Shown piece after piece: positions 1 to 64,000 of a stretch of 64,000 bases of DNA. A program made the position numbers and the translations under genes. How positions within the stretch are numbered: position 1 is the stretch's first letter; every line of letters begins with the position of its first letter. The notes under the pieces are model-generated. The model saw only the letters and a program-made list of their open reading frames with translations. It did no database searches and was not told the origin of the DNA. The DNA is from Spiribacter sp. 2438. GTDB taxonomy: Bacteria; Pseudomonadota; Gammaproteobacteria; Nitrococcales; Nitrococcaceae. The DNA lies in contig NZ_CP046046.1 in NCBI RefSeq assembly GCF_009676705.1, positions 1,821,501 to 1,885,500 on the forward strand, given 5' to 3'.

Positions 1-1773
1 TTGGGTGCTTTGGGCCTTGAGCGATTCGAACTGCCCGCTTGCCTCGACCCGGCCGTGGTCGAGCAGCACCACCTGATCGCACCCCGCGACGGTGGAGAGC
101 CGATGCGCGATAAGGATGATGGTCTTCTGATGATGGAGCGCATCGATGGCCTCCATCACCGCCCGTTCGGTGACGGTATCCAGCGCACTGGTGGCCTCAT
201 CAAACACGAGGATATCCGGGTCGTGGTAGAGCGCCCGGGCGATCCCGATGCGCTGGCGCTGCCCACCCGATAGGCGAACGCCCCGCTCGCCGACGATGGT
301 GTCATACCCCTGCGGCATCTCTTGGGTCACAAATTCATGGACCTGCGCCATGCGCGCGCAGCGCTTAACCTGCTCGGCATCGATCTGCTCGGGATCAATC
401 CCAAAGGCGATATTCTCGGTCACCGTAGCGTCAGTGAGAAAAATGTCCTGTGGCACATAGCCAAGGGCCGCCTGCCAGGCACGGAGGTTCTTATCGGTGA
501 CCTGCACACCATCGACGGTGATCGCGCCCTCAGTGGGCCGGAGCAGGCCCAAGATCACATCCACCAGCGTGGTCTTGCCGGCGCCGGTGCTGCCCACCAG
601 TCCCACGGAGCTGCCCACTGGGATGGTGAGGTTGATATCCGCGAGGGCCGGCTGAGTGGCCTTGGGGTAATGGTAGGTGACCTGATCCAGCGCGATCTCG
701 CGTTTTGGCTGCATCGGCGCCGGTGCGATTTTATGGATTTCGGCGAGCGACGCCCGGCGGTGCAGATCATCGTAGACCGTGTCCACTGCCGCCGAGCCGA
801 ATCGCAACTGCGCGATACCCTGATAAACGTTTTGAGCCGCGGGCAGCATGCGATAGCCAGCAAAGGCGTAAAGGCCGAGCACGGGGAGCACGCCGCCGAG
901 GCCGCCGCCACTCACACCGCCGTTCGCGGCCATCAGCACTAGTGTCAGTATAATGATGCCACCAAAACCGATCGCCTCGATCAGGAACTTCGGGACCTGA
1001 CCCAGTACCTGGCTTGCCGCCTGATGCTTCGCAAATCGCGTCGAAGGGCCGCGAAAGCGCGATAGATAGGCATGCTCGCGGCCGAGGAGCTTCACATCCT
1101 TGATACCACCCAACGCTTCGCCGGCGGCGGTGAAACGCTCGGCGTTGGCGCGAACGCGATCCTGCCCGATCCGACCAAGGAAGCGTCGGATCCCGACGTA
1201 AATCAGTGCGTAGGCACCGCCGATGAGTGCAGCAACCGCTGTGGCGAGCACGGGATCAATCACTACCAAGAGAATGACAATGGCGAGGAGTACTGTGCCG
1301 TGGGCCAGGACGTTCAACGCCGGCCGGATCACCTGGCCTTGGAGCTGCTGGGTCTCGGTCAAGATGCTCTTCGACATATCCCCGCTGTGGCGATCCAGGA
1401 AATACGCGTAGGGCTGGCGCAGATAGGTCTCGAGTAATCGCTCACTCAGCGAATGCATCCGCATCCACGCCCAGCGGTTCATCGCATAGAGCGTTACGGC
1501 CCGAAAAACTGCCGAGATAATGATCAGCGCAAACGCCCCAATCCCTAACGCCATCAAAAACGCATCCACGCTCGCGAACCCACCCCACTCATAGGCGGCG
1601 GCAAGCACCGGATTGGTCTCCACGATCCCCGGATTGCCGAGCACCGAAAGGAACGGCATGACCGAAGCGACGCCGGCGGTCTCGAGCACGGCCATGCCAA
1701 CGGCCATCATCAAGACGATGGCGCCGCGGCGCTTCTCTCGGCGGGTGAAGAGGCTTAGGAGTTTTTTGATCAA
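1..1773 (-). CDS. ABC exporter, PglK-like lipid-linked oligosaccharide flippase (partial, C-terminus cut by window edge)
   Basis: Membrane-plus-ATPase half transporter read on the minus strand; the 3' end lies beyond position 1, so about 591 residues are visible. The N-terminal half is hydrophobic and carries a stretch resembling PglK-type flippases (ETAGVASVMPFLSVLGNP near residue 35). The ATPase half has Walker A GSTGAGKT near residue 394, signature LSGGQRQR near 500, Walker B LVFDEATSALD and an H-loop IAHRLS. The family exports or flips lipid-linked glycans across the inner membrane, which fits the polysaccharide genes to the right. The start is uncertain: no ATG precedes the conserved region, so I chose TTG at 1773 (LIKKLLSLFTRREKRR); an ATG at 1710 would remove this conserved segment. 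Confidence 0.8.
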   Translation of the reverse strand, partial: MIKKLLSLFTRREKRRGAIVLMMAVGMAVLETAGVASVMPFLSVLGNPGIVETNPVLAAAYEWGGFASVDAFLMALGIGAFALIIISAVFRAVTLYAMNRWAWMRMHSLSERLLETYLRQPYAYFLDRHSGDMSKSILTETQQLQGQVIRPALNVLAHGTVLLAIVILLVVIDPVLATAVAALIGGAYALIYVGIRRFLGRIGQDRVRANAERFTAAGEALGGIKDVKLLGREHAYLSRFRGPSTRFAKHQAASQVLGQVPKFLIEAIGFGGIIILTLVLMAANGGVSGGGLGGVLPVLGLYAFAGYRMLPAAQNVYQGIAQLRFGSAAVDTVYDDLHRRASLAEIHKIAPAPMQPKREIALDQVTYHYPKATQPALADINLTIPVGSSVGLVGSTGAGKTTLVDVILGLLRPTEGAITVDGVQVTDKNLRAWQAALGYVPQDIFLTDATVTENIAFGIDPEQIDAEQVKRCARMAQVHEFVTQEMPQGYDTIVGERGVRLSGGQRQRIGIARALYHDPDILVFDEATSALDTVTERAVMEAIDALHHQKTIILIAHRLSTVAGCDQVVLLDHGRVEASGQFESLKAQSTQ

Positions 1774-2120
1774 AGCGGTGCTGCGGGCCTTATCGGCGGT
1801 GGATTTTTGCGGCGGGCCGGCTTTCGCGAGGCGGCTTTTGGCGGTGAAACTTCCGCTTTGGACCGGAGTTTTCCGTTAAACCCACTATGAGCCAAACCAG
1901 GGGGAATCCCCCTCCCCTAATCGGAACGCCCCGCTCTTGAGACGGCAACCCCCACCCCTGAGTCACCTCAAAACGGCCTCAAACCGCCCCAGAGTGGCTC
2001 GCCCGGGCGTTTACGTGAGTTGCGCCGAACATTTTTTCCTGGCCCCATCACTGCCGCCCCTCGCTGATCCACTCGCTTAGGTCCGTACGCGAGACACTAC
2101 TAATAGTGACCATTCACGCC

Positions 2121-2495
2121 TTAATTAATCGTGTGGGTACGCAGCCAATCAAGCAGGCTTCTGTAATCCAGGGCATCGCGTTGGTAAAGGTCCAAGAGGA
2201 AATGCTGGGCTTCCGCATCGCTAGCCGTTAACTCAACGTCGTTGATACTGAGGAAAACATAAGCCGCAGCGAAAGCAACGCGTTTGTTGCCATCGAAAAA
2301 TGGATGGTTTTGCGACAGGCTCTCCCATAGTGCTGCTGCCTGTTCGATGACAGAGTCATAATAGCCGGTCTGTGGACGAAAAAGCGCAGCCTCCAGCAGG
2401 CCAGGATCGCGTAATCCGTTGATGCCACCGAATCGATCGATTTGCTCAGCATGGATGAACAATACATCCTCCAAGCGCAGATATTCGATCGCCAC
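2121..2495 (-). CDS. doc: Doc/Fic-family toxin
   Basis: 124-residue Fic-fold protein of the death-on-curing type. The diagnostic motif HPFFDGNKR lies at residues 64-72. Doc toxins phosphorylate EF-Tu, whereas longer Fic proteins AMPylate; length and motif favour Doc. The start is GTG at 2495, overlapping the antitoxin's TAG stop by one base, which suggests translational coupling. It is the downstream gene of a two-gene toxin-antitoxin operon in an accessory stretch with several such modules. Confidence 0.88.
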   Translation of the reverse strand: MAIEYLRLEDVLFIHAEQIDRFGGINGLRDPGLLEAALFRPQTGYYDSVIEQAAALWESLSQNHPFFDGNKRVAFAAAYVFLSINDVELTASDAEAQHFLLDLYQRDALDYRSLLDWLRTHTIN

Positions 2496-2728
2496 TATTC
2501 AGCCAGTTTTTTGTAAAGACCTGCGTAGCGCTCCGTGCTCTTGACGTAAGCATCCAGCACACGTTGACGCGGGGCTAAGCCACTCTGCCTCGATTCAAGA
2601 TGCTCACGCAGAGCATCCTCGACAACCGCTTGAATCTGTCGGCCCTCAGTTTCCGCAAGTTTCCGAACCGCTTGGAGTAAATTGACGTCTACTTGGGTTG
2701 CAAATTTTTGGCGTGAAATCGCACTCAT
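2495..2728 (-). CDS. Ribbon-helix-helix antitoxin partner of Doc
   Basis: 77 residues. Residues 12-45 (VDVNLLQAVRKLAETEGRQ followed by an amphipathic helix) look like a ribbon-helix-helix DNA-binding fold, and the C-terminal tail would bind and neutralise the toxin. I chose ATG at 2728 because AGGGA sits about eight bases upstream; an in-frame ATG at 2761 has no such site. It directly precedes and overlaps the Doc gene. It is not a typical Phd-fold partner, so the pairing is inferred from operon structure. Confidence 0.75.
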   Translation of the reverse strand: MSAISRQKFATQVDVNLLQAVRKLAETEGRQIQAVVEDALREHLESRQSGLAPRQRVLDAYVKSTERYAGLYKKLAE

Positions 2729-2785
2729 AGCTGGTTCCCTAAATCTGTCATGAATCTTCATGATACGTCATGACAAAGTGCAATC

Positions 2786-3016
2786 TCAAGGAAGCTCTAG
2801 GCCACGCCAGAAGGCCTCGGCGCTTACTACCTCGTCCTCACCCCGACGGAGTCGCTCAAGCCCCTGTTCAGCGAGCTAGATGTCCTCAAGATCATCCAGA
2901 TGGCCTTCGATCGCCTCACGGATGTAATAGGTCACCGTGCGTCCGGTCTGCGCGGATAGCACCTGCAGACGCTGATAGGTTTCATCCGACAGGCGGACGG
3001 CTGTCTGCTTACTCAT
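2786..3016 (-). pseudogene. RelB/StbD-type antitoxin with an in-frame TAG
   Basis: Reading from ATG 3016 gives MSKQTAVRLSDETYQRLQVL and then a ribbon-helix-helix domain ending HLDDLEDI at residue 46, followed by TAG (2876-2878). The same frame continues LAEQGLERLRRGEDEVVSAE to a TGA at 2786. Homologous antitoxins usually read DLEDxYLAEQ here, so a single TAC/TAT to TAG change explains the stop. The 46-residue product could still bind DNA but lacks the toxin-binding tail. No RelE-type toxin follows: the next gene starts at 2728. Confidence 0.72.
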
Positions 3017-3183
3017 AACCTTCTGTCGTGGGTCTTGGTATGTGTGTAAACCCCCACACGATCAGGGCCATAAAAACCACGGGGCGATGTAATCATCAAA
3101 CTTAGTCCCACTCAGCGCTCGTCACGCTCTTCCCGGATCAGCTCCTCCGAGGGGCGCTGCAACCGCGCCATGCGCTGGCGCAA

Positions 3184-3705
3184 TCAGCTTGAACCCCTGC
3201 CGGCCAGGAATTTTTCAATCGTAGCCTTATCGCCCCACTCATGGGCGCCCAACATGCGAATCATTGCGACCGATGTTGCCTCGAGCTCGCTCGCAAAAGC
3301 ATGGCCGCTTTCTAGCGCATCTGACAGAACTGAGGGGCTCTCAATGTACTCATGAACCATTTGATCGCGTAACCGCCGGACAACCATCCACTGCTCAGCC
3401 GAGCTCACCAGACCCAGCTTTTCAGCTCGATCAAGGTTATCGATCACGGCCCCCACGGGCTCACCCAGGGCATCGAGCAGTTCAGGCAGCAGCCGATTAC
3501 CAAGCGTGTCTTGGAGTCGGCCGAAACGGCTTACAAAGGCGTCTACCTGTTCCGAATCTTCTATGTCATCGGTCAGACGTTGTGCGCGCTCAGGCGTCAT
3601 TGGCTGACTGAATACGCGGCCATTAGTTATCAGAAGATGATCGGTCTCTTTGATGATCACCCGACTTAAAAACGCTAACCGTGCTCGCTGGGCGGGATCA
3701 GTCAC
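3184..3705 (-). CDS. HEPN-domain toxin (HepT-like) of a MNT-HEPN module
   Basis: 173-residue helical protein with an Rx4H motif (R113-H118 in RRLRDQMVHEY), the RNase signature of HEPN toxins. Its start overlaps the MNT gene stop by four bases, so the two are co-translated. In characterised pairs the HEPN partner is an RNase silenced by AMPylation from the MNT partner; that role is inferred here from family knowledge and gene order. Confidence 0.78.
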   Translation of the reverse strand: MTDPAQRARLAFLSRVIIKETDHLLITNGRVFSQPMTPERAQRLTDDIEDSEQVDAFVSRFGRLQDTLGNRLLPELLDALGEPVGAVIDNLDRAEKLGLVSSAEQWMVVRRLRDQMVHEYIESPSVLSDALESGHAFASELEATSVAMIRMLGAHEWGDKATIEKFLAGRGSS

Positions 3706-4004
3706 AACAGCGTAACGCCTTCTTGTGCGGCGATTTCGTGAACTGGCGTTGTTGTCAGGTTCGGGGCAGATAGCACAACATCAACCGAGCGGCCGTGCAT
3801 ATGGCGGCTGATCTTCGCTGATAGCTGCGCCGAGAGCATTGCAGGACGCTCAACCGCCTCGGGCAAAACGACCAACAGATCCACATCACCGCCACGCGCG
3901 GCATCATCCAGACGCGACCCAAAGAGTTGGACAGTCGCGTCATCTCCGCAGACCGTAGACACTACCTGACGAATGGCAGCGACTTGCTGATCCGTCAGCC
4001 TCAT
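3702..4004 (-). CDS. Minimal nucleotidyltransferase (MNT) antitoxin
   Basis: 100 residues with the polymerase-beta nucleotidyltransferase signature GSR (29-31) followed by DVD (D40, D42), the metal-binding acidic residues. Proteins of this type AMPylate and so inactivate their HEPN partner. It overlaps the upstream MarR-type regulator stop (4001-4004) and the downstream HEPN start (3702-3705), making a tightly coupled three-gene unit. Confidence 0.82.
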   Translation of the reverse strand: MRLTDQQVAAIRQVVSTVCGDDATVQLFGSRLDDAARGGDVDLLVVLPEAVERPAMLSAQLSAKISRHMHGRSVDVVLSAPNLTTTPVHEIAAQEGVTLL

Positions 4005-4360
4005 CGCTCCTGCGCCTGCGCATCAGGGGTCACACGCCGGCGCAATTCCTCGATCTCCGCCTGCAGTGCCTCGTACTCCGCCTCTTTCCGGCGCAGGAAC
4101 TGCCAAGTCATGCGGGTTTTCTCCTCAATACCCTGGGGCGTGAGCAGATAGGCGTAGCGCATCTTGCGCGGGTTGTGCTGAAAGTTCTGAAGCTTCACAA
4201 GTCCCTTGTCCATCAGCGCGCGCAGACAATAATTCGTTTTACCGAGGCTAACACCCAGCTCGCGAGCCAAGGCGCGCTGGCTGAGATTGGGATCGGTTTC
4301 AAGAGCTTGGAGCGCGCGCAGGGCCAGCGCTTCATCAAGTGATGCGGTCGTATTAGTCAC
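4001..4360 (-). CDS. MarR family EPS-associated transcriptional regulator
   Basis: 119 residues. A winged helix-turn-helix spans roughly residues 10-75 (LSQRALARELGVSLGKTNYC, then the wing with YLLTPQGIEEKT), followed by a C-terminal coiled coil rich in Glu and Arg. This architecture matches the EPS-associated MarR subfamily found at exopolysaccharide loci. The stop overlaps the MNT start by four bases. The neighbouring flippase, RfaH and epimerase genes support a role at a polysaccharide locus, although co-translation with a toxin-antitoxin pair is odd. Confidence 0.8.
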   Translation of the reverse strand: MTNTTASLDEALALRALQALETDPNLSQRALARELGVSLGKTNYCLRALMDKGLVKLQNFQHNPRKMRYAYLLTPQGIEEKTRMTWQFLRRKEAEYEALQAEIEELRRRVTPDAQAQER

Positions 4361-4547
4361 TGTTTTTACTGACTTTTTAAGTATGAAGGCAAGCAGCTAG
4401 GCACGCTACCGCCGAGTCGCACTCATCGGAATTTCGAGGCAACTGTTCAAAGTGTGAACGAAATCACAGGCTCGGGTCAATGAAGTCGCCCCAAACCGCG
4501 ACCGCCTTCACAGCCCTGACTAAGCCGGGCGGCCTACACTCCGGGAT

Positions 4548-5876
4548 ATGGCGTCTTTCGTGGTCCGCCCCAACGGCATCCTGCAGTACGACATCTGCAT
4601 TCGCGGCAAGCGCTTTCGCGAAGGCACCGGCTTGCCCGATACGCCAGCCAACCGCCAGCGCATGCGCAAGAACATCCGTCGACTGAACGCCGAGCTTGAG
4701 ACCGGGGCATTCAGCTACGCGGCCTGGTTTCCCGACAGCAAGAAGATCGAGGCCGCCGAGCGCCTGCTCCGCGAGGATCGCAGTGATGACCCGGGCCAGC
4801 GCTTCGCCCCCTACGCCTGGGGCTGGTATGCGATGTGTAAAGGCGACTGGAAGCCGGCCTACCGAACGCGGGTGGCGCACAACCTGCGCGGGCATATTGT
4901 CCCGGCGCTCGGCGACTACCCGATGGACCAGATTGATGAGCGCGCCCTGCGACTGTTCCGACAGGGGTTAATGGAAGCCACCCGACCCGACGGACGGCGC
5001 CAGTACAGCAACAGCCGCATTACCAATCTGATGGCGCATATCTCGGCGATTCTGAACCTGGCCGAGCGCGAACTCGGGATTAAAAACCCGATGAAACACC
5101 TGCCAGCGCTACCCAATGACCGCAAGGACCCCCAGCCGCTCACCGTCGAGCAGGTGCATGCCTTCTTGAAGGCTGTTGACCCGCGCATGCGCCTGTATTT
5201 CGAGGTGCGCTTCTACACGGGGCTTCGCACCGGTGAGGTCAACGGCCTGCGCCTGCGCGACCTGGACCTGCCCCGCCATCGCCTGCGGATTCGGGTGGCG
5301 CTCACCGATGGCATGCTGCAGAGGCTCAAGACTAGGCGCTCGCGCCGGAACATCCAGCTCTCCTCTCGCCTCAGTGATGCGCTGGCGGATTACGTGGGCA
5401 CCCACCATGGCCCCGAGATGCTGGCGCTCTTACGTGGGGGTGTGCCGGAGCAACCAGAGCGCGCTGACGCTGAGGGCCTTACGGTGCGTGAGGCGGCCGG
5501 TGACTCGTCTGACCCGCAGGATCCCCGTGACTTTGCGAACAACCCGCACCTGGTGACCCCTGATGCGAGTCAGCCTGAGACGCCCCTCGATGCCCTGCTG
5601 TTCACCGACGCCGAAAACCAGCCACTGGATCCGGCTCGGGTCTCTAAAGAATTCTGGCTACCTACGCTGAAAAAGCTGGGCCTGGAGCGCCGGCGCGTCT
5701 ACGAGACCCGGCACACGGCGGCCGTATTGCATCTAGCGGCGGGTGAGAACCCGCTATTCGTCTCGCGCCTCCTGGGCCATGCCGACTCGGCCATGCTCTT
5801 TGATGTCTACGCGCCGTTTGTCCCCAACATCATGGGCCGGGACGGTGAAGCGTTCGAGGCGTTAATGGCGCGTTAG
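4548..5876 (+). CDS. Tyrosine-type site-specific integrase
   Basis: 442 residues. The N-terminus (VRPNGILQYDICIRGKRFRE) resembles the Arm-binding domain of phage integrases, residues about 85-190 form the core-binding SAM-like domain, and the catalytic domain follows. Catalytic residues visible: R227 (TGLRTGE), H386-region ETRHTAA with R388 and H389, LLGHAD, and Y421 (FDVYAPF). A low-complexity linker near residues 300-345 is unusual. It marks this as an acquired segment, but I found neither a tRNA target nor flanking att repeats. Confidence 0.88.
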   Translation: MASFVVRPNGILQYDICIRGKRFREGTGLPDTPANRQRMRKNIRRLNAELETGAFSYAAWFPDSKKIEAAERLLREDRSDDPGQRFAPYAWGWYAMCKGDWKPAYRTRVAHNLRGHIVPALGDYPMDQIDERALRLFRQGLMEATRPDGRRQYSNSRITNLMAHISAILNLAERELGIKNPMKHLPALPNDRKDPQPLTVEQVHAFLKAVDPRMRLYFEVRFYTGLRTGEVNGLRLRDLDLPRHRLRIRVALTDGMLQRLKTRRSRRNIQLSSRLSDALADYVGTHHGPEMLALLRGGVPEQPERADAEGLTVREAAGDSSDPQDPRDFANNPHLVTPDASQPETPLDALLFTDAENQPLDPARVSKEFWLPTLKKLGLERRRVYETRHTAAVLHLAAGENPLFVSRLLGHADSAMLFDVYAPFVPNIMGRDGEAFEALMAR

Positions 5877-5939
5877 TCGGGCCTAATTGCTCATGAACCG
5901 CTTTTCCGGCAAAATTTCCGGAAATAATCGGAGGTCGCG

Positions 5940-6221
5940 ATGACAGCACAGCATTCACCCACCACACAGTGGCGCAAGCGTCGAGCCGCGCTCGGATTTG
6001 TCCGAGTGGAAGTGGAGGTGCGCAAAGAAGACGCCCCGCTTATCCGTGCGATGGCGACTGCCCTCGGCGACCCGGCCCGGAATGCAGGCGTCCGCGAGCG
6101 CCTGAAGGCAGAGCTTCTCGGTGAGCCTGGGAAGCGTTTCAAGCATTTGCTCGAATCCGCCCCACTCGAAGGGATCGAACTCGACCGGCAGAGGGATGTT
6201 GGACGGGACGTCGATCTGTGA
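5940..6221 (+). CDS. Antitoxin of VapC pair (putative)
   Basis: 93-residue basic protein preceded by GGAGGTCGCG before the ATG at 5940. I see no clear AbrB or Phd signature; residues about 20-60 are helical and charged. It is called an antitoxin because its TGA overlaps the GTG start of the PIN-domain toxin by four bases (6218-6221), the usual order and coupling of VapBC-like modules. Confidence 0.65.
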   Translation: MTAQHSPTTQWRKRRAALGFVRVEVEVRKEDAPLIRAMATALGDPARNAGVRERLKAELLGEPGKRFKHLLESAPLEGIELDRQRDVGRDVDL

Positions 6222-6646
6222 GTTACCTGATCGATACCAATGTCATATCCGAGGTGCGCAAAGGGCGCAATGCACATCCCGCGGTGGCGCATTGGTGGGA
6301 GGGCGTCGAGGACAAAGCGCTTTGGCTCAGCGCTCTAGTGATTGGCGAGATCCGTCAAGGCGTTGAACGCGCTCGCCGCCGTGACCCTCACCAAGCCCAA
6401 GCGCTAGAGGCATGGCTTCAGGCAGTGACCACCGAGTTCAACGACCGAGTTTTGCCCGTGAATTCGGACGTCGCCGAGACATGGGGGCGGCTGAATGGCT
6501 CAAGGCCCCTGCCGGTGATCGATGCACTGCTTGCCGCCACCGCGCTCGTCAACGATCTGACCCTGGTCACACGCAATGTCGAGGATATCGAGGGCACCGG
6601 TGTTGCCGTTCTAAACCCCTGGATTCACCGGTCAATGGGTGCTTGA
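6218..6646 (+). CDS. vapC: VapC-type PIN-domain ribonuclease toxin
   Basis: 142 residues starting MSYLIDTNVISEVRKG, the FitB-like subgroup of PIN toxins. Conserved acidic residues D6, E44 (IGEIRQG) and D102 (LPVIDALLAATAL) would coordinate the metal for RNA cleavage. The GTG start at 6218 overlaps the stop of the upstream antitoxin gene. Confidence 0.88.
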   Translation: MSYLIDTNVISEVRKGRNAHPAVAHWWEGVEDKALWLSALVIGEIRQGVERARRRDPHQAQALEAWLQAVTTEFNDRVLPVNSDVAETWGRLNGSRPLPVIDALLAATALVNDLTLVTRNVEDIEGTGVAVLNPWIHRSMGA

Positions 6647-6658
6647 CACCCGTGCCCC

Positions 6659-7186
6659 CTAGGCCCGCACCAGCGAGGCCTCGGGGAAAACCATCGTCTG
6701 CGGCTGTTTCATGATCTCGAGCAGCAGCATGACGCGGTCTTCACCGCGCCGGGCGTGAAAGAGCCCCTCGTGACCGGCGAAAGGGCCTTCCTTAATCATC
6801 AGCCGGTCACCCTTTTGGTAATCCGGCGCCGGGGTGGGAATGCAGCCGACCTCGTCGATGTTCTCGCGCAGGCAGTCCACCACGCAGTCCGGTACCGCCG
6901 GCACCCAGTCGCCCCAGCGCACCAAACCCGCCACGCCCCGCGTCGAGCGGATCGGCGCCCAGTTCTGCGCGACATCATCCAGGTGAACGAACAGATAACG
7001 GGGAAAGAGCGACTCAATGAGGGTGGTCATCTTGCCCTGACGCTTGCGCCGGACGCGGTGTTTGGGGCGGAAGACTTCAAAGGCCTGTCGATCCAGGTGA
7101 AGTTCGGCGCGCTCGTCTTCGCGCGGTTTACAGTAGATCGCGTACCAGTGCTTCACGTCGACCCCCAACTCCTGCTGTTCATCCAT
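6659..7186 (-). CDS. rfaH: RfaH, NusG-like transcription elongation factor
   Basis: 175 residues. The NGN domain ([18 protein letters not shown], then [11 protein letters not shown] near residue 60) is followed by a C-terminal KOW-like region ([18 protein letters not shown]). RfaH-type proteins let RNA polymerase read long surface-polysaccharide operons after recruitment at an ops element. It lies divergent to the epimerase gene, and an ops-like sequence occurs in that gene's leader. A general NusG is unlikely because the protein lacks its usual operon context and carries the RfaH-type linker. Confidence 0.85.
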
Positions 7187-7293
7187 TGAACACCCGCAGG
7201 AGTGTGCCGCGGAGGGCGGACAGGGACAAGCCCCGGTTAGCGATGATTTTTGCCGACAGCGACTCCACGGGGCGCTGGCACCGCCCCCGGGCC

Positions 7294-7305
7294 GGCGGTA
7301 TGGTA
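7294..7305 (+). promoter_or_regulatory. ops-like element (weak)
   Basis: GGCGGTATGGTA lies 7-18 bases before the epimerase ATG. Its first seven bases equal the ops consensus GGCGGTAGCGTG but the second half matches poorly. Position next to rfaH is the main support. Confidence 0.3.
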
Positions 7306-7311
7306 CCCCCC

Positions 7312-8331
7312 ATGAAAATCCTGGTCACCGGCGCGGCCGGCTTTATCGGCTATCACACCTGTCAGGTTCTGCTGGCCCGCGGCGACACCGTGGTGGGTCT
7401 GGATAACGTCAACGATTACTACGACCCCATCCTCAAGGAGGCCCGGCTGGCTCAGCTTGAGGCGTTGCCCGGCGCGGCGCAGCGGTTCCAGTTTTACCGC
7501 CTGGATCTGGCGGACACCGCCGGCATGCAGCGGCTGTTTGCCAGCGAGTCGGTGGACCGGGTCATCCATCTGGCCGCCCAGGCCGGGGTGCGTTACTCCC
7601 TGGACAATCCCCAGGCCTATGTAGACAGCAACGTCACCGGCTTTCTCAATGTGCTCGAGGGCTGCCGGCACCAGAACGTGGAGCATCTGACCTACGCCTC
7701 CACCAGTTCGGTGTACGGCGCCAACACCCACATGCCCTTCACCGAGCACGAGCCGGCGGATCATCCCCTGGCCATTTACGGCGCCACCAAGCGGGCCAAT
7801 GAGCTCATGGCCCACAGCTACGCCCATCTGTTCGGCCTGCCCTGCACCGGGCTGCGGTTTTTCACGGTCTATGGCCCCTGGGGCCGGCCGGACATGGCGC
7901 TGTTTCTGTTCACCCGCAAAATCCTGGCCGGCGAGCCCATCCCGGTGTTCAACCACGGCCATCACCAGCGGGACTTCACCTTTGTGGAGGACATTGTCGA
8001 AGGCGTGGTGCGGGCCAGTGACCACATCGCCACCGGCAACCCCCACTGGGACAGCAACCGCCCGGACCCCGCCACCAGCGCCGCCCCCTGGCGGTTGTTC
8101 AACATCGGCAACAACCAGCCGGTGCAGCTGCTGGACTATATTCGGGTGCTGGAGCGCTGCCTGGGGCGGGAGGCCAAGATGGAGATGCTGCCGCTACAGG
8201 CCGGCGACGTGCCGGACACCTGGGCCAGCGCCGACGACCTGCAGCAGGCGGTGGGCTATCAGCCGTCCACTCCGGTGGAAACCGGCGTGCGGCGGTTCGT
8301 GGACTGGTATCGGGCGTATTACCAGGTCTAG
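7312..8331 (+). CDS. NAD-dependent epimerase, UDP-glucuronate 4-epimerase type
   Basis: 339 residues from [18 protein letters not shown]; an upstream in-frame start at 7186 adds 42 residues with no homology. The Rossmann GxxGxxG motif is at the N-terminus, then [16 protein letters not shown] and the catalytic Tyr-Lys of [22 protein letters not shown] matches UDP-glucuronate 4-epimerases, which make UDP-galacturonate for surface glycans. Its stop codon overlaps that of the convergent transferase gene in a shared CTAG. Confidence 0.87.
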
Positions 8332-10820
8332 GACCGGGCCCGGCGGCTCTGGTCCACCAGCTGCAGCGCCGGGCGCTCTGGCAACGACTCCGTGGAAGCG
8401 TTCGGCGCCATCGGCCCCCGGGACTGGCGGTCGGCGGCGTCCCGGGCATCCAGCGCCGCCATCACCCCCAGGGCCAGCACCCCGGTCACAATCAGACCGT
8501 TGATCGGGCTGATCACCACCGGCGCCAGAGCCATGAGCGCCAGCACGCTCCACAGCGCCCCATGGGCCACCACCCCCTGGGCCAGGGGCCAGGCCTGGCT
8601 GCTGACCGCCCGCCGTATGCCCCGCATCCAGGCCCATAGCAGCGCCGCCAGCAGCGCCAGCGCCGGCAGGCCGCCGGTGAGCGCCAGGGCGGCGTAGGCG
8701 GAGCGGGTGCCCGGCAGGTCCGGGGAGACCCCCCAGCCAACGGGGGCCGGGTTGGCGCCGCTGGCCCCGGCTTGAGCGCCGGCCGCTTCGGTCACGGCGG
8801 GGCGGCCATAACCCCCGAAGGGCCGGGCGGCGATGCCCTGGGCCGCCAGGGACCAGTCCTCCATGCGCGCCGCCACCGCCGGGAAGCGGGACTCCGCCAT
8901 GCTCGGCGCTCCCCCCAGATGCAGCAGGGCGGCCTGCACCGGACTCAGGTACTGCTCATCCAGCGAGACCCCCGGCGGCTTGAAGGTGTTGGCAAACAGG
9001 CTGCCCAGCAGCGCCGTCATCACCACCGCCGCCGCCAGGCCGCCGGCGAGCCGAGCGCCGTGGCGGTGCACCAGCGCCGCAATCACCATGGCCACCAGCC
9101 CCACCACGCCCGCCAGCACCGCGCTCTGCAGCTGCAGGCCGATGAGCAGCACCAGCACCGTCACCGTGCCCACCATCGACAGCAGCAACCCGGCCCGGGC
9201 CCGCCACTGGCGCCGGTAGGCCACGGCGATGGACACCCCACCCCCCAGCAGCACCATCAGCATCAGGGTGAGCAACAGCCCCCCGGTGCGCACATCGCCC
9301 CAATAAGCCGGCGTCCGAAAATACCCCGCCTCGATCATGCCCCAGTCCACCGTGGCCACCCAGCCGCCCAGGAGCACCACCGCCGCCAGCGTGAACAGCG
9401 GCAGGGCGTGATGCCGAAACCGCGCCAGCCACCAGCCCACCGGCAGTGCCAGCACCCCGCTGAGCCACACCATGGGCAGCCACGCCGCGGCATCCGGCGC
9501 CGGCCGCAGCCACACCGCCAGGGTGATCCAGACCCCCAGCCCCAGGGCCAGGGGCGTGATGGTCAGGCCCCGCAACGCGCCCACCACCGCCCGGGCATGG
9601 GCAAGGGTGGCCACCACCAGCAGCCCCCCGGCGGCCAGCAACAACGGCGACCATCCCAGCGGCACCGCCACGGCGAGCCCATAGAGCCCGCCCAGCGCCA
9701 TCCGGTCGGTGTGCGGCGAGCGATGCTCATCCGCCTCGGCCAACCAGACGCGAAGACGCTTGAGACCCCGGATGCTTCGCCAGGCGTAGCGAACAAAGAA
9801 GTAATGACCCATCGTCACCATCACCAGCAGCCCGGCCAGCAGCACATCGGGTACGCCGATGAGCGAGGCGGACAGCCCGGCCAGCCCCAGAGCCAGGGTG
9901 AGCCCCGCGTAGACCATGGCGCACTGACCCACGCTAAAGCCCGCCCGGCCCAGAATGTGATGGAGATGATTGCGGTCGGGGTGGAACGGGTTCTGGCCCC
10001 GCAGGATCCGGCGGATCATCAGGCTGAGGGTGTCCACCACCGGCAGCACCAGAATCCAGGCGATGCCCAGCGGCGACACCGCCGCCCCGGGCCGCTGCGA
10101 GACATCAATGGCGAGCCAGACAATCGCCAGGCCCAGCATCAGGCTGCCGGCATCCCCCAGAAACACACTGGCCCGGCGGCGCAGCGGCGAGCGCAGGTTG
10201 AACACCAGAAACCCCAGCACCGCTGCCAGCAGCGTCCCGGCCAGCAGCGCCACCTCCGGCGCCGCCGCCAGCACCGCCGCCACCGCCAGCAACCCCAGCA
10301 TCACCACCGCGGTGCTGCCGGCGAGGCCGTCCACCCCGTCGATCATGTTGAAGGCGTTCACAAACCCCACCAGGGCCAGCAGGGTGAACGGCAGAATCAG
10401 CGGGCCGAGGCCGGCGGTGGCGCCGCTGGGCCACGTACCGAGGGCCGCCAGCTCCACCCCGCCCCAGACCATGGCGGCCACTGCCACCAGCCCCTGCACC
10501 AGGAACTTGGGCCCGCTGGCAAGCCCCCGGGCATCATCCACCAGCCCCGCCAGCAGCAGCACCGCCATGCCCGCGGCCAGCGGCCACCAGTCCACCAGCG
10601 CGGGCTGCGCCGCGATCAGCCAGGGCACCGACAGCGCGAACGCGATCCCAATGCCGACACCACCCACCACCGGGGTGGGCCGCTGATGGGCCTTGCGCCC
10701 CCCGGGCCGATCCATCAGCCCCAGCCGCGGCGCCCAGCGCTGCAGCACCCGAATCGCCACCAGCGCCAACACCAGGGCGGTCAGAAAAGACGGCACCAGG
10801 GCCCCCAGCTCAAAATCCAT
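8328..10820 (-). CDS. WecA-like polyprenyl-phosphate sugar-1-P transferase fused to a polytopic Wzy/ligase-like domain
   Basis: 830 residues. Residues 1-about 365 are a complete PNPT-type transferase: [34 protein letters not shown] and HPDRNHLHH are the Mg2+ and nucleotide-sugar motifs of WecA/TagO proteins that start lipid-linked glycan synthesis. Residues about 375-800 add some ten further membrane segments, a periplasmic loop with [19 protein letters not shown], and resemble O-antigen polymerase or ligase proteins, though that half is only weakly recognisable. The usual family length is about 350, so this is a fusion of initiation with a probable polymerisation or ligation module. No in-frame break is visible. 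Confidence 0.8.
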
Positions 10821-10967
10821 TCAGCCGCTCGTCCATCCGTGACCGTGCGATGGGCCGAGTATCCGACAAAACCCGACGGCCGGTCGACCTGCGGGCGGAC
10901 GGATTGCGTCACTGGTTGTCGGTATTTGGTTTGCCCGGTCATGTGGTGAATAATCGTTTTTTTTATT

Positions 10968-10985
10968 AACGTTATCCAACGTTAT
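10968..10985 (+). promoter_or_regulatory. AT-rich leader with 8-bp direct repeat upstream of wzz
   Basis: AACGTTAT occurs at 10968-10975 and again at 10978-10985, one helical turn apart, within an unusually AT-rich stretch of a GC-rich genome and directly before the Shine-Dalgarno AAGGAAG. This could be an operator or promoter region for the wzz-like gene. Confidence 0.4.
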
Positions 10986-11003
10986 TGAAGGAAGCCGTTT
11001 TTA

Positions 11004-11969
11004 ATGGACGAAAACCGCCGCGACGGAGTCGGGCCTGGTCACGGCTACGGATATGGGCCGCCAATGGGGCCCGCTGATGACGAAATCAGTCTCTACGACA
11101 TTTGGGAAACCCTGCGGCGGCGTCGATGGCTGGTGCTGCTGGGTCTGGCGGTGACTCTGGTGGTTGCCGGCGGCTATGCCGCCACCCAGACGCCCATGCA
11201 TCGGGTCAGCGCCCTGATCGAGGTGGGCCAGGTTCCGGGGAATGATGGCGCCCTCGCGCCCCTGGAGGCGCCCGGTACGGTGGTCACGCGGCTGGAGCGG
11301 ATTCTGATCCCGGCGGCTGTTGAAGGCGCTGGAGGCATCGGGGCTGCCGAGTCCGCCGGGGCTGCCGAGGCTGCCGAGTCCGTCGAGGCCGCCGGGGCCG
11401 TCGAGGCCGCCGGGGCTGCCGGGGCCGCCGGGGCCTCAGCGGCCTCCCTGTCCGCTGAGGTCATCGACTCAAACGGAGGCCTCATCGAGCTGAGTGCTTT
11501 GGTTCCTGCCACCGCCATCGACCCCACCCGGGCCCTCATGGAGAGCGTGATCACCGCCCTGACCGACCAGCATGCCACGCGCTTCGCCGCCCGGGAGCAG
11601 TGGGTGCAGGCCCGGATCGGGGAGATACAGGCCCGCGCCGATGCCGAGGCGGCGGATTCAGTGAGCGGGGTTGAGGCCCGCCAGTCCCTGGCCGCCATGC
11701 AGGCCAATCAGGCCCTGGCCCAGCCCACCCGCACGGTCCGGGCGCCCGCCGCCAGCGCCAGCCCCGAGGAATCACGGCTGCCCCTGACCTTGGCCCTGGG
11801 CGCCGTGCTGGGCCTGATGCTGGGTCTGTTCGCCGCGTTTATCGCAGAGTTTCTGGCCAACGCCCGGGCTTATCGTGAGGCGGCTGAGGCACAGGCTAAG
11901 GGGCCGGCGGCCAGCGGCGCTGAGGCCGCCGGATCGCCGGCGATTGAGGACGCGGGCCGCGAGGGCTAG
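11004..11969 (+). CDS. Wzz-like chain-length determinant protein with low-complexity insert
   Basis: 321 residues. The N-terminus has SLYDIWETLRRRRWLVLLGL leading into the first membrane segment (about 38-60), and a second segment lies near 262-285 (LTLALGAVLGLMLGLFAAF), the two-pass layout of Wzz/polysaccharide co-polymerases. The periplasmic part is short and contains an Ala/Glu/Gly run at about 108-150 encoded by imperfect 9-bp tandem repeats (11322-11440). It probably regulates glycan chain length with the WecA-like fusion next door. There is no C-terminal kinase domain. Confidence 0.75.
   Translation: MDENRRDGVGPGHGYGYGPPMGPADDEISLYDIWETLRRRRWLVLLGLAVTLVVAGGYAATQTPMHRVSALIEVGQVPGNDGALAPLEAPGTVVTRLERILIPAAVEGAGGIGAAESAGAAEAAESVEAAGAVEAAGAAGAAGASAASLSAEVIDSNGGLIELSALVPATAIDPTRALMESVITALTDQHATRFAAREQWVQARIGEIQARADAEAADSVSGVEARQSLAAMQANQALAQPTRTVRAPAASASPEESRLPLTLALGAVLGLMLGLFAAFIAEFLANARAYREAAEAQAKGPAASGAEAAGSPAIEDAGREG
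11322..11440 (+). repeat. Imperfect GC-rich tandem repeat inside wzz-like gene
   Basis: Units of about 9 bp resembling GCCGCCGGG and GCTGCCGAG repeat through the gene and encode Ala-Ala-Gly/Glu runs. Likely generated by slippage. Confidence 0.7.
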
Positions 11970-12006
11970 GGCCCGGAGACGTCAAAGCGCCCGGGGCCAG
12001 CGCCGC

Positions 12007-13284
12007 TTAATGGCCCGCCGCGGCCAGCGCCTGGTCGATGTCGGCGAGAATGTCATCGATATGCTCGATGCCTACCGAGATCCGCACCATGTCGCGACTG
12101 ACGCCGGCACTGGCCAGTTCCTCATCCCCCAGCTGGCGATGGGTGGTGGTGGCCGGGTGGCAGGCCAGGGACTTGGCGTCGCCGATATTCACCAGCCGGG
12201 TGATCAGCTGCAGGGCGTCGATGAACCTGGCGCCCGCCGCTTCGCCCCCCTGGATCCCGAAGCTGAGAATGCCCCCGGCGTTGCCACCCATGTATTTCTG
12301 GACCAGCGGATAATACGGGCTGCCTGACAGGCCGGCGTACTTCACCCAGTTGACCCCGGCGTGCTGCTGCAGGTGCTCCGCCACTGCCAGCGCGTTCTCG
12401 CCATGGCGGGCCATGCGCAGGGGCACGGTCTCGATGCCCTGCAGCAGCAGGAAAGCGTTCATGGGGGAGAGCGCCGCACCCATGTTGCGCAGCGGTGCCA
12501 CCCGGCAGCGGCCGATGTACGCCGCCGGCCCCAGCGCCTCGGTGTACACCACGCCGTGGTAGGAGGGGTCAGGCTGGGTGAGCATGGGGTATTTGTCGGC
12601 GTAATCCGCCCAGGGGAAGTTGCCGGAATCGATGATCACGCCCCCCACCGTGGTGCCATGGCCGCCCATGGCCTTGGTGAGGGAGTGGATGACGATGTCG
12701 GCGCCGTTCTCGATGGGCCGCCAGAGCACCGGGGTGGGCACGGTGTTGTCCACAATCAGCGGCACGCCGGCCCGATGGGCGATGGCCGCCAGGGCCTCGA
12801 TGTCCACCACATTGCCGTTGGGGTTGCCCACCGTCTCGGCGAACACCGCCTTGGTGTTGCCGTCGATAAGCGCTTCCAGCGCCGCCGGGTCATCGGCACT
12901 GCCAAAGCGCACGTCCACCCCCATGTGCGGCAGGGCGTGGGCAAAAAAGTTGTAGGTGCCGCCATAGAGCTGACTGGTGGTGACAATGTTGTCCCCCACC
13001 CGGGTGATGCACTGAATAGCGTAGGTGATCGCCGCCATGCCCGAGGCCAGCGCCAGCCCGGCAATGCCCCCTTCCATCTCCGCCACCCGCTGCTCCAGCG
13101 CCGCATTGGTGGGGTTCATGATGCGGGTGTAGATATTGCCCTCGACCTTGAGGTCGAACAGATCCGCGCCGTGCTGGGTGTCATCAAACGCATAGGACGT
13201 GGTCTGGTACATGGGCACCGCCACCGCCCTGGTGGTGGGATCCGGGGAATAGCCGGCGTGAATGGCCTGGGTCTCGAGTTTCAT
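12007..13284 (-). CDS. metY: O-acetylhomoserine sulfhydrylase
   Basis: 425 residues, the usual length for MetY. It is a PLP enzyme of the Cys/Met metabolism fold: ETQAIHAGYSPDPTTRA at the N-terminus, the PLP lysine in HSLTKAMGGHG, and SLACHPATTTHRQL near the C-terminus. It makes homocysteine from O-acetylhomoserine and sulfide. The ATG at 13284 is preceded by AGGAGG at ideal spacing, which is itself the first unit of an 11-bp tandem repeat. Confidence 0.92.
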   Translation of the reverse strand: MKLETQAIHAGYSPDPTTRAVAVPMYQTTSYAFDDTQHGADLFDLKVEGNIYTRIMNPTNAALEQRVAEMEGGIAGLALASGMAAITYAIQCITRVGDNIVTTSQLYGGTYNFFAHALPHMGVDVRFGSADDPAALEALIDGNTKAVFAETVGNPNGNVVDIEALAAIAHRAGVPLIVDNTVPTPVLWRPIENGADIVIHSLTKAMGGHGTTVGGVIIDSGNFPWADYADKYPMLTQPDPSYHGVVYTEALGPAAYIGRCRVAPLRNMGAALSPMNAFLLLQGIETVPLRMARHGENALAVAEHLQQHAGVNWVKYAGLSGSPYYPLVQKYMGGNAGGILSFGIQGGEAAGARFIDALQLITRLVNIGDAKSLACHPATTTHRQLGDEELASAGVSRDMVRISVGIEHIDDILADIDQALAAAGH

Positions 13285-13285
13285 G

Positions 13286-13373
13286 GGATGCCTCCTGGGT
13301 GCTTGCGGGGTGCCTGCTGGGTGCCTGCTGGGTGCCTGCTGAGTGTCTTCTGAATGCTTCCTGGGTGCCTCCT
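13286..13373 (-). repeat. Eight 11-bp tandem repeats in metY leader
   Basis: Read in the metY sense the units are AGGAGGCAYCC, AGCAGGCACCC (three identical copies) and diverged forms. The unit next to the start codon is the gene's Shine-Dalgarno site, and the outermost unit is also AGGAGGCACCC. Confidence 0.9.
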
Positions 13374-13523
13374 CGGGCGGGTCATCCCTGCAGCTTAACC
13401 CCTTGGCCCGCGGATGCCATGGAAGCGTTTGGAATATGGTTATAGCGCGTGGGGGCGTTGATGCGTACGGCTATGCGCCGTACAATCAACGTGTCAGCCA
13501 AGGACTTCGTCGAAGGAGACACC

Positions 13524-13826
13524 ATGCCACCCGCCAACACCGACTCCGGCGACAAGCGCATCGCGCGGCTTGAATTCCGTGCGACATCCGCATTGAAGGC
13601 GGACATTCAGCGTGCCGCGACGCTCATGGGCATGGACGACACCAGCTACGCCCTCAGTGTGCTGGGCGAGCACGCCCGGGCGACTATTGAGTCTCATCAC
13701 CGCACCCAGTTGAGTCAGGCGGACAGCGCCGCCTTCATGGCTGCGCTGGATTCACCCGAGGCGCCGACGGATGCCCTGCGCGGGCTGTTTGAGCTGCATC
13801 GCGATACCCATCGCGATGGCGACTGA
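13524..13826 (+). CDS. DUF1778 antitoxin (TacA-like)
   Basis: 100 residues. An N-terminal ribbon-helix-helix (RIARLEFRATSALKADIQRA) is followed by a toxin-binding tail, typical of DUF1778 antitoxins. GGAGA lies five to nine bases before ATG 13524; the longer in-frame start at 13449 lacks a site. It overlaps the GNAT toxin start by 11 bases. Confidence 0.85.
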   Translation: MPPANTDSGDKRIARLEFRATSALKADIQRAATLMGMDDTSYALSVLGEHARATIESHHRTQLSQADSAAFMAALDSPEAPTDALRGLFELHRDTHRDGD

Positions 13827-14379
13827 CCCGGACTGGCTGCGCCGCCTTCGCATCGAGCCACTGGATGCCCGTCGACACAATCGAGCGGCCTTTTCGTCGG
13901 GCATCCCGCGCGTCGACAACTTCCTGAAACGCTCGGCGCGAAAGCAGCAGGCCGACAACCACACCCGCGTCCAGGTGGCCGTATCTGCGGATGCCGTCGT
14001 GGCTGGATACTATGCGCTCAATGCTCATCGGCTGGACCTGCCGGAAGCAGAGGATCTGCCGCGCTCCGTCCGACGTAACGCGCCGCCCCACGGCATGATC
14101 CCCGCCGCCTACCTGTCCATGCTGGGGGTGTCGGAACCCCATCAGGGACGGGGCCTCGGTCGTGTCCTACTGGCAGATGCGTTTGATCGCGTGCTGATGG
14201 CCGCCGACCAGATCGGCTTGGCGGCCCTGGTTCTGGATGTGCTGGACGATGATGGTGAAGCCGCCGCCACCCGAAGGACCCGCTTTTACGAAGCCCTCGG
14301 CTTTCAGCCCTTCCCCAGCCAGCCACGCAGGATGTTCATCACTGCGGCCACGCTGCGCCAGGCGAAGGCTACCCCTTGA
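13816..14379 (+). CDS. GNAT acetyltransferase toxin (TacT-like)
   Basis: 187 residues from ATG 13816. The GNAT acetyl-CoA loop is LGVSEPHQGRGLGRVLLADA, and the C-terminus FYEALGFQPFPSQPRRMFI is typical of this toxin group, which acetylates aminoacyl-tRNA and blocks translation. It pairs with the DUF1778 gene it overlaps. The 3' end overlaps the convergent phosphohexomutase gene by 11 bases. Confidence 0.88.
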   Translation: MATDPDWLRRLRIEPLDARRHNRAAFSSGIPRVDNFLKRSARKQQADNHTRVQVAVSADAVVAGYYALNAHRLDLPEAEDLPRSVRRNAPPHGMIPAAYLSMLGVSEPHQGRGLGRVLLADAFDRVLMAADQIGLAALVLDVLDDDGEAAATRRTRFYEALGFQPFPSQPRRMFITAATLRQAKATP

Positions 14380-16381
14380 GCCACTCCGCCAGCGCCTCAC
14401 CCAGGGCCATCAGCCGTGGCTCAGCCGCGGTGGATTCCGCAGCCAGGTCCGGACTGCCCGGCTCACCCAGGTATTCCAGGTAGATCTTGACCTTGGGCTC
14501 GGTGCCGCTGGGGCGGATGTTGGCGTGGAAAGTGCCGGTGGTGGGGCCGTCCTGCCTCCAGTCCAGCTGCACCATGTCGGTGGCGGGCAGGCCGATGGGC
14601 TCCACATCGCCACCATCCGGGTCGCGGCTTTCGGCTGCCTGGTAATCATGCAGCCGCAGCAACGTCAGCCCAGCCAGCTGGTGTGGTGGATCGCCGCGCA
14701 GGGCCGCGAGCCGCTGCGCCGCCGCCTGACCTGCCGCCGGGCCGTCGAGCTTGATATTGATCTGACGATTCACCGACAAGCCGTGGCGGGCGTACAGGCC
14801 CTGAAGGCGCTGATGCAGCGTCCGCCCCTCGGTCGCTGTCGCCCGCGCCATCTCAACCACCGCCACCGCCGCGGCGATGCCGTCCTTGTCCCGTACCCGC
14901 CGGGTGGTGCTAAAGCCGATGGCGTCCTCGTAACCGAACACGAACCGATCCCCCATCGCCTCGCGCTGCAGCGCCCGATGCCAGATCCACTTGAATCCGG
15001 TGAGCGTCTGCTCAAAGTCAACGCCATGGGCCCGGGCGATGCGGCCCAGCAGCCGAGAGCTCACCACCGTGTTGATGACCACGTGGCGGTCGGGTGGGAC
15101 CGGGGTGGCGTCCCGTCCGCGGGTCGGGTCGGCGGCGGCCGGCTCCGAACTGGCCGGGTCTAAACTGGCGGGGTCTGAACTGGCGTACTCCGTCCTCCGT
15201 CCTGCGTAAATTTCACTCAGCAGGTAATCGGCCAGCAACGCCCCGGTCTGGTCGCCCATGAGCACCTGCCACCGGCCCTGATCATCCGGCATCGCGACCG
15301 CCAGCCGGTCCCCGTCGGGATCGGTGGCCAACGCCAGATCGGCGTCCACCTGTTCGGCGAGGGCGGTGACCTGATCCAGGGCCCCATCCTCTTCCGGATT
15401 GGGGAAGCGAATGGTCGGGAAATCGCCATCCGGGGCGATCTGGCTATCCACGGTGTGCAGATCGATGTCCCCCTGGGCCGCCAGGACTCGGGAAACGCCG
15501 TCGGCAGCGACCCCGTGCAGAGCGCTGTAGGCGATTCGCAGGCGGGTGGGCGAAGTGCCGTCGCCAGTGGCATGGCGATCGCCGCGGGGGCGTTTTAGCG
15601 CGGCGTAGTACGTACTCCGTAGTGCGTCCCCGTGGACCGTCCAGAAAGGCGCCGAATCCTCGTCCCCCTGGGGGATACGCACGCTCACCGGCAGTGCCGT
15701 CAGGGCCTGACCGATGCGCTGATCCAGCGGTGAGACCAGGGGCGCGCCATTGGACCAGTAGACCTTGTAGCCGAGGTATTCCGGCGGGTTGTGGCTGGCG
15801 GTGAGCACGATGCCGGCGGCGGCGCCGAGCTCGAGGGTAGCGAACGCCACCAGCGGCGTGGGGGTGGTGTCATCAAAGACATGCACTCCGAACTCGGCTC
15901 CGGCCAGGGTGCGCGCCGCCGCCTCGGCCAGGGCTTTGGAGCCGTGGCGGGCGTCATAACCAATTACCACGCCGCGGTCGCCGGCGTTGGGGACCTCCGC
16001 ACGCAGGACGTCGGCCATCACCGCGGTCACCCGCTGGATGAGTAGGGTGTTCATGTGCGCCGGGCCAGGCCCGTTGAGTCCACGCAAACCGGCAGTGCCA
16101 AAACCCAACGGCGGGTCGAAGCAGGCGCGAAGATCCGCGATGGCGCCTGAGTGCGGGCCTGACGAATCGGCGCTGACGGTTGTGCCCGTCGCGGACGCAG
16201 CGCCCTGCTGGCTGGCGCTGGCGTTTGAGCCGGACGGCCTTTCCTCCGCCCCGGTCATCACCCGTTCGGCCCGTTGGATCCGGGCGTCCAGATCAGCGCG
16301 GTGGTGCGCGTCCGGGTCAGCGTCCCGCCAGGCCCGGGCACGGTCCAGCAGGCGACTCAGTTCATCGGTGGATTCGGTCAT
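14369..16381 (-). CDS. Phosphoglucomutase/phosphomannomutase (alpha-phosphohexomutase)
   Basis: 670 residues with all four family motifs: the phosphoserine loop TASHNPPEYLGYKVYWSNG, metal site DPDGDRLAV, sugar loop GYEDAIGFSTT, and phosphate-binding RPSGTEPKVKIY. It interconverts sugar 1- and 6-phosphates for polysaccharide precursors. It is longer than the roughly 550-580 residues of related PGM2-type enzymes because of two low-complexity inserts (about residues 48-80 and 395-425). The second insert carries a copy of the ACGGAGGACGGAGT repeat. Confidence 0.87.
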   Translation of the reverse strand: MTESTDELSRLLDRARAWRDADPDAHHRADLDARIQRAERVMTGAEERPSGSNASASQQGAASATGTTVSADSSGPHSGAIADLRACFDPPLGFGTAGLRGLNGPGPAHMNTLLIQRVTAVMADVLRAEVPNAGDRGVVIGYDARHGSKALAEAAARTLAGAEFGVHVFDDTTPTPLVAFATLELGAAAGIVLTASHNPPEYLGYKVYWSNGAPLVSPLDQRIGQALTALPVSVRIPQGDEDSAPFWTVHGDALRSTYYAALKRPRGDRHATGDGTSPTRLRIAYSALHGVAADGVSRVLAAQGDIDLHTVDSQIAPDGDFPTIRFPNPEEDGALDQVTALAEQVDADLALATDPDGDRLAVAMPDDQGRWQVLMGDQTGALLADYLLSEIYAGRRTEYASSDPASLDPASSEPAAADPTRGRDATPVPPDRHVVINTVVSSRLLGRIARAHGVDFEQTLTGFKWIWHRALQREAMGDRFVFGYEDAIGFSTTRRVRDKDGIAAAVAVVEMARATATEGRTLHQRLQGLYARHGLSVNRQINIKLDGPAAGQAAAQRLAALRGDPPHQLAGLTLLRLHDYQAAESRDPDGGDVEPIGLPATDMVQLDWRQDGPTTGTFHANIRPSGTEPKVKIYLEYLGEPGSPDLAAESTAAEPRLMALGEALAEWLKG
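15185..15211 (-). repeat. ACGGAGGACGGAGT repeat, copy 1 (in phosphohexomutase)
   Basis: Reads GCAGGACGGAGGACGGAGTA on the minus strand, in frame as AGRRTEY inside a Pro/Ser/Ala-rich insert absent from the family core. Confidence 0.55.
15605..15631 (-). repeat. ACGGAGGACGGAGT repeat, diverged copy 2
   Basis: Minus strand reads GCACTACGGAGTACGTACTA, sharing the ACGGAGTACG core with copy 1 within the same gene. Confidence 0.4.
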
Positions 16382-16846
16382 GGGCGCTTACTTTCGGCAT
16401 CAAAAACGGTCATCGGACACTGCTGACGAGTTTGCCACAGGGCGGGGGGATTACGTTTTGGAGATTAGGACGCATGGGCTAAAACGTCAGTGGTTAATGC
16501 CGACAATCGGGCACTGAGCAAGGCCGGACGGGGCTCGGGCGGGACCAGGTTAGGGCCGGGGCTGGGCCAGAACCAGAGCGGGGCTCGAAAGAGAATGGGG
16601 CGCCGCCAAGACAACAGACACGAACCACCAGACACCAAACACCGGACGCAAGACGCGTGACGTCTGGCGTAAATCGTGGCTGCAGTGCGAGTAGGGGTCG
16701 CAGGACTGTGACGTTTTAGCCCTTACGTTTTAGCCCACGCGTGTGACAGCCCAAAAAGAAGTCCCAGCGGACACTCTTCGGTGGGACACTCTCCGGTGGG
16801 ACGCCCCCCGCCCGGTCAGCTCGACGCCCCGGCCCCCGGGCTCAGC
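16382..16846. other. Gene-free interval with 17-bp inverted repeat
   Basis: This 465-bp stretch holds no convincing gene. Its notable structure is an inverted repeat: CGCATGGGCTAAAACGT at 16471-16487 and its complement with one mismatch at 16725-16741. A partial extra copy of the right arm (ACGTTTTAGCCC) lies at 16711-16722. The interval between resembles a small non-autonomous element but no target duplication is evident. Confidence 0.6.
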
Positions 16847-17347
16847 TCAGCTCAGCGCGCGCAGTGCGGCGTCATAGTCGGGTTCTTGGCGTATCTCGGG
16901 CACCAGCTCGGCGTAAATGACCGAGTTGTCCCGATCCAGCACCACCACGGCACGGGCGGACAGTCCGGCCATGGGGCCATCCAGCTGCAGCACGCCGTAA
17001 TCACTGGCAAACCGGCGGTCGCGCATCATGGACAGGGCTTCAACGCGCTCCAGACCTTCGGTTTCGCAGAACCGCGCCGCCGCGAACGGCAGATCGGCGG
17101 AGATGTTCAGCACGACGGTGTCCTCGAGCGCCGTGGCGTCCTGGTTGAACCGGCGGGCGGACATGGCGCAGGTGGGGGTGTCGAGGCTGGGCACGATGCT
17201 GAGCACCTTGCGAAAGCCTTCGTAATCCGCCAGCGACACGTCGGTGAGATCAGTACGGGTCAGCAGAAAATCCGGGGCGGTCTGGCCGACGGATGGCAGC
17301 TCGCCATTCAGGCGCACCACCTCGCCGCGACGGGTCACCGTGGTCAT
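16847..17347 (-). CDS. tpx: Thiol peroxidase
   Basis: 166 residues. The peroxidatic cysteine is C60 in [15 protein letters not shown] and the resolving cysteine C94 in AARFCETEG, the atypical 2-Cys arrangement of Tpx, which reduces peroxides using thioredoxin. ATG 17347 has GAGGAGA upstream; a longer in-frame start overlaps gcvH and was rejected. It follows gcvH by 13 bases, suggesting one transcript. Confidence 0.92.
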
Positions 17348-17360
17348 GGGTCTCTCCTCT

Positions 17361-17753
17361 TTATTGTTCTTCGGCGATGACGTCGGCGTAGCCGTCGGCA
17401 TCCAGCAGTTCATCGAAAGCGCCGACATCGGCCATGGTCATGGCGAAGATCCAGCCCTCGCCGTAGGGGTCGCCGTTAATGAGCTCCGGCTCGTCGGCCA
17501 GCCGTTCGTTGCGGCGGGTGATCTCGCCGTCCACTGGCGCGTAAATGTCCGAGGCGGTCTTGACGGATTCCACCACGGCGCAGGCCTCGCCGGCTTCGAT
17601 GGTGCCCTCGCCCTGAGGCAGCTCGACAAAGACCAGATCGCCCAGCTGCTCCTGGGCAAACTCGGTGATGCCCACGGTGACGCGGCCGTCACCCTCGTGG
17701 CGAACCCACTCGTGGGTGGCGGTGTAGCGAAGATCGGTGGGGATGTTGCTCAT
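17361..17753 (-). CDS. gcvH: Glycine cleavage system H protein
   Basis: 130 residues, full length for GcvH. The lipoylated lysine is K65 in [17 protein letters not shown]. It shuttles the aminomethyl group between the P, T and L proteins of the glycine cleavage complex. The other gcv genes are not in the window, so it is separated from its partners here. Confidence 0.95.
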
Positions 17754-17824
17754 GGCCTGGCTCTCGTGACGAAGGATATCACCGGCATGTTACCGGGCGG
17801 CCGCACGCGGCGTCACTGGCGGCG

Positions 17825-19264
17825 TCACTGACAGAGGATGGGCACGTCGCCGGCGGCGCCGGTGGCCTGCTTGAGCAGCTGCCGCCGGGCCGGCGGGAAC
17901 AGGTCCAGCGCGGTGAGGCCGATGTTGCGGGCCGCCACCAGGGGCAGGAACTCGTTGGAGAACACCCGCACCAGGCCATCGGTGAAGACAAACGTCCGCC
18001 GGTAGTCGCTCTGCCGGGCCCGGGCATAGGCCGCCAGGATGGCGGGATTGCCGGGATCCGTGATGGCCGGAGCCGGGGCCGACTCGCGGGCGGCGTCTCC
18101 TTCCAGACCCGGAGCCGGCGACGCGTTCCACCCGGCGGTGTCGCCATCCGCCGGGTCATTTTGGTGCCGTGGCGGCGCGGCCCCCAGCGCCTCGGCGAGC
18201 CCGGCCACATCCCGCAGCGCCAGGTTAAGCCCCTGGCCCGCCACCGGGTGCAGGGCATGGGCGGCATTGCCGAGGATGACCGCCCGGTCGGTGGCAAAGC
18301 ACTCGGCGGTGACGGCGCGCAGGGGATAGACGCTGCGCTCGCCCACCGCTTCGAGGCGCCCGAGCCGCCAGCCGAAGGCGTCCTGAAGCCGGGCGAGAAA
18401 GTCCTGATCGGACCATTCCGTGGCCACGGCGTTGGCCTCGTCATGGGGCAGGGTCCAGACCAGGGACATGGCGTTGGCGACGGGGAGCAGGGCCAGCGGC
18501 CCCTCCGGCGTGAAGCGTTCGTAGGCGGTGCCCTGGTGCGGCCGGCGGGTGCGCAGGTTGGCGATGATGGCGCTCTGGCCGTAGTCCCGCTCGTCCAGGC
18601 CGACGCCCAGGGCATCGCGGGTGCGGGAGCCCATGCCGTCCGCCACCACCAGCAGACGGGTGGACACGGTACGTGTTCCGTCCTCCGTCTCGATCACCAC
18701 GTGACGTGCGACGGAGTGCGTATCGGCCGTGGCGGTACCGGTGGCCGTGGCGCTGCCGGCACCCCCGGCCCCAGCGGCGCCCCGAGGCGACGGATCAGCG
18801 CCGGCTCCGGGCGTATCACCCGCCACTCCGTCCTCCGTCAGTACCACCGACGTATCCCGTATTTCCGCGGGACAGAAGACGTCCGCCGCCTGACGCATGG
18901 CCGGCCCCAGCACCGCCCCCAGCAACCGATTCGGCGCCACGTGACCCAGCGCCGGCAGGCCCTCTTCCTCGGCGTCCAGCCGCGTGAACCCGCCATGGCC
19001 GCGGTCCGACACGTGAATGCGGCGAATCGGCTCGACGCCGCCGGCGAGGCTTTCCCAGAGCCCCAGGTTCAGAAAAAACCGCCGGGAGGTGGGCGCCAGC
19101 GCGGTCTGGCGATCGTCGAAGCTCGGCTGGCGGGAGTCCCGGGGCGAGACCGGCTCCACCACCGCCACCCGCAGACCGCTGCCCTGCAGGGCCACGGCGA
19201 GGCTGGCCCCCACCAGGCCGCCACCGGCAATGAGCACGTCATAGTCGCAGGCGTCATCCATCAT
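17825..19264 (-). CDS. ubiH: 2-octaprenyl-6-methoxyphenol hydroxylase (ubiquinone biosynthesis FAD monooxygenase)
   Basis: 479 residues. FAD-binding GGGLVGASLAVALQGSGLRV at the N-terminus, the middle VVADGMGSRTRDALG motif, and GNAAHALHPVAGQGLNLALRD, the GD-type motif of UbiH/UbiF hydroxylases. ATG 19264 is preceded by AGGAG. The family is about 400 residues; the excess is a Gly/Ala/Thr-rich insert near residues 155-205 that contains two ACGGAGGACGGA repeat copies. It follows UPF0149 and pepP as in other gammaproteobacteria, supporting the ubiH assignment over ubiF. Confidence 0.87.
   Translation of the reverse strand: MMDDACDYDVLIAGGGLVGASLAVALQGSGLRVAVVEPVSPRDSRQPSFDDRQTALAPTSRRFFLNLGLWESLAGGVEPIRRIHVSDRGHGGFTRLDAEEEGLPALGHVAPNRLLGAVLGPAMRQAADVFCPAEIRDTSVVLTEDGVAGDTPGAGADPSPRGAAGAGGAGSATATGTATADTHSVARHVVIETEDGTRTVSTRLLVVADGMGSRTRDALGVGLDERDYGQSAIIANLRTRRPHQGTAYERFTPEGPLALLPVANAMSLVWTLPHDEANAVATEWSDQDFLARLQDAFGWRLGRLEAVGERSVYPLRAVTAECFATDRAVILGNAAHALHPVAGQGLNLALRDVAGLAEALGAAPPRHQNDPADGDTAGWNASPAPGLEGDAARESAPAPAITDPGNPAILAAYARARQSDYRRTFVFTDGLVRVFSNEFLPLVAARNIGLTALDLFPPARRQLLKQATGAAGDVPILCQ
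18670..18726 (-). repeat. ACGGAGGACGGAGT repeat, copies 3 and 4 (in ubiH)
   Basis: Minus strand ACGGAGGACGGAACACGTA (about 18670-18688) encodes TEDGTRT, and a shorter CGACGGAGTGCGTA-like copy in the other orientation lies at 18710-18724. Confidence 0.5.
18821..18867 (-). repeat. ACGGAGGACGGAGT repeat, copy 5 (in ubiH)
   Basis: Minus strand reads CTGACGGAGGACGGAGTGG, in frame as LTEDGVAG, at the edge of the low-complexity insert. Confidence 0.5.
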
Positions 19265-19278
19265 GCGTTGAGCTCCTG

Positions 19279-19337
19279 TGGCGCAAACGGGCCAGGCGCA
19301 AACGGGCCGCGCGCCAACGGGCCAGGCGCGACCGGGA
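19279..19337. repeat. Short tandem repeats between ubiH and pepP
   Basis: Four imperfect ~15-bp units of the form GGCGCAAACGGGCCA fill the 79-bp gap between ubiH and pepP. Confidence 0.7.
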
Positions 19338-19343
19338 TCGCCA

Positions 19344-20645
19344 TCAGCCCGCCATCGCCCCTTCGATGTCAGCGATGGTTTTGGGGGCGGCCTCGGTAAG
19401 GTTGTCGTGGCCATCCCGGGTGACCAGGCAGTTGTCCTCGATGCGCACGCCGATGCCCTGCCAGCGTGGATCCACCGGGCTGCCCGGCGGAATGTACAGA
19501 CCCGGTTCGACGGTGAGCACCATGCCGGGTTCCAGCTCACGCCAGTGGCCGTCGACTTTGTAGTCGCCGACGTCGTGGACGTCCATGCCCAGCCAGTGGC
19601 CGGTGCGGTGCATGAAGTAGCGGCGGTAATCGCCGGCCTCGATGAGGGCGTCCACCTCGCCATCCAGCAGCCCCAGTTCCACCAGCCCGGCCACCAGCAC
19701 CCGGGTGGCGGCCTCGTGGGCGGCATTCCAGTGCTGGCCGGGGCGCACCTGCTCGAGGGCGGCGGTCTGGGCGTCCAGCACCAGCTGATAGATGACGCGC
19801 TGCTCGTCGCTGAAGCGGCCACTCACCGGCAGGGTGCGGGTGATGTCGGCGGCGTAGCCCGCCCGTTCGATGCCGGCGTCGATGAGGATTAGGCCATCGG
19901 CGGGCAGTTCGGCGTCGTTGGCGGTGTAGTGCAGCACGCAGGCATTGGCGCCGCTGCCGGCGATCACCGGGTAGGCGGGCTCGCCGTTGTGGCGGCGAAA
20001 GTCATACAGCAGCTCGGCTTCGATTTCGTATTCCCGGAGCCCGGGACGGATCACCTCCAGCAGCCGGCGGTGGGCAGCGGCACTGATGCGGGCGGCCTCG
20101 CGCAGGCAGGCCACTTCGGCCCGGGACTTCACCAGCCGCATTTCGTGGACCACGTGTTCCAGCGAGACGTATTCCAGCGGCGCCTTGACCCCGGCCCGGG
20201 CCCGGGCACGCAGGGCGTTAACCCAGGCGATCAACCGCTGGTCGAAGGCCGGGTCGGCGCCCATGGGACAGTAGAGCTGCTCACGCCCTTCCAGCAGGCC
20301 CGGGAGGATGTCGTCGATGTCGGCGATGGGGAAGGCGTCGTCGGCGCCGTAGTCGCTGACCGCGGCGTCCTGACCGATGGTGCGGCCCTGCCAGGTCTCA
20401 CGCTGAGGGTCGCGCTCGCGGCAGAACAGAATGTATTCGCCCTGATCCCGGCCCGGCACCAGCACCGCCACGGCGTCCGCCTCGGGAAAGCCGGTGAGGT
20501 AGCGGAAGTCGCTGTCCTGACGATAGGGATGCAGCACATCCCGGTTGCGCACCCGCTCCGGGGCGGCGGCGATCACGGCAACGCCGTTTTCACCGATGTG
20601 GCGCATCAGGGTGTCGCGGCGGCGGGCGAGTTCGGCGTTGTCCAT
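19344..20645 (-). CDS. pepP: Xaa-Pro aminopeptidase
   Basis: 433 residues, the usual PepP length. A creatinase N-terminal domain (RQDSDFRYLTGFPEADAV) precedes the pita-bread metallopeptidase fold with metal ligands in LIDAGIERAGYAADITRT, HRTGHWLGMDVHD and VLTVEPGLYI. It removes N-terminal residues preceding proline. ATG 20645 sits 7 bases after the UPF0149 gene, in the conserved UPF0149-pepP-ubiH order. Confidence 0.93.
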   Translation of the reverse strand: MDNAELARRRDTLMRHIGENGVAVIAAAPERVRNRDVLHPYRQDSDFRYLTGFPEADAVAVLVPGRDQGEYILFCRERDPQRETWQGRTIGQDAAVSDYGADDAFPIADIDDILPGLLEGREQLYCPMGADPAFDQRLIAWVNALRARARAGVKAPLEYVSLEHVVHEMRLVKSRAEVACLREAARISAAAHRRLLEVIRPGLREYEIEAELLYDFRRHNGEPAYPVIAGSGANACVLHYTANDAELPADGLILIDAGIERAGYAADITRTLPVSGRFSDEQRVIYQLVLDAQTAALEQVRPGQHWNAAHEAATRVLVAGLVELGLLDGEVDALIEAGDYRRYFMHRTGHWLGMDVHDVGDYKVDGHWRELEPGMVLTVEPGLYIPPGSPVDPRWQGIGVRIEDNCLVTRDGHDNLTEAAPKTIADIEGAMAG

Positions 20646-20652
20646 GGGGCGC

Positions 20653-21237
20653 TCAGTGCAGCAGATCGGTGGGAGGCGTGCCGCCATCGGCGGGCCGGGT
20701 GGAGGACGGCAGCGCGGTGTGTTCGCGCACCAGCAGAGTGGCGGCGCGGAGGTATTCCACCAGCTCGGTGTAGGCGATTTCGCTGTCCTCGTCGCCCTCG
20801 GTGTCGGTGTCGATGCGGGCGATTTCGGTGAGGTCGGTGACCACTTCGTTGGCCTCGCGGGGCAGGGGCGACGGCGCCTGGCCGCGGGCGATGCCCAGTC
20901 CGAACAGAAACCCCTCGCACCACTGACCCAGGGCGGTGGCGCGGCGCTCCAGGGGTTCGTCGTCATCGGGGAGCAGGGGCTCGAATTCCAGGCTGTCGTT
21001 CTGCAGCCGGTCGCGGGTGTCGTGATAGAGCTCGGTGAGGGCCTCAAGCACGGTCCGGGCGGGCTCGCCCTTGGGGGACAGCCCCTCCAGCACCTGGGCC
21101 ATCCAGCGGGCGGCCTCCGGCTCGTCGGGGGTGCAGAACAGGCCGCAGAGCATGCCGTGAGCCTCGGCGGCGGAAACCTCGGCCTCGACTTCGGTGAGGG
21201 CGGCGGCCACGGTGGTATAGCGTTCGGGATCATTCAT
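20653..21237 (-). CDS. ygfB: UPF0149 family protein (YgfB)
   Basis: 194 residues, acidic and mostly helical, with the family's HGMLCGLFC near residue 26 and GQWCEGFLFGLG near 103. Its biochemical role is not established. It heads the ygfB-pepP-ubiH operon. I used ATG 21237 (MNDPERYTTVA); the upstream in-frame extension has no family similarity. Confidence 0.85.
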   Translation of the reverse strand: MNDPERYTTVAAALTEVEAEVSAAEAHGMLCGLFCTPDEPEAARWMAQVLEGLSPKGEPARTVLEALTELYHDTRDRLQNDSLEFEPLLPDDDEPLERRATALGQWCEGFLFGLGIARGQAPSPLPREANEVVTDLTEIARIDTDTEGDEDSEIAYTELVEYLRAATLLVREHTALPSSTRPADGGTPPTDLLH

Positions 21238-21248
21238 GGGGCAGTATT

Positions 21249-21264
21249 CTAGCATTCGTGCTAG
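21249..21264. promoter_or_regulatory. Perfect palindrome in the ygfB/zapA divergent promoter region
   Basis: CTAGCATTCGTGCTAG is a 6-bp inverted repeat around TTCG, centred in the 57-bp gap between two divergent operons. It could be an operator; no regulator can be named. Confidence 0.35.
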
Positions 21265-21294
21265 TCTCGCAGGGATTCCGCGGGGGCATTGCAA

Positions 21295-21510
21295 GTGACT
21301 GATTCCGTTAATGAACAAGTGGCTCAACTGGAGCAGCGGGTGGAGCGGCTGATGACGCTGTGCGAGCGGCTGCGCGAAGAAAACCGGGTGTTGCTGCGCT
21401 CCCAGGAGTCATTGAACGCCGAGCGGGCGGCCCTGCTGGACCGCAATGAAACCGCCCGGGCGCGCATCGAAGCCATGATCGGGCGATTGAAGTCACTGGA
21501 GCAGGGCTGA
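21295..21510 (+). CDS. TIGR02449 family coiled-coil protein
   Basis: 71 residues forming one continuous coiled coil (QLEQRVERLMTLCERLREEN). This small family sits directly before zapA in many gammaproteobacteria and is presumed to work with it in cell division; that is inference. I prefer the GTG at 21295, eight bases after GGGGG, to the TTG at 21289. Its stop overlaps the zapA start. Confidence 0.8.
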   Translation: MTDSVNEQVAQLEQRVERLMTLCERLREENRVLLRSQESLNAERAALLDRNETARARIEAMIGRLKSLEQG

Positions 21511-21821
21511 TGAGCGATCCCGTTAAAGTCCGCATTCTGGATCGTGAGTTCATGGTGGCCGCCCCGCCGGAAGAACGGGACAGCCTGCTGGAGTCGGCCC
21601 GCCACCTGGATGAGCGCATGCGCGAAATTCGGGACGCCGGCAAGATCGTCGGCATGGACCGGATTGCGGTCATGGCGGCGCTCAACCTGTGCCACGATCT
21701 GCTCGAGGCCCGCCGCGGCGCCCAGGTGGCGGAAGGCCTGGAAGAGCGGCTGCAGCGCCTGGATCGGCAGATCGCCGATTATCTGGATGACGTCGACGTC
21801 GCGGCCGAGCTGAAACGCTGA
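21510..21821 (+). CDS. zapA: Cell division protein ZapA
   Basis: 103 residues: N-terminal VKVRILDREFMVAAPPEERD, then helices (GMDRIAVMAALNLCHDLLEA) and a C-terminal coiled coil. ZapA bundles FtsZ protofilaments at the division ring. It overlaps the upstream coiled-coil gene by one base (TGATG) and precedes 6S RNA and ygfA, the standard gammaproteobacterial order. Confidence 0.93.
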   Translation: MSDPVKVRILDREFMVAAPPEERDSLLESARHLDERMREIRDAGKIVGMDRIAVMAALNLCHDLLEARRGAQVAEGLEERLQRLDRQIADYLDDVDVAAELKR

Positions 21822-21881
21822 AAACCGCGCCGTGTCAAGGCTGGACGGGGGCCGCCCCGGCATGCACACTGAATTTAGGTT

Positions 21882-22062
21882 GCCTGCGGCGTTCGACAAC
21901 GGGCAGATAGCATTCTTGACCCTACAATCAAACGCCTCAGGGGAGACGTTGGTAGTGCCACTGGTGTGCATGTCCGCCTCGAGCGGAAAGCCTAAGGTGT
22001 CACTCGCCCTCCCCGACCTGAACCGAAGGGTTCAAGGGCGGTGTCCGTACGGCGTCGCGGGT
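21882..22062 (+). ncRNA. ssrS: 6S RNA
   Basis: The ends CCTGCGGCGTT (21883 on) and GGCGTCGCGGG (to 22061) pair along their whole length with G-U pairs allowed, giving the closing stem. The 3' part CTGAACCGAAGGGTTCAAGG matches the conserved 6S closing arm, and total length is about 181 nt. It lies between zapA and ygfA, its standard position. 6S RNA mimics an open promoter and sequesters RNA polymerase holoenzyme in stationary phase. Confidence 0.9.
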
Positions 22063-22132
22063 AACCGTTTCTTTGTGTCCGTCCCTGACTTTCCCCCATC
22101 GCCGCTCACCGCCGACGGATGACATCCGGCTG

Positions 22133-22768
22133 ATGAGCGCTCTGGTCCCCACGTCCACCTGGCAGCAAAAGCGTGCCCTGCGTCGCGAGCTGCGGGCGGC
22201 GCGCCGGGCGATCACCGGCGGGGCCGCCCGATCAGCGGCTCGGTGCATGACCCGACGAATGCAGCGCCTGGGCGCCTGGCAGCGCGCCCGGGTGGTGGCG
22301 CTGTTCATGGCCAGTGACGGCGAAATCGATACCCGCCCTCTGCGTCAGGCGGCCTGGGCCGCCGGCAAGACGGTGTGCCTGCCGGTGATCCGACCACAAA
22401 CGGGCCAGGGCGGCCGGCGGGCGCTGCTGGAGCGCGGTGAACTGGTGTTTCGGGTGCTTCAGCCCCGCACCCCCCTGCGGCCCGGACCGCTCGGCATCCC
22501 CGAACCGATTCGGGGCGCCAGCGCCGCCATCCCGCTGAATCGCGTCGATCTGCTGGTGATGCCCCTGGTGGGATTTGACCCCGCCGGCCATCGGCTGGGC
22601 ATGGGCGCGGGGTTCTACGACCGCACCCTGGCCGGGCGCGGGCGCTTTCGAAGCCCCTGGCGGGTGGGCGTTGCCCACGCGGTCCAGCAGGTGGCCGCCC
22701 TGCCCGTCGACCCCTGGGACCAGCCGCTGCAGGCCTGCGTCACGGATCGAAAAATCTGGACGTGGTAA
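22133..22768 (+). CDS. ygfA: 5-formyltetrahydrofolate cyclo-ligase
   Basis: 211 residues. N-terminal KRALRRELRAARRAI and the C-terminal signature VGFDPAGHRLGMGAGFYDRTL identify the family, which converts 5-formyl-THF to 5,10-methenyl-THF. ATG 22133 follows 6S RNA directly; both are probably on one transcript. Confidence 0.92.
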   Translation: MSALVPTSTWQQKRALRRELRAARRAITGGAARSAARCMTRRMQRLGAWQRARVVALFMASDGEIDTRPLRQAAWAAGKTVCLPVIRPQTGQGGRRALLERGELVFRVLQPRTPLRPGPLGIPEPIRGASAAIPLNRVDLLVMPLVGFDPAGHRLGMGAGFYDRTLAGRGRFRSPWRVGVAHAVQQVAALPVDPWDQPLQACVTDRKIWTW

Positions 22769-22809
22769 GCTTCGCGACCATTGAGTCGCAGGCACAAAAG
22801 GGGGTCGGC

Positions 22810-23283
22810 ATGGCCTATTGGCTAATGAAGTCCGAACCGGACGTCTACGGCATTGATCATCTGGCCGCCGAACCGGATGGGCGCGAGCCTTGGGACGGCA
22901 TCCGCAATTATCAGGTGCGGAACATGTTCCGGGACCAGTTCCAGCCCGGCGATCTGGCGTTCTTTTATCACTCCAACACCAAGGTGCCGGGCATCGTTGG
23001 CATCATGGAAGTGGTGAGTGGCGCCTACCCCGATCACACCGCCTTCGACCCCAACAGCGGCTACTACGATCCCAAGAGCGATCCGGACAATCCCCGCTGG
23101 CTGATGGTGGATGTGCAGTATGTCCGCCACACCCGGCGGCTGATCCCGCTCAGTGAACTCAAAGCCGACCCGGCGCTGTCTGACATGGCACTGGTGCGGC
23201 GCGGCAACCGGTTATCCGTCATGCCGGTGACCGACGCGCAATGGGCGCACATCCTGGAAATGGAGAAACGCCATGTCGAATAA
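22810..23283 (+). CDS. EVE domain protein
   Basis: 157 residues, full length for the family: MAYWLMKSEPDVYGIDHLA at the N-terminus, then WDGIRNYQVRNMFRD and GDLAFFYHSN. EVE domains bind modified bases in DNA or RNA; the substrate here is unknown. The start ATG 22810 is preceded by AGGGGGT. The stop overlaps the next gene by 11 bases. Confidence 0.88.
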   Translation: MAYWLMKSEPDVYGIDHLAAEPDGREPWDGIRNYQVRNMFRDQFQPGDLAFFYHSNTKVPGIVGIMEVVSGAYPDHTAFDPNSGYYDPKSDPDNPRWLMVDVQYVRHTRRLIPLSELKADPALSDMALVRRGNRLSVMPVTDAQWAHILEMEKRHVE

Positions 23284-24223
23284 CACCGCGACGCCGGGGA
23301 ATCACCCGGCCCGATCGGCGCTGCTGGATGCGCTGCCCCTGTCACTGCTGGTGGGATTGCTGGCGCTTTGGTGGCTGGGCTGGCCGGGTCTGGCCAACAG
23401 TGATGGCGAGCATCCACCGCTGAAACCCGTGTCCGTGGAAACCAGCGAGGGGCTGGATAGCCTGTTCATGGAGCTGGACTACGCCTGGCCCGCCGACCGG
23501 GTGCCGGCCATTGCCGTGCGCGGGTTCCCGGCGGACCTGGCGGACATCCAGCCGGAGGATCGCAAGCGGCTTTTCTTCAAGGCACTGCTCCCCATGGTGC
23601 TGGCGGAAAACGCCCGCATCGCCGAGCAGCAGGCCCAGCTGATGCAGGCGCTGGGTCAGGATCTCACCGAACAGCGGCGCCGCAACATCATCAACCGTCT
23701 GGCGGCGGCCTATGGGGTGGAGGGCGCTCCGCGGGATCCGAACACCATCGCCGAGCTGCAGCGCCGCGTCCAGCCCGTGCCAGTGGAGCTGGTGCTGGCC
23801 CAGGCGGCTCAGGAGAGTGGTTGGGGCACCTCGAGGTTTGCCCAGGAGGGGCATAACCTGTTTGGCCAGTGGACCTGGAGCGCAGAGGCGGGTCTGCGGC
23901 CCGCCCGACGCGATGAAGGGGCCCGGCATTTTGTGCGGGCTTTCGACTCGCCCCGGGATTCGGTGCGGGCCTACATGCACAACCTCAACACCCATCGCGC
24001 CTACGCCCACTTCCGCACCCTGCGGGCGCGGGCCGTGCAGAATAACCGGCCGATGACCCCCAGCACCATGACCGCCGGCCTGCGTCAGTATTCGGAGCGG
24101 GGCTGGGATTATGTCCGCGAAGTGCGGGGGCTGATCGAGAGCGAGGCGCTGCAGCGGGCGGTGGCCCGGGCCGAGCTTGAGCCGCTTCGCGAACCCCGCC
24201 GGTCAGCCCTGGCCGCGTACTGA
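23273..24223 (+). CDS. Bax-like glucosaminidase family protein
   Basis: 316 residues: an N-terminal membrane anchor (about 22-41), then a glucosaminidase domain from about residue 165 (VPVELVLAQAAQESGWGTSRFA) with catalytic Glu in AQESGWG, then HNLFGQWTW and YMHNLNTH. It probably cleaves peptidoglycan from the outer face of the inner membrane. Its 3' end overlaps the convergent argA by 21 bases. Confidence 0.86.
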   Translation: MSNNTATPGNHPARSALLDALPLSLLVGLLALWWLGWPGLANSDGEHPPLKPVSVETSEGLDSLFMELDYAWPADRVPAIAVRGFPADLADIQPEDRKRLFFKALLPMVLAENARIAEQQAQLMQALGQDLTEQRRRNIINRLAAAYGVEGAPRDPNTIAELQRRVQPVPVELVLAQAAQESGWGTSRFAQEGHNLFGQWTWSAEAGLRPARRDEGARHFVRAFDSPRDSVRAYMHNLNTHRAYAHFRTLRARAVQNNRPMTPSTMTAGLRQYSERGWDYVREVRGLIESEALQRAVARAELEPLREPRRSALAAY

Positions 24224-25594
24224 CCCAGGCAGGTCCTTGACCAGGACCCGGGAGCCCCGGGCCAGATTGTAGAAAGCCTGGCGGGCCACCGGCAGCTGGT
24301 CAACTTTAGCCGGCTGGAAGCCGTGCTCCTGGAACCAGTGGGCGGTGCGTGTGGTGAGCACGCAAAGCCGATCGCACCCCGCCGCTCGGGCCTTCTGCTC
24401 CAGACTCGCCAGCAGGCGGGTGCCGCGGTGGCCGTTCTGGTAGTCGGGGTGGACCACCAGGCAGGCCAGCTCCGCCAGGTCGCTGTCCGGCAGCGGGTGG
24501 AGCGCGGCGCAGGCCACCACGGTCCCCTCCCTTTCCATCACGGTGTAATCGCCGATTTCGGTTTCCAGCCGCTCCCGGGTGCGGGCCACCAGGGTGCCGT
24601 CCCGCTCCAGCGGTGCGGTGAGAGCGAGGATGCCGCCGATGTCGTCCACCCGGGCGGTGCGCAGCTGCTCAAAGGGCCGCGGCGTCACCAGAGTGCCCAC
24701 TCCGTCCCGCGTGAACAGCTCCCCCAGCAGCGCGCCATCCACCCGCCGCGGCAGCAGATGCACCCGCGGCACCCCGCCCCGGCAGGCCTCCACCGCCCGC
24801 TGGAGCTGCGGGGCCAAGGGGGATTGTGTCTGTCCTCTATCCGGGGTGGGTGTCTGTCCTCTATCGGCGTCGAGGGCCGAGTTAGGGGACAGACACTCAA
24901 GGGCCTGTTCGAGGGTGAGTTCGCCGAGGCGATGATGGTGTCTGTCCCGTAATTCGTCGCCTTCGTGAAGGACGATGAGTTTGTCGGCCTGCAGGGCCTG
25001 GGCGACGGCGACGGCCACGTCCTCGGCGTAGAGGTTGAAGGGCTCGCCGGTGGGGGAGACGCCCAGCGGGCTCACCACCACCAGGGCGCCGTCATCCAGC
25101 CGGGCGCGGATGGCGCCGGCGTCGATGCGCCGCACTTCGCCGGTGTGCTGGTAGTCAACGCCATCCCGAATCCCCAGGGGACGGGCGGTGACGAAGTTGC
25201 CGGAGGCAACCTGCAGGCGCAGACCGGCCATCGGCGAATTCGCGAGCCCCATGGAGAACAGGGCTTCCAGTTCCAGGCGGACGCTGCCCACCGCGTCCCG
25301 CACGCAGGCCATGGCGGCGGCGTCGGTGACCCGGCGGCCGGCGCTGTCTTCGAGACGGGCGCCCTGGGCGGTGAGGCGCTGCTCCACCTGGGGCCGGGCG
25401 CCGGGGACCACCACCAGTCGCACGCCCAGTCCGCTGAGCAGTGCCAGATCGTGGATCAGTCCGGCGGCGGCATCGCTGTCGTCGGTGAGGGCTTCGCCGC
25501 CGAAGCTGACCACGAAGGTGCGGCCCCGGTGAGCATGAATGTACGGGGTGCTGTGGCGGAACCAGTCCACCAGGCGGCTCAGGGACTCGTCCAT
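24203..25594 (-). CDS. argA: Amino-acid N-acetyltransferase (N-acetylglutamate synthase)
   Basis: 463 residues. An amino-acid-kinase-like domain (THRGRTFVVSFGGEAL type start, VVVPGARPQVEQRL) spans 1-about 290 and a GNAT domain 320-450 (CLVVHPDYQNGHRGTRLL, VLTTRTAHWFQEHGF). It makes N-acetylglutamate, the first step of arginine synthesis. E. coli ArgA is 443 residues; the excess is at about 215-255, where four copies of the dispersed GGACAG repeat are translated (RDRHHH, ECLSPN, DRGQTPTPDRGQTQ). The surrounding catalytic motifs are intact. Confidence 0.9.
   Translation of the reverse strand: MDESLSRLVDWFRHSTPYIHAHRGRTFVVSFGGEALTDDSDAAAGLIHDLALLSGLGVRLVVVPGARPQVEQRLTAQGARLEDSAGRRVTDAAAMACVRDAVGSVRLELEALFSMGLANSPMAGLRLQVASGNFVTARPLGIRDGVDYQHTGEVRRIDAGAIRARLDDGALVVVSPLGVSPTGEPFNLYAEDVAVAVAQALQADKLIVLHEGDELRDRHHHRLGELTLEQALECLSPNSALDADRGQTPTPDRGQTQSPLAPQLQRAVEACRGGVPRVHLLPRRVDGALLGELFTRDGVGTLVTPRPFEQLRTARVDDIGGILALTAPLERDGTLVARTRERLETEIGDYTVMEREGTVVACAALHPLPDSDLAELACLVVHPDYQNGHRGTRLLASLEQKARAAGCDRLCVLTTRTAHWFQEHGFQPAKVDQLPVARQAFYNLARGSRVLVKDLPGSVRGQG
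24825..24953. repeat. GGACAG dispersed repeat, four copies in argA
   Basis: Copies at 24825-24840 (-), 24850-24864 (-), 24882-24896 (+) and 24938-24953 (-). The second and third are an inverted pair able to form a stem of about 13 bp. Confidence 0.9.
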
Positions 25595-25604
25595 GGGGGC
25601 GCCT

Positions 25605-26291
25605 TCAGAGGTTGCTCCAGCTGTCGCGCCGGCGCCAGCGGATGCGGGTGACCAGAATGCCGATCAGCATGCCCATGGCGATGACGCCGGCGCCGGCCAG
25701 AAACCACTCCTGCCGGTCACGCTCGCCGATGCGCCGGTTCTCGCGGGCGAGATCCTGCACCTCGCGCTCCAGGTCCACCACCTGTTTGCGCAGGTCCTGG
25801 TTCTGGTCGGCCAGCCGCAGGCCCTCGCCGGCTTCTTCCAGGCGCTGCTGCATGCGGAGGTTTTCTTCCTCGAGCATGTCGTTGCGGGCGCTGAGGGTTT
25901 CCAGCGCTTCGCGGGCCTCGTCCAGCTGACGGCTCAACTGCCGGTTGTCGGTCCGCAACCGCTCGGCGCTGTCCAGGGCTTCATCCAGGCGGGTGCGGGC
26001 TGCCGGCTCGGGCTGCAGGTGGCGGCTCAGCACCCAGCCGGTATCACCGCCGGCCCTGACCTGGGTCCAGCCATCGCCCCGCGCCAGTACTTCCACCTCG
26101 GCGCCGCTTGGCAACATGCGCACGATCCGGAACTGGTTGCCCTCACCACTGCGCAGCGTGATCTCCAGCTCGTCGCTGACATAGGCGGTGGTCTGCGCCA
26201 TGGCTGAGCCGATCCCGAGGTAGGGGACAGACAAAAACCCGCTCAGCACCAACACCATGATCGCGCTTGCCGCGCCCGCCACTCGCTGCAC
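25605..26291 (-). CDS. TIGR04211 family SH3-domain protein
   Basis: 228 residues: signal peptide ending at AMAQTTA (about 33), a bacterial SH3 domain at 36-93 (TLRSGEGNQFRIVRMLPSGA), a long coiled coil at 98-190, and a C-terminal membrane anchor (FLAGAGVIAMGMLIGILV). Its function is unknown; the family is presumed to sit in the envelope. A GGACAG repeat copy is translated inside the signal peptide (SVPYLG), directly before the cleavage region. It is read just upstream of argA, 10 bases apart. Confidence 0.83.
   Translation of the reverse strand: MQRVAGAASAIMVLVLSGFLSVPYLGIGSAMAQTTAYVSDELEITLRSGEGNQFRIVRMLPSGAEVEVLARGDGWTQVRAGGDTGWVLSRHLQPEPAARTRLDEALDSAERLRTDNRQLSRQLDEAREALETLSARNDMLEEENLRMQQRLEEAGEGLRLADQNQDLRKQVVDLEREVQDLARENRRIGERDRQEWFLAGAGVIAMGMLIGILVTRIRWRRRDSWSNL
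26221..26235 (+). repeat. GGACAG repeat in signal-peptide region of SH3 protein
   Basis: TAGGGGACAGACAAA, read antisense in the gene as LSVPYL. Confidence 0.9.
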
Positions 26292-26310
26292 CGAAAACTC
26301 CCGGGGTTGT

Positions 26311-26407
26311 TAGGGGACAGACAAAAATCTGGAAGCAGTCTAGCCGAAGTGCCGAGGTAGGGGACAGTCACTGAATTGGGAGCCACCAAAGTAGGGGACA
26401 GTCACTT
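26311..26407 (+). repeat. GGACAG repeats, three intergenic copies before lgt
   Basis: Copies at 26311, 26358 and 26392, all plus orientation: two of the GACAGTCAC type and one GACAGACAA. They fill the promoter region between the SH3-protein gene and lgt. Confidence 0.92.
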
Positions 26408-26427
26408 AACCGGTTAAACTGGCGACC

Positions 26428-27228
26428 ATGTTGCGTTATCCGGACATTGATCCTGTCGCCATCTCCCTCGGGCCACTGGATATTTACTGGTACGGCCTGA
26501 TGTATGCGGTGGGGTTCGGGCTGGCCTGGTGGCTGGGGCGCCTGCGGGCGCGGCGGCCGGATGCGCCGATTCGGCCGGGGCAGATGGATGACCTGCTGCT
26601 GTTCGGGGCGGTGGGCGTGATTGTGGGCGGCCGCATCGGCTACGCGCTTTTCTATGCCGGCGATCAGGTGCTGGCGGATCCGCTGTCGCTGCTGCGGGTC
26701 TGGGAAGGCGGCATGGCGTTCCACGGCGGGTTGATCGGCGTGATCGTGGTGCTGTGGTTGTATGCCCGTTATCACCGCATCCGCCCCCTCGCCCTGGGGG
26801 ACTTCGTGGCGCCGCTGATTCCCCCGGGGCTGGCGGCGGGGCGGCTGGGCAATTTCATTAACGGCGAGCTCTGGGGCGCGCCCACCACGCTGCCCTGGGG
26901 CATGGTCTATCCGCCGCTGGGTCCCGACCCACGGCATCCCTCGCAGCTCTATCAAATGGCGCTGGAAGGGATCGCGCTGTTCGTTCTGCTGTGGTGGTTC
27001 TCGCGCCGGCCGCGGCCCGCCGGGGCCGTGACCGGGCTGTTCCTGGTGGGATATGGTTCCGCGCGCTTCGTGGTGGAGTTCGTCCGCCTGCCGGATGCAC
27101 ACATCGGTTATCTGGCCGGCGGATGGTTCACGATGGGACAGGCACTTTCCCTGCCCATGATCCTCGCCGGCGCGCTGATCATGACCTGGGCGCTGCGGAG
27201 CCGTTCGTCTTCGTCGACTTCTCATTAA
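26428..27228 (+). CDS. lgt: Prolipoprotein diacylglyceryl transferase
   Basis: 266 residues, polytopic. Family signatures are [13 protein letters not shown] and the Lgt motif [13 protein letters not shown]; catalytic His and Arg are in these regions. It attaches diacylglycerol to the lipobox cysteine of prelipoproteins in the inner membrane. It precedes thyA by 18 bases, an order common in gammaproteobacteria. Confidence 0.95.
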
Positions 27229-27246
27229 CCGGAATATCGAGTCGCC

Positions 27247-28041
27247 ATGCATCAGTACCTGGATCTTCTGCGTTACGTCCGACGTAACGGGGTTCGCAAA
27301 GCCGATCGAACCGGCACCGGCACGCTGTCCACCTTTGGCTGGCAGATGCGCTATGACCTGGCCGATGGCTTTCCGGTGGTCACCACCAAGAAGCTGCACC
27401 TGCGCTCGATCATTCACGAGCTGCTCTGGTTTCTGGCGGGCGACAGCAACATCCGCTATCTGCAGGACAACGGCGTGTCCATCTGGGACGAGTGGGCGGA
27501 CGAAAACGGAGACCTGGGCCCGATTTACGGCGTCCAGTGGCGCTCCTGGCCGACGCCCGGCGGCGAAGGCATCGACCAGATCGCCCAGGTGGTGGAGCAG
27601 ATCCGAACCCACCCGGACTCGCGCCGGCACATCGTCACCGCCTGGAACCCGGCGGAGGTGGACCGCATGGGGCTGCCGCCCTGTCACGTGCTGTTCCAGT
27701 TTTATGTGGCGGAGGGGCGTCTGTCCTGTCAGCTCTATCAGCGCAGCGCCGATATTTTTCTGGGCGTGCCGTTCAACATCGCCTCTTACGCGCTGCTTAC
27801 CCACATGGTGGCCCAGGTCACCGGCCTCGAGCCGGGGGAGTTCGTCCACACCCTGGGGGACGCGCACCTGTACCTGAATCACCTGGAGCAGGCGGACACC
27901 CAGCTGGCCCGTGAGCCGATGCCCCTGCCCCGGCTGTGGCTCAACCCGGCGGTGGACGACCTGTTCGCCTTCCGCTTTGACGACATCCGCCTGGAGGACT
28001 ACCAGTCCCACCCACGCATCAGCGCCCCCGTGGCGGTGTAA
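27247..28041 (+). CDS. thyA: Thymidylate synthase
   Basis: 264 residues, exactly the E. coli length. N-terminal [20 protein letters not shown], catalytic cysteine in [12 protein letters not shown], phosphate-binding arginine in [12 protein letters not shown]. It makes dTMP from dUMP using methylene-THF and is followed, after three repeat copies, by folA, which recycles the dihydrofolate it produces. Confidence 0.97.
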
Positions 28042-28048
28042 TCGAAGC

Positions 28049-28151
28049 TAGGGGACAGACACTTTCCCGGTAGGGGACAGACACTGAGTTACGGGACAGA
28101 CACAATCCGGACCATGCATCGAGGAGATTTGACGATGGGGGACAGACACAA
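28049..28151 (+). repeat. GGACAG repeats, four copies between thyA and folA
   Basis: Starts at 28049, 28071, 28089 and 28136, spaced 22, 18 and 47 bp, all plus orientation. The last overlaps the folA start codon. Confidence 0.93.
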
Positions 28152-28662
28152 AGCCCGGGTGACGCTGGTGGTGGCCATGTCGGAGAATCGGGTGATCGGG
28201 CGGGACAATGACCTGCCCTGGCGATTGCCCGATGACATGCGCCATTTCGTGGCGCTCACCCGGGGCAAGCCGATTGTGATGGGCCGGCGCAATTACGAGT
28301 CCATCGGCCGGCCGCTGCCGAAGCGGCACAACATTGTCATGACCCGGGACCGGAGCTGGCACGCCGAGGGCTGTGAGGTGGTGCATGATGCCGAGGCCGC
28401 ACTGGCGGCGGCGGGCGAGGTGCCGGAGGTGATGATTATCGGCGGCGCCGAGATTTATGCGGCGTTCCTGCCGCTGGCGGATCGCATCGAGCTCACCCGG
28501 GTGCTGGCCCGGATCGACGGCGACACCGTGTTTCCGCCCTTCGAGGGGCCCGCCTGGCGCTGCACGCAGACCACTCATCACCCGACGGACGCGGATCACG
28601 CCTATCCCATGGATTTCGAGACCTGGGAGCGGCAGCCCGAGGCCACCGACGCCGAGTCCTAG
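28135..28662 (+). CDS. folA: Dihydrofolate reductase
   Basis: 175 residues. Core motifs [31 protein letters not shown] and [13 protein letters not shown] give the NADPH and folate sites. ATG 28135 has GAGGAG eight bases upstream; an earlier in-frame ATG at 28114 has none. A GGACAG repeat overlaps this start, so residues 2-5 (GDRH) are repeat-encoded. The stop overlaps the convergent rho stop in a shared CTAG. Confidence 0.94.
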
Positions 28663-29915
28663 CGCTTCATGGCCTGGAAGAACTCGGTGTTGGTCTTGGT
28701 GTCCTTGAGCTTGTCCAGCAGGAATTCGATGGCCGCCAGTTCGTCCATGGGATGCAGCAGCTTGCGCAGAATCCAGACCTTCTGTAGCTCGTCCGGCGTC
28801 ATCAGCAACTCTTCACGACGGGTGCCGGAGCGGTTGATGTTGATGGCGGGATAGATCCGCTTTTCGGCGATGCGGCGGTCCAGATGGACCTCCATGTTGC
28901 CGGTGCCCTTGAACTCCTCGTAAATCACGTCATCCATGCGCGAACCGGTCTCGATCAGCGAGGTGGCGATGATGGTGAGGCTGCCACCTTCCTCGATGTT
29001 GCGAGCGGCACCGAAGAAGCGCTTGGGACGATGCAGGGCGTTGGCGTCGACACCGCCGGTGAGCACCTTGCCGGAGCTCGGCACCACGGTGTTGTAGGCC
29101 CGCGCCAGACGGGTGATGGAGTCAAGCATGATCACCACGTCGCGCTTGTGCTCCACCAGCCGCTTGGCTTTTTCGATGACCATCTCCGCCACCTGCACGT
29201 GGCGATTGGCGGGCTCATCAAAGGTTGAGGACACCACCTCGCCGCGCACCGTGCGCTCCATCTCCGTCACCTCTTCAGGGCGCTCGTCGATCAGCAGCAC
29301 GATGACGTAGGACTCGGGGTTGTTGGCGGTGATGGACTGCGCGATGTTCTGCAGCAGCATGGTCTTGCCGGCCTTGGGCGGCGAGACGATCAGGGCACGC
29401 TGGCCCTTGCCAATGGGGGCACTCAGGTCGATGACCCGGGCGGTGAGGTCCTCGGTGGAACCATTGCCCCGTTCCAGAGGCAGCCGCTCCTTGGGGAACA
29501 GCGGCGTGAGGTTTTCGAACAGGACCTTGTGCTTGGCCGCCTCGGGCTTTTCGTAATTGATCTCATCGACCTTGAGCAGCGCAAAGTAGCGCTCGCTCTC
29601 CTTCGGCGGCCGGATCTTGCCCGAGATGGTGTCGCCGGTGCGCAGGCTGAAGCGTCGGATCTGGCTCGGCGAGACATAGATGTCATCGGGGCCGGCCATG
29701 TAAGAGCTGGTGGCCGAGCGCAGGAAGCCGAATCCGTCCTGCAGGATTTCGAGCACGCCGTCGCCCCAGATGTCCTCGCCTTTCTTGGCGTGGGCCTTCA
29801 GCAGCGCAAAGATGACGTCCTGTTTGCGCGACCGCGCCATGTTCTCGATGCCCAGGGACTGGGCCAGGTCGACCAGTTCGGCCGCGGGTTTATTCTTGAG
29901 TTCGGTGAGATTCAT
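28659..29915 (-). CDS. rho: Transcription termination factor Rho
   Basis: 418 residues, standard length. N-terminal RNA-binding OSB domain ([15 protein letters not shown]), Walker [15 protein letters not shown], Walker [18 protein letters not shown]. Hexameric RNA-dependent ATPase that ends transcripts. It lies downstream of trxA, as in E. coli and relatives. No repeat copy enters this gene. Confidence 0.97.
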
Positions 29916-29988
29916 TGTCCTATCCGGGCCGCCCGACGGGCGACCGCGACTCTGGTGGGAATGGGCCGTGCCCGGGAATGGTTCTTTA

Positions 29989-30315
29989 TTAGAGGTTGCT
30001 GTCGATAAAGGCGGACAGCTGGGCCTTGGAGAGCGCGCCGACCTTGGTGGCCTCGACGCTGCCGTTCTTGAACAGCATCAATGTCGGAATCCCGCGGATG
30101 CCGTACTTGGGCGGCGTCTCGGGGTTCTCGTCAATGTTGAGCTTGGCGATCTTGAGCTGGCCGTCGTACTGACCGGCGACTTCCTCGAGGATCGGAGAAA
30201 TCATCTTGCAGGGACCGCACCATTCGGCCCAGTAGTCCACCAGCACGGGTTGCTCGGCATTGATAACTTCGGATTCAAAATCGGCATCGGAGACGTGGAC
30301 GATGTTGTCGGTCAC
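29989..30315 (-). CDS. trxA: Thioredoxin 1
   Basis: 108 residues with the redox site WCGPC (C33, C36) and the cis-proline region [12 protein letters not shown]. Reduces protein disulfides and supplies electrons to enzymes such as the thiol peroxidase encoded at 16.8 kb. Located 73 bases before rho on the same strand. Confidence 0.97.
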
Positions 30316-30461
30316 GAAGGGGACCTCCAGAAACTAACGGATGTTGAAAGGTCGGGCGCCAGCCATCGTGAGCTCGGTCGCTGACCGGTTGCATGAAGTT
30401 GAAAACGGGGGATGCGCCGCACCGGGCACGATGGGCGGAGATTATCCCCCCTCCCCGGGCG

Positions 30462-30490
30462 TGTCAACTGTCCGGCAGAGTCGCTATAGT
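30462..30490 (+). promoter_or_regulatory. Putative sigma-70 promoter of cysQ
   Basis: TGTCAA (30462-30467), a 17-base spacer, then TATAGT (30485-30490), ending 28 bases before the cysQ ATG. Confidence 0.5.
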
Positions 30491-30518
30491 GGCGGGTTTT
30501 CCGACCCAAGGGACTGCC

Positions 30519-31379
30519 ATGGACACGGATTTGACTGTCCTCGTTGAGGAAGCGGCGACCATTGCCGAATCCGCCGGGCGAGAAATCCTCTCGATCTACG
30601 CCGGTCATTTCGACGTCGAGACCAAGGCAGACGACTCGCCGCTGACCGCCGCCGACCGCGCCGCCCATACGCTGATCAATCGGGCCCTTGAGACCCTGAC
30701 CCCGGACATCCCGGTGCTCTCTGAGGAGGGTGGCCTGCCGGATTTCGAGGCGCGGCGCCACTGGTCGCGCTACTGGCTGGTGGATCCGCTGGACGGCACT
30801 CGGGAGTTCATCAAGCGCAACGGTGAGTTCACCGTCAACATCGCCCTGATTGTCGCTGGCCGGCCGGTGCTCGGCGTCATTCACGCGCCGGTGCTCAATC
30901 GCACCTACCTGGGTATTCACGCCCTGGATGCGGAGTTCTTGCCGGGCAAAGTGTCTGTCCCCTATCGACAGGCGGAGCGCCGAGACGCCGACGGTGTGGT
31001 GCCGCTCGGCACCCGGCGCCTCGAGGATCGGTCGCCGGTGCTGGTGGTGAGCCGGTCCCATCGGCACCCCCAGGTGGAGCGACTGCTGGAGCGGTTGCCG
31101 CCGGTTGAGACGCTGTCCATGGGGAGTTCGCTGAAGTTCTGTCTGGTGGCGGAAGGCAGCGCGGACTGCTATCCCCGCTTCGGGCCGACATCGGAGTGGG
31201 ACAGCGCCGCGGCTCAGGCCATCGTTGAGGCCGCCGGCGGCTGCGTGATCCGCACCGACGGTGAGCCGCTGCGCTACAACACCAAGCCCTCCATCCTGAA
31301 CCCCAACTTCATCGCCCTCGGCGACCCGAGCTGGGGATGGATGGATTATCTGGACGGATTGCCGGTGGAGGAGCGCTAG
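30519..31379 (+). CDS. cysQ: 3'(2'),5'-bisphosphate nucleotidase
   Basis: 286 residues of the inositol-phosphatase fold: VLSEEGGLPDFE, the metal motif DPLDGTREFIKRN, and WDSAAAQAIVEAAGG. It hydrolyses PAP from sulfate assimilation. ATG 30519 follows AAGGGA; an in-frame upstream ATG at 30393 was rejected because the promoter lies between. A GGACAG repeat is translated at about residues 146-150 (VSVPY), giving a short insertion in a surface loop before TRRLEDRSPVLVVSRSH. Confidence 0.92.
   Translation: MDTDLTVLVEEAATIAESAGREILSIYAGHFDVETKADDSPLTAADRAAHTLINRALETLTPDIPVLSEEGGLPDFEARRHWSRYWLVDPLDGTREFIKRNGEFTVNIALIVAGRPVLGVIHAPVLNRTYLGIHALDAEFLPGKVSVPYRQAERRDADGVVPLGTRRLEDRSPVLVVSRSHRHPQVERLLERLPPVETLSMGSSLKFCLVAEGSADCYPRFGPTSEWDSAAAQAIVEAAGGCVIRTDGEPLRYNTKPSILNPNFIALGDPSWGWMDYLDGLPVEER
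30950..30966 (-). repeat. GGACAG repeat in cysQ
   Basis: Minus-orientation copy ATAGGGGACAGACACTT, read in frame antisense as KVSVPYR. Confidence 0.92.
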
Positions 31380-31387
31380 GCGGCTCC

Positions 31388-33154
31388 TCATTTCATCAGT
31401 ACGTATTCGCCGGGGGCGTCGGTATAGGGGGCATAGCCGGCCTCTGGCGCGCCCATGGACGGCGGCGAGGCGGGTTCGCTGCTGTGATCCGCCAGCCACT
31501 GCTGCCAGGCCGGCCACCAGGACCCCTCCTGACTTTCCACCTCGCGGGCGAAGCGCTCCCGCGAATAGCTCGAGCCCAGCGGCTCGAAGTGCTTGACTTG
31601 GTAGCGACGCCGCGGGCGCCCCGGCTCGCTGACAATGCCGGCGTTGTGGCCGCCGCTGGTGAGCAGGAAGGTGACGTCGGTGCGGGCCAGACGCACGATT
31701 TTGTACACCGATTCCCAGGGGGCGATGTGGTCCTTCTGGGTGCCAATGGCAAAAATCGGGGCGCGAATGTCGCCGACGGCCACCGGCCGCCCGTCAATGT
31801 CGTAGCGGCCTTCCACCAGATCGTTCTGCATGAACAGGTCCCGAAGGTATTCGCTGTGCATGCGGTAAGGCAGCCGGGTGGCGTCGGCGTTCCAGGCCAT
31901 CAGGTCGAACATGTCCTCCCGCTCGCCCATCAGGTAGTTGCGCACCATCCGTGACCACACCAGATCCTGAGAGCGCAGCATCTGGAATGCGCCGGCCATC
32001 TGATCGTGGTCCAGGTAGCCCTTGGCCCACATGACGTCCTCCAGGAAGGTCACCTGGGACTCGTCGATGAACAGCTCCAACTCGCCGGGCTCGGTGAAGT
32101 CGGTCTGGGCGGCCAGCAGCGACAGACTGGCCAGGCGATTGTCGTTTTCCCGGGCCATGGCGGCGGCGGTCAGGGTCAGCAGGGTACCGCCCAGGCAGTA
32201 GCCCACACCGTGGACCGGCTGATCCGGGACGATGTGGTTAATGGCCTTGAGGGCGTCATCAATGCCCAGGCGACGATAATCGGCCATGCCGTATTCCCGA
32301 TCCGCCGGACCCGGGTTCTTCCAGGACACCATGAAGACCGTGTGACCCTGGCTCACCAGGTACTCCACCAGCGAGCGCCCGGGCCGCAGGTCGAGAATGT
32401 AGTACTTCATGATCCAGGCGGGCACGATAAGAATCGGCTCCGGGTGGACCGTTTCGGTGGTGGGCGAGTACTGAATCAGTTCCATCAGATCGTTGCGGTG
32501 AACCACCTTGCCCGGCGTCAGCGCCAGGTTTTCGCCCACCGCAAATTCGTGACTGTCCTCTACCGAGTCCTGTTTGTAGGGATGGCCGCTGATCTCTTCC
32601 TGGAAATCCTCCAGCCAATTCGAAGTGCCCCGCACCAGGTTCCAGCCGCCTTCTTCGATGGTGCGACCGATGACTTCGGGGTTGGTGGGCAGGTAGTTGG
32701 ACGGCGACATCACGTCCAGCATCTGACGAACGGTGAAGTTGACCACTTCCTCGTGATGGGGGTCGACGCCGGGGACGCCGGTGGTGGCGACGTGCCACCA
32801 CTGCTGCTGGAGCAGAAAACTCTGATGAATCAGGGAGTAGGGCCACTTGTGCCAGGCATCGTCCTCGAAGCGGTTATCGTGGGGCAGCGGCTCGATGCAG
32901 CGCTGATGGCTGTCGCCGGTGAGGCACCGCCCGGAGAAAGCGGTCAGGCGCAGGCTTTTGCGGACCGCTTTTTCCAGCAGCGCGTTCTGACGGCCGGGGT
33001 TGATGGCCAGATGGGCGGCCCAGTCCATGAACGCCAGCTGGATTGCGGTGGGCGACACCCCGCGGGTCATCTGCCCCATGGCCGCGTGCAACAGCCGGTC
33101 AAAGGGCAGCGCTCCATCAATGTATTCGTGGAAAGCGTGCCGGGTGCGGGTCAT
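31388..33154 (-). CDS. phaC: Class I polyhydroxyalkanoate synthase
   Basis: 588 residues. Lipase-like box GYCLGGTLL holds the catalytic cysteine; the catalytic Asp is in GTQKDHIAPW and His in TSGGHNAGIVSEPG. Length fits class I enzymes that polymerise short-chain hydroxyacyl-CoA into storage granules. No phaA, phaB or phasin gene adjoins it, so the pathway partners are elsewhere. Confidence 0.93.
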   Translation of the reverse strand: MTRTRHAFHEYIDGALPFDRLLHAAMGQMTRGVSPTAIQLAFMDWAAHLAINPGRQNALLEKAVRKSLRLTAFSGRCLTGDSHQRCIEPLPHDNRFEDDAWHKWPYSLIHQSFLLQQQWWHVATTGVPGVDPHHEEVVNFTVRQMLDVMSPSNYLPTNPEVIGRTIEEGGWNLVRGTSNWLEDFQEEISGHPYKQDSVEDSHEFAVGENLALTPGKVVHRNDLMELIQYSPTTETVHPEPILIVPAWIMKYYILDLRPGRSLVEYLVSQGHTVFMVSWKNPGPADREYGMADYRRLGIDDALKAINHIVPDQPVHGVGYCLGGTLLTLTAAAMARENDNRLASLSLLAAQTDFTEPGELELFIDESQVTFLEDVMWAKGYLDHDQMAGAFQMLRSQDLVWSRMVRNYLMGEREDMFDLMAWNADATRLPYRMHSEYLRDLFMQNDLVEGRYDIDGRPVAVGDIRAPIFAIGTQKDHIAPWESVYKIVRLARTDVTFLLTSGGHNAGIVSEPGRPRRRYQVKHFEPLGSSYSRERFAREVESQEGSWWPAWQQWLADHSSEPASPPSMGAPEAGYAPYTDAPGEYVLMK

Positions 33155-33170
33155 GTGGCCTCCTTGGGAA

Positions 33171-33231
33171 AGTGTCTGTCCCCTATCTCGGTGACTGTCC
33201 CCTAGCGGGAAAGTGTCTGTCCTCTAATTCG
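33171..33231 (-). repeat. GGACAG repeats, three tandem copies upstream of phaC
   Basis: Copies at 33171, 33191 and 33210 (spacing 19-20 bp), all minus orientation; the middle one is the GACAGTCAC variant. They fill the gap between ybbP and phaC. Confidence 0.93.
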
Positions 33232-33264
33232 GCCGCGGGGAGCCGGGCAGGGTTCCTGAGGGGG

Positions 33265-35739
33265 TCAGCCTTCGCGGAGGAGGCGCATCGGCGAGGCGCG
33301 GTAGTACCGTCGGGCGCCGAGGCTGCCGGCGACCCAGACGGTGACCAGGCCGACCAGGGCGCCAACGACCAGGGTGAGCGGCCGGAATGGGTAGTCCAGG
33401 TTGAACAGCACTTCGGCCACCACCACGCCGGCGCCGGTGGCGGCAAGGCCCGCCAGCCCGCCGGCGACGGCACCCACCAGGCAGAACTCGAGGCGCGCCA
33501 TGCCGCGAATGCGTCGGCCGCTGGCCCCCAGAGCGCGCAGCAGAGCACTCTCGAAGCGCCGCTCCTCACCGGTGATTTGCAGGGCCGCCAACAGCACCAG
33601 CACCCCCGCCGCCAGGGTCAGCAGCGACATCAGCTCCACCACCGAGGCGCCCTGGTTGATGATGGTGCGCACGATCCGCAGCACGCTGGTGACGTCAATG
33701 GGCGTCACGCTGGGGTAGCTGCGGATGACGTCGGCGAGAATGTGACTGTCCTCTTCCGGCAAGTGAAAGCTGGTCAGCCAGGTGTGGGGCAGGTCCTCGA
33801 AGGTGCCCGGGGAGGCCAGCACGAAGAAGTTGACGTTAAAGCTCTCCCAGCGGACTTCGCGCAGGTTGGTGACCTCGGCGGTGACGCTGCGGCCACCGGC
33901 GGTGAACGTCAGGCGGTCGCCAAGCTCGATACCGAGGCGCTCGGCAAAATCGGTCTCCACCGACAGCTGGGGCGGCGGATCCGCCACGTCACCCCACCAC
34001 TCGCCGGCCACCACGCGGTTGTCGGCAGCCAGCTCCTGGGCCCAGGACAGGTTGAACTCCCGCCGCGCCAGTCGACGGGCCTGAGGGCTGTCATACTCCT
34101 CGGCCTCAAACGGCTCATTGTTGAACTCGGTGAGTCGGGCCCGAACCATGGGGTAGAAGCGGGTCTCGATGCCGGCGTCATCCAGCCGACCGCGGACACC
34201 CGCCACTTCGTCGGACTGGATATTGATCAGAAACTGATTGGGGGCGTCGGGCGGGATTTCCGCCTGCCAGGCGGTGAGCAGGTCATTGCGGACCACCGCC
34301 AGCAGAAACAGGCTCATCAACCCCACGCCTACGGCCACGATTTGAATGGTGGCGGTCACCGGTCGTCGGGTGAAGCCGGTGAGCCACAGTAGCCGGGCCT
34401 GGCCGCCACGGCGCGACCAGGCGCGGGCGCCATAAACCACGCTGGCCGCCACCGCGGTGAGCACCGCCAGAGTCGCGGCAACAGCGCCGTAGACACTCAG
34501 GGTCACCCGAACATCGCCGGCCTGCCAGGCCATCAGGGCCAGAATCACCAGCGCCGCCACCAGAAGCGGCACTCCGGCGCGCAGCAGGCCGGTGCCGAGG
34601 TCCTGTCGCAACACCCGCATGGGCGGGGTATCCCGCAGTCGGACCAGCGTCGGTAAAGCAAAACCAAGGAGAGCGGCGCCGGCGGTGAGCCAGCCGGTGA
34701 CCAGCGGCTGCCAGCCGGGGGGTGGCAGTTCGGCACCCAGCAACTCCGCCACCAGCGCCAGCATGCCCAGGTGCAGAAGGTACCCCAGGGCGGCGCCGAT
34801 GGCGCCGGCGAAAATCCCCAGCCAGAGGAGTTTGCCGACGAATAGCCGCGTCACCTGTCGCCGGGTGGCGCCGGTGGCCCGCATGACCGCGACGCCGGGG
34901 ATCTGCCGCTCGGCGTAGTGCCGCACGGTCAGCAGCACGGCCACACCGGCGACAATCACCGTCAGCAAAGCCGCCAGTCCGAGGAAGCGTTTCGCCTGCT
35001 CGATGATCTCGCCAGCGCCCTGGCCCTGGTCACCGGGTGTGGCGATTTCAATGGCGTTGCCGTGCTCGGCGCGCAGGGCGTCGGTGAAGGAAGTGACTGT
35101 CCCCAAATCACCGGCCAGCAGAAGCCGATGGCGTACCCGACTGCCGGCGCCGAGGAGTTCGGTGGCGTCCAGGTCCCCGTGATTGATCATGACCCGGGGA
35201 GCGAGGTTGCCGAAGCCCTCGCCGCGGTCCGGCTCAAAGCTGAGGATGCGGGTCACCTCAAGCTCGATGGCGCCAATATTTAGACTGTCCCCTATCTCCA
35301 GATCCAGCAGTCCCAGCAGACGGGATTCCAGCCAGGCGGTGCCGGAGGCGGGGATGTTCTCGGGGCGGGTTTCGGGGGCACCGGGGGCGGACTGCACCCG
35401 CAATTCGCCGCGCAGGGGATATGCATCGCTGACGGCCTTGGCGGAAACCAGGCGGTTGGCATCACCGGCCAGCACCACGGTGGGGAACGTGGCGGTAACG
35501 GCGGTGTCCAGCCCCAGCGCCTCGGCTCGCTCCACCCATTCATCCGGAATCAGCTCCCCATACTCCACGGCCCGGTCGGCGGCCAGCAGGTCGGCGGCGC
35601 GGGCTTCGGTGGCGCCGGCCACCCGGTCCGCCAGCCAGGCGACGCCGGTGACGGCGGCCACCGCCACGATCACCGCCAGCGCCAGCAGGCGCAGTTCGCC
35701 GCCGCGCCAATCGCGGTACAGGAGTCGCAGGGCCAGCAT
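33265..35739 (-). CDS. ybbP: ABC transporter permease, YbbP family
   Basis: 824 residues with FtsX-like domains at both ends: an N-terminal membrane segment, a periplasmic domain, three to four central segments (LGLAALLTVIVAGVAVLLTV), a second periplasmic domain, and four C-terminal segments. YbbAP is a MacB-type exporter; its substrate is not established. Start ATG 35739 overlaps the ybbA stop. Three GGACAG repeat copies are translated in its periplasmic parts (EEDSHI, GDSLNI, LGTVTSF). Confidence 0.87.
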   Translation of the reverse strand: MLALRLLYRDWRGGELRLLALAVIVAVAAVTGVAWLADRVAGATEARAADLLAADRAVEYGELIPDEWVERAEALGLDTAVTATFPTVVLAGDANRLVSAKAVSDAYPLRGELRVQSAPGAPETRPENIPASGTAWLESRLLGLLDLEIGDSLNIGAIELEVTRILSFEPDRGEGFGNLAPRVMINHGDLDATELLGAGSRVRHRLLLAGDLGTVTSFTDALRAEHGNAIEIATPGDQGQGAGEIIEQAKRFLGLAALLTVIVAGVAVLLTVRHYAERQIPGVAVMRATGATRRQVTRLFVGKLLWLGIFAGAIGAALGYLLHLGMLALVAELLGAELPPPGWQPLVTGWLTAGAALLGFALPTLVRLRDTPPMRVLRQDLGTGLLRAGVPLLVAALVILALMAWQAGDVRVTLSVYGAVAATLAVLTAVAASVVYGARAWSRRGGQARLLWLTGFTRRPVTATIQIVAVGVGLMSLFLLAVVRNDLLTAWQAEIPPDAPNQFLINIQSDEVAGVRGRLDDAGIETRFYPMVRARLTEFNNEPFEAEEYDSPQARRLARREFNLSWAQELAADNRVVAGEWWGDVADPPPQLSVETDFAERLGIELGDRLTFTAGGRSVTAEVTNLREVRWESFNVNFFVLASPGTFEDLPHTWLTSFHLPEEDSHILADVIRSYPSVTPIDVTSVLRIVRTIINQGASVVELMSLLTLAAGVLVLLAALQITGEERRFESALLRALGASGRRIRGMARLEFCLVGAVAGGLAGLAATGAGVVVAEVLFNLDYPFRPLTLVVGALVGLVTVWVAGSLGARRYYRASPMRLLREG
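33741..33755 (-). repeat. GGACAG repeat in ybbP (copy 1)
   Basis: AAGAGGACAGTCACA, sense strand, translated EEDSHI. Confidence 0.85.
35092..35108 (-). repeat. GGACAG repeat in ybbP (copy 2)
   Basis: ATTTGGGGACAGTCACT, sense strand, translated DLGTVT, a different frame from the other sense copies. Confidence 0.75.
35281..35296 (-). repeat. GGACAG repeat in ybbP (copy 3)
   Basis: AGATAGGGGACAGTCTA, sense strand, translated IGDSLN. Confidence 0.85.
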
Positions 35740-36497
35740 CAGTCCGCGTCCCTCACCAGTCGGCCGTCACGCAGATAAAGCACCTGGGCGCAGCGGGCCG
35801 CCACGGCATGGTCATGGGTCACGAGGATTAAGGTGGTGCCGTGATCCCGGTTCAGTTCGAAAAGCAGGTCGATGATCTGGCCGCCGGTGCGATGATCCAG
35901 GTTGCCGGTGGGCTCATCGGCGAACAGCACTTCCGGCTGGCTGATGAAGGCCCGGGCCAGCGCGACCCGCTGCTGTTCACCCCCGGAGAGCTGCGCCGGA
36001 TAGTGGGCTAGCCGCTCGCCGAGACCGACGCGTTGCAGGGCTTCGGTGGCCCGCTGACGTGCGTGTCTGTCCCCGATCAGCTCGGCGGGCAGCATGGCGT
36101 TTTCCAGCGCGGTCAGGCCCGGCAGCAGATGGAAGGCCTGGAAGACGAAGCCGACGGTGCCGGCGCGCAGGGCGGCACGCTGGTCTTCATCCAGCTCGGT
36201 GAGGTTATGGCCCTGGAGGAAGATCTCGCCGGCGCTGGGCAGGTCGAGGCCGGCCAACAGACCCAGCAGGGTCGATTTGCCCGAGCCGGAGGTGCCGAGA
36301 ATGGCGATGGAGTCGCCTTCATCAATGCTAAAATCGAGATTCTCGAACAGACTGATTCGACCCTCGGGGGCGTCGAAGGCCATGCCCAGACCCCGCGCCT
36401 CGAGGATCGGTGCTTCTTCGGAGGACGCATCCTTGCCCCACTTTTTGTCTGTCCCATACCGGGACTGGTTGTCCGTGTTGACCGTGTCTGCTGGCAT
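35739..36497 (-). CDS. ybbA: ABC transporter ATP-binding protein, YbbA family
   Basis: 252 residues. Walker [14 protein letters not shown], signature [14 protein letters not shown], Walker [13 protein letters not shown]. Partners the YbbP permease whose start it overlaps. ATG 36497 is used; it shares bases with the divergent tesA start. A GGACAG copy is translated at GDRHARQRA, in the helical subdomain, and a second lies in the extended N-terminal tail (RYGTDKKWG) absent from the family. Confidence 0.9.
36063..36076 (-). repeat. GGACAG repeat in ybbA
   Basis: CGGGGACAGACACG, sense strand, translated GDRHA. Confidence 0.85.
36442..36463 (-). repeat. GGACAG repeat in ybbA N-terminal tail
   Basis: TATGGGACAGACAAAAA variant, sense strand, translated YGTDKK. 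Confidence 0.88.
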
Positions 36498-37131
36498 GAG
36501 GCGTCGACTCCTGTCGGTTCTATCGGTTCTGCCGGGGCTACTGGCCGCCCTGCTGGTGATGGCGCCTGCACCGGCCATGGCGGAGGGGCCGCGGGTGCTG
36601 GTCATCGGCGACAGCCTGTCCGCCGCCTATGATATGCCCACCGAGGCCGGCTGGGTGGCGCTGCTGCAAAATCGCCTCGGCGACCAGGCCCGGGTGGTCA
36701 ACGCGGCCATTAGCGGCGAGACCACCGCCGGGGCCCGCGCCCGCCTGCCGGAGGCCCTGGATCGCCACGAACCCGACGTGGTCATCATCGCGCTTGGCGG
36801 CAACGACGGCCTGCGGGGCATCCCGCTGAGCGCCTTCCGGGACAACCTGATGACCATGATCGAGGACGCCCGCAACGCCGGTGCCTCGGTGCTGCTGGCG
36901 GGTGTCCGCCTGCCCTCGAATTATGGCAGCGCGTTTATCGATCGGTTCCTTGGTGTTTATGAAACCGTCGCGGAGGAAACCGGGGTCGCCTTCGTGCCAC
37001 GGCTGCTGGATGGCGTGGCCGAGGATCGGGCCATGATGCAGGCCGACGGCATTCACCCCAACCGCGACGCCCAGCCGGTCATTCTGGAGAACGTCTGGCC
37101 AGAACTGGAGCCCCTGCTCAACCGCGACTAG
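36496..37131 (+). CDS. tesA: TesA, periplasmic SGNH lysophospholipase/thioesterase
   Basis: 211 residues with a signal peptide (to about residue 29, ending AMA). SGNH motifs: catalytic Ser in VIGDSLSAAY, Gly in SGETTAG, Asn in LGGNDGL, and the Asp-His pair in ADGIHPN. Cleaves acyl esters in the periplasm. ATG 36496 overlaps the divergent ybbA ATG; GTG 36484 is an in-frame alternative. Its TAG overlaps the stop of the convergent gene. Confidence 0.92.
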   Translation: MRRRLLSVLSVLPGLLAALLVMAPAPAMAEGPRVLVIGDSLSAAYDMPTEAGWVALLQNRLGDQARVVNAAISGETTAGARARLPEALDRHEPDVVIIALGGNDGLRGIPLSAFRDNLMTMIEDARNAGASVLLAGVRLPSNYGSAFIDRFLGVYETVAEETGVAFVPRLLDGVAEDRAMMQADGIHPNRDAQPVILENVWPELEPLLNRD

Positions 37132-37901
37132 TGGAGCGCCGCCGGCAGGCGGACGCTCATGGTGATGGGCAGGTGGTCGGAGAGCGGCGCATCCAGCACT
37201 TCGGCGGTCTCCACCTCGAGGCTGCGAGAGACCAGAATGTGGTCGATGTTGCGCGCCGGCCGCCAGCTCGGATAGGTGGGCAGATCGTGTAGCGGCTCTC
37301 TCAGGCCGGTTTCCCTGCAGAAATATCCCAATTCCGGACTGCGGGAATGGCAGTTGAGATCGCCCATGACGATGACGTGGTCGCTGTCCGCCACCTGCTC
37401 GGCGACGTAGGACAGTTGCGACAGCCGGGCGCGCTGACTGAGTGCCAGATGCAGCAGCACCACCACCAACTCGGCCTTGGGCGTGCCAAACCGCAGCATC
37501 AGCGCCCCTCGCCCCGGAATTCGGCCCGGCAGCCGATGCTCAATGACTTCGCGGGCCGGCAGGCGGCTTAGCAGGCCATTGCTGTGCTGGGCAAAACGTC
37601 CCAACGGACGATTGGTCTGGTGGTACCAGTGAGGAAAAGCCGCCGAGCGGGCCAGGAAGGCGGTCTGGTCGACAAAGCCACTGCGCAGGCTGCCCGCGTC
37701 AAGCTCCTGGAGCCCCACCAGGTCGAATTCGCCCACGAGGTCGGCGATGCGACGCAGATTGGGCAGTCGCCCCGGGTCCGGCAGCAGATGCCGCCAGCCC
37801 CGGGTGAAGTACTGGTGGTAGGTTCGGGTCTGCATGCCCACCTGAATATTGAAACTCATCAGGCGCAGGGTGGCAGGCAGAGTGGCGATGTCGCCGCTCA
37901 T
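37128..37901 (-). CDS. Endonuclease/exonuclease/phosphatase family protein
   Basis: 257 residues: LMSFNIQVG, LVGLQELDAGS, MGDLNCHSRSPELG and the terminal SDHLPITM, the metal and catalytic motifs of the DNase I-like fold. Substrate unknown; related proteins hydrolyse nucleic acids or phospholipid/phosphodiester bonds. ATG 37901 is seven bases from the dsbA stop, so it is probably cotranscribed with dsbA. Confidence 0.85.
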   Translation of the reverse strand: MSGDIATLPATLRLMSFNIQVGMQTRTYHQYFTRGWRHLLPDPGRLPNLRRIADLVGEFDLVGLQELDAGSLRSGFVDQTAFLARSAAFPHWYHQTNRPLGRFAQHSNGLLSRLPAREVIEHRLPGRIPGRGALMLRFGTPKAELVVVLLHLALSQRARLSQLSYVAEQVADSDHVIVMGDLNCHSRSPELGYFCRETGLREPLHDLPTYPSWRPARNIDHILVSRSLEVETAEVLDAPLSDHLPITMSVRLPAALH

Positions 37902-37908
37902 GGATTGT

Positions 37909-38535
37909 TCAGCGTGCGGCTTCCTCGGCGACAAGCGACTCGGCCACTTCCAGCATGCCCGCCTGGCCACCCGCGGCCCGAATGTCGATCAGGTGCTGAC
38001 CCGCGACGGCCACCGATGGCGTCCCCGGAATGGCAAAGGCGTCCACCGCCCGCTGGGAACGATTGAGCGCGGTCTCCACCGAGAAGGAGCGCATGGCATC
38101 CAGCACCTCCTCCGCCGTGAAGTCCGTCACCTCGGCGTAGAACTCGGCGATGGCTTCGCGATCCTCAAAGGACCGGCCCTGGTCATGAATGGCCTCGTAC
38201 ATGGCCCCGTGGGTCTGGTCGACAACGGCCAGCGCTTCAGCGGTGTGGAAGGCCCGGGCCAGCAACTCCCAGCTGTCACGGCCGAAGGTCACCGGCGTCT
38301 TCACCAGCGTGATGCGATCGCCCATCCCGGCAGCCCAGTCACTCATGCGCGGTTCGAAATCGGCGCAGTGAGGGCAGGCGTAGGAAAAGAACTCGCGAAC
38401 TTCAACGCCGCTGCCCTGGGTGGGCAGCGGGGTGTCGAGACTTCGGTAGGGCTGGCCCTGGGCCAGCGCCGTGCTGCCGCTGAACGCCAGCAGCAGGCCG
38501 AGAACCATCACCACCGCTTGTCCGGGAAAACGCAT
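37909..38535 (-). CDS. dsbA: Thiol:disulfide interchange protein DsbA
   Basis: 208 residues: signal peptide ending at ALAQ (about 26) and the DsbA active site CPHC (C54, C57) in FFSYACPHCADFEP, with cis-Pro in IPGTPSVAVAG. Introduces disulfides in the periplasm. ATG 38535 has AGGAGA upstream. Lies just downstream of the cytochrome c maturation genes, fitting redox handling of apocytochromes. Confidence 0.94.
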   Translation of the reverse strand: MRFPGQAVVMVLGLLLAFSGSTALAQGQPYRSLDTPLPTQGSGVEVREFFSYACPHCADFEPRMSDWAAGMGDRITLVKTPVTFGRDSWELLARAFHTAEALAVVDQTHGAMYEAIHDQGRSFEDREAIAEFYAEVTDFTAEEVLDAMRSFSVETALNRSQRAVDAFAIPGTPSVAVAGQHLIDIRAAGGQAGMLEVAESLVAEEAAR

Positions 38536-38560
38536 CAACAAATCTCCTTTCATGAATGGA

Positions 38561-39727
38561 CTACAACTCACCGTAAGAGTGCAGTCCGGAAAGGAACATA
38601 TTGACCCCCAGGAAGCAGAATGTCGTCACCAGCAGACCGATGATGGCCCACCAGGCCATGAAACGCCCCCGCAGGCCTTTGGTATACCGCAGGTGCAGCC
38701 AGCCGGCGTAGTTCAGCCAGACGATCAGTGACCAGCTCTCCTTGGGATCCCAGGACCAGTAGGCACCCCAGGCTTCCGCCGCCCACAGGGCGCCCAGAAT
38801 GGTGGCCACCGTAAAGAAGGCGAAGCCGAGGGCGATGGAGCGGTAGCTGATGTCATCAATCTGCTTGAGCGTCGGCAGCCGCTGGGCCCAGACGCTGTCG
38901 TCGCTGACCCGATCGCGGATCAGGTATGCCACCCCCAGCATGGCCGCCAGCGCAAAGGCGCCGTAGGCGATGAAGTTGGTGGGCACGTGGATCTTCATCC
39001 AGTAGCTGTTGAGCGCGGGCACCAGGGGCTCGATCTGATAGGCCTGGCGATCGAAGTGGTACCACAACAGAAAGCCAATGGACGCGGAAATGATCAGCAG
39101 CACGAAAAAGCCCAGCTGCCGGGTGCGGTAGGCACCCTCGTAGTAGAGGTAGAGCAGCGCGGTGACGACCGCGAACAGCACGAACACCTCGTAGAGGTTG
39201 CTCACCGGGATGTAGCCGATGCCCCCTTCGAACAGATGGGTCTCGTGCCAGCGCACCAGCAGGCCGACGAGACCGGCGCCGGCGGCGATCCAGGTGAGCC
39301 GCGAGGCGACCCGGGCGGTGAAGTCATTGCCGGTGAAAAGCGCCGCGCCGTAGGCCAGTGTCGCCGCCGGGAAGAGCGCACTCATCCACATGATCGCGGA
39401 CTGGCTGGAGAGCAGATAGCGCAGGAAGAAATCGCTGTCCGCGGCCGCCAGGTCCGGATAGCGGGAAATGGCGAACAGGCTGACGGCGCAGACCAGCCCC
39501 ATGTAGAGCCGCCCCCCGTGCCAGTGCCAGCCCATGCCGATCATCGCACCGGCGGTGAACAGGGTAATCACGACCTCGTAGCGGTTCATGGCGTCCCAGA
39601 GCACGGTGCAGGTCACTGCCGTGGCCACCACCACCAGGGCGGCCCAGAACCAGTCGCCGGGCGTCAGCCGCTGAAGCAGCGACGGCCGGCGCATGGAGCG
39701 GATCATTTCGTCGCGGGAGGCAACCAT
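38561..39727 (-). CDS. ccsA: System II cytochrome c biogenesis protein CcsA/ResC (often named CcsB)
   Basis: 388 residues, about ten membrane segments. The haem-handling WWD-type motif is AEAWGAYWSWDPKESWSL, with a conserved His in WLHLRYTKG. With ResB it carries haem to the outside and ligates it to apocytochrome c. The ATG at 39727 directly follows a GGACAG repeat whose GAGGA lies seven bases upstream, so the repeat appears to provide the ribosome binding site. Confidence 0.9.
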   Translation of the reverse strand: MVASRDEMIRSMRRPSLLQRLTPGDWFWAALVVVATAVTCTVLWDAMNRYEVVITLFTAGAMIGMGWHWHGGRLYMGLVCAVSLFAISRYPDLAAADSDFFLRYLLSSQSAIMWMSALFPAATLAYGAALFTGNDFTARVASRLTWIAAGAGLVGLLVRWHETHLFEGGIGYIPVSNLYEVFVLFAVVTALLYLYYEGAYRTRQLGFFVLLIISASIGFLLWYHFDRQAYQIEPLVPALNSYWMKIHVPTNFIAYGAFALAAMLGVAYLIRDRVSDDSVWAQRLPTLKQIDDISYRSIALGFAFFTVATILGALWAAEAWGAYWSWDPKESWSLIVWLNYAGWLHLRYTKGLRGRFMAWWAIIGLLVTTFCFLGVNMFLSGLHSYGEL

Positions 39728-39742
39728 GTGTCTGTCCTCAAT
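39727..39742 (-). repeat. GGACAG repeat forming the ccsA ribosome binding site
   Basis: Minus strand TTGAGGACAGACACATG: the repeat is joined directly to the start codon. Confidence 0.88.
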
Positions 39743-41813
39743 TCTCTCGGGCGGGGTCGTCCGCCGGGTTCAGATGCTGGTCGACCGCGTCGGCCAGTTG
39801 TTCAAATTCTTCCTCGAACTGCTCCGGCCGGCGCTGGTTGGCACCGCCCATCAGGAGCTCGCCGCCGCCGGTCTGACCGGGCTTGACCAGCGCCCAGACC
39901 CGTCGCTGGGAGACATAGAACAGCAGAAACACCCCGAGGGTCAGCAGCGCCGAGCCGGTGTAGACGATGCTTTTGCCCGGCGCCCGGGTAATCTGCAGGC
40001 CGGTGGCCTGACGATGCTCGAAATGGTTGAGCTGAAAGATCAGCGGCGCGCCGTACTCGGCCGCGGCAGAGACCGCGTTCATGGCCTCTTCAAAGAAAGC
40101 GCGCTGCTCGGAATCGGTCTGGATGGAGGCGGGCATCACGCCCCGCTGATCCGCCAGCACGTCCCGATAGACCTCGTAGAGTGTTCGCTGCAGCACTGCC
40201 TCGGAGAACTCGCGAATCATCCCGGGACGACTGGCGCCGGCGGCCCGCTCATCCAGCTCGGCGCTCACGCCGCCAAAGCCCTGGGTGAGCAGGGTGTCGA
40301 TCATGCCATGGGCGGTGCCGGCCACCCGATCACCGAGATCGGAGCCGGGCACGCCCATCTGCCCCAGCAGTCCGTCCGCCGCCCGTCGGGACGCGCCGGC
40401 CACCGCCTCGGGACGATGCAGCGCGTCATGGAAGGCCAGGAAGGTGTCCATGGAGTAGTTATGGTCCGCGGGAATATGCAGATAGCGGAACGGCTCCTCG
40501 GCACCCATGCGCATGCCATGCAGGAAGTACCACCGGTCCTCGATCTCCACCGGAGCCATGTAGTTGCGGTATTCGCGGGCCTGTCCGGCCTCGTCGCGCA
40601 GGGTAAAGGTGTAGGACGGGCCGGAGTTGATGAACTCACTGCTGCCCCCGGTGCGCTCCACCGAGCGGGTGTCCCGGTTGATGTTCAGCAACTCGAAGCC
40701 GTCGATCCGCAGCTCCCGCTCGAGACCGCCCAGCTGCAGATCATAGGTCTCGAAGACCCGGGCATCGAGCTCCATCACCTCACCCGATCCATCCAGAAGA
40801 TGCCCGGTCAGATAGAGACTGGAACCGCCATCGGTAAAGCTCGCCTGGTAAATGGTATGACCGCGGTGGGTGAGCGGGTAGTTCACACCGATGGTCTCGC
40901 GGATGGGCTCATCCAGGGTGGGGTCGTGGATGACCAGATCGCTTTCGTAGGACCGGGGCGCGCCGTTGGGAAAATAATCGATCCGGAACTGCTCGACTTC
41001 GATGGTGAAAGGCAGCTCCTGGACCAGGTAGCCATCGCGCATCTGCAGGAAGGACACCTCGGAGCTGGCGCCCTCGGGGATGGTGACATTGCCGCGAAAT
41101 GCCCCGCTTTCGGCGGCCACCCAGCTTTCGGCAGGCACTTGGGACACCCGCAGATCGCGGGTCTCGATCTGGAGGTTGCCGGTGAACTCCTGGAATTTGA
41201 GGTAGAGGTTGCCGTCAACCAGGGCGCCGATGGCGATCACCACCACGGCCACGTGGGTGAGCACGTAGCCAATGCGGGTGGCTGCACCTTTCATGCCGGC
41301 CACCACCACGATGTCGCCGCGGGCCTCGGTGCGGGTGCGGTAACCGTGAGCCTGGAAGGCGGCTTCGGCCACATCCTGCAGTTCACCGGTGCTGTGGGCG
41401 CTGTCCCAGTGGCGGTGCTGACGCAGGGCAAGGAGCGACTGTTCCCGAACCCGGGTGCGGTAGCGGGTGATTTCTCGCCAGACGCTGGGGATGTGCCGGC
41501 TGACGCAAATCCCGGTGGAGAGGATCAGGAACCCGAGAATGAACAGAAACCAGCTGGCGGAATAGACGTCGTAGAGGTTGAGGACGCGAAACACCTCGAA
41601 CCAGAACGGACCGAACTGAATCAGGTAGGTGTTGAAGGTCTCGTTCTGTGGGAGCACCGTGCCGATGACCGAGGCGATGCTCACCACCACCAGCAGGGTG
41701 ATGGCCAAGTTCATCGAGCCCAGGAATTCGAGCCAAATGCCGCCCAGGCTCTTGCGCGGTTGTCCGCGAGAGTCGGGGCGGCTGGCGCTCATGCTGGCGG
41801 CGGTCTCGGCCAT
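39738..41813 (-). CDS. resB: System II cytochrome c biogenesis protein ResB (Ccs1)
   Basis: 691 residues: three N-terminal membrane segments (FLGSMNLAITLLVVVSIASV, then two more), a long periplasmic domain, and a final segment (SIVYTGSALLTLGVFLLFYV) before the cytosolic tail. It forms the haem-ligation complex with CcsA, whose start lies inside the end of this gene. Presumed client: the cytochrome c4 encoded just upstream on the same strand. Confidence 0.92.
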   Translation of the reverse strand: MAETAASMSASRPDSRGQPRKSLGGIWLEFLGSMNLAITLLVVVSIASVIGTVLPQNETFNTYLIQFGPFWFEVFRVLNLYDVYSASWFLFILGFLILSTGICVSRHIPSVWREITRYRTRVREQSLLALRQHRHWDSAHSTGELQDVAEAAFQAHGYRTRTEARGDIVVVAGMKGAATRIGYVLTHVAVVVIAIGALVDGNLYLKFQEFTGNLQIETRDLRVSQVPAESWVAAESGAFRGNVTIPEGASSEVSFLQMRDGYLVQELPFTIEVEQFRIDYFPNGAPRSYESDLVIHDPTLDEPIRETIGVNYPLTHRGHTIYQASFTDGGSSLYLTGHLLDGSGEVMELDARVFETYDLQLGGLERELRIDGFELLNINRDTRSVERTGGSSEFINSGPSYTFTLRDEAGQAREYRNYMAPVEIEDRWYFLHGMRMGAEEPFRYLHIPADHNYSMDTFLAFHDALHRPEAVAGASRRAADGLLGQMGVPGSDLGDRVAGTAHGMIDTLLTQGFGGVSAELDERAAGASRPGMIREFSEAVLQRTLYEVYRDVLADQRGVMPASIQTDSEQRAFFEEAMNAVSAAAEYGAPLIFQLNHFEHRQATGLQITRAPGKSIVYTGSALLTLGVFLLFYVSQRRVWALVKPGQTGGGELLMGGANQRRPEQFEEEFEQLADAVDQHLNPADDPAREN

Positions 41814-41952
41814 GGCTCGCGTTCTATTGCTCGGTCAGTGGGTCATCAAGGGTGTTGGGGGGAAGTTGATCACACTCTTCTCGCGCCTTCCTTGCCCGGG
41901 GTCAAGGGGTCGTTCGCGCCCCCGCTTTCATGGCGAGGGTTGGCACTGGAGC

Positions 41953-41974
41953 AAGGCCGCATCGCTGCGGCCTT
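41953..41974 (-). terminator. Hairpin downstream of cytochrome c4 gene
   Basis: AAGGCCGCA-TCGC-TGCGGCCTT, a 9-bp perfect stem in the 221-bp gap between the cytochrome c4 and resB genes. It lacks a long T tract, so termination is plausible rather than certain. Confidence 0.5.
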
Positions 41975-42034
41975 CTCTGCCCGGATCACACCGACTTTCG
42001 CTAGCCGGTTGGATAATGACCCGTCAGCGACTCG

Positions 42035-42673
42035 TTAGTCGGCTGCCACTTCCCGCGGGTAGAGGCCGCGCACGTAGTGGGCAAGCGCCTGAATCTCGTC
42101 ATCGGTCAGTTCGGCGGCGATTTCGTTCATCATGCCCGCCAGACCATAACCGCCTCGATCACCAGATCGATAAGCCATGAGGGTATCGCTGGTGTATTCG
42201 ACTTTCTGCCCACTCAGCATGGGGTAACCACTGCTGGGGACACCCAAGCCCGCCGGGCCATGGCAGCTTATACAGGCCGGGACGCCACGCTCGGCAATGC
42301 CGCCCATGTAGATGCTGCGGCCGGTGGAGAGGAGTTCTTCGGGGGTTTCGCCCACTTCCGGCTCGAGCCCTTCAAAGTAGACCGCCAGATCCGCCATGGT
42401 CTGCTCGTCGAGGTTGGCGGCCTGTCCAAGCATGATGGCGTTTTCCCGCTCGCCGGACTTGTAGAACTGCAACTGCGCGAAGGTGTAATCGGCGTGCTGT
42501 CCGGCCAGATTGGGCCATTCACCCATGTTGCTGACGCCCTTGGCACCATGACAGGCGATACAGGTCTGGGCGGCTTCCTCGCCGCGCACGGGGTCGGCGT
42601 CTTCCAGCTGCGCGTGGGCCATGGGAGCCGCGAGCAACAGGGCGGCGAGGGCGATCGACTTCTTGGGGATCAT
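42035..42673 (-). CDS. Cytochrome c4, dihaem
   Basis: 212 residues: signal peptide to about residue 21 (AHAQ) and two class I c-type halves, each with a CxxCH site (CIACH at 38-42 and CISCH in the second half) and a Met ligand region. Periplasmic electron carrier to terminal oxidases. ATG 42673 gives a proper signal peptide; the longer start adds eight residues. Sits upstream of the resB-ccsA maturation pair. Confidence 0.92.
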   Translation of the reverse strand: MIPKKSIALAALLLAAPMAHAQLEDADPVRGEEAAQTCIACHGAKGVSNMGEWPNLAGQHADYTFAQLQFYKSGERENAIMLGQAANLDEQTMADLAVYFEGLEPEVGETPEELLSTGRSIYMGGIAERGVPACISCHGPAGLGVPSSGYPMLSGQKVEYTSDTLMAYRSGDRGGYGLAGMMNEIAAELTDDEIQALAHYVRGLYPREVAAD

Positions 42674-42757
42674 GGTTGGCGGTAACCTCCGGTACAATCG
42701 CTGACTTTATACCAACGGCCCCTTTGGCGGTCAATTTCCATCAGGGTCAAAACCCGC

Positions 42758-43396
42758 ATGCCACTTGACTATCGTCGGACCCAGTTTCTGCTTTCCGCCC
42801 CGGAACCCGAGCAGCTCCCCGCCGACCTGGGCGCGGAGGTGGCCTTCGCCGGCCGCTCCAACGCCGGCAAATCCAGCGCCCTCAACGCCATCACCGATCA
42901 ACGGTCGCTGGCCCGCGTCAGCAAAACCCCCGGCCGCACCCAGGCCATCAATGTTTTCCCGGTAGGGGACAGACACTCTGCTTCGGTAGAGGACAGACAC
43001 TTTCCCGCGGCGGAATATCGGCTCATTGATCTACCCGGCTATGGGTATGCCAAGGCGCCGGAGGCATTGCGACGTCACTGGCAACGGGCCCTGCCGGCTT
43101 ACCTTGAAGGCCGCCAGAGCCTGCGAGGGCTGGTGGTGATCATGGACATCCGCCATCCGCTGGGACCGCTGGACGAGCAGATGCTGGCCTGGGCCAACGC
43201 GGCAGAGCTGCCGGTGCACGTCCTGCTGAGCAAAGCGGACAAGCTTCGGCGGGGCCCGGCGGGCAACACTTTGCAGCGCGTACTGCCCGCCATGCGTGCC
43301 ATCTGCCCGGCCAGTACGGCTCAGCTGTTCTCGGCGACCAACCGCCAGGGGGTGGACGCGGCGAGGCGGAAGCTGGATGAGTGGCTGCTGGGGTAA
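42758..43396 (+). CDS. engB: Ribosome biogenesis GTPase YsxC/EngB with repeat-encoded insertion
   Basis: 212 residues. G1 GRSNAGKSS (32-40), G2 in SKTPGRTQ, G3 DLPGYG, G4 SKADK, G5 SATN. Essential for 50S assembly in most bacteria. Between NVF and DLPG E. coli has nine residues and this protein about 23: the extra 14 are encoded by two tandem GGACAG repeats (VGDRHSASVEDRHF). The frame is intact and all G motifs remain, so the gene should be functional with an enlarged beta-hairpin near switch II. Confidence 0.94.
   Translation: MPLDYRRTQFLLSAPEPEQLPADLGAEVAFAGRSNAGKSSALNAITDQRSLARVSKTPGRTQAINVFPVGDRHSASVEDRHFPAAEYRLIDLPGYGYAKAPEALRRHWQRALPAYLEGRQSLRGLVVIMDIRHPLGPLDEQMLAWANAAELPVHVLLSKADKLRRGPAGNTLQRVLPAMRAICPASTAQLFSATNRQGVDAARRKLDEWLLG
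42963..43005 (+). repeat. GGACAG repeats, two tandem copies in engB
   Basis: TAGGGGACAGACACTC (42963 on) and TAGAGGACAGACACTTTCCC (42987 on), 24 bp apart, both in frame as V(G/E)DRH. Confidence 0.95.
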
Positions 43397-43468
43397 TGGT
43401 GGCGACGCCGCTGAGCCGGGGGCGGAGCAACCCTGCCCGACACCCGGCCATGCGGCGCCATCGGACAT

Positions 43469-43506
43469 AAAAAAACCCCGAAGGCCATGGGGGGTAGCCT
43501 TCGGGG
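43469..43506 (-). terminator. Intrinsic terminator downstream of polA
   Basis: Minus strand CCCCGAAGGC, 11-base loop, GCCTTCGGGG, followed by seven T residues. Confidence 0.92.
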
Positions 43507-43592
43507 ACGTCGGACTCGGCCTTGGGGGCACAACCGAGCCCGAAGACCCGCTAGAAAGGGAGGGAGTAGCGGGTCGCGCCGGGCACTGGCGC
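43470..43592 (-). ncRNA. Putative small RNA between polA and engB (ErsA/Spot42 position)
   Basis: A sigma-E-like promoter (43599-43626) and a strong intrinsic terminator bound about 123 nt on the minus strand downstream of polA. In E. coli Spot42 and in Pseudomonas ErsA occupy this same polA-engB gap, and ErsA is driven by the sigma-E homologue AlgU. I cannot show sequence homology; the call rests on position, promoter and terminator. Confidence 0.5.
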
Positions 43593-43598
43593 ATCTGG

Positions 43599-43626
43599 TA
43601 TGACCAAACCCGACGAATGGAAGTTC
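43599..43626 (-). promoter_or_regulatory. Sigma-E-like promoter in polA-engB gap
   Basis: Minus strand GAACTT (43626-43621), 15-base spacer, GGTCATA (43605-43599), close to the sigma-E consensus GGAACTT/GGTCAAA. Confidence 0.5.
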
Positions 43627-43641
43627 ACCACCAATGGATAA

Positions 43642-46371
43642 TCAATGGGCCGCTTCCCAGTTCTCGCCGATTCCCACTTCCACTTCCAGGGGCACTTCCA
43701 GCCGGGCCGCGTCGGCCATGAAGCCGCGCACGCGCTCGCTGACCTCGTCAATGTGTCTGTCCTCTACCTCAAGGACGAGTTCGTCATGGACCTGCATGAC
43801 CAGTGTGGCGCCGGGGGATTCGCGCCGGATCCAGTCGTCGACGGCGATCATGGCGCGTTTGATGATGTCCGCTGCCGTGCCTTGCATGGGGGCATTGATG
43901 GCGGTGCGCTCGGCGTACTGGCGACGCTGGTTGTTGCGGCTGTTGATTTCGGGCAGGTAGAGCCGGCGGCCAAAGACGGTTTCGACATAGCCCCGCTCGT
44001 GCGCCATGTCGCGGGTCTGGTCCATAAAAGCACGGACGCCGGGATAGCGTTCGAAATACCGGTCGACGTAGGTCTGCGCCTCACCCCGCTCAATGCCGAG
44101 CTGGCGGGCGAGCCCCCAGGCGGACATCCCGTAAATCAGACCGAAATTGATGGCCTTGGCCGCGCGGCGCTGATCGCGGCTGACCTGATCGGGCTCGCCG
44201 CCGAATACTTCGGCGGCGGTGGCGGCGTGAATGTCCTGACCCTCGGCGAAGGCCCGCAGCAGGCTCTTGTCTTCGGAAAGATGAGCCATGATTCTCAACT
44301 CCACCTGGGAGTAGTCCGCCGCCAGCAGGCGATGTCCGTCAGTGGGAATAAAGGCGCGCCGAATCCGCCGGCCCTCGGCGCTGCGCACCGGGATGTTCTG
44401 CAGATTGGGGTCGGAAGAGGACAGACGCCCGGTGGCGGCCACCGCCTGGTGGTAGGACGTGTGGACGCGCCCGGTTTCCGGGTTGATCAGCGTCGGGAGC
44501 TTCTCGGTATAGGTCGACCGCAGCTTGGAGACGCCACGATAGTCGAGGATCAGGCGGGGCAGCTCATGACCCTGTGCCGCCAGCTCCTCGAGCACCGACT
44601 CGGCGGTGGACGGCGCTCCCTTGGGGGTCTTTGAGAGGACAGGCAAACCCTGCCGTTCGTAGAGGATTTCCTGGATTTGTTTGGGGGAGCCGAGATTGAA
44701 GGGCCCGCCGGCGGATTCGTGCGCCTTTGCCTCGAGGGCCAGCATGGTCTCGGCGAGCTCACCGCTCTGCTCCGCCAGCAGTCGGGCATCCACCCGCACG
44801 CCGGTCTGCTCCATGCGGGAGAGGACAGGCAAAAGCGGGATCTCGATTTCCTCATACACGGCCTTCGGGCCTTCGCGTTTGCCAAGGCGCGGCCAGAGGT
44901 GTTCGTGGAGCCGCAGCGCAATGTCGGCGTCCTCCGCGGCGTAGGGCGCCGCGTCCGCCAGCGCCACCTGATCGAAACTCAGCTGCTTGGCGCCTTTGCC
45001 GGCGACCTGCTCGTAGGTAATGGTCTGGTGATCCAGGTACTTGAGCGCCAGCGAGTTCATGTCGTGGCGGCTGGCCGTGGCATCCAGGCAGTAGGACTCG
45101 AGCATGGTGTCGTGCACCACGCCTCGCAGCGTAATGCCGTGATTGGCCAGAACGCTCATGTCGAACTTGAGATTCTGGCCGAGTTTGTGTCTGTCCTCTT
45201 TCTCGAGCAGTGGCCTTAGCCGCTCCAGCGTCTTGTCTCGATCCAGTTGCTCGGGCTGGTCAGGACCGGTGTGTGCCAGTGGCAGGTAGGCCGCGGTGCC
45301 GGCTTCCACGCAGAAGGACACCCCCACGACACGGGCGCGCCGGTACTCCAGGCTGTCGGTTTCCAGATCCAGAGAGAACACCGCCGCCTTTTCCAGCCGA
45401 TCGATCCATTCTTCCAGGGTCTCTTCGTCCTGGATGCAGGTGTAGTCAGTTGGGGGACAGTCGAATTGGGAAGCTGATGTTTGACTGTCCTCTACCTCGG
45501 CATTGTGTCTGTCCTCTACCCGCAGTTCGCGCAGCCAGCTGTTAAAGCCGAGGCGGCGGTAGAGGACAGACAAAGCGTCGCGGTCGGGATCGTTGCGGCG
45601 CAGGTCGGTGGGCTCGACGGGGAGGTCGACGTTGCAACGGATGGTGGCGAGTTCGCGGGAGAGGTCGAGGGCGTCCAGGTGTTCGCGCAGGCTCTCGCCG
45701 ACCTTGCCGCCGATCTGGTCGGCGTTGTTCCGGATGTCGTCCAGGGAGCCGAACTGGTTCAGCCACTTGGCGGCGGTCTTGGGGCCGACCTTGGGGACGC
45801 CAGGGATGTTGTCGGAGCTGTCCCCCACCAACGCCAGATAGTCGATGATGCGCTCCGGCGGGACGCCGAACTTGTCCACGACGCCATCGTGGTCCAGCAC
45901 GGTATTGGACATGGTGTTGAGGAGGGTGACGTCACCATTGACCAGCTGGGCCATGTCCTTGTCGCCGGTGGAAATCACCAGCTCCAGGCCGGCGGCCCGC
46001 CCCTCAACTGCCAGTGTGCCGATGACATCGTCGGCCTCGACGCCGGTCACTTCGACCAGCGGCAGACCCATGGACTCGACCACCTCTTTGAGGGGGGCGA
46101 TCTGCGCCGCCAGGTCCTCCGGCATGCTGGGCCGATTGGCCTTGTACTCGGCAAAGAGGTCGTCCCGGAATGTCCGCCCCGGCGCGTCAAAAACCACGCC
46201 GATATAGACCGGCTGGTAGTCATCCAGCAGCCGCCGAAGCATGCTGATCACGCCATAAATGGCGCCGGTGGGATCGCCCTCGGGGCTGGTGAGCGGTGGC
46301 AGCGCGTGGTACGCGCGGTACAGGTAGGACGAGCCATCCACCAGGACAAGGCGCTTGGCAGCATCGGACAT
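43642..46371 (-). CDS. polA: DNA polymerase I
   Basis: 909 residues with all three activities: 5'-nuclease (residues 1-290, LVDGSSYLYRAYHAL, GDSSDNIPGVPKVG), 3'-5' exonuclease with catalytic acids in FSLDLETDSL, and polymerase (DYSQVELRIMAH, RRAAKAINFGLIYGMS, VMQVHDELVLEV). ATG 46371 follows GAGGAAA. Six GGACAG repeats are translated: three in the linker after the 5'-nuclease (RVEDRHNAEVEDSQ and FDCPPTD), one just before it (LSVLYRRL), one at LEKEDRHKLGQ, and one near the C-terminus (LEVEDRHIDEV) that replaces native residues without altering length. Confidence 0.96.
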   Translation of the reverse strand: MSDAAKRLVLVDGSSYLYRAYHALPPLTSPEGDPTGAIYGVISMLRRLLDDYQPVYIGVVFDAPGRTFRDDLFAEYKANRPSMPEDLAAQIAPLKEVVESMGLPLVEVTGVEADDVIGTLAVEGRAAGLELVISTGDKDMAQLVNGDVTLLNTMSNTVLDHDGVVDKFGVPPERIIDYLALVGDSSDNIPGVPKVGPKTAAKWLNQFGSLDDIRNNADQIGGKVGESLREHLDALDLSRELATIRCNVDLPVEPTDLRRNDPDRDALSVLYRRLGFNSWLRELRVEDRHNAEVEDSQTSASQFDCPPTDYTCIQDEETLEEWIDRLEKAAVFSLDLETDSLEYRRARVVGVSFCVEAGTAAYLPLAHTGPDQPEQLDRDKTLERLRPLLEKEDRHKLGQNLKFDMSVLANHGITLRGVVHDTMLESYCLDATASRHDMNSLALKYLDHQTITYEQVAGKGAKQLSFDQVALADAAPYAAEDADIALRLHEHLWPRLGKREGPKAVYEEIEIPLLPVLSRMEQTGVRVDARLLAEQSGELAETMLALEAKAHESAGGPFNLGSPKQIQEILYERQGLPVLSKTPKGAPSTAESVLEELAAQGHELPRLILDYRGVSKLRSTYTEKLPTLINPETGRVHTSYHQAVAATGRLSSSDPNLQNIPVRSAEGRRIRRAFIPTDGHRLLAADYSQVELRIMAHLSEDKSLLRAFAEGQDIHAATAAEVFGGEPDQVSRDQRRAAKAINFGLIYGMSAWGLARQLGIERGEAQTYVDRYFERYPGVRAFMDQTRDMAHERGYVETVFGRRLYLPEINSRNNQRRQYAERTAINAPMQGTAADIIKRAMIAVDDWIRRESPGATLVMQVHDELVLEVEDRHIDEVSERVRGFMADAARLEVPLEVEVGIGENWEAAH
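43751..43768 (-). repeat. GGACAG repeat in polA C-terminus
   Basis: GGTAGAGGACAGACACATT, sense, translated VEDRHI just after the catalytic HDELVLE. Confidence 0.9.
45186..45201 (-). repeat. GGACAG repeat in polA exonuclease domain
   Basis: AAAGAGGACAGACACA, sense, translated KEDRHK. Confidence 0.88.
45449..45576. repeat. GGACAG repeats, four copies in the polA linker
   Basis: Copies at 45449 (+), 45480 (-), 45502 (-) and 45559 (+). The outer pair 45502/45559 forms a perfect 15-bp inverted repeat; 45449/45480 shares GGACAGTC/GACTGTCC. Confidence 0.92.
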
Positions 46372-46406
46372 GGAAGTTTCCTCGTATGGTCGCGCGTCGG
46401 CGCGGA

Positions 46407-48575
46407 TCAGACGCGCTCGAGATTGGCGTAGGCGGCCACCAGCCATTTCTGGCCCACCTGATCGAAGTTGACCTGGATGCGGGCGTTCGGCCCGCTGCCC
46501 TCGCAGTCGAGCACAACGCCCTCGCCGAACCGGCTGTGCTGGACTCGTTCACCAAGGTTGAACTGGGCCTCGGCCACGGGTCCGTTGCCGAAGCCGTTGG
46601 CCGCGGCGCCCGGGCCCGTGACCGAAAAGCGCGCCCGCACTTCGTCCACCAGTTCCGGGGGCAGCTCCCGAATGAAACGGGAGGCGATGCCGAACTCGTC
46701 CCGACCGTGCAGCCGCCGCCGCTCCGCGTAAGTGATGACCAGGCGCTGGCGCGCCCGGGTGATGCCCACATAGGCCAGTCGCCGCTCCTCTTCCAGCCGG
46801 CCGGGCTCTTCGGCGGACATGCGATGGGGGAACAGGCCCTCTTCCAACCCCACCAGAAACACCACCGGAAACTCGAGGCCCTTGGCCGAGTGCAGCGTCA
46901 TGAGCTGGACACAGTCCTCCCAGGCATCTGCCTGTCCCTCACCGGCCTCCAGCGCTGCATGGGAGAGGAAGGCGGTGAGGGTGTCCATGCCGTCCTCGAT
47001 GGTGGCGTCCTGCTGGAAGTTGCGGGCGGCGGTAATCAGCTCGTCAAGGTTCTCAAGGCGGTCCTGGGCCCGCTCGGAGCGGTCCTTGCCGACGTGCGCC
47101 CGAAGCCCGCTGCGGTCGAGCACCGTCTCCAGCTGGTCCGCGAGGTCGCTGTCGGCGGTCTCGGCGTCGAGGCGGTCAATCAGGCCAACGAAGGCGCCCA
47201 GCGCGTTGGCCGCCCGGGCTGGGAGGACACCGCGGTTTTCCATCAGTCCCACCGCCGCGCGCCAGAGACTGACGTCCTGCTCGCGGGCGTTCAGGCGGAT
47301 GGCTTCAAGGGTGCGGTTGCCGATGCCTCGGGTCGGGGTGTTGATGATGCGCTCCAGCGCCGCGCTGTCATCGCGGTTGGCAATCAGGCGCAGGTAAGCC
47401 AGGGCGTCCTTGATTTCTGCCCGCTCGAAGAATCGCAGCCCGCCATAGACCCGATAGGGAATGCGGCGTGAAAGCAGGGCCTCCTCGAAGGTCCGGGACT
47501 GGGCGTTGGAGCGATACAGGATCGCCGTGTCACTGCGCGCCAGGCCCTCCTCTTCCACAAGGGTCTGCAGGCGCTCGACCACGAATCGGGCCTCGTCCTG
47601 CTCGTTGAAAGCGGCATACAGCGCAATGGGTTCACCCTGCTGACCCTCGGTCCAGAGCTTTTTGCCCAGCCGGTCGCTGTTGCGGGCGATGAGGGTGTTG
47701 GCGGCCTCGAGAATGGTGGCGGTGGAGCGGTAATTCTGCTCCAGCCGCATCACCCGGGTGTCTCCATAATCGGTGCGGAATTGCTGCAGGTTCTCCACCC
47801 GCGCTCCGCGCCAGCCATAGATCGACTGGTCGTCGTCGCCGACGATAAAGACGTCGGCCTCGGGGCCGGCGAGCAACTTGAGCCACTGATACTGGATGCC
47901 GTTGGTGTCCTGGAATTCGTCCACCAGCACGTGGCGGAATCGCCGGCGGTAGTGGCTCAGCAGTTCCAGATGGTTCTGCAACATTTCCACCGTGCGCAGC
48001 ATCAACTCGGCGAAATCCACCACGCCGGCACTCCGACAGGCGGCTTCGTAGGCGGCGTACACCCGGGCCATCTGACCGCTGTAGGGGTCGCTGGTGTCGA
48101 GATCTTCCGGACGCTCGCCGGCGTCCTTGCGGGCGTTGATGAAGCCCTGGATCTGACGCACCGGCCAGCGGTTCTCATCAATCTCGAGATCCCGCATGAC
48201 GCGCTTGACCAGCCGGCGCTGGTCCTCGCTGTCGAGGATCTGGAAACCCTGGGGCAGGCCGGCCTCCTGCCAGTGAAGTCGCAGCAGGCGATGAGAGAGA
48301 CCGTGGAAGGTGCCTACCCACATGCCGGAGCCGGAAATGCCGAGCAACTGCTCGATGCGGCCCCGCATTTCGGCGGCGGCCTTGTTGGTGAAGGTGACTG
48401 CCAGCAGATTGTACGGCGTGGCGCCCTCCACACGAACCAGCCAGGCGGCGCGGTGGGTCAGGACTCGGGTCTTGCCACTGCCGGCGCCCGCCAGCACCAG
48501 GGCGCGGCCCAGCGGTGCGGCGACGGCTTCGCGCTGAGCATCGTTGAGCGGGTCAATCAGATCGGAGACGTCCAT
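46407..48575 (-). CDS. uvrD: DNA helicase II UvrD
   Basis: 722 residues, standard length. SF1 motifs: LNDAQREAVAAPLGRALVLA (Q motif), AGAGSGKTRVL (I), FTNKAAAEM (Ia), VDEFQDTN (II), DDDQSIYGWRGA (III), EQNYRSTATIL (IV), TLHSAKGLEFPVV (V) and GITRARQRLVI (VI). Unwinds DNA in mismatch and excision repair. ATG 48575 gives the canonical N-terminus. Free of repeat copies. Ends 35 bases before polA starts. Confidence 0.96.
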   Translation of the reverse strand: MDVSDLIDPLNDAQREAVAAPLGRALVLAGAGSGKTRVLTHRAAWLVRVEGATPYNLLAVTFTNKAAAEMRGRIEQLLGISGSGMWVGTFHGLSHRLLRLHWQEAGLPQGFQILDSEDQRRLVKRVMRDLEIDENRWPVRQIQGFINARKDAGERPEDLDTSDPYSGQMARVYAAYEAACRSAGVVDFAELMLRTVEMLQNHLELLSHYRRRFRHVLVDEFQDTNGIQYQWLKLLAGPEADVFIVGDDDQSIYGWRGARVENLQQFRTDYGDTRVMRLEQNYRSTATILEAANTLIARNSDRLGKKLWTEGQQGEPIALYAAFNEQDEARFVVERLQTLVEEEGLARSDTAILYRSNAQSRTFEEALLSRRIPYRVYGGLRFFERAEIKDALAYLRLIANRDDSAALERIINTPTRGIGNRTLEAIRLNAREQDVSLWRAAVGLMENRGVLPARAANALGAFVGLIDRLDAETADSDLADQLETVLDRSGLRAHVGKDRSERAQDRLENLDELITAARNFQQDATIEDGMDTLTAFLSHAALEAGEGQADAWEDCVQLMTLHSAKGLEFPVVFLVGLEEGLFPHRMSAEEPGRLEEERRLAYVGITRARQRLVITYAERRRLHGRDEFGIASRFIRELPPELVDEVRARFSVTGPGAAANGFGNGPVAEAQFNLGERVQHSRFGEGVVLDCEGSGPNARIQVNFDQVGQKWLVAAYANLERV

Positions 48576-48634
48576 GCGTCCGAAGTATATCAGCGGGCTG
48601 CCGGGCCGAGGCAGCGGAACCAAGCCGCGGCGAT

Positions 48635-49552
48635 TCAGGCAGCGACGAGTTCCCGCACCGGCGGGAGGTCACGAATGAGCTGGGCCAGTGCCTCCACCAG
48701 CTGGTTACGGGCACAGCCGCGTCGCCGGTAAATGGCGAGCTCCCGGGTCGGCGGGTTGGCGGCGAAGGATCGAATGGCGAGGGACTCGGTGCCTGTCCCC
48801 AACTGATGGACGGCCAGCATCGGCAGCAGGGTGATCCCGGCGCCGGAGGCCACCATCTGGCGCAGGGTCTCGAGACTGGTGGCCCGGAAATCCTGCTGCT
48901 GCTGGGCGCCCACCCGGGAGCAGAAATCCAGGGCCTGGTCGCGCATGCAGTGGCCTTCTTCCAGCAGCAGCATGCCAAGGGTGTCCAGGTCGCTGCGCCT
49001 AATCGCGGGACTGTCCGCCAACGGATGATCGGCGGGGAGCGCCACCAGGAACGGTTCGTGGAAGAGATGCTCGGCGATCAAACGATCTTCGGGGATGGGA
49101 GTGCCCATGATGGCAGCGTCCAGGCTGCCTTCTCGGAGCCGCTCGATGAGGCCGCTGGTGCGCTCTTCGTGCAGCAGGACATTCAGGCTTGGGAACTGCT
49201 GCCGCAAAGCGGGGAAGAGGTGCGGAATCAGGTAGGGGCCGAGGGTGGGAATCACCCCGAGGCGCAGGTCCCCGCTCATCGGATCCCCGGCCGCCCGGGC
49301 GGCATCCACCATGTCGTCCACCTCGCCGAGGATCCGCCGGGCGCGGTCACTGATGCTGCGGCCGATGGGCGTCACGATGACCCGCTTGCTGGTGCGCTCC
49401 ACCAACTGGACGCCGAGATACTCCTCGAGCTTTTTGATTTGCGTGCTGAGGGTGGGCTGGCTGACAAAACACGCCGCCGCCGCCCGACCGAAATGCTGGT
49501 GATCTGCCACCGCCACCAGATAGCGCAGATCCCGGAAGTTGATGTGTGTCAT
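48635..49552 (-). CDS. oxyR: Hydrogen peroxide sensor OxyR
   Basis: 305 residues, LysR family. N-terminal winged helix (FRDLRYLVAVADHQHFGRAA, SQPTLSTQIKKLEE) and the redox pair of cysteines in EEGHCMRDQALDFC, matching C199/C208 of E. coli OxyR. Activates peroxide defence genes. ATG 49552 fits the family N-terminus; an in-frame upstream extension consists of translated repeats. One variant repeat (48789) lies near the C-terminus (LGTGTE). Confidence 0.95.
   Translation of the reverse strand: MTHINFRDLRYLVAVADHQHFGRAAAACFVSQPTLSTQIKKLEEYLGVQLVERTSKRVIVTPIGRSISDRARRILGEVDDMVDAARAAGDPMSGDLRLGVIPTLGPYLIPHLFPALRQQFPSLNVLLHEERTSGLIERLREGSLDAAIMGTPIPEDRLIAEHLFHEPFLVALPADHPLADSPAIRRSDLDTLGMLLLEEGHCMRDQALDFCSRVGAQQQQDFRATSLETLRQMVASGAGITLLPMLAVHQLGTGTESLAIRSFAANPPTRELAIYRRRGCARNQLVEALAQLIRDLPPVRELVAA
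48789..48803 (-). repeat. GGACAG repeat variant in oxyR
   Basis: GTTGGGGACAGGCACC, the GACAGGCAC variant, sense strand. Confidence 0.6.
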
Positions 49553-49611
49553 CGGATCATTCGCCGCTCCAGATTTTGTGAGTTTATCGCGTTGGGGGCG
49601 GCGGAGCGAAG

Positions 49612-49733
49612 TAGGGGACAGACACTTTTGGAGGTCGGGGGCAAAGGTAGGGGACAGACACATTTGAGCGGACACATTTGAACGGACGCGCTCACGAATA
49701 GAGGACCGCTCAGAGATAGAGGACAGTCAAAAG
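49612..49733 (+). repeat. GGACAG repeats, cluster upstream of oxyR
   Basis: Good copies at 49612, 49648 and 49717 and a decayed one at 49699 (TAGAGGACCGCTCA). Between them ACACATTTGAGCGG is itself partly duplicated (49660-49685). Confidence 0.92.
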
Positions 49734-49738
49734 ACGGG

Positions 49739-49773
49739 CAAAAAAAAACGCCGGTGCCCAGCAGACACCGGCG
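49739..49773 (-). terminator. Intrinsic terminator of znuA
   Basis: Minus strand CGCCGGTG, nine-base loop, CACCGGCG, then eight to ten T residues, 31 bases after the znuA stop. Confidence 0.92.
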
Positions 49774-49803
49774 GTGGTTGGTTGGTCTTTGGCTAGCGCT
49801 GAA

Positions 49804-51018
49804 TCAGGCGTCGCCGGCCAGGCAGCCAGCCAGGCTCTCCGCCATCTGCATCATGAGCTGGGAGTAGAAATCCGGGCCCTCGGGAATTTCCGTGCCCAGC
49901 GGATCCAGCACGGCGGTACGGGCGTCGGTTCCTTCCATCACTGTTTCCACCATGGCCGGGTTAAACTGCGGCTCGGAGAAAACACAGCTCACGCCAAAGT
50001 CCCGAACCCGCTCCTGGACGCGAGCAATGCGAGAGGCGCTCGGGTCGGAGGCATCGGTCACCGAAATGGAGCCGACGGCTTCTACCCCGAAGCGGTACTC
50101 GAAGTACTGATAGGCATCGTGGAAGACCACGAATGTCTCACCCTGCACCGGCTCTACCAGCGCCTCGATGTCCGCGATCAACGCTGTCATACGCTCCTGA
50201 CCGGCGTCTGCGTTGGCCTGATAAGCATCGGCATTGGCGGGATCGACTTCAGCCAGCGTATCAGCGATCACTGAGAGCCAGACACGGGCGTTGACCGGAT
50301 CCAGCCAGGCATGAGGATCCGTCCCCTCATGGGCGTGGTCATGGCTATGGCCATGATCGTGGTCGTCGTGGCCGTGGTCGTCATGACCATGCCCGTGATC
50401 ATCGTGCCCATGATCGTCATGACCGTGCCCGTGATCATCGTGTCCATGGTCATCATGGCCGTGCCCGTGATCATCATGCCCGTGGTCGTCGTGACCGTGC
50501 CCGTGATCATCGTGCCCATGATCGTCGTGGCCGTGGTCGTCATGACCGTGCCCGTGATCATCATGCCCGTGGTCGTCGTGACCGTTGCCGTGGTCATAAC
50601 TGTCCATGTGATCGCGGTACTCGTGCTGCACTGCACCTTCTGCTGTCAGCAACTCCACACTGACGGCATCGCCCGCCAGGTTACGCAGGGCGCGCTCGAA
50701 ATTGGGCGCGAGGGATTCGCCGGCCCAGAAGACCACCTCGGCTTCTTCGAGCGCCGCCGCCTCGGACGGCCGCAGGGAGTAATGGTGGGGGGACGCGCCC
50801 CGCCGAATGATGAGACCCGGCTCATCCACGCCATCCATGACTTGTGAGACCAGAGAGTGAATCGGTGCAATATCCGCCACCACTTTGGGAGCCGCCGAGA
50901 CCGGCAACGCCAGCATGATCGCCGCACCCGCGGCGACCGCTGCGCCCAGCGGACGATTCAGCCATTTGCCTGTCCCATAACGAGGTTCCCGCAAGGAACC
51001 ATGGGGTTCATTCAACAT
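49804..51018 (-). CDS. znuA: Zinc ABC transporter substrate-binding protein ZnuA
   Basis: 404 residues: signal peptide (about 25-48, ending VSAAP), two ZnuA lobes (VVADIAPIHSLVSQVM; GETFVVFHDAYQYFE), and between them a very long His/Asp/Gly loop (about residues 138-235) built from DDHGHDDHGHGH units. Zinc ligands include His in the IHS and FHDAY regions. The loop in E. coli is about 25 residues, so this one is strongly expanded. ATG 51018 follows AAGGAGA. A GGACAG copy is translated just before the signal peptide (RYGTGKW). Confidence 0.93.
   Translation of the reverse strand: MLNEPHGSLREPRYGTGKWLNRPLGAAVAAGAAIMLALPVSAAPKVVADIAPIHSLVSQVMDGVDEPGLIIRRGASPHHYSLRPSEAAALEEAEVVFWAGESLAPNFERALRNLAGDAVSVELLTAEGAVQHEYRDHMDSYDHGNGHDDHGHDDHGHGHDDHGHDDHGHDDHGHGHDDHGHDDHGHGHDDHGHDDHGHGHDDHGHDDHGHGHDDHGHDDHDHGHSHDHAHEGTDPHAWLDPVNARVWLSVIADTLAEVDPANADAYQANADAGQERMTALIADIEALVEPVQGETFVVFHDAYQYFEYRFGVEAVGSISVTDASDPSASRIARVQERVRDFGVSCVFSEPQFNPAMVETVMEGTDARTAVLDPLGTEIPEGPDFYSQLMMQMAESLAGCLAGDA
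50325..50610 (-). repeat. Tandem repeat encoding ZnuA His-rich loop
   Basis: Alternating 15-bp and 24-bp units of the form GAT/GAC-CAC-GGC encode DDHGH motifs. Coding repeat with variable unit order, likely to change length by recombination. Confidence 0.9.
50966..50982 (-). repeat. GGACAG repeat in znuA 5' end
   Basis: TTATGGGACAGGCAAAT variant, sense, translated YGTGKW. Confidence 0.8.
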
Positions 51019-51033
51019 TTCAGTCTCCTTAAA

Positions 51034-51056
51034 ACTTTTGTCTGTCCCGTACCGGA
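51034..51056 (-). repeat. GGACAG repeat in znuA leader
   Basis: TACGGGACAGACAAAAG, sense orientation relative to znuA, ending just before its Shine-Dalgarno site. Confidence 0.9.
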
Positions 51057-51088
51057 GGAATCGTGACAATTCCAACCCATGAACGGAA

Positions 51089-51105
51089 TGTTATACTATA
51101 TCATA
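51089..51105. promoter_or_regulatory. Zur-box-like palindrome between znuA and znuC
   Basis: TGTTATACTATATCATA resembles the Zur operator TGTTATAnTATAACA with one or two mismatches and lies in the znuA/znuCB divergent promoter, where zinc-loaded Zur would repress both operons. Confidence 0.72.
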
Positions 51106-51133
51106 TTTTAGTTCTTCCGGAAGTATCCCGACT

Positions 51134-51946
51134 GTGGCACTGTCCCGCTCCACCATGGCGATGAACGACGAAATCCTCATTCAGGCGAGCGGCCTCGGTG
51201 TCCGTCTGGGTGGGAGAAGGATCCTGGAAAATGTGGACTTCGCGGTCCGCCGTGGTGAAATTGTGACCGTTGTCGGGCCCAACGGCTCGGGAAAATCAAC
51301 CCTCTTGAGGGCTCTTATCGGGGCAGTTGCGCCATCTCGGGGCTCCGTGGAGCACCAGAAGGGATTACAAATTGGCTACGTCCCGCAGCGCCTGCACATT
51401 GATCCCACCCTGCCGCTGACGGTCGACCGTTTTCTGAACCTGCCTCGCCGGCACGCCCGGGAGGACATCGCCAAAGCCCTCGGGCGAGCCGGCCTGCCGG
51501 AATATGGCAACGCCTCCATGGCGTCTCTGTCCGGTGGTCAATTTCAACGGGTACTGATGGCCCGCGCGATTCTTGACCAGCCGCAGCTCCTCATGCTCGA
51601 CGAGGCCTCCCAGGGGCTGGACCAGACGGGCACGGCGGATTTCTACCGCCAGGTGGAAGAAATTCGGGACACGCTCGGATGCGGGATCATCATGGTGAGC
51701 CACGATCTTCACGTCGTGATGCGGGCGGCGGATCGGGTGGTCTGCCTCAATCAGACCATTTGCTGTCAGGGCCATCCGGAAGCGGTGTCGGCGGACCCTG
51801 AATATCACGCGCTGTTCGGAGCTGGCGGCGACGAGGCGCTGGCGCTTTTCCGCCACGATCCGCACCAGCATCCCCACGACCCGCCCCTCGAGTCCGGCAA
51901 TGCCGGGGACTCTGAGACGAAAAAGGCGTCGTCCGATGCTGGATGA
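51134..51946 (+). CDS. znuC: Zinc ABC transporter ATP-binding protein ZnuC
   Basis: 270 residues. Walker [17 protein letters not shown], signature LSGGQFQRVLMARA, Walker B LLMLDEASQGLD, H-loop MVSHDLHVVM. The GTG at 51134 has GGAAG ten bases upstream; ATG 51155 is an alternative. The tail contains His residues (FRHDPHQHPHD), as in other ZnuC proteins. Divergent from znuA and overlapping znuB by 11 bases. Confidence 0.94.
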   Translation: MALSRSTMAMNDEILIQASGLGVRLGGRRILENVDFAVRRGEIVTVVGPNGSGKSTLLRALIGAVAPSRGSVEHQKGLQIGYVPQRLHIDPTLPLTVDRFLNLPRRHAREDIAKALGRAGLPEYGNASMASLSGGQFQRVLMARAILDQPQLLMLDEASQGLDQTGTADFYRQVEEIRDTLGCGIIMVSHDLHVVMRAADRVVCLNQTICCQGHPEAVSADPEYHALFGAGGDEALALFRHDPHQHPHDPPLESGNAGDSETKKASSDAG

Positions 51947-52733
51947 CTTCATGGTTCGCGCCATCCTTGCCGGCCTCGGCGTCGTGCTGGCGGCGGCGCC
52001 GCTGGGGTGTTTTGTGGTCTGGCGGCGAATGGCGTTCTTCGGTCATGCGACCGCCCATGCGGCGGTACTGGGTGTCGCCCTTTCGCTGGCGCTGTCGGTG
52101 TCCATTTTTGCCGGCGTGCTGGTGATTTCTTTGATGATGGCGGTGCTGGTCACGGTTCTGACCGGCCGCGGTTACGCCATGGATACCATGCTGGGCGTCC
52201 TCGCCCACGCGGCGCTCGCGTTCGGACTGGTCGCCGTGTCCTTTCTGACGGACATCCGGCTGGATCTGATGGCGTACCTGTTCGGGGACATTCTCGCCGT
52301 CCGGCGAGGCGATCTGGCGATCATCTGGGGCGGATCGGCGCTGGTCATCGGATTAATGGCCTGGCGTTGGCAGCAGTTACTGACCGCCACGGTCAGTGCC
52401 GACCTGGCCTACGCCGAGGGCTATGACCCCCAGCGGGAGGAGCTGATTCTGACCATCGCGCTGGCCATCGTGGTCGCGGTCGCCATCAAGGTGGTCGGCA
52501 TCCTTCTGATCACCGCCCTGCTGATCATTCCCGCCGCCGCGGCCCGGCCATTCTGCAGCACGCCCGAGCGCATGGCCGCCGGCGCTGCGGTGGTGGGAGC
52601 GGCTTCCATCGCCGGCGGGTTCTGGGGTTCATGGCATCTGGACACTCCCGCGGGAGCAACCATCGTCAGTGTCTCCGCGATCCTGTTTGCCGCCCTGAAC
52701 ATACTTGGGCGCCTGCGCCCCGGCGCCAGCTGA
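51936..52733 (+). CDS. znuB: Zinc ABC transporter permease ZnuB
   Basis: 265 residues, about eight membrane segments: GCFVVWRRMAFFGHATAHAA with the conserved His, the cytoplasmic loop DLAYAEGYDPQREELI, and VGILLITALLIIPAAAARP. Forms the inner-membrane channel for ZnuA-delivered zinc. ATG 51936 lies inside the end of znuC. Confidence 0.94.
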   Translation: MLDDFMVRAILAGLGVVLAAAPLGCFVVWRRMAFFGHATAHAAVLGVALSLALSVSIFAGVLVISLMMAVLVTVLTGRGYAMDTMLGVLAHAALAFGLVAVSFLTDIRLDLMAYLFGDILAVRRGDLAIIWGGSALVIGLMAWRWQQLLTATVSADLAYAEGYDPQREELILTIALAIVVAVAIKVVGILLITALLIIPAAAARPFCSTPERMAAGAAVVGAASIAGGFWGSWHLDTPAGATIVSVSAILFAALNILGRLRPGAS

Positions 52734-52810
52734 GTCCCGCGCTGATTGACAGGGCTCGGCGTCGGCTGTGAATCTGCAGTGACTTTGTGTGGTGGTCACG
52801 GAGAACCGAC

Positions 52811-53215
52811 ATGGCGATAGACATTCCCGGCCTTTCCGACGAACAGGGCCATCAGATTTTCAAAACGGCGGCGGACTGGGCCTTTAACGCCATAACCATC
52901 ACCGAGGCCTTGCCCGCCGGCGGCGCGGGTCCCATCGTTTATGTGAACGAGGCCTTCACCGAAATGACCGGCTATGCCCCGGAAGAGGTCCTCGGCCGAA
53001 CGCCCGGCATGCTTCAGGGCCCCAATACCGAGCGGGAGGTGCTCCAGCGACTCGCCGATCAGATCGAGCGCGGCGAGGTTTTCCACGGAGAAACCATCAA
53101 CTACCGCAAGGACGGTAACGAATTCATCCTGGAGTGGATCGTGATTCCCGTGAAGAAAGGTGAAACCGTCACGCATTATGTGGCGGTTCAGCACGACGTC
53201 ACCGGACGGCTATAG
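52811..53215 (+). CDS. Short PAS/LOV-like protein without the photoactive cysteine
   Basis: 134 residues, a single PAS domain. It follows LOV proteins closely (IVYVNEAFTEMTGYAPEEVLG, INYRKDGNEF, HYVAVQHDVT) but where LOV domains have GRNCRFLQ it has GRTPGMLQG at 62-70, so the flavin-adduct cysteine is replaced by proline. Flavin-site Asn and Gln equivalents are partly present. It may bind flavin without the normal photocycle, or another ligand. ATG 52811 follows GGAGA. Confidence 0.8.
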   Translation: MAIDIPGLSDEQGHQIFKTAADWAFNAITITEALPAGGAGPIVYVNEAFTEMTGYAPEEVLGRTPGMLQGPNTEREVLQRLADQIERGEVFHGETINYRKDGNEFILEWIVIPVKKGETVTHYVAVQHDVTGRL

Positions 53216-53232
53216 ACGCTGGCGCATCGTCG

Positions 53233-54402
53233 CTAGCGGAGGGTCGAGAGGGCCGTATCCAGATCGTCGATCAGGTCCTGTGGGTCCTCCAGGCCGATGT
53301 GAAGCCGCACCAGATCTCCGCGCTCACTCCAGTCATCCACGCTCCGATTGGCGGCCACGTCGCAGGGCAGCGCCAGGCTTTCAAACCCACCCCAGGATGC
53401 ACCGAGCCCGAAGAGGGTGAGGTTTTCGACGAACTTTTTTGTCTGTCCCCTAACTTCCCCGGCGAGCTCCACGGTGAACAGGCCCGCGGCGCCGTCGAAC
53501 TGGGATTGCCACTGCGAATGATCCGGGCTGGACGGCAGCACGGGGTAGAGAACGCGGGCAATGGCGGGGCGGGACTCCAGCCAGCCGGCGACCTTCAGTG
53601 CCCGTTCAGCATGGGCGGGATATCGCACGTGCAGGGTTCGGGCCCCGCGAAGCGTCAATGCGCAGTCATCCGGTGAAACGGAGCAGCCGAGGAGTGCTCG
53701 GGTTCGGTGAAGCGTCGGGAAAGTGGATGACTCCGCCGTCACGGAGCCAATCAGCACGTCCGAGTGACCGCTGAGGTACTTGGTACCGGCGACAATCGAG
53801 AGGTGTGCACCATGCTCGAGAGGCCGATAACAGAATCCGGACGCCCAGGTGTTGTCGCAAACGACCAACAGATCGTCATGCTGCCGAGCCAGCTGCGCCA
53901 GCGTGCCGATGTCCTGGAGTTCCATGGTCACCGAGCCCGGAGTCTCGGTGTAGATCATGCGCGTGCTATCGCGAATTAAGCGCTGGATGTCGGGCTCGCG
54001 GGGGCTGTAGAAGTCAAAGCCGATCCCGCGCTCGCCGAGGAATCGATGCAGCAGCCTTCGAACCGGCGAGTAAACCGTGTCGACCACTAGGACATGATCG
54101 CCTGGCTTTAGGTAACCCAGGAAAACGCTGCTGATCGCCTCGAGGCCCGAGCTGAAAATTTTGGTTCCGAACCCGCCTTCCAGTTCGGTGATGAATGCCT
54201 CGAGGGCGAATGTTGTGTCTGTCCCATGAATCCCATAAGCCGAGACTGGCTCCCCGGCCCGGCTCCCGCGCTCGGCTGCATCCATCGCGTCCAGACTCTC
54301 GAAATCTACGGTTGACGCCCGAACCACCGGCGGATTGACCGGCCGGCTGCCCGCCCGGTACTTCGGCCGCCCGGCATGCACGATCCGCGTATCGCGTTTC
54401 AC
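53233..54402 (-). CDS. metC: Cystathionine beta-lyase
   Basis: 389 residues of the Cys/Met PLP fold: DTRIVHAGRPKYRAG at the start, ending of the tetramer loop VRASTVDFESL, PLP lysine in VAGTKYLSGHSD, and WGGFESLALP. Converts cystathionine to homocysteine. The start is GTG 54402 with AAGGAGA upstream; an earlier in-frame start lies in repeat-derived sequence. Two GGACAG copies are translated (VRGQTKK and HGTDTTF). Confidence 0.9.
   Translation of the reverse strand: MKRDTRIVHAGRPKYRAGSRPVNPPVVRASTVDFESLDAMDAAERGSRAGEPVSAYGIHGTDTTFALEAFITELEGGFGTKIFSSGLEAISSVFLGYLKPGDHVLVVDTVYSPVRRLLHRFLGERGIGFDFYSPREPDIQRLIRDSTRMIYTETPGSVTMELQDIGTLAQLARQHDDLLVVCDNTWASGFCYRPLEHGAHLSIVAGTKYLSGHSDVLIGSVTAESSTFPTLHRTRALLGCSVSPDDCALTLRGARTLHVRYPAHAERALKVAGWLESRPAIARVLYPVLPSSPDHSQWQSQFDGAAGLFTVELAGEVRGQTKKFVENLTLFGLGASWGGFESLALPCDVAANRSVDDWSERGDLVRLHIGLEDPQDLIDDLDTALSTLR
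53435..53455 (-). repeat. GGACAG repeat in metC (copy 1)
   Basis: TTAGGGGACAGACAAAAAAG, sense, translated VRGQTKK, shifted one base from the usual V(E/G)DRH frame. Confidence 0.9.
54213..54228 (-). repeat. GGACAG repeat in metC (copy 2)
   Basis: TTCATGGGACAGACACAA, sense, translated HGTDTT, a third reading frame. Confidence 0.85.
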
Positions 54403-54422
54403 GATATGTTCTCCTTGACCGA

Positions 54423-54531
54423 GATAGGGGACAGACACATCTTGGCAGCCTGCTCAGAAAAAACCTACGGCACTCAGGCTGATGTCCGAGAGTCGGAACT
54501 GTAGGCTGAGAAAGCTAGAGGACAGACACCA
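54423..54531 (+). repeat. GGACAG repeats, two copies between metC and ohr
   Basis: Copies at 54423 (ATAGGGGACAGACACAT) and 54515 (CTAGAGGACAGACACCA). Confidence 0.92.
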
Positions 54532-54579
54532 ACGTTCGCTGACATGAGTCAGCCAGGCAGCAATGGAAGGAGGATCTGA

Positions 54580-55002
54580 ATGGAAGTGCTCTACACAACG
54601 ACCGGCACCGCCACAGGCGGGCGCGATGGGCATGCATCAATCGATGACGGCTCGCTGGATGTGAAACTGACCGCGCCCAAGGAGCTGGGTGGACCCGGCG
54701 GCGAGGGAACCAACCCAGAGCAGTTGTTCGCCTGCGGCTACTCGGCCTGTTTCCTGGGTGCCATGCAGTTCGTCGGCGGACAGGAAGGCATTAAAGTGCC
54801 GGCGGAAACCAAAGTCACGGCCAGCGTCTCGCTCGGCAAACGGGATGATGGAGCGGGTTTCGGCATCGCCGTTGATCTCGCCGTTGAGCTGCCCGGGCTC
54901 GAGCCTGCCGAAGCCGAAAAGCTTATGGAAAAGGCCCATGTCGTGTGTCCGTATTCGTACGCAACCAAGGGCAATGTTGAAGTCAGCACGACGCTGAAGT
55001 AG
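54580..55002 (+). CDS. ohr: Organic hydroperoxide resistance protein Ohr
   Basis: 140 residues. Catalytic cysteines lie in EQLFACGYSACF and HVVCPYSYATKGN, the Ohr pair that reduces organic peroxides with lipoyl or thiol donors. ATG 54580 has GGAGGA upstream. No OhrR regulator gene adjoins it. Confidence 0.94.
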   Translation: MEVLYTTTGTATGGRDGHASIDDGSLDVKLTAPKELGGPGGEGTNPEQLFACGYSACFLGAMQFVGGQEGIKVPAETKVTASVSLGKRDDGAGFGIAVDLAVELPGLEPAEAEKLMEKAHVVCPYSYATKGNVEVSTTLK

Positions 55003-55017
55003 CGGAGATCTGCCTGA

Positions 55018-55041
55018 GCCGGGCACTCCGAAGTGCCCGGC
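55018..55041. terminator. Bidirectional terminator between ohr and FAH-family gene
   Basis: GCCGGGCACT-CCGA-AGTGCCCGGC, a 10-bp perfect stem, followed by CTGTTTATT on the plus strand. Confidence 0.78.
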
Positions 55042-55045
55042 CTGT

Positions 55046-55738
55046 TTATTCGGTTACGGTGACTACGAGCTCGCCGACCCCTTCAATCAGACCATCTATC
55101 CGATCACCCCGCTGAACTGGCCCCACCCCGCTTGGCGTCCCAGTCATGACCACATCGCCGGCAGCCAACTCAAAACGTTGTGAGAGGTTCGCGATGATTT
55201 CGGGGACAGTCCAAATCTGCTGATTGAGATCGCCCCGCTGACGCAGCTCGCCATTCACCCGGAGCTCCAGAGCACCGCTGGTCGGATGACCGATCGCCGA
55301 AGCCGATTGCAGCATCCCGACTGGCGCAGACCGGGGAAACGCCTTGGCATCAATCCATGGCCTTCCCTTTGCCTTCGCCTCCGCCTGGATATCGCGACAG
55401 GTCATGTCGAGGCCCACGCTGTAACCCCACACACACCCGAGCGCTTCTTCCTCGTCGATTTGGCGCCCGCCCTGTTGCAGGAAGACGACTAGTTCAAGCT
55501 CGTGATGAACGTCCTGGCTGCGGGCTGGGTAAGGAAACAGCCCATCCACCACCAAATCCTGCGGGTTTTTCTGAAAGAAAAAGGGCGGCTCCCGATCGGG
55601 ATCATGCCCCATCTCCACCGCGTGATCCGCGTAATTCCGGCCAACGCAATAGACCCGTCGGACCGGGAAGAGCTCACCGTCAGCGGTTGGTAACGCAGGC
55701 GTCGGCGGCGGCGGAAAGGTGTACTGCGGCGATGTCAT
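55046..55738 (-). CDS. Fumarylacetoacetate hydrolase family protein
   Basis: 230 residues: VYCVGRNYADHAVEMG near the N-terminus, metal ligands in HHELELVVFL and GYSVGLDMTCRDIQ, and GDVVMTGTPSGVGP. Acts on beta-diketone acids such as fumarylpyruvate; exact substrate unknown. ATG 55738 follows GGGAGGG; the longer in-frame start reaches into the divergent transposase gene and includes a translated repeat (ELGDRHFA). Confidence 0.88.
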   Translation of the reverse strand: MTSPQYTFPPPPTPALPTADGELFPVRRVYCVGRNYADHAVEMGHDPDREPPFFFQKNPQDLVVDGLFPYPARSQDVHHELELVVFLQQGGRQIDEEEALGCVWGYSVGLDMTCRDIQAEAKAKGRPWIDAKAFPRSAPVGMLQSASAIGHPTSGALELRVNGELRQRGDLNQQIWTVPEIIANLSQRFELAAGDVVMTGTPSGVGPVQRGDRIDGLIEGVGELVVTVTE

Positions 55739-55769
55739 CCTGACCCTCCCGTGAGGAATAAATTGCGCA

Positions 55770-55792
55770 AAGTGTCTGTCCCCTAATTCCGG
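55770..55792 (-). repeat. GGACAG repeat beside the RAYT gene
   Basis: GGAATTAGGGGACAGACACT on the minus strand, a full-consensus copy in the 140-bp gap between the FAH gene and the transposase start. Confidence 0.95.
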
Positions 55793-55878
55793 ACAAGGCC
55801 AACGATGTGAACCAAATCCCAGCGAATGGTGAGCCGATCTGGGACGCTGTGGCAAACCATCCGCAAAACCACAGCGCC

Positions 55879-56862
55879 ATGACACTGCCTCGAAGCCAAC
55901 TGGTAAACCTTGATACAACGCCGTACTACCACATTACGTCACGCTGCGTGCGCCAGCAGTTCCTGTGCGGTCGGGATCCGGAAACGGGGCGGGACTTCAG
56001 CCATCGTCGCGAGTGGATCCGCTCACGAGTTCGGCTTGCGGCCTCCGCGTTCGCCATTGAGGTTCATGCATACGCCATCATGTCGAATCACTTTCACCTG
56101 GTGGTGCGGATCGCTCCATCGAAGGCTGTCAATTGGAGCGACCGCGAGGTCGTACGGCGATGGCGGCAGGTTTATCAAGGGCCTCCGGTTATTGATCGCT
56201 ATGTCCAGGGCCAGCCAATGTCCCGAGCAGAGCGCATGCAATTGCATGTGTTGATAAAAACCTATCGTGCCCGACTGGCCAGCATTTCCTGGTTCATGCG
56301 GGCTATCAATCAGCCAATCGCGCGCATGGCGAATCGCGAAGACGACGTCACCGGGCATTTCTGGGAGGGTCGATATCGGAGCCAGGCGCTGCTCTCCGAC
56401 CGAGCGGTTCTGGCGGCCATGGCCTACGTCGATCTCAACCCCATTCGCGCTGGACTCGCGACCACTCCGGAGCAGTCAAACTTTACCTCGATACAGGACC
56501 GAATAAGGCAGCGAATACCGCTGGACGAGCCCCTCCTGCCGGTCTTCGGCAGTCAGGATTCGCCATCGGAGGCCCCCTTGAGTGTGGGGGAATACCTGAA
56601 CCTGGTGGACTGGTCTGGTCGCGCGGTTGCCTCAGGAAAGCCAGGCAAAATACCACGCGCCCTGCCGGGCATATTCCAGCGCCTCGACTTACAGCCCGAG
56701 GGCTATGTCCGGTTCGTCTCGCAAAGCAACAGTCGTGTCTGCATCTGGTTCGGCCCTGCGGAATCAATCAGGACAGTAGCAGCTAGGCTCAATCGGAAAT
56801 TTTTGCGCGGGCGGTCTCTCAGAGAGTCCCTGTTTTACTCGAGCCGCGCCAAACCCGCCTGA
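55879..56862 (+). CDS. REP-associated tyrosine transposase (RAYT), Y1_Tnp/IS200-like domain
   Basis: 327 residues. The HUH nuclease motif is H71-F-H73 in IMSNHFHLVV and the catalytic tyrosine is Y183 in MAYVDLNPIRAG, both intact. N-terminal TPYYHITSRCVRQQFLCG and the middle ISWFMRAINQPIARMAN and FWEGRYRSQALL are typical of single-copy chromosomal RAYTs, which nick single-stranded DNA at short dispersed repeats. ATG 55879 fits the family N-terminus; GTG 55807 is an in-frame alternative. No terminal inverted repeats flank it. It is the only transposase in the window and the likely partner of the GGACAG repeat. Confidence 0.92.
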   Translation: MTLPRSQLVNLDTTPYYHITSRCVRQQFLCGRDPETGRDFSHRREWIRSRVRLAASAFAIEVHAYAIMSNHFHLVVRIAPSKAVNWSDREVVRRWRQVYQGPPVIDRYVQGQPMSRAERMQLHVLIKTYRARLASISWFMRAINQPIARMANREDDVTGHFWEGRYRSQALLSDRAVLAAMAYVDLNPIRAGLATTPEQSNFTSIQDRIRQRIPLDEPLLPVFGSQDSPSEAPLSVGEYLNLVDWSGRAVASGKPGKIPRALPGIFQRLDLQPEGYVRFVSQSNSRVCIWFGPAESIRTVAARLNRKFLRGRSLRESLFYSSRAKPA

Positions 56863-57392
56863 TCCAGGGTCTCCATGGACAATTGCTCGCCCGTCCTTTG
56901 GCCTGGGGCCACTTGGGTGGTCATCCACGAGCGACCCGGCTCCAGGTCGACCCGTGCCAACTGCCAGATAAAGTTGTAGAAGCCCCCATCCTCAGCAAGC
57001 ACGCGCACCGCATACGCCGCGTTGTCTTCGTCCCGGCGCATCTCTCTGACCTCGCGGAAGCGGTGACCCACCAGCGGCCGATAACCCGGGCCATTCACCA
57101 TCCGGATAAAGCGCGATAGCGGACCCGTCATTGCGCGGTTTCGAGGGTGCGCAAACTTCCAGACCTGCTCGATGCCCGCATTAGGGGTGGGCTCGTCATT
57201 GCGCTGCAGCGCATCGAGCTGAATGGCCACCACCTCCTGAGGGCTCCACTGCGGCCCCGCTTCGAGGAACTCCTTTGCTGCAGTGACTTTGCCGGATGCG
57301 AGGGCGAGGGCAAGTAAGAGGACAGACAAATACCCGCATTTGACTGCCTGCCCCACAGAGGTAACCACCCGAGACCCTCGTGTCTGTCCCAT
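56835..57392 (-). CDS. DUF4864 domain protein with signal peptide
   Basis: 185 residues: a signal peptide (hydrophobic about 21-34, YLSVLLLALALASG) and a DUF4864-type domain (WSPQEVVAIQLDALQRND, FAHPRNRAMTG). Function unknown; probably exported. The ATG at 57392 lies inside a GGACAG repeat (TATGGGACAG), so residues 1-6 (MGQTRG) are repeat-encoded, and a second copy contributes to the signal peptide (KCGYLSVL). It overlaps the RAYT 3' end by 28 bases. Confidence 0.78.
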   Translation of the reverse strand: MGQTRGSRVVTSVGQAVKCGYLSVLLLALALASGKVTAAKEFLEAGPQWSPQEVVAIQLDALQRNDEPTPNAGIEQVWKFAHPRNRAMTGPLSRFIRMVNGPGYRPLVGHRFREVREMRRDEDNAAYAVRVLAEDGGFYNFIWQLARVDLEPGRSWMTTQVAPGQRTGEQLSMETLDQAGLARLE

Positions 57393-57483
57393 AACTTCTC
57401 CCCGGGCCTCAGCCCTCCGCTTTGGGCAACCACGCTTCAGGGGTTAAGGTGACTCTAAAGGTTGGTGCCTGTCCACTACCGAG
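57315..57483. repeat. GGACAG repeats around DUF4864 gene start
   Basis: Copies at 57315 (+), 57379 (-, containing the ATG) and 57463 (-, GACAGGCAC variant), plus a decayed copy near 57342 (-). Confidence 0.85.
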
Positions 57484-57489
57484 GGCCAT

Positions 57490-57936
57490 ATGATCCAGAC
57501 CAGTTCGAGCGCTCAGATCAGCAGGCCGCCGGAACAGGTGTTTGCGTTTGTCGTTAATGATTTCGTGCGCAACTATCCGCGCTGGTCTCCGGAGGTGAAG
57601 AGCCTCAAGCCCTTGAGCCAGGGCCCGTTGGTCCCGGGCTGGCGCGCACGTCAGGTTCGCGTCGATCAGGGACGCCGCACGGCGACGGATTTCGAGGTGG
57701 TCGAATTAATCCCTCAGCAGCGCGTCTCATTCCGCGGCGTCAAGGATCCTTATTTCATTGACTTTCTCTTCACCGAAGCCGGCACAACGGACACGCAGCT
57801 GACATTCTCGTTTGAATTAGGCCAGATCGGCCTGGCTTTCCGCCCGTTCGAAAAACTGATCCGTCACGCCGTACAGAGCGGTGTGGACCGGGTAACACGC
57901 AATCTCAAGATTCTGGTCGAGACGGAAATGCCCTAG
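57490..57936 (+). CDS. SRPBCC family protein
   Basis: 148 residues of the START/Bet v1-like fold: ISRPPEQVFAFVVNDFVRNYPRW at the N-terminus, strand-rich centre, and a long C-terminal helix. Ligand unknown. It starts seven bases after a repeat copy and precedes the LOV gene by 40 bases, so the two may be cotranscribed. Confidence 0.78.
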   Translation: MIQTSSSAQISRPPEQVFAFVVNDFVRNYPRWSPEVKSLKPLSQGPLVPGWRARQVRVDQGRRTATDFEVVELIPQQRVSFRGVKDPYFIDFLFTEAGTTDTQLTFSFELGQIGLAFRPFEKLIRHAVQSGVDRVTRNLKILVETEMP

Positions 57937-57976
57937 GCGCTCGCCTTGACCCGTAGATATAGCCAGGAGCAAAACG

Positions 57977-58432
57977 ATGGACTTCACCCCTGAAAAGGAT
58001 CCCTGCATCATCCCCAGCGTGTTGACGCAAATACTCGACACCTGCGTTAACGGCATCACGCTGTCCGATCCCGATCAGCCGGACAACCCCATCGTCTTCG
58101 CCAATCAGGTCTTCACCGAGATGACCGGCTATCCCCAGGAAGAGATCATCGGGCGCAACTGCCGCTTCCTGCATGGTGACGACCGGGATCAGCCCGGGCT
58201 TGAGGCTATTCGCCAGGCCGTCGCCGAAGGCGGCCGGACTGAGGTGGTGCTACGGAACTATCGCAAGGACGGCACCTTGTTTCATAACCAGCTGACGATC
58301 CAGCCGCTGCGGGACGAGCAGGGCAACCTGATCTATTACCTCGGCGTTCAGTACGACATCACCTCGCTGGTTCAGGCCCGCCAGGAAGCCGATCGCATGG
58401 CCCTCATCCTCAATCAGAACCCGGACAGCTGA
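57977..58432 (+). CDS. Short LOV-domain blue-light photoreceptor
   Basis: 151 residues. Canonical LOV core: GRNCRFLHG with the adduct cysteine at C62, NYRKDGTLFHNQL with two flavin-contacting Asn, and YYLGVQYDIT with the conserved Gln. N- and C-terminal helices flank a single domain with no output module, as in short LOV proteins that signal by dimer changes. ATG 57977 follows AGGAGC. Confidence 0.9.
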   Translation: MDFTPEKDPCIIPSVLTQILDTCVNGITLSDPDQPDNPIVFANQVFTEMTGYPQEEIIGRNCRFLHGDDRDQPGLEAIRQAVAEGGRTEVVLRNYRKDGTLFHNQLTIQPLRDEQGNLIYYLGVQYDITSLVQARQEADRMALILNQNPDS

Positions 58433-58500
58433 CCAGAGACTGAACGGCGGCCGGTCACGTCCATCTAACCGCCGGAGGGCGTTGCCCTCGATGCGAGAGT

Positions 58501-58518
58501 TTAGAGGACAGACAAAAA
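58501..58518 (+). repeat. GGACAG repeat between LOV and SDR genes
   Basis: TTAGAGGACAGACAAAAA, the only notable item in this 183-bp gap apart from the SDR ribosome binding site. Confidence 0.93.
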
Positions 58519-58615
58519 CCGGTCGGCCAACGGCCGCTAGACAGAGACCACTCCGAGCCGACGCGACAATAAGGCGGCCGCAAACGGAGTGCTGAAAGCT
58601 GGAAGGAGCAACTGA

Positions 58616-59356
58616 ATGCGACTCGAGGACAAAGGATTCATCGTTACCGGCGGTGCCAGTGGAATCGGTGAGGCGACAGTGCGCCGGATCGTGCATGAGG
58701 GTGGGCGCGTCATTATTGCCGATCTGGATGAGGACAAAGGCCAGAGCCTGGTGGATGAGCTGGGTAAGGACGCGGTGAGATACCTGAATGTCGATGTCTC
58801 GGATACAGGACAGGTGGAGGCTCTGTTCGAGGCCACGGAGCGATTCTGCGGCGTTGATGGCTTGTTCAATAACGCGGGAATCGGAGCAATTACGCCCAGC
58901 GCAGACACCACCGACGAAGACTGGCAGAAAGTCATCGACATCAACCTCAGTGGTGTCTTCAAGGTGGCCCGCTCGGCGCTGCATTACATGGTTCCGCGCC
59001 GGAGCGGCAGCATTGTGAACTGCGCCTCGATTCTTGGACATGTGGGACAGTCACAAACCCCGGCCTACAGTGCGGCCAAGGGCGGAGTGATCAATCTCAC
59101 CCGGACCCTTGCGCTGGAAACTGCTCAGCAGGGGATCCGCGTGAACAGTGTCTCCCCGGGCTATGTGCGGACTCCCATCCTCGACGTGCTGGACCAGGAA
59201 GCGCTGGATTTCCTTACGTCACTGCATCCCATTGGTCGGTTGGGCCAGCCCGAAGAAATCGCCAACGCGGCGGTATTCCTGCTCAGCGACGAAGCCAGCT
59301 TTATCACGGGTACTGACCTGCTAGTGGATGGTGGCTTCACCGCTGGCAAATCCTGA
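58616..59356 (+). CDS. Short-chain dehydrogenase/reductase
   Basis: 246 residues: cofactor motif TGGASGIGEAT, NNAGIG, catalytic Ser in NCASILG and YSAAK. Asp after the second strand (IIADLDED) favours NAD. Substrate unknown. ATG 58616 follows GGAAGGAG. The final PGYVRTPILD and DGGFTAG are standard. Confidence 0.88.
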   Translation: MRLEDKGFIVTGGASGIGEATVRRIVHEGGRVIIADLDEDKGQSLVDELGKDAVRYLNVDVSDTGQVEALFEATERFCGVDGLFNNAGIGAITPSADTTDEDWQKVIDINLSGVFKVARSALHYMVPRRSGSIVNCASILGHVGQSQTPAYSAAKGGVINLTRTLALETAQQGIRVNSVSPGYVRTPILDVLDQEALDFLTSLHPIGRLGQPEEIANAAVFLLSDEASFITGTDLLVDGGFTAGKS

Positions 59357-59378
59357 GTCGGTGTCCGGCTCCCGTGAA

Positions 59379-59443
59379 ATACGGGACAGACACATGGCTC
59401 AGGACCCATGCCCCGCATGACCTCGATAGGGGACAGGCAAAAT
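59379..59443 (+). repeat. GGACAG repeats, two copies between SDR and membrane-protein genes
   Basis: Copies at 59379 (TACGGGACAGACACAT) and 59426 (ATAGGGGACAGGCAAAA). Confidence 0.92.
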
Positions 59444-59445
59444 CC

Positions 59446-60756
59446 TCATCCCGCTGGGTGGGCGAGGAGCATGGTGGCGGCGATGAGGAGAGTGGCGACG
59501 GCGAAGGGAAGGTTCCATTTGAGTACTTGGCCCGGGCGGATGCCGTAGCTGCCCTGGATGGCGAGGTTCATGGCGGAGAGGGGGCTGGCGGAGACGCCGA
59601 TGCCCCAGGCGGCCAGAAAGACGCTAGCCAGAAGGCTGGGGTCGGGGTTCAGGGGGGCGACCAGGGGCGCGGCAGCGGCGACGCCAATGACGGGGTGCAC
59701 TCCGACAATGGCGGCGGCCACCAGCGCTGCGAGTAATAAGGCGGCTTCCCGACCGCCAAAATCCTGCATCGGCAGGGACAACTCGGTCACGGCCATTAGC
59801 ACCGTCAGACCGGTGGCCATGACGCCAGCGCTTAAAAACAGCACCAGTTCGCCCTTCATCGCTGGGAGGCCTCGGCGGAAGTGGACAGTCACTTCATTGA
59901 CGACCGACCGGCGGCGGACGGCCAGGGTCACCACCGTCACGCTGGGGGCAAGCAACGCGATCAAACCGAGAATGGAGAGGTCCGCTCGCCAGCCGTGGGC
60001 GGCCAGTATCAGCGCCGCCAGCAACGCAGGCAGCCAGAGGCTGGATACATTCAGCGGATAACCGCGAAAATCCTCCGCGCCAAGCCGGCTAACGTCGCGA
60101 TAGGTCAGCAGCAGCGACAACAGCGCCAATGGCAGACCGAAAGCCAGCAATGCGGGCAGTCTGGCCCCGGGGGCGTAGGTCAGCGCCGCGGCCATGGCAG
60201 CAAAGAATGGCGACCAGAAGGCGGCGGTGCCAAACCCCCGCACCAATGCGACGTACTGCTGGCGGCTGAGACGGTCCTCGCTGCTCATCCGCCGGGCCAT
60301 GATGAATACCGTGGACAGGTTGACCACCGCGCCAAAAAGGTGAACACCCGCCAGGGTGCCGGCCAGACTGCGACGCCCCGTTGGCACCCTGGCCACCGAG
60401 GGATCCGGCGGGGCGGTGATCAGGCGCAGAAAGCTCACCGCCGCCAGCATGGCGATCAGTTTGGCGTTGATCGCGATGGCGTCTTGCCACGGCAGGTCAC
60501 CCACGCGGATGGCCGTGCCGGGGCCGACGCCAACCACACCGGCACCCATTCCCAGAACGCCGACCAGCAGCAGAATGCCGCTCTGAACGCGGATTCGGCG
60601 GGGAACATCGGCCCAGAGAAGCACGCCGGCCAGCCAGGCCGCCGCGCCGGCGTACACCCCGGCGATCCAGCCGGGCAGACTCGCCAGAACCGCCAGAATG
60701 ATGCACACGGCGAGGCCGATGCCGGCCAGCGTTTGTCGGGTTTGCGGGCTAATCAC
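59446..60756 (-). CDS. Polytopic membrane protein, ion-transporter-superfamily-like
   Basis: 436 residues, roughly 11-12 membrane segments. A two-repeat layout and the region GVHPVIGVAAAAPLVAPL then WGIGVSASPLSAMNL resemble anion and dicarboxylate transporters of the IT superfamily, but no subfamily signature is clear enough to name a substrate. It stands alone between repeat-rich DNA and a small DUF4177 gene. Confidence 0.65.
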   Translation of the reverse strand: MISPQTRQTLAGIGLAVCIILAVLASLPGWIAGVYAGAAAWLAGVLLWADVPRRIRVQSGILLLVGVLGMGAGVVGVGPGTAIRVGDLPWQDAIAINAKLIAMLAAVSFLRLITAPPDPSVARVPTGRRSLAGTLAGVHLFGAVVNLSTVFIMARRMSSEDRLSRQQYVALVRGFGTAAFWSPFFAAMAAALTYAPGARLPALLAFGLPLALLSLLLTYRDVSRLGAEDFRGYPLNVSSLWLPALLAALILAAHGWRADLSILGLIALLAPSVTVVTLAVRRRSVVNEVTVHFRRGLPAMKGELVLFLSAGVMATGLTVLMAVTELSLPMQDFGGREAALLLAALVAAAIVGVHPVIGVAAAAPLVAPLNPDPSLLASVFLAAWGIGVSASPLSAMNLAIQGSYGIRPGQVLKWNLPFAVATLLIAATMLLAHPAG

Positions 60757-60810
60757 CGCGGGATTGTAACCCCGGTGACGTCAACCATCAGGCGATAAGC
60801 GTGAGCCGGT

Positions 60811-61041
60811 TCAGCGTCCCAGGGTGATAACCGCCGCCTCACGATCCCAGAAAAGTGCGAAGCGACGCTGCTCGATGGCCATGAACACCAGCTGCCAGCC
60901 CTCCGCGGCCCAGCGATTGAGTTCGCCCTCAATCACCGGCATCGGCAGACCCGTGGCCCCCAGCAGGACGGCCTTGATCCCTCCATCGGTGACATGAATG
61001 ACCTTGTACTCGTGATAATCGGTGCGCTGCGGCGCCGTCAT
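60811..61041 (-). CDS. DUF4177 domain protein
   Basis: 76 residues: EYKVIHV at the start and LNRWAAEGWQLVFMAIEQ, the pattern of DUF4177, a small beta-rich family without known function. Lies downstream of glmS, separated by a hairpin. Confidence 0.7.
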   Translation of the reverse strand: MTAPQRTDYHEYKVIHVTDGGIKAVLLGATGLPMPVIEGELNRWAAEGWQLVFMAIEQRRFALFWDREAAVITLGR

Positions 61042-61045
61042 GGCT

Positions 61046-61071
61046 CCCTCCGTTTCGGCTAGGACGGAGGG
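61046..61071 (-). terminator. Hairpin after glmS
   Basis: CCCTCCGT and ACGGAGGG are perfectly complementary around a 10-base loop, directly after the glmS stop. No T tract, so it may attenuate rather than end transcription before the DUF4177 gene. Confidence 0.5.
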
Positions 61072-62904
61072 TTACTCTACGGTTACCGATTTCGCCAGGT
61101 TGCGAGGTTGGTCAACGTCAGTGCCTTTGAGCACCGCCACATGATAGGCAAGCAGTTGCAGGGGTACGGTGTAGAGCACCGGCGCCAGCACTTCGTCCAC
61201 GGTGGGAAGGGTCAGGACCTGACAGTCCTCGGCGGTGGCCGGCGCGGTGGCGGCATCGGCGAAAAGATACAGGCGTCCACCGCGGGCACGGACTTCCTGC
61301 AGATTGGATTTCAGTTTTTCCACCAGCTCGTCATTGGGCGCCACGGTGACCACCGGCATTTCGGCGTCCACAAGCGCCAGCGGGCCATGCTTCAGCTCAC
61401 CGGCCGGATACGCCTCAGCGTGGATATAGGAAATTTCCTTGAGCTTGAGCGCGCCTTCCATGGCGATCGGATACTGGGTGCCGCGGCCCAGGAACAGACT
61501 GTGGTGCTTGTCCACGAACTGCTCGGCAAGCGCCTCGATCGGTCTTTCCAGCTCGAGCACCGCTTCGATCTGACGTGGCAACTGCCGCAGCCCGGTCACC
61601 AGTCGCTCCTCATCCGCGGACGACAGTCCATGGGAGCGGCCGGCGGCGATCACTGTGAGCAGCAACGCCACCAGCTGGGTCGTAAAGGCCTTGGTGGAAG
61701 CGACCCCGATTTCAGGACCCGCCCGGGTCATCATCACCAGGTCGGACTCCCGCACCAGTGAGCTCTCCGGCACGTTGCAGATGGCCAGCGACGCCAGATA
61801 ACCGAGCCGCCGGGCTTCCCGCAGCGCGGCCAGGGTATCGGCGGTTTCCCCGGACTGGGAGAGGGTCACGAACAGCGTCCCGGGGGCGACCACATGACGC
61901 CGATAGCGGAATTCGCTGGCCACTTCCACGTCGCAGGGCAGACCCGCCAGGGATTCAAACCAGTAACGGGCCACCATGGCAGCGTGGTAACTGGTGCCAC
62001 AGGCAACGATCTGAATTCGCCGGGCTTCCTTGAGGACGGCGGTGGCCTCGGGCCCCAGTGCTTCAGGAAGCACGTGACGCTCGGCGATGCGGCCCTCCAG
62101 GGTCTCGGCGATGGCCCGGGGCTGCTCATGGATCTCCTTGGCCATGAAGTGCCGGAAATCTCCGCGCTCCGCCGCGTCGGCGGTGAGCTCGGTGGTCCGC
62201 ACCGGGCGCTCCACCCGGCGACCATCGGCGTCAAACACCCGAAGCTCGTGCCGGGTAATGTCCGCCACATCCCCTTCTTCGAGGTAGACGAAATCCCGGG
62301 TCACCGGCAGCAACGCGGCCACATCCGAGGCGATGAAATATTCGCCAATGCCGACCCCCACCACCAGCGGACTGCCGCGGCGTGCCGCCACCAGCCGCTG
62401 CGGGTCCCGGCGGCTGATGACGCCGAGGGCATAGGCACCGTCCAGTTCCCCCAGCACACCGCGCACGGCGGCGAGCAGATCATCACCGGACTGCAGTCGA
62501 GCATGTACGGCGTTGACCACGGCCTCGGTATCGGTCTCGGAGGCAAACTCGTAGCCATCGGCGGTCAGCCGCTCACGCAGGGTTTCGTGGTTTTCGATAA
62601 TGCCGTTGTGAACGATGGCGACATCGTCCCGTGCCACGTGAGGATGCGCGTTGGCCTGGGTGGGTGCGCCGTGGGTGGCCCAGCGGGTGTGGGCAACACC
62701 CAGGTGACCGTTCAGCGGATCACTGTGCTGGGCGGCTTCCAGCGCCGCGACCTTGCCCACTGCCCGGTGGCGGCGCAGGGCGCCACCGTCGGTCATGACC
62801 GCCAGACCGGCGGAATCATAGCCTCGGTACTCCAGTCGCCTCAGACCCTCAAGAAGAATCGGTGTGACGTCCCGCTCGGCGACCGCGCCGACAATTCCAC
62901 ACAT
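61072..62904 (-). CDS. glmS: Glucosamine-fructose-6-phosphate aminotransferase
   Basis: 610 residues, standard length. The catalytic Cys2 of [13 protein letters not shown] confirms ATG 62904. N-terminal glutaminase ([23 protein letters not shown]) and two SIS domains ([39 protein letters not shown]), ending NLAKSVTVE. Makes glucosamine-6-P for cell wall and surface glycans. Lies 17 bases after glmU; no ribozyme-like leader was seen. Confidence 0.97.
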
Positions 62905-62921
62905 CCCTGCGCTCCTGTCTG

Positions 62922-64000
62922 CTATTCCTCGGGGGACCCCGACCGCCATCCCGGGATCTGTCGGGGCCGACGATCGTCGACGGCCAGCGTATCATCCGCC
63001 ACGTCATCCCGAACCGTGGTCCCGGCGCCGATCACCGCGTTGTTGCCGATGGAAAGTGGCGCCACCAGTGCGCTGTTGGACCCGACAAAAACGCCATCAC
63101 CAATCCGTGTCCGGTGTTTTTTCCGGCCATCGTAGTTGCAGGTAATGGTGCCAGCGCCCACGTTGACGGCGGCACCGAGCTGCGCATCGCCCACATACGA
63201 CAAGTGGTTGATTTTGCTGCCGGCGCCGATTTCGGTCTGTTTGGTCTCGACGAAATTGCCGATGCGGGCCCCCTCTGCCATGCGGGTGCCGGGCCGAAGC
63301 CGGGCAAAGGGGCCGATCCGGCAGTCCGCCCCAATGTGACTGTCCTCTATCTCGCAGTGGCCGAGCAGCTCGGTGCCGGCGGCAATGTGACTGTCCTGTA
63401 TTCGGCAGAACGGCCCGATGCGCACGCCATCGCCGAGGACGACATCGCCCTCGATGAGGACGTCGACATCGATGTGGCAGTCGCGGCCGACTTCGAGGTG
63501 GCCCCGCAGGTCGAAGCGCGCCGGATCGCTGAGCCCCAGGCCGTGGTCCCGCATCAGCGTCTGTGCCTGGCGTTGCTGCCAGGTCCGTTCTACCGCCCCC
63601 AGCTGAGCCCGGTCGTTGACCCCCTGAACCTCCGAGGGGTCGGTGCAGACCACCGACGACACCGGCACCCGGGACAGACGAGCCTGGCCGATGCAATCGG
63701 TGAGGTAGAGCTCCCCTTGAGCGTTGCCGGCATCCAGATTGTCCAGCCAGACGCGCAGGTGCCTTGCCGGCAGGCACAGCACGCCGGTATTGATCTCGCG
63801 AATGGCGCGCTGCTCTTCCGTGGCATCTTTTTCTTCGACAATGCCGGTGATCTGACCCGCGGCGTTGCGAAGGATCCGGCCATAACCGGCGGGGTCATTC
63901 ACCTCGACGGTTAGGACCGACACCCCGTCCGCCGCTGCTTCGACCAACCGCCGGAGGGTTTTGACGCGGATCAGCGGCACGTCGGCACAGAGCACCACTA
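62922..64000 (-). CDS. glmU: Bifunctional GlmU, partial (N-terminus beyond window)
   Basis: About 359 C-terminal residues. The uridyltransferase part begins inside LCADVPLI and includes [10 protein letters not shown] and GVNDRAQL; the left-handed beta-helix follows with [20 protein letters not shown] and [12 protein letters not shown], the acetyltransferase site. Makes UDP-GlcNAc. Two GGACAG copies are translated as helix coils (RIQDSHI and EIEDSHIG); alignment with E. coli shows no change in length there. Confidence 0.95.
63333..63404 (-). repeat. GGACAG repeats, two copies in glmU beta-helix
   Basis: GAGATAGAGGACAGTCACAT (63333-63353) and GAATACAGGACAGTCACAT (63384-63404), 51 bp apart, sense, both of the GACAGTCAC type. 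Confidence 0.85.

Follow-up and report, generated by a model that had tools for sequence, protein, structure and literature searches.

RAYTs have been called the first domesticated bacterial transposases, and two other kinds of short bacterial repeat bear comparison with the locus described here. The palindromic elements of Rickettsia are repeats that lie in frame within protein-coding genes, as does the insert found here in the GTPase EngB, but they are long palindromes spread over the genome, whereas the Spiribacter motif is a non-palindromic word of 10-18 bp confined to one zone. The uptake sequences of Neisseria and Pasteurellaceae are short and non-palindromic, occur about once per kb, within genes and on both strands, and fall into dialects. 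The motif described here does likewise, although uptake sequences are genome-wide and have no linked transposase, while this motif is local.

Three classes of Y1 transposase stand nearer to the locus. RAYT/REP systems (REPIN, BIME) couple an HuH Y1 transposase, usually with one full-length gene per repeat type, to cognate short repeats, which can sit in frame inside genes (PMC3733652, PMC6006769). The Spiribacter locus resembles them in its enzyme type and its short motif; however, a REP is a hairpin on a GTAG/GTGG foot, and its copies are found genome-wide and mainly between genes, whereas the Spiribacter motif forms no stable hairpin, is intragenic in about 70% of its copies and keeps to the surroundings of its gene. 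TIRYTs (TIRtrons) place a Y1 transposase between inverted repeats, and their common motif GGGGWSAS resembles GGGGACAG (PMC3733652). Those described belong mainly to subclass 2.1 and none to subclass 2.3 (PMC6006769), and a local cloud of sites, positional conservation and dialect turnover are undescribed for them. Subclass 2.3 of the TnpA_Y1/TnpA_REP proteins, finally, yielded no associated repeats by automatic or manual search (PMC6006769). At the Spiribacter locus, by contrast, a protein much like this subclass is surrounded by a 40-kb cloud of a motif, GGACANNCA(C), that also lies beside its homologues in many genera.

The window analysed is a 64-kb stretch of the genome of Spiribacter sp. 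2438 (G000), and its features are collected in Table 1. The engB product scores 205 bits in a profile search with TIGR03598, against a cut-off of 124, and its G1-G4 motifs, read by eye as GRSNAGKSS, DLPGYG and SKAD, mark it as a TRAFAC GTPase and are intact, as the initial annotation had stated. In an alignment with E. coli EngB (1PUI), one gap of 14 residues separates NVFPVGD from RLIDLPGYG, in agreement with the annotated excess of about 14 residues from NVF to DLPGYG. Within the DNA of the insert, GGTAGGGGACAGACACTCTGCTTCGGTAGAGGACAGACACTTTC, the word TAGRGGACAGACAC occurs twice at a distance of 24 bp, and the extra residues are indeed the in-frame translation of these two repeats. They do not form a clean tandem duplication, however, and an exact one was rejected as their origin because neighbouring copies in the surrounding zone are mostly separated by unrelated spacers.

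The insert occupies the turn that leads from switch I to the G3 motif. This region had been expected to be constrained, but the turn varies in length among congeners (5-8 residues where the motif is absent), so that its tolerance of an insert is not surprising. The loop has 19 residues here against 5-8 in congeners, an excess of 11-14 residues; G013 was left out of this listing, as it appears only in the alignment of the protein region. The annotation had named relatives that share the insertion without the repeat as the case against its reading. That check came out in favour of the annotation: species without the motif in the engB region have a short, motif-free loop. All six species that carry it there (6/6) have their own dialect of it in the EngB loop, whose length ranges from 5 to 36 residues. 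In one of them, G006, the motif (CTGGACACCCAC) is present with no added length. Since the site is common to all six species, each in its own dialect, the comparison identifies it as old and maintained rather than as a recent insertion.

The EngB copies belong to a dense local array. Forty GGACAGWCAC sites occur in the whole 1.90-Mb genome, and 36 of them lie within C1:1846326-1884896, a zone that makes up about 2% of it (binomial P ~1e-56); this genome-wide count rules out a dispersed mobile repeat. Within the window, GAGGACAGACACTTT with up to three mismatches is found 27 times where 0.8 would be expected, and the 14-mer TAGRGGACAGACAC was found in none of 13 congeners. Sites in the zone come at a density near one per kb and are found on either strand and in each of the six reading frames, which implies that the constraint acts on the DNA. 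With gene calls from a simple script, the 47 strict sites divide into 14 outside called genes, 6 at gene ends or unaligned, 16 colinear with motif-less congeners and 11 indels; site 36063, tallied as extragenic, is in fact colinear and inside an uncalled ORF. Because 16 of the 47 are colinear at unchanged gene length, new sites are not always insertions. At most of the five strict sites in polA, the protein has the same length as PolA of congeners. Where neighbouring copies are no more than 36 bp apart they nearly always share a strand, the commonest distance being 18-24 bp, and no stable hairpin was found in the motif (z -1.2 to +1.2), in contrast to the substrates of characterised TnpA_REP enzymes. 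The earlier label of a mobile-type repeat is thus partly right: the copies form a repeat family with a link to a transposase, but they are not spread over the genome and not every site is an insertion. A phage or defence origin was set aside, as searches of PHROGs and PADLOC gave no match.

Table 1. Features of the engB region, in window coordinates
Feature	Position	Strand	Remarks
motif zone	24826..63396 (38.6 kb)	both	36/40 genome GGACAGWCAC sites; 47 sites GGACAG[AT]CA[CA]; all six frames
paired motif copies	24826..24859	-	linker of AA-kinase/GNAT fusion protein, absent from congeners
three intergenic motif copies	28053..28103	+	spacing 22 and 19 bp
three intergenic motif copies	33172..33222	-	spacing 19 and 22 bp
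engB (YihA/YsxC GTPase)	42758..43396	+	212 aa; TIGR03598 205 bits; 1PUI E=2e-63
motif copy 1, EngB loop	42963..42976	+	TAGGGGACAGACAC; sequence
motif copy 2, EngB loop	42987..43000	+	TAGAGGACAGACAC; sequence
polA	43642..46446	-	five strict motif sites: 43753, 45187, 45481, 45505, 45564
motif copy near RAYT-like gene	55772..55781	-	26 bp upstream of ORF GTG; 98 bp upstream of conserved ATG
RAYT-like Y1/HuH transposase gene	55879..56862	+	~327 aa from conserved ATG; inside zone; PF01797, NF047646, HuH/Y, model

At a distance of 12.5 kb from engB lies a RAYT-like gene, whose ORF is open from a GTG at 55807 (55807-56862). In profile searches its product reaches 28.3 bits with PF01797 (cut-off 23) and matches the curated REP_Tyr_transpos model NF047646 with E=4e-12, although its 46 bits remain below that model's cut-off of 80. 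The HuH signature (H71-x-H73) and the tyrosine segment Y183-V-D-L-N-P are invariant in all 29 aligned transposase sequences. An AlphaFold model (mean pLDDT 84) finds its best fold match in the PDB in 4ER8, TnpA_REP bound to a REP hairpin (E 1.6e-3, probability 1.00, TM 0.56 by target length), followed by ISDra2 and related IS200-type transposases. With its HuH motif, catalytic tyrosine and predicted Y1 core, the protein can be assigned to the Y1/HuH transposases of the IS200/IS605-RAYT superfamily, and on its sequence is a divergent relative of RAYT/TnpA_REP. The dispersed, GTAG/GTGG-footed hairpins typical of RAYTs are not found with it: no stable hairpin forms, GTAG is unconserved across dialects and the sites are local. 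Its length of 327 aa (subclass 2.3 median 325), HuH-to-tyrosine spacing of 110-112 residues (median 110) and long C-terminal tail instead agree with subclass 2.3, a branch of the RAYT superfamily (PMC6006769), and the motif sites are probably the cognate sites of a protein of this subclass.

A second, shorter Y1 transposase gene (C1:1805710-1806045, locus L003) lies outside the window, in a region with IS3-like transposase sequence, and is adjoined by a loosely similar repeat, GAATACGGGGACAGATTTATTTTC. As a partner of the motif this gene was rejected: it is 40 kb off the zone, the repeat upstream of it is only loosely similar, and the gene within the zone is a much better match.

Across the genus, the motif zone occurs at two chromosomal locations, zone B in the engB region and zone A elsewhere, and surrounds the RAYT-like gene wherever the gene is found. 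Eleven of 14 Spiribacter genomes, a sample made up in part of MAG contigs, carry the gene in a total of 12 copies, each within a motif zone (G000, G001, G002, G004, G005 with two copies, G006, G008, G009, G010, G012 and G013). It is the sole zone-B gene that is present in the zone species, missing from that region elsewhere and found in zone A of G001 as well. Those congeners that lack the motif near engB have a zone A with the dialect GTTTGGGACAGGCAC, at 112-147 kb in G001, 1557-1588 kb in G002, 1869-1905 kb in G004 and near 1675 kb in G013. The form of the motif is GGACA-NN-CAC, and every dialect fits RGACA-NN-CA(C), the dialect words including GGACAGACAC, GGACACCCAC, GGACAGGCAC and AGACACCCAC; a k-mer census of the engB region returned TACTGGACACCCAC in G006, TAGTGGACAGGCAC in G008, and AGACACCCAC in G005 and G007. 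Each gene copy has one main dialect. S. salilacus (G005) has two RAYT-like genes about 190 kb apart on contig C12, one in zone A and one in zone B, each zone with a dialect of its own, and these two sets of gene, zone and dialect form a natural internal control.

The two zones differ in shape. In zone A the motif is about equally dense on the two sides of the gene within 15-20 kb of it, while zone B reaches 35-40 kb on the 5' side of the gene and about 10 kb on its 3' side. Copies in zone A favour the strand opposite to that of the transposase gene (G001, G002, G004, G010, G012, G013); a consistent strand bias toward gene or replication fork was dismissed, as it is seen in zone A of most species and absent from zone B of most. 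As a separate observation, the engB region of G012 and G013 contains about four GTTCCACGTGGAAC-like (parS-like) words, both strands taken together.

Sites are kept in place far better than their surroundings. In zone A, 24 of 25 sites are identical between G001 and G013 against 15.8% of control 10-mers of the same composition, 22 of 26 between G001 and G004 (control 9.0%), 25 of 25 between G013 and G012 (7.6%) and 12 of 15 between G002 and G001 (4.9%). Retention of sites thus exceeds that of background 10-mers by a factor of about 4 to 16, in counts that, like those of coincident positions below, ignore kinship among the species. Conservation of the core columns is 75-100%, with at least 95% for most pairs, against about 70-80% for the flanks. 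In zone B it is position that is retained while the word differs. G000 (GA) and G008 (GG) share 22 of 51 aligned sites, 21 of them on the same strand, where 0.5 would be expected by chance, G008 and G006 share 15 of 45 (0.4 expected) and G006 and G005 15 of 38 (0.4 expected), and at most of these shared positions the dialects differ. Dialects therefore change in concert, with position and strand kept.

The presence of sites also follows the presence of the gene. G000 and G006 retain the gene neighbourhood of zone A (about 134-184 kb on C1 of G000) without its transposase, and the generic motif is absent from the aligned zone-A sites in these two genomes (0/8, 0/9, 0/5 and 0/6). In G005, which is more diverged but has the zone-A gene, exact copies remain at 3 of 9 and 5 of 9 zone-A sites. 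Zone-A sites are thus absent where the zone-A gene is absent.

A scan of the genomes of 84,980 species recovered 475 relatives. Homologues were found in gammaproteobacteria similar to the Chromatiales and Alteromonadales in which subclass 2.3 is frequent (PMC6006769). Around 69 of the relatives' loci, including four of Spiribacter type, GGACANNCA occurs 617 times against 143 expected. The template ranks first of 16,384 in 8 of the 69, and in about a third of these wider loci its enrichment is not clear (ranks above 10%). Among the 35 loci with full flanks, the four Spiribacter-type loci being left out, the first kilobase on the two sides holds 127 copies against 9 for a scrambled control, and counts beyond it are near background. 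As copies upstream, at -75 to -180, lie on the gene strand and those downstream, near +200, on the opposite strand, the motif in other genera is a set of terminal-type inverted repeats, mostly just outside the gene, in which these homologues resemble TIRYTs. A clean inverted pair was not seen flanking the Spiribacter genes, although flanking pairs were seen at many homologues in other genera.

In Photobacterium salinisoli, which has four copies of the gene, 20 of the 50 GGACAGACAC sites are no farther than about 16 kb from them. In Wenzhouxiangella XN79A one gene has four motif copies on either side, and Woeseiaceae and a few gammaproteobacterial MAG loci have 15-19 copies across several kb. 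The wide cloud may nevertheless be a trait of the Spiribacter lineage, as the motif elsewhere lies mostly in the first kilobase beside the gene. A contig filed as a Klebsiella pneumoniae MAG (L149), a label that is probably wrong, carries the transposase with 19 copies of GGACATCCA.

We consider it likely, at roughly 70%, that the insert in EngB is a single site within the motif cloud of the RAYT-like HuH transposase, which acts in cis and keeps copies of its dialect in place. The Spiribacter cloud is best read as the outcome of transposase action, or of selection for that action, in cis. GGACA-NN-CAC is most likely a putative recognition or cleavage site of the RAYT-like protein, which would bind or cut the motif (candidate target GGACANNCAC). 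The locality of the zone would follow from action almost only in cis, roughly 20-40 kb around the protein's own gene, within which it would keep current-dialect copies at many positions that tolerate them: between genes, in the loops of proteins and at residues of core genes that vary. Sites may arise and persist through nicking with strand transfer or through conversion of near-matches, a local homing-like process, and also through short insertions. In EngB, this process would have lengthened a surface turn and left the G motifs untouched. The RAYT-like gene thereby seems to control the sequence of its own chromosomal neighbourhood, essential genes included. A more specific version, in which a domesticated HuH transposase converts near-matches within 20-40 kb in cis, in core genes too, and converts every one of them anew after a change of specificity, is offered tentatively, as falling short of an even chance.

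The conservation of sites is compatible with selection for host use as well as with active rewriting. It could be, though we think it rather unlikely, that the protein has been domesticated and works at the motif array, for example in nucleoid or segregation order, replication or repair, each site being maintained by purifying selection for binding and with no rewriting. A passage of PMC8266576 that cites Bertels et al. 2017 describes RAYTs as behaving like housekeeping genes. Most congeners have one gene per genome, the sites have kept their positions over the long term with flanks at 70-75% identity, and in those genomes in which zone A and zone B can both be placed, neither is more than about 210 kb from engB. 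Against such a platform stand the presence of the zone at two chromosomal places, the zone-A place being motif-free where the gene is missing, and the change of dialect at dozens of sites; in addition, no partition motif is known to have the form GGACA-NN-CAC.

Ordinary transposition would explain the inverted copies that flank the gene in other genera and the 11 of 47 sites that are indels relative to congeners. The motif would then be the terminal repeat of a TIR-type Y1 element, as in TIRYTs with their GGGGWSAS terminal repeats (PMC3733652), and the sites leftovers of local hopping with neither function nor upkeep. Such debris should decay, yet the sites are kept well above background, dialects change in concert and 16 sites are colinear replacements, and this reading is accordingly disfavoured and appears improbable. 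A role in DNA uptake or recombination, with molecular drive through transformation that helps the linked gene to spread, is suggested by the density of about one per kb, the use of both strands and of coding genes, and the dialects, all as in Neisseria and Haemophilus; it is very improbable, as uptake sequences are genome-wide, whereas 36 of the 40 sites here fall in 2% of the genome around an HuH gene. Slippage or a chance or protein-level repeat in EngB, for which one might cite the variable loop length of all species, has a negligible probability and is refuted by the genome-wide clustering and by the recurrence of the same DNA motif on either strand, in each of the six frames and also outside genes.

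The wide, concertedly evolving motif cloud appears to be new. Literature word searches for the motif (GGACAGACAC, GTGCCTGTCC) gave unrelated papers only among those listed, and no description of a wide zone, of positional conservation or of concerted turnover was found in the literature searched. A transposase family without reported repeats now has a probable cognate motif that can be read from sequence, with natural dialects and a clear spatial limit, and one cultured species, S. salilacus, offers two independent gene-motif pairs. The DNA-level demands of a single gene seem to shape residues in the essential proteins encoded near it, EngB and PolA among them, a caution to readers who would take such insertions as protein adaptation. 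If true, rewriting by the transposase would amount to a local, templated sequence drive in bacteria.

Two further stretches of the window deserve mention in their own right. Positions 50358-50597, inside a 423-aa ORF on the reverse strand (49804-51075), consist of dense 36/51/87-bp repeats that read as His/Asp-rich sequence, as in metal-binding loops. An accessory island at 2228-6646, missing in most congeners, holds a nucleotidyltransferase-like pair (3184-4360) and a PIN-domain-like toxin ORF (6218-6646) with a small ORF upstream, all named by eye.
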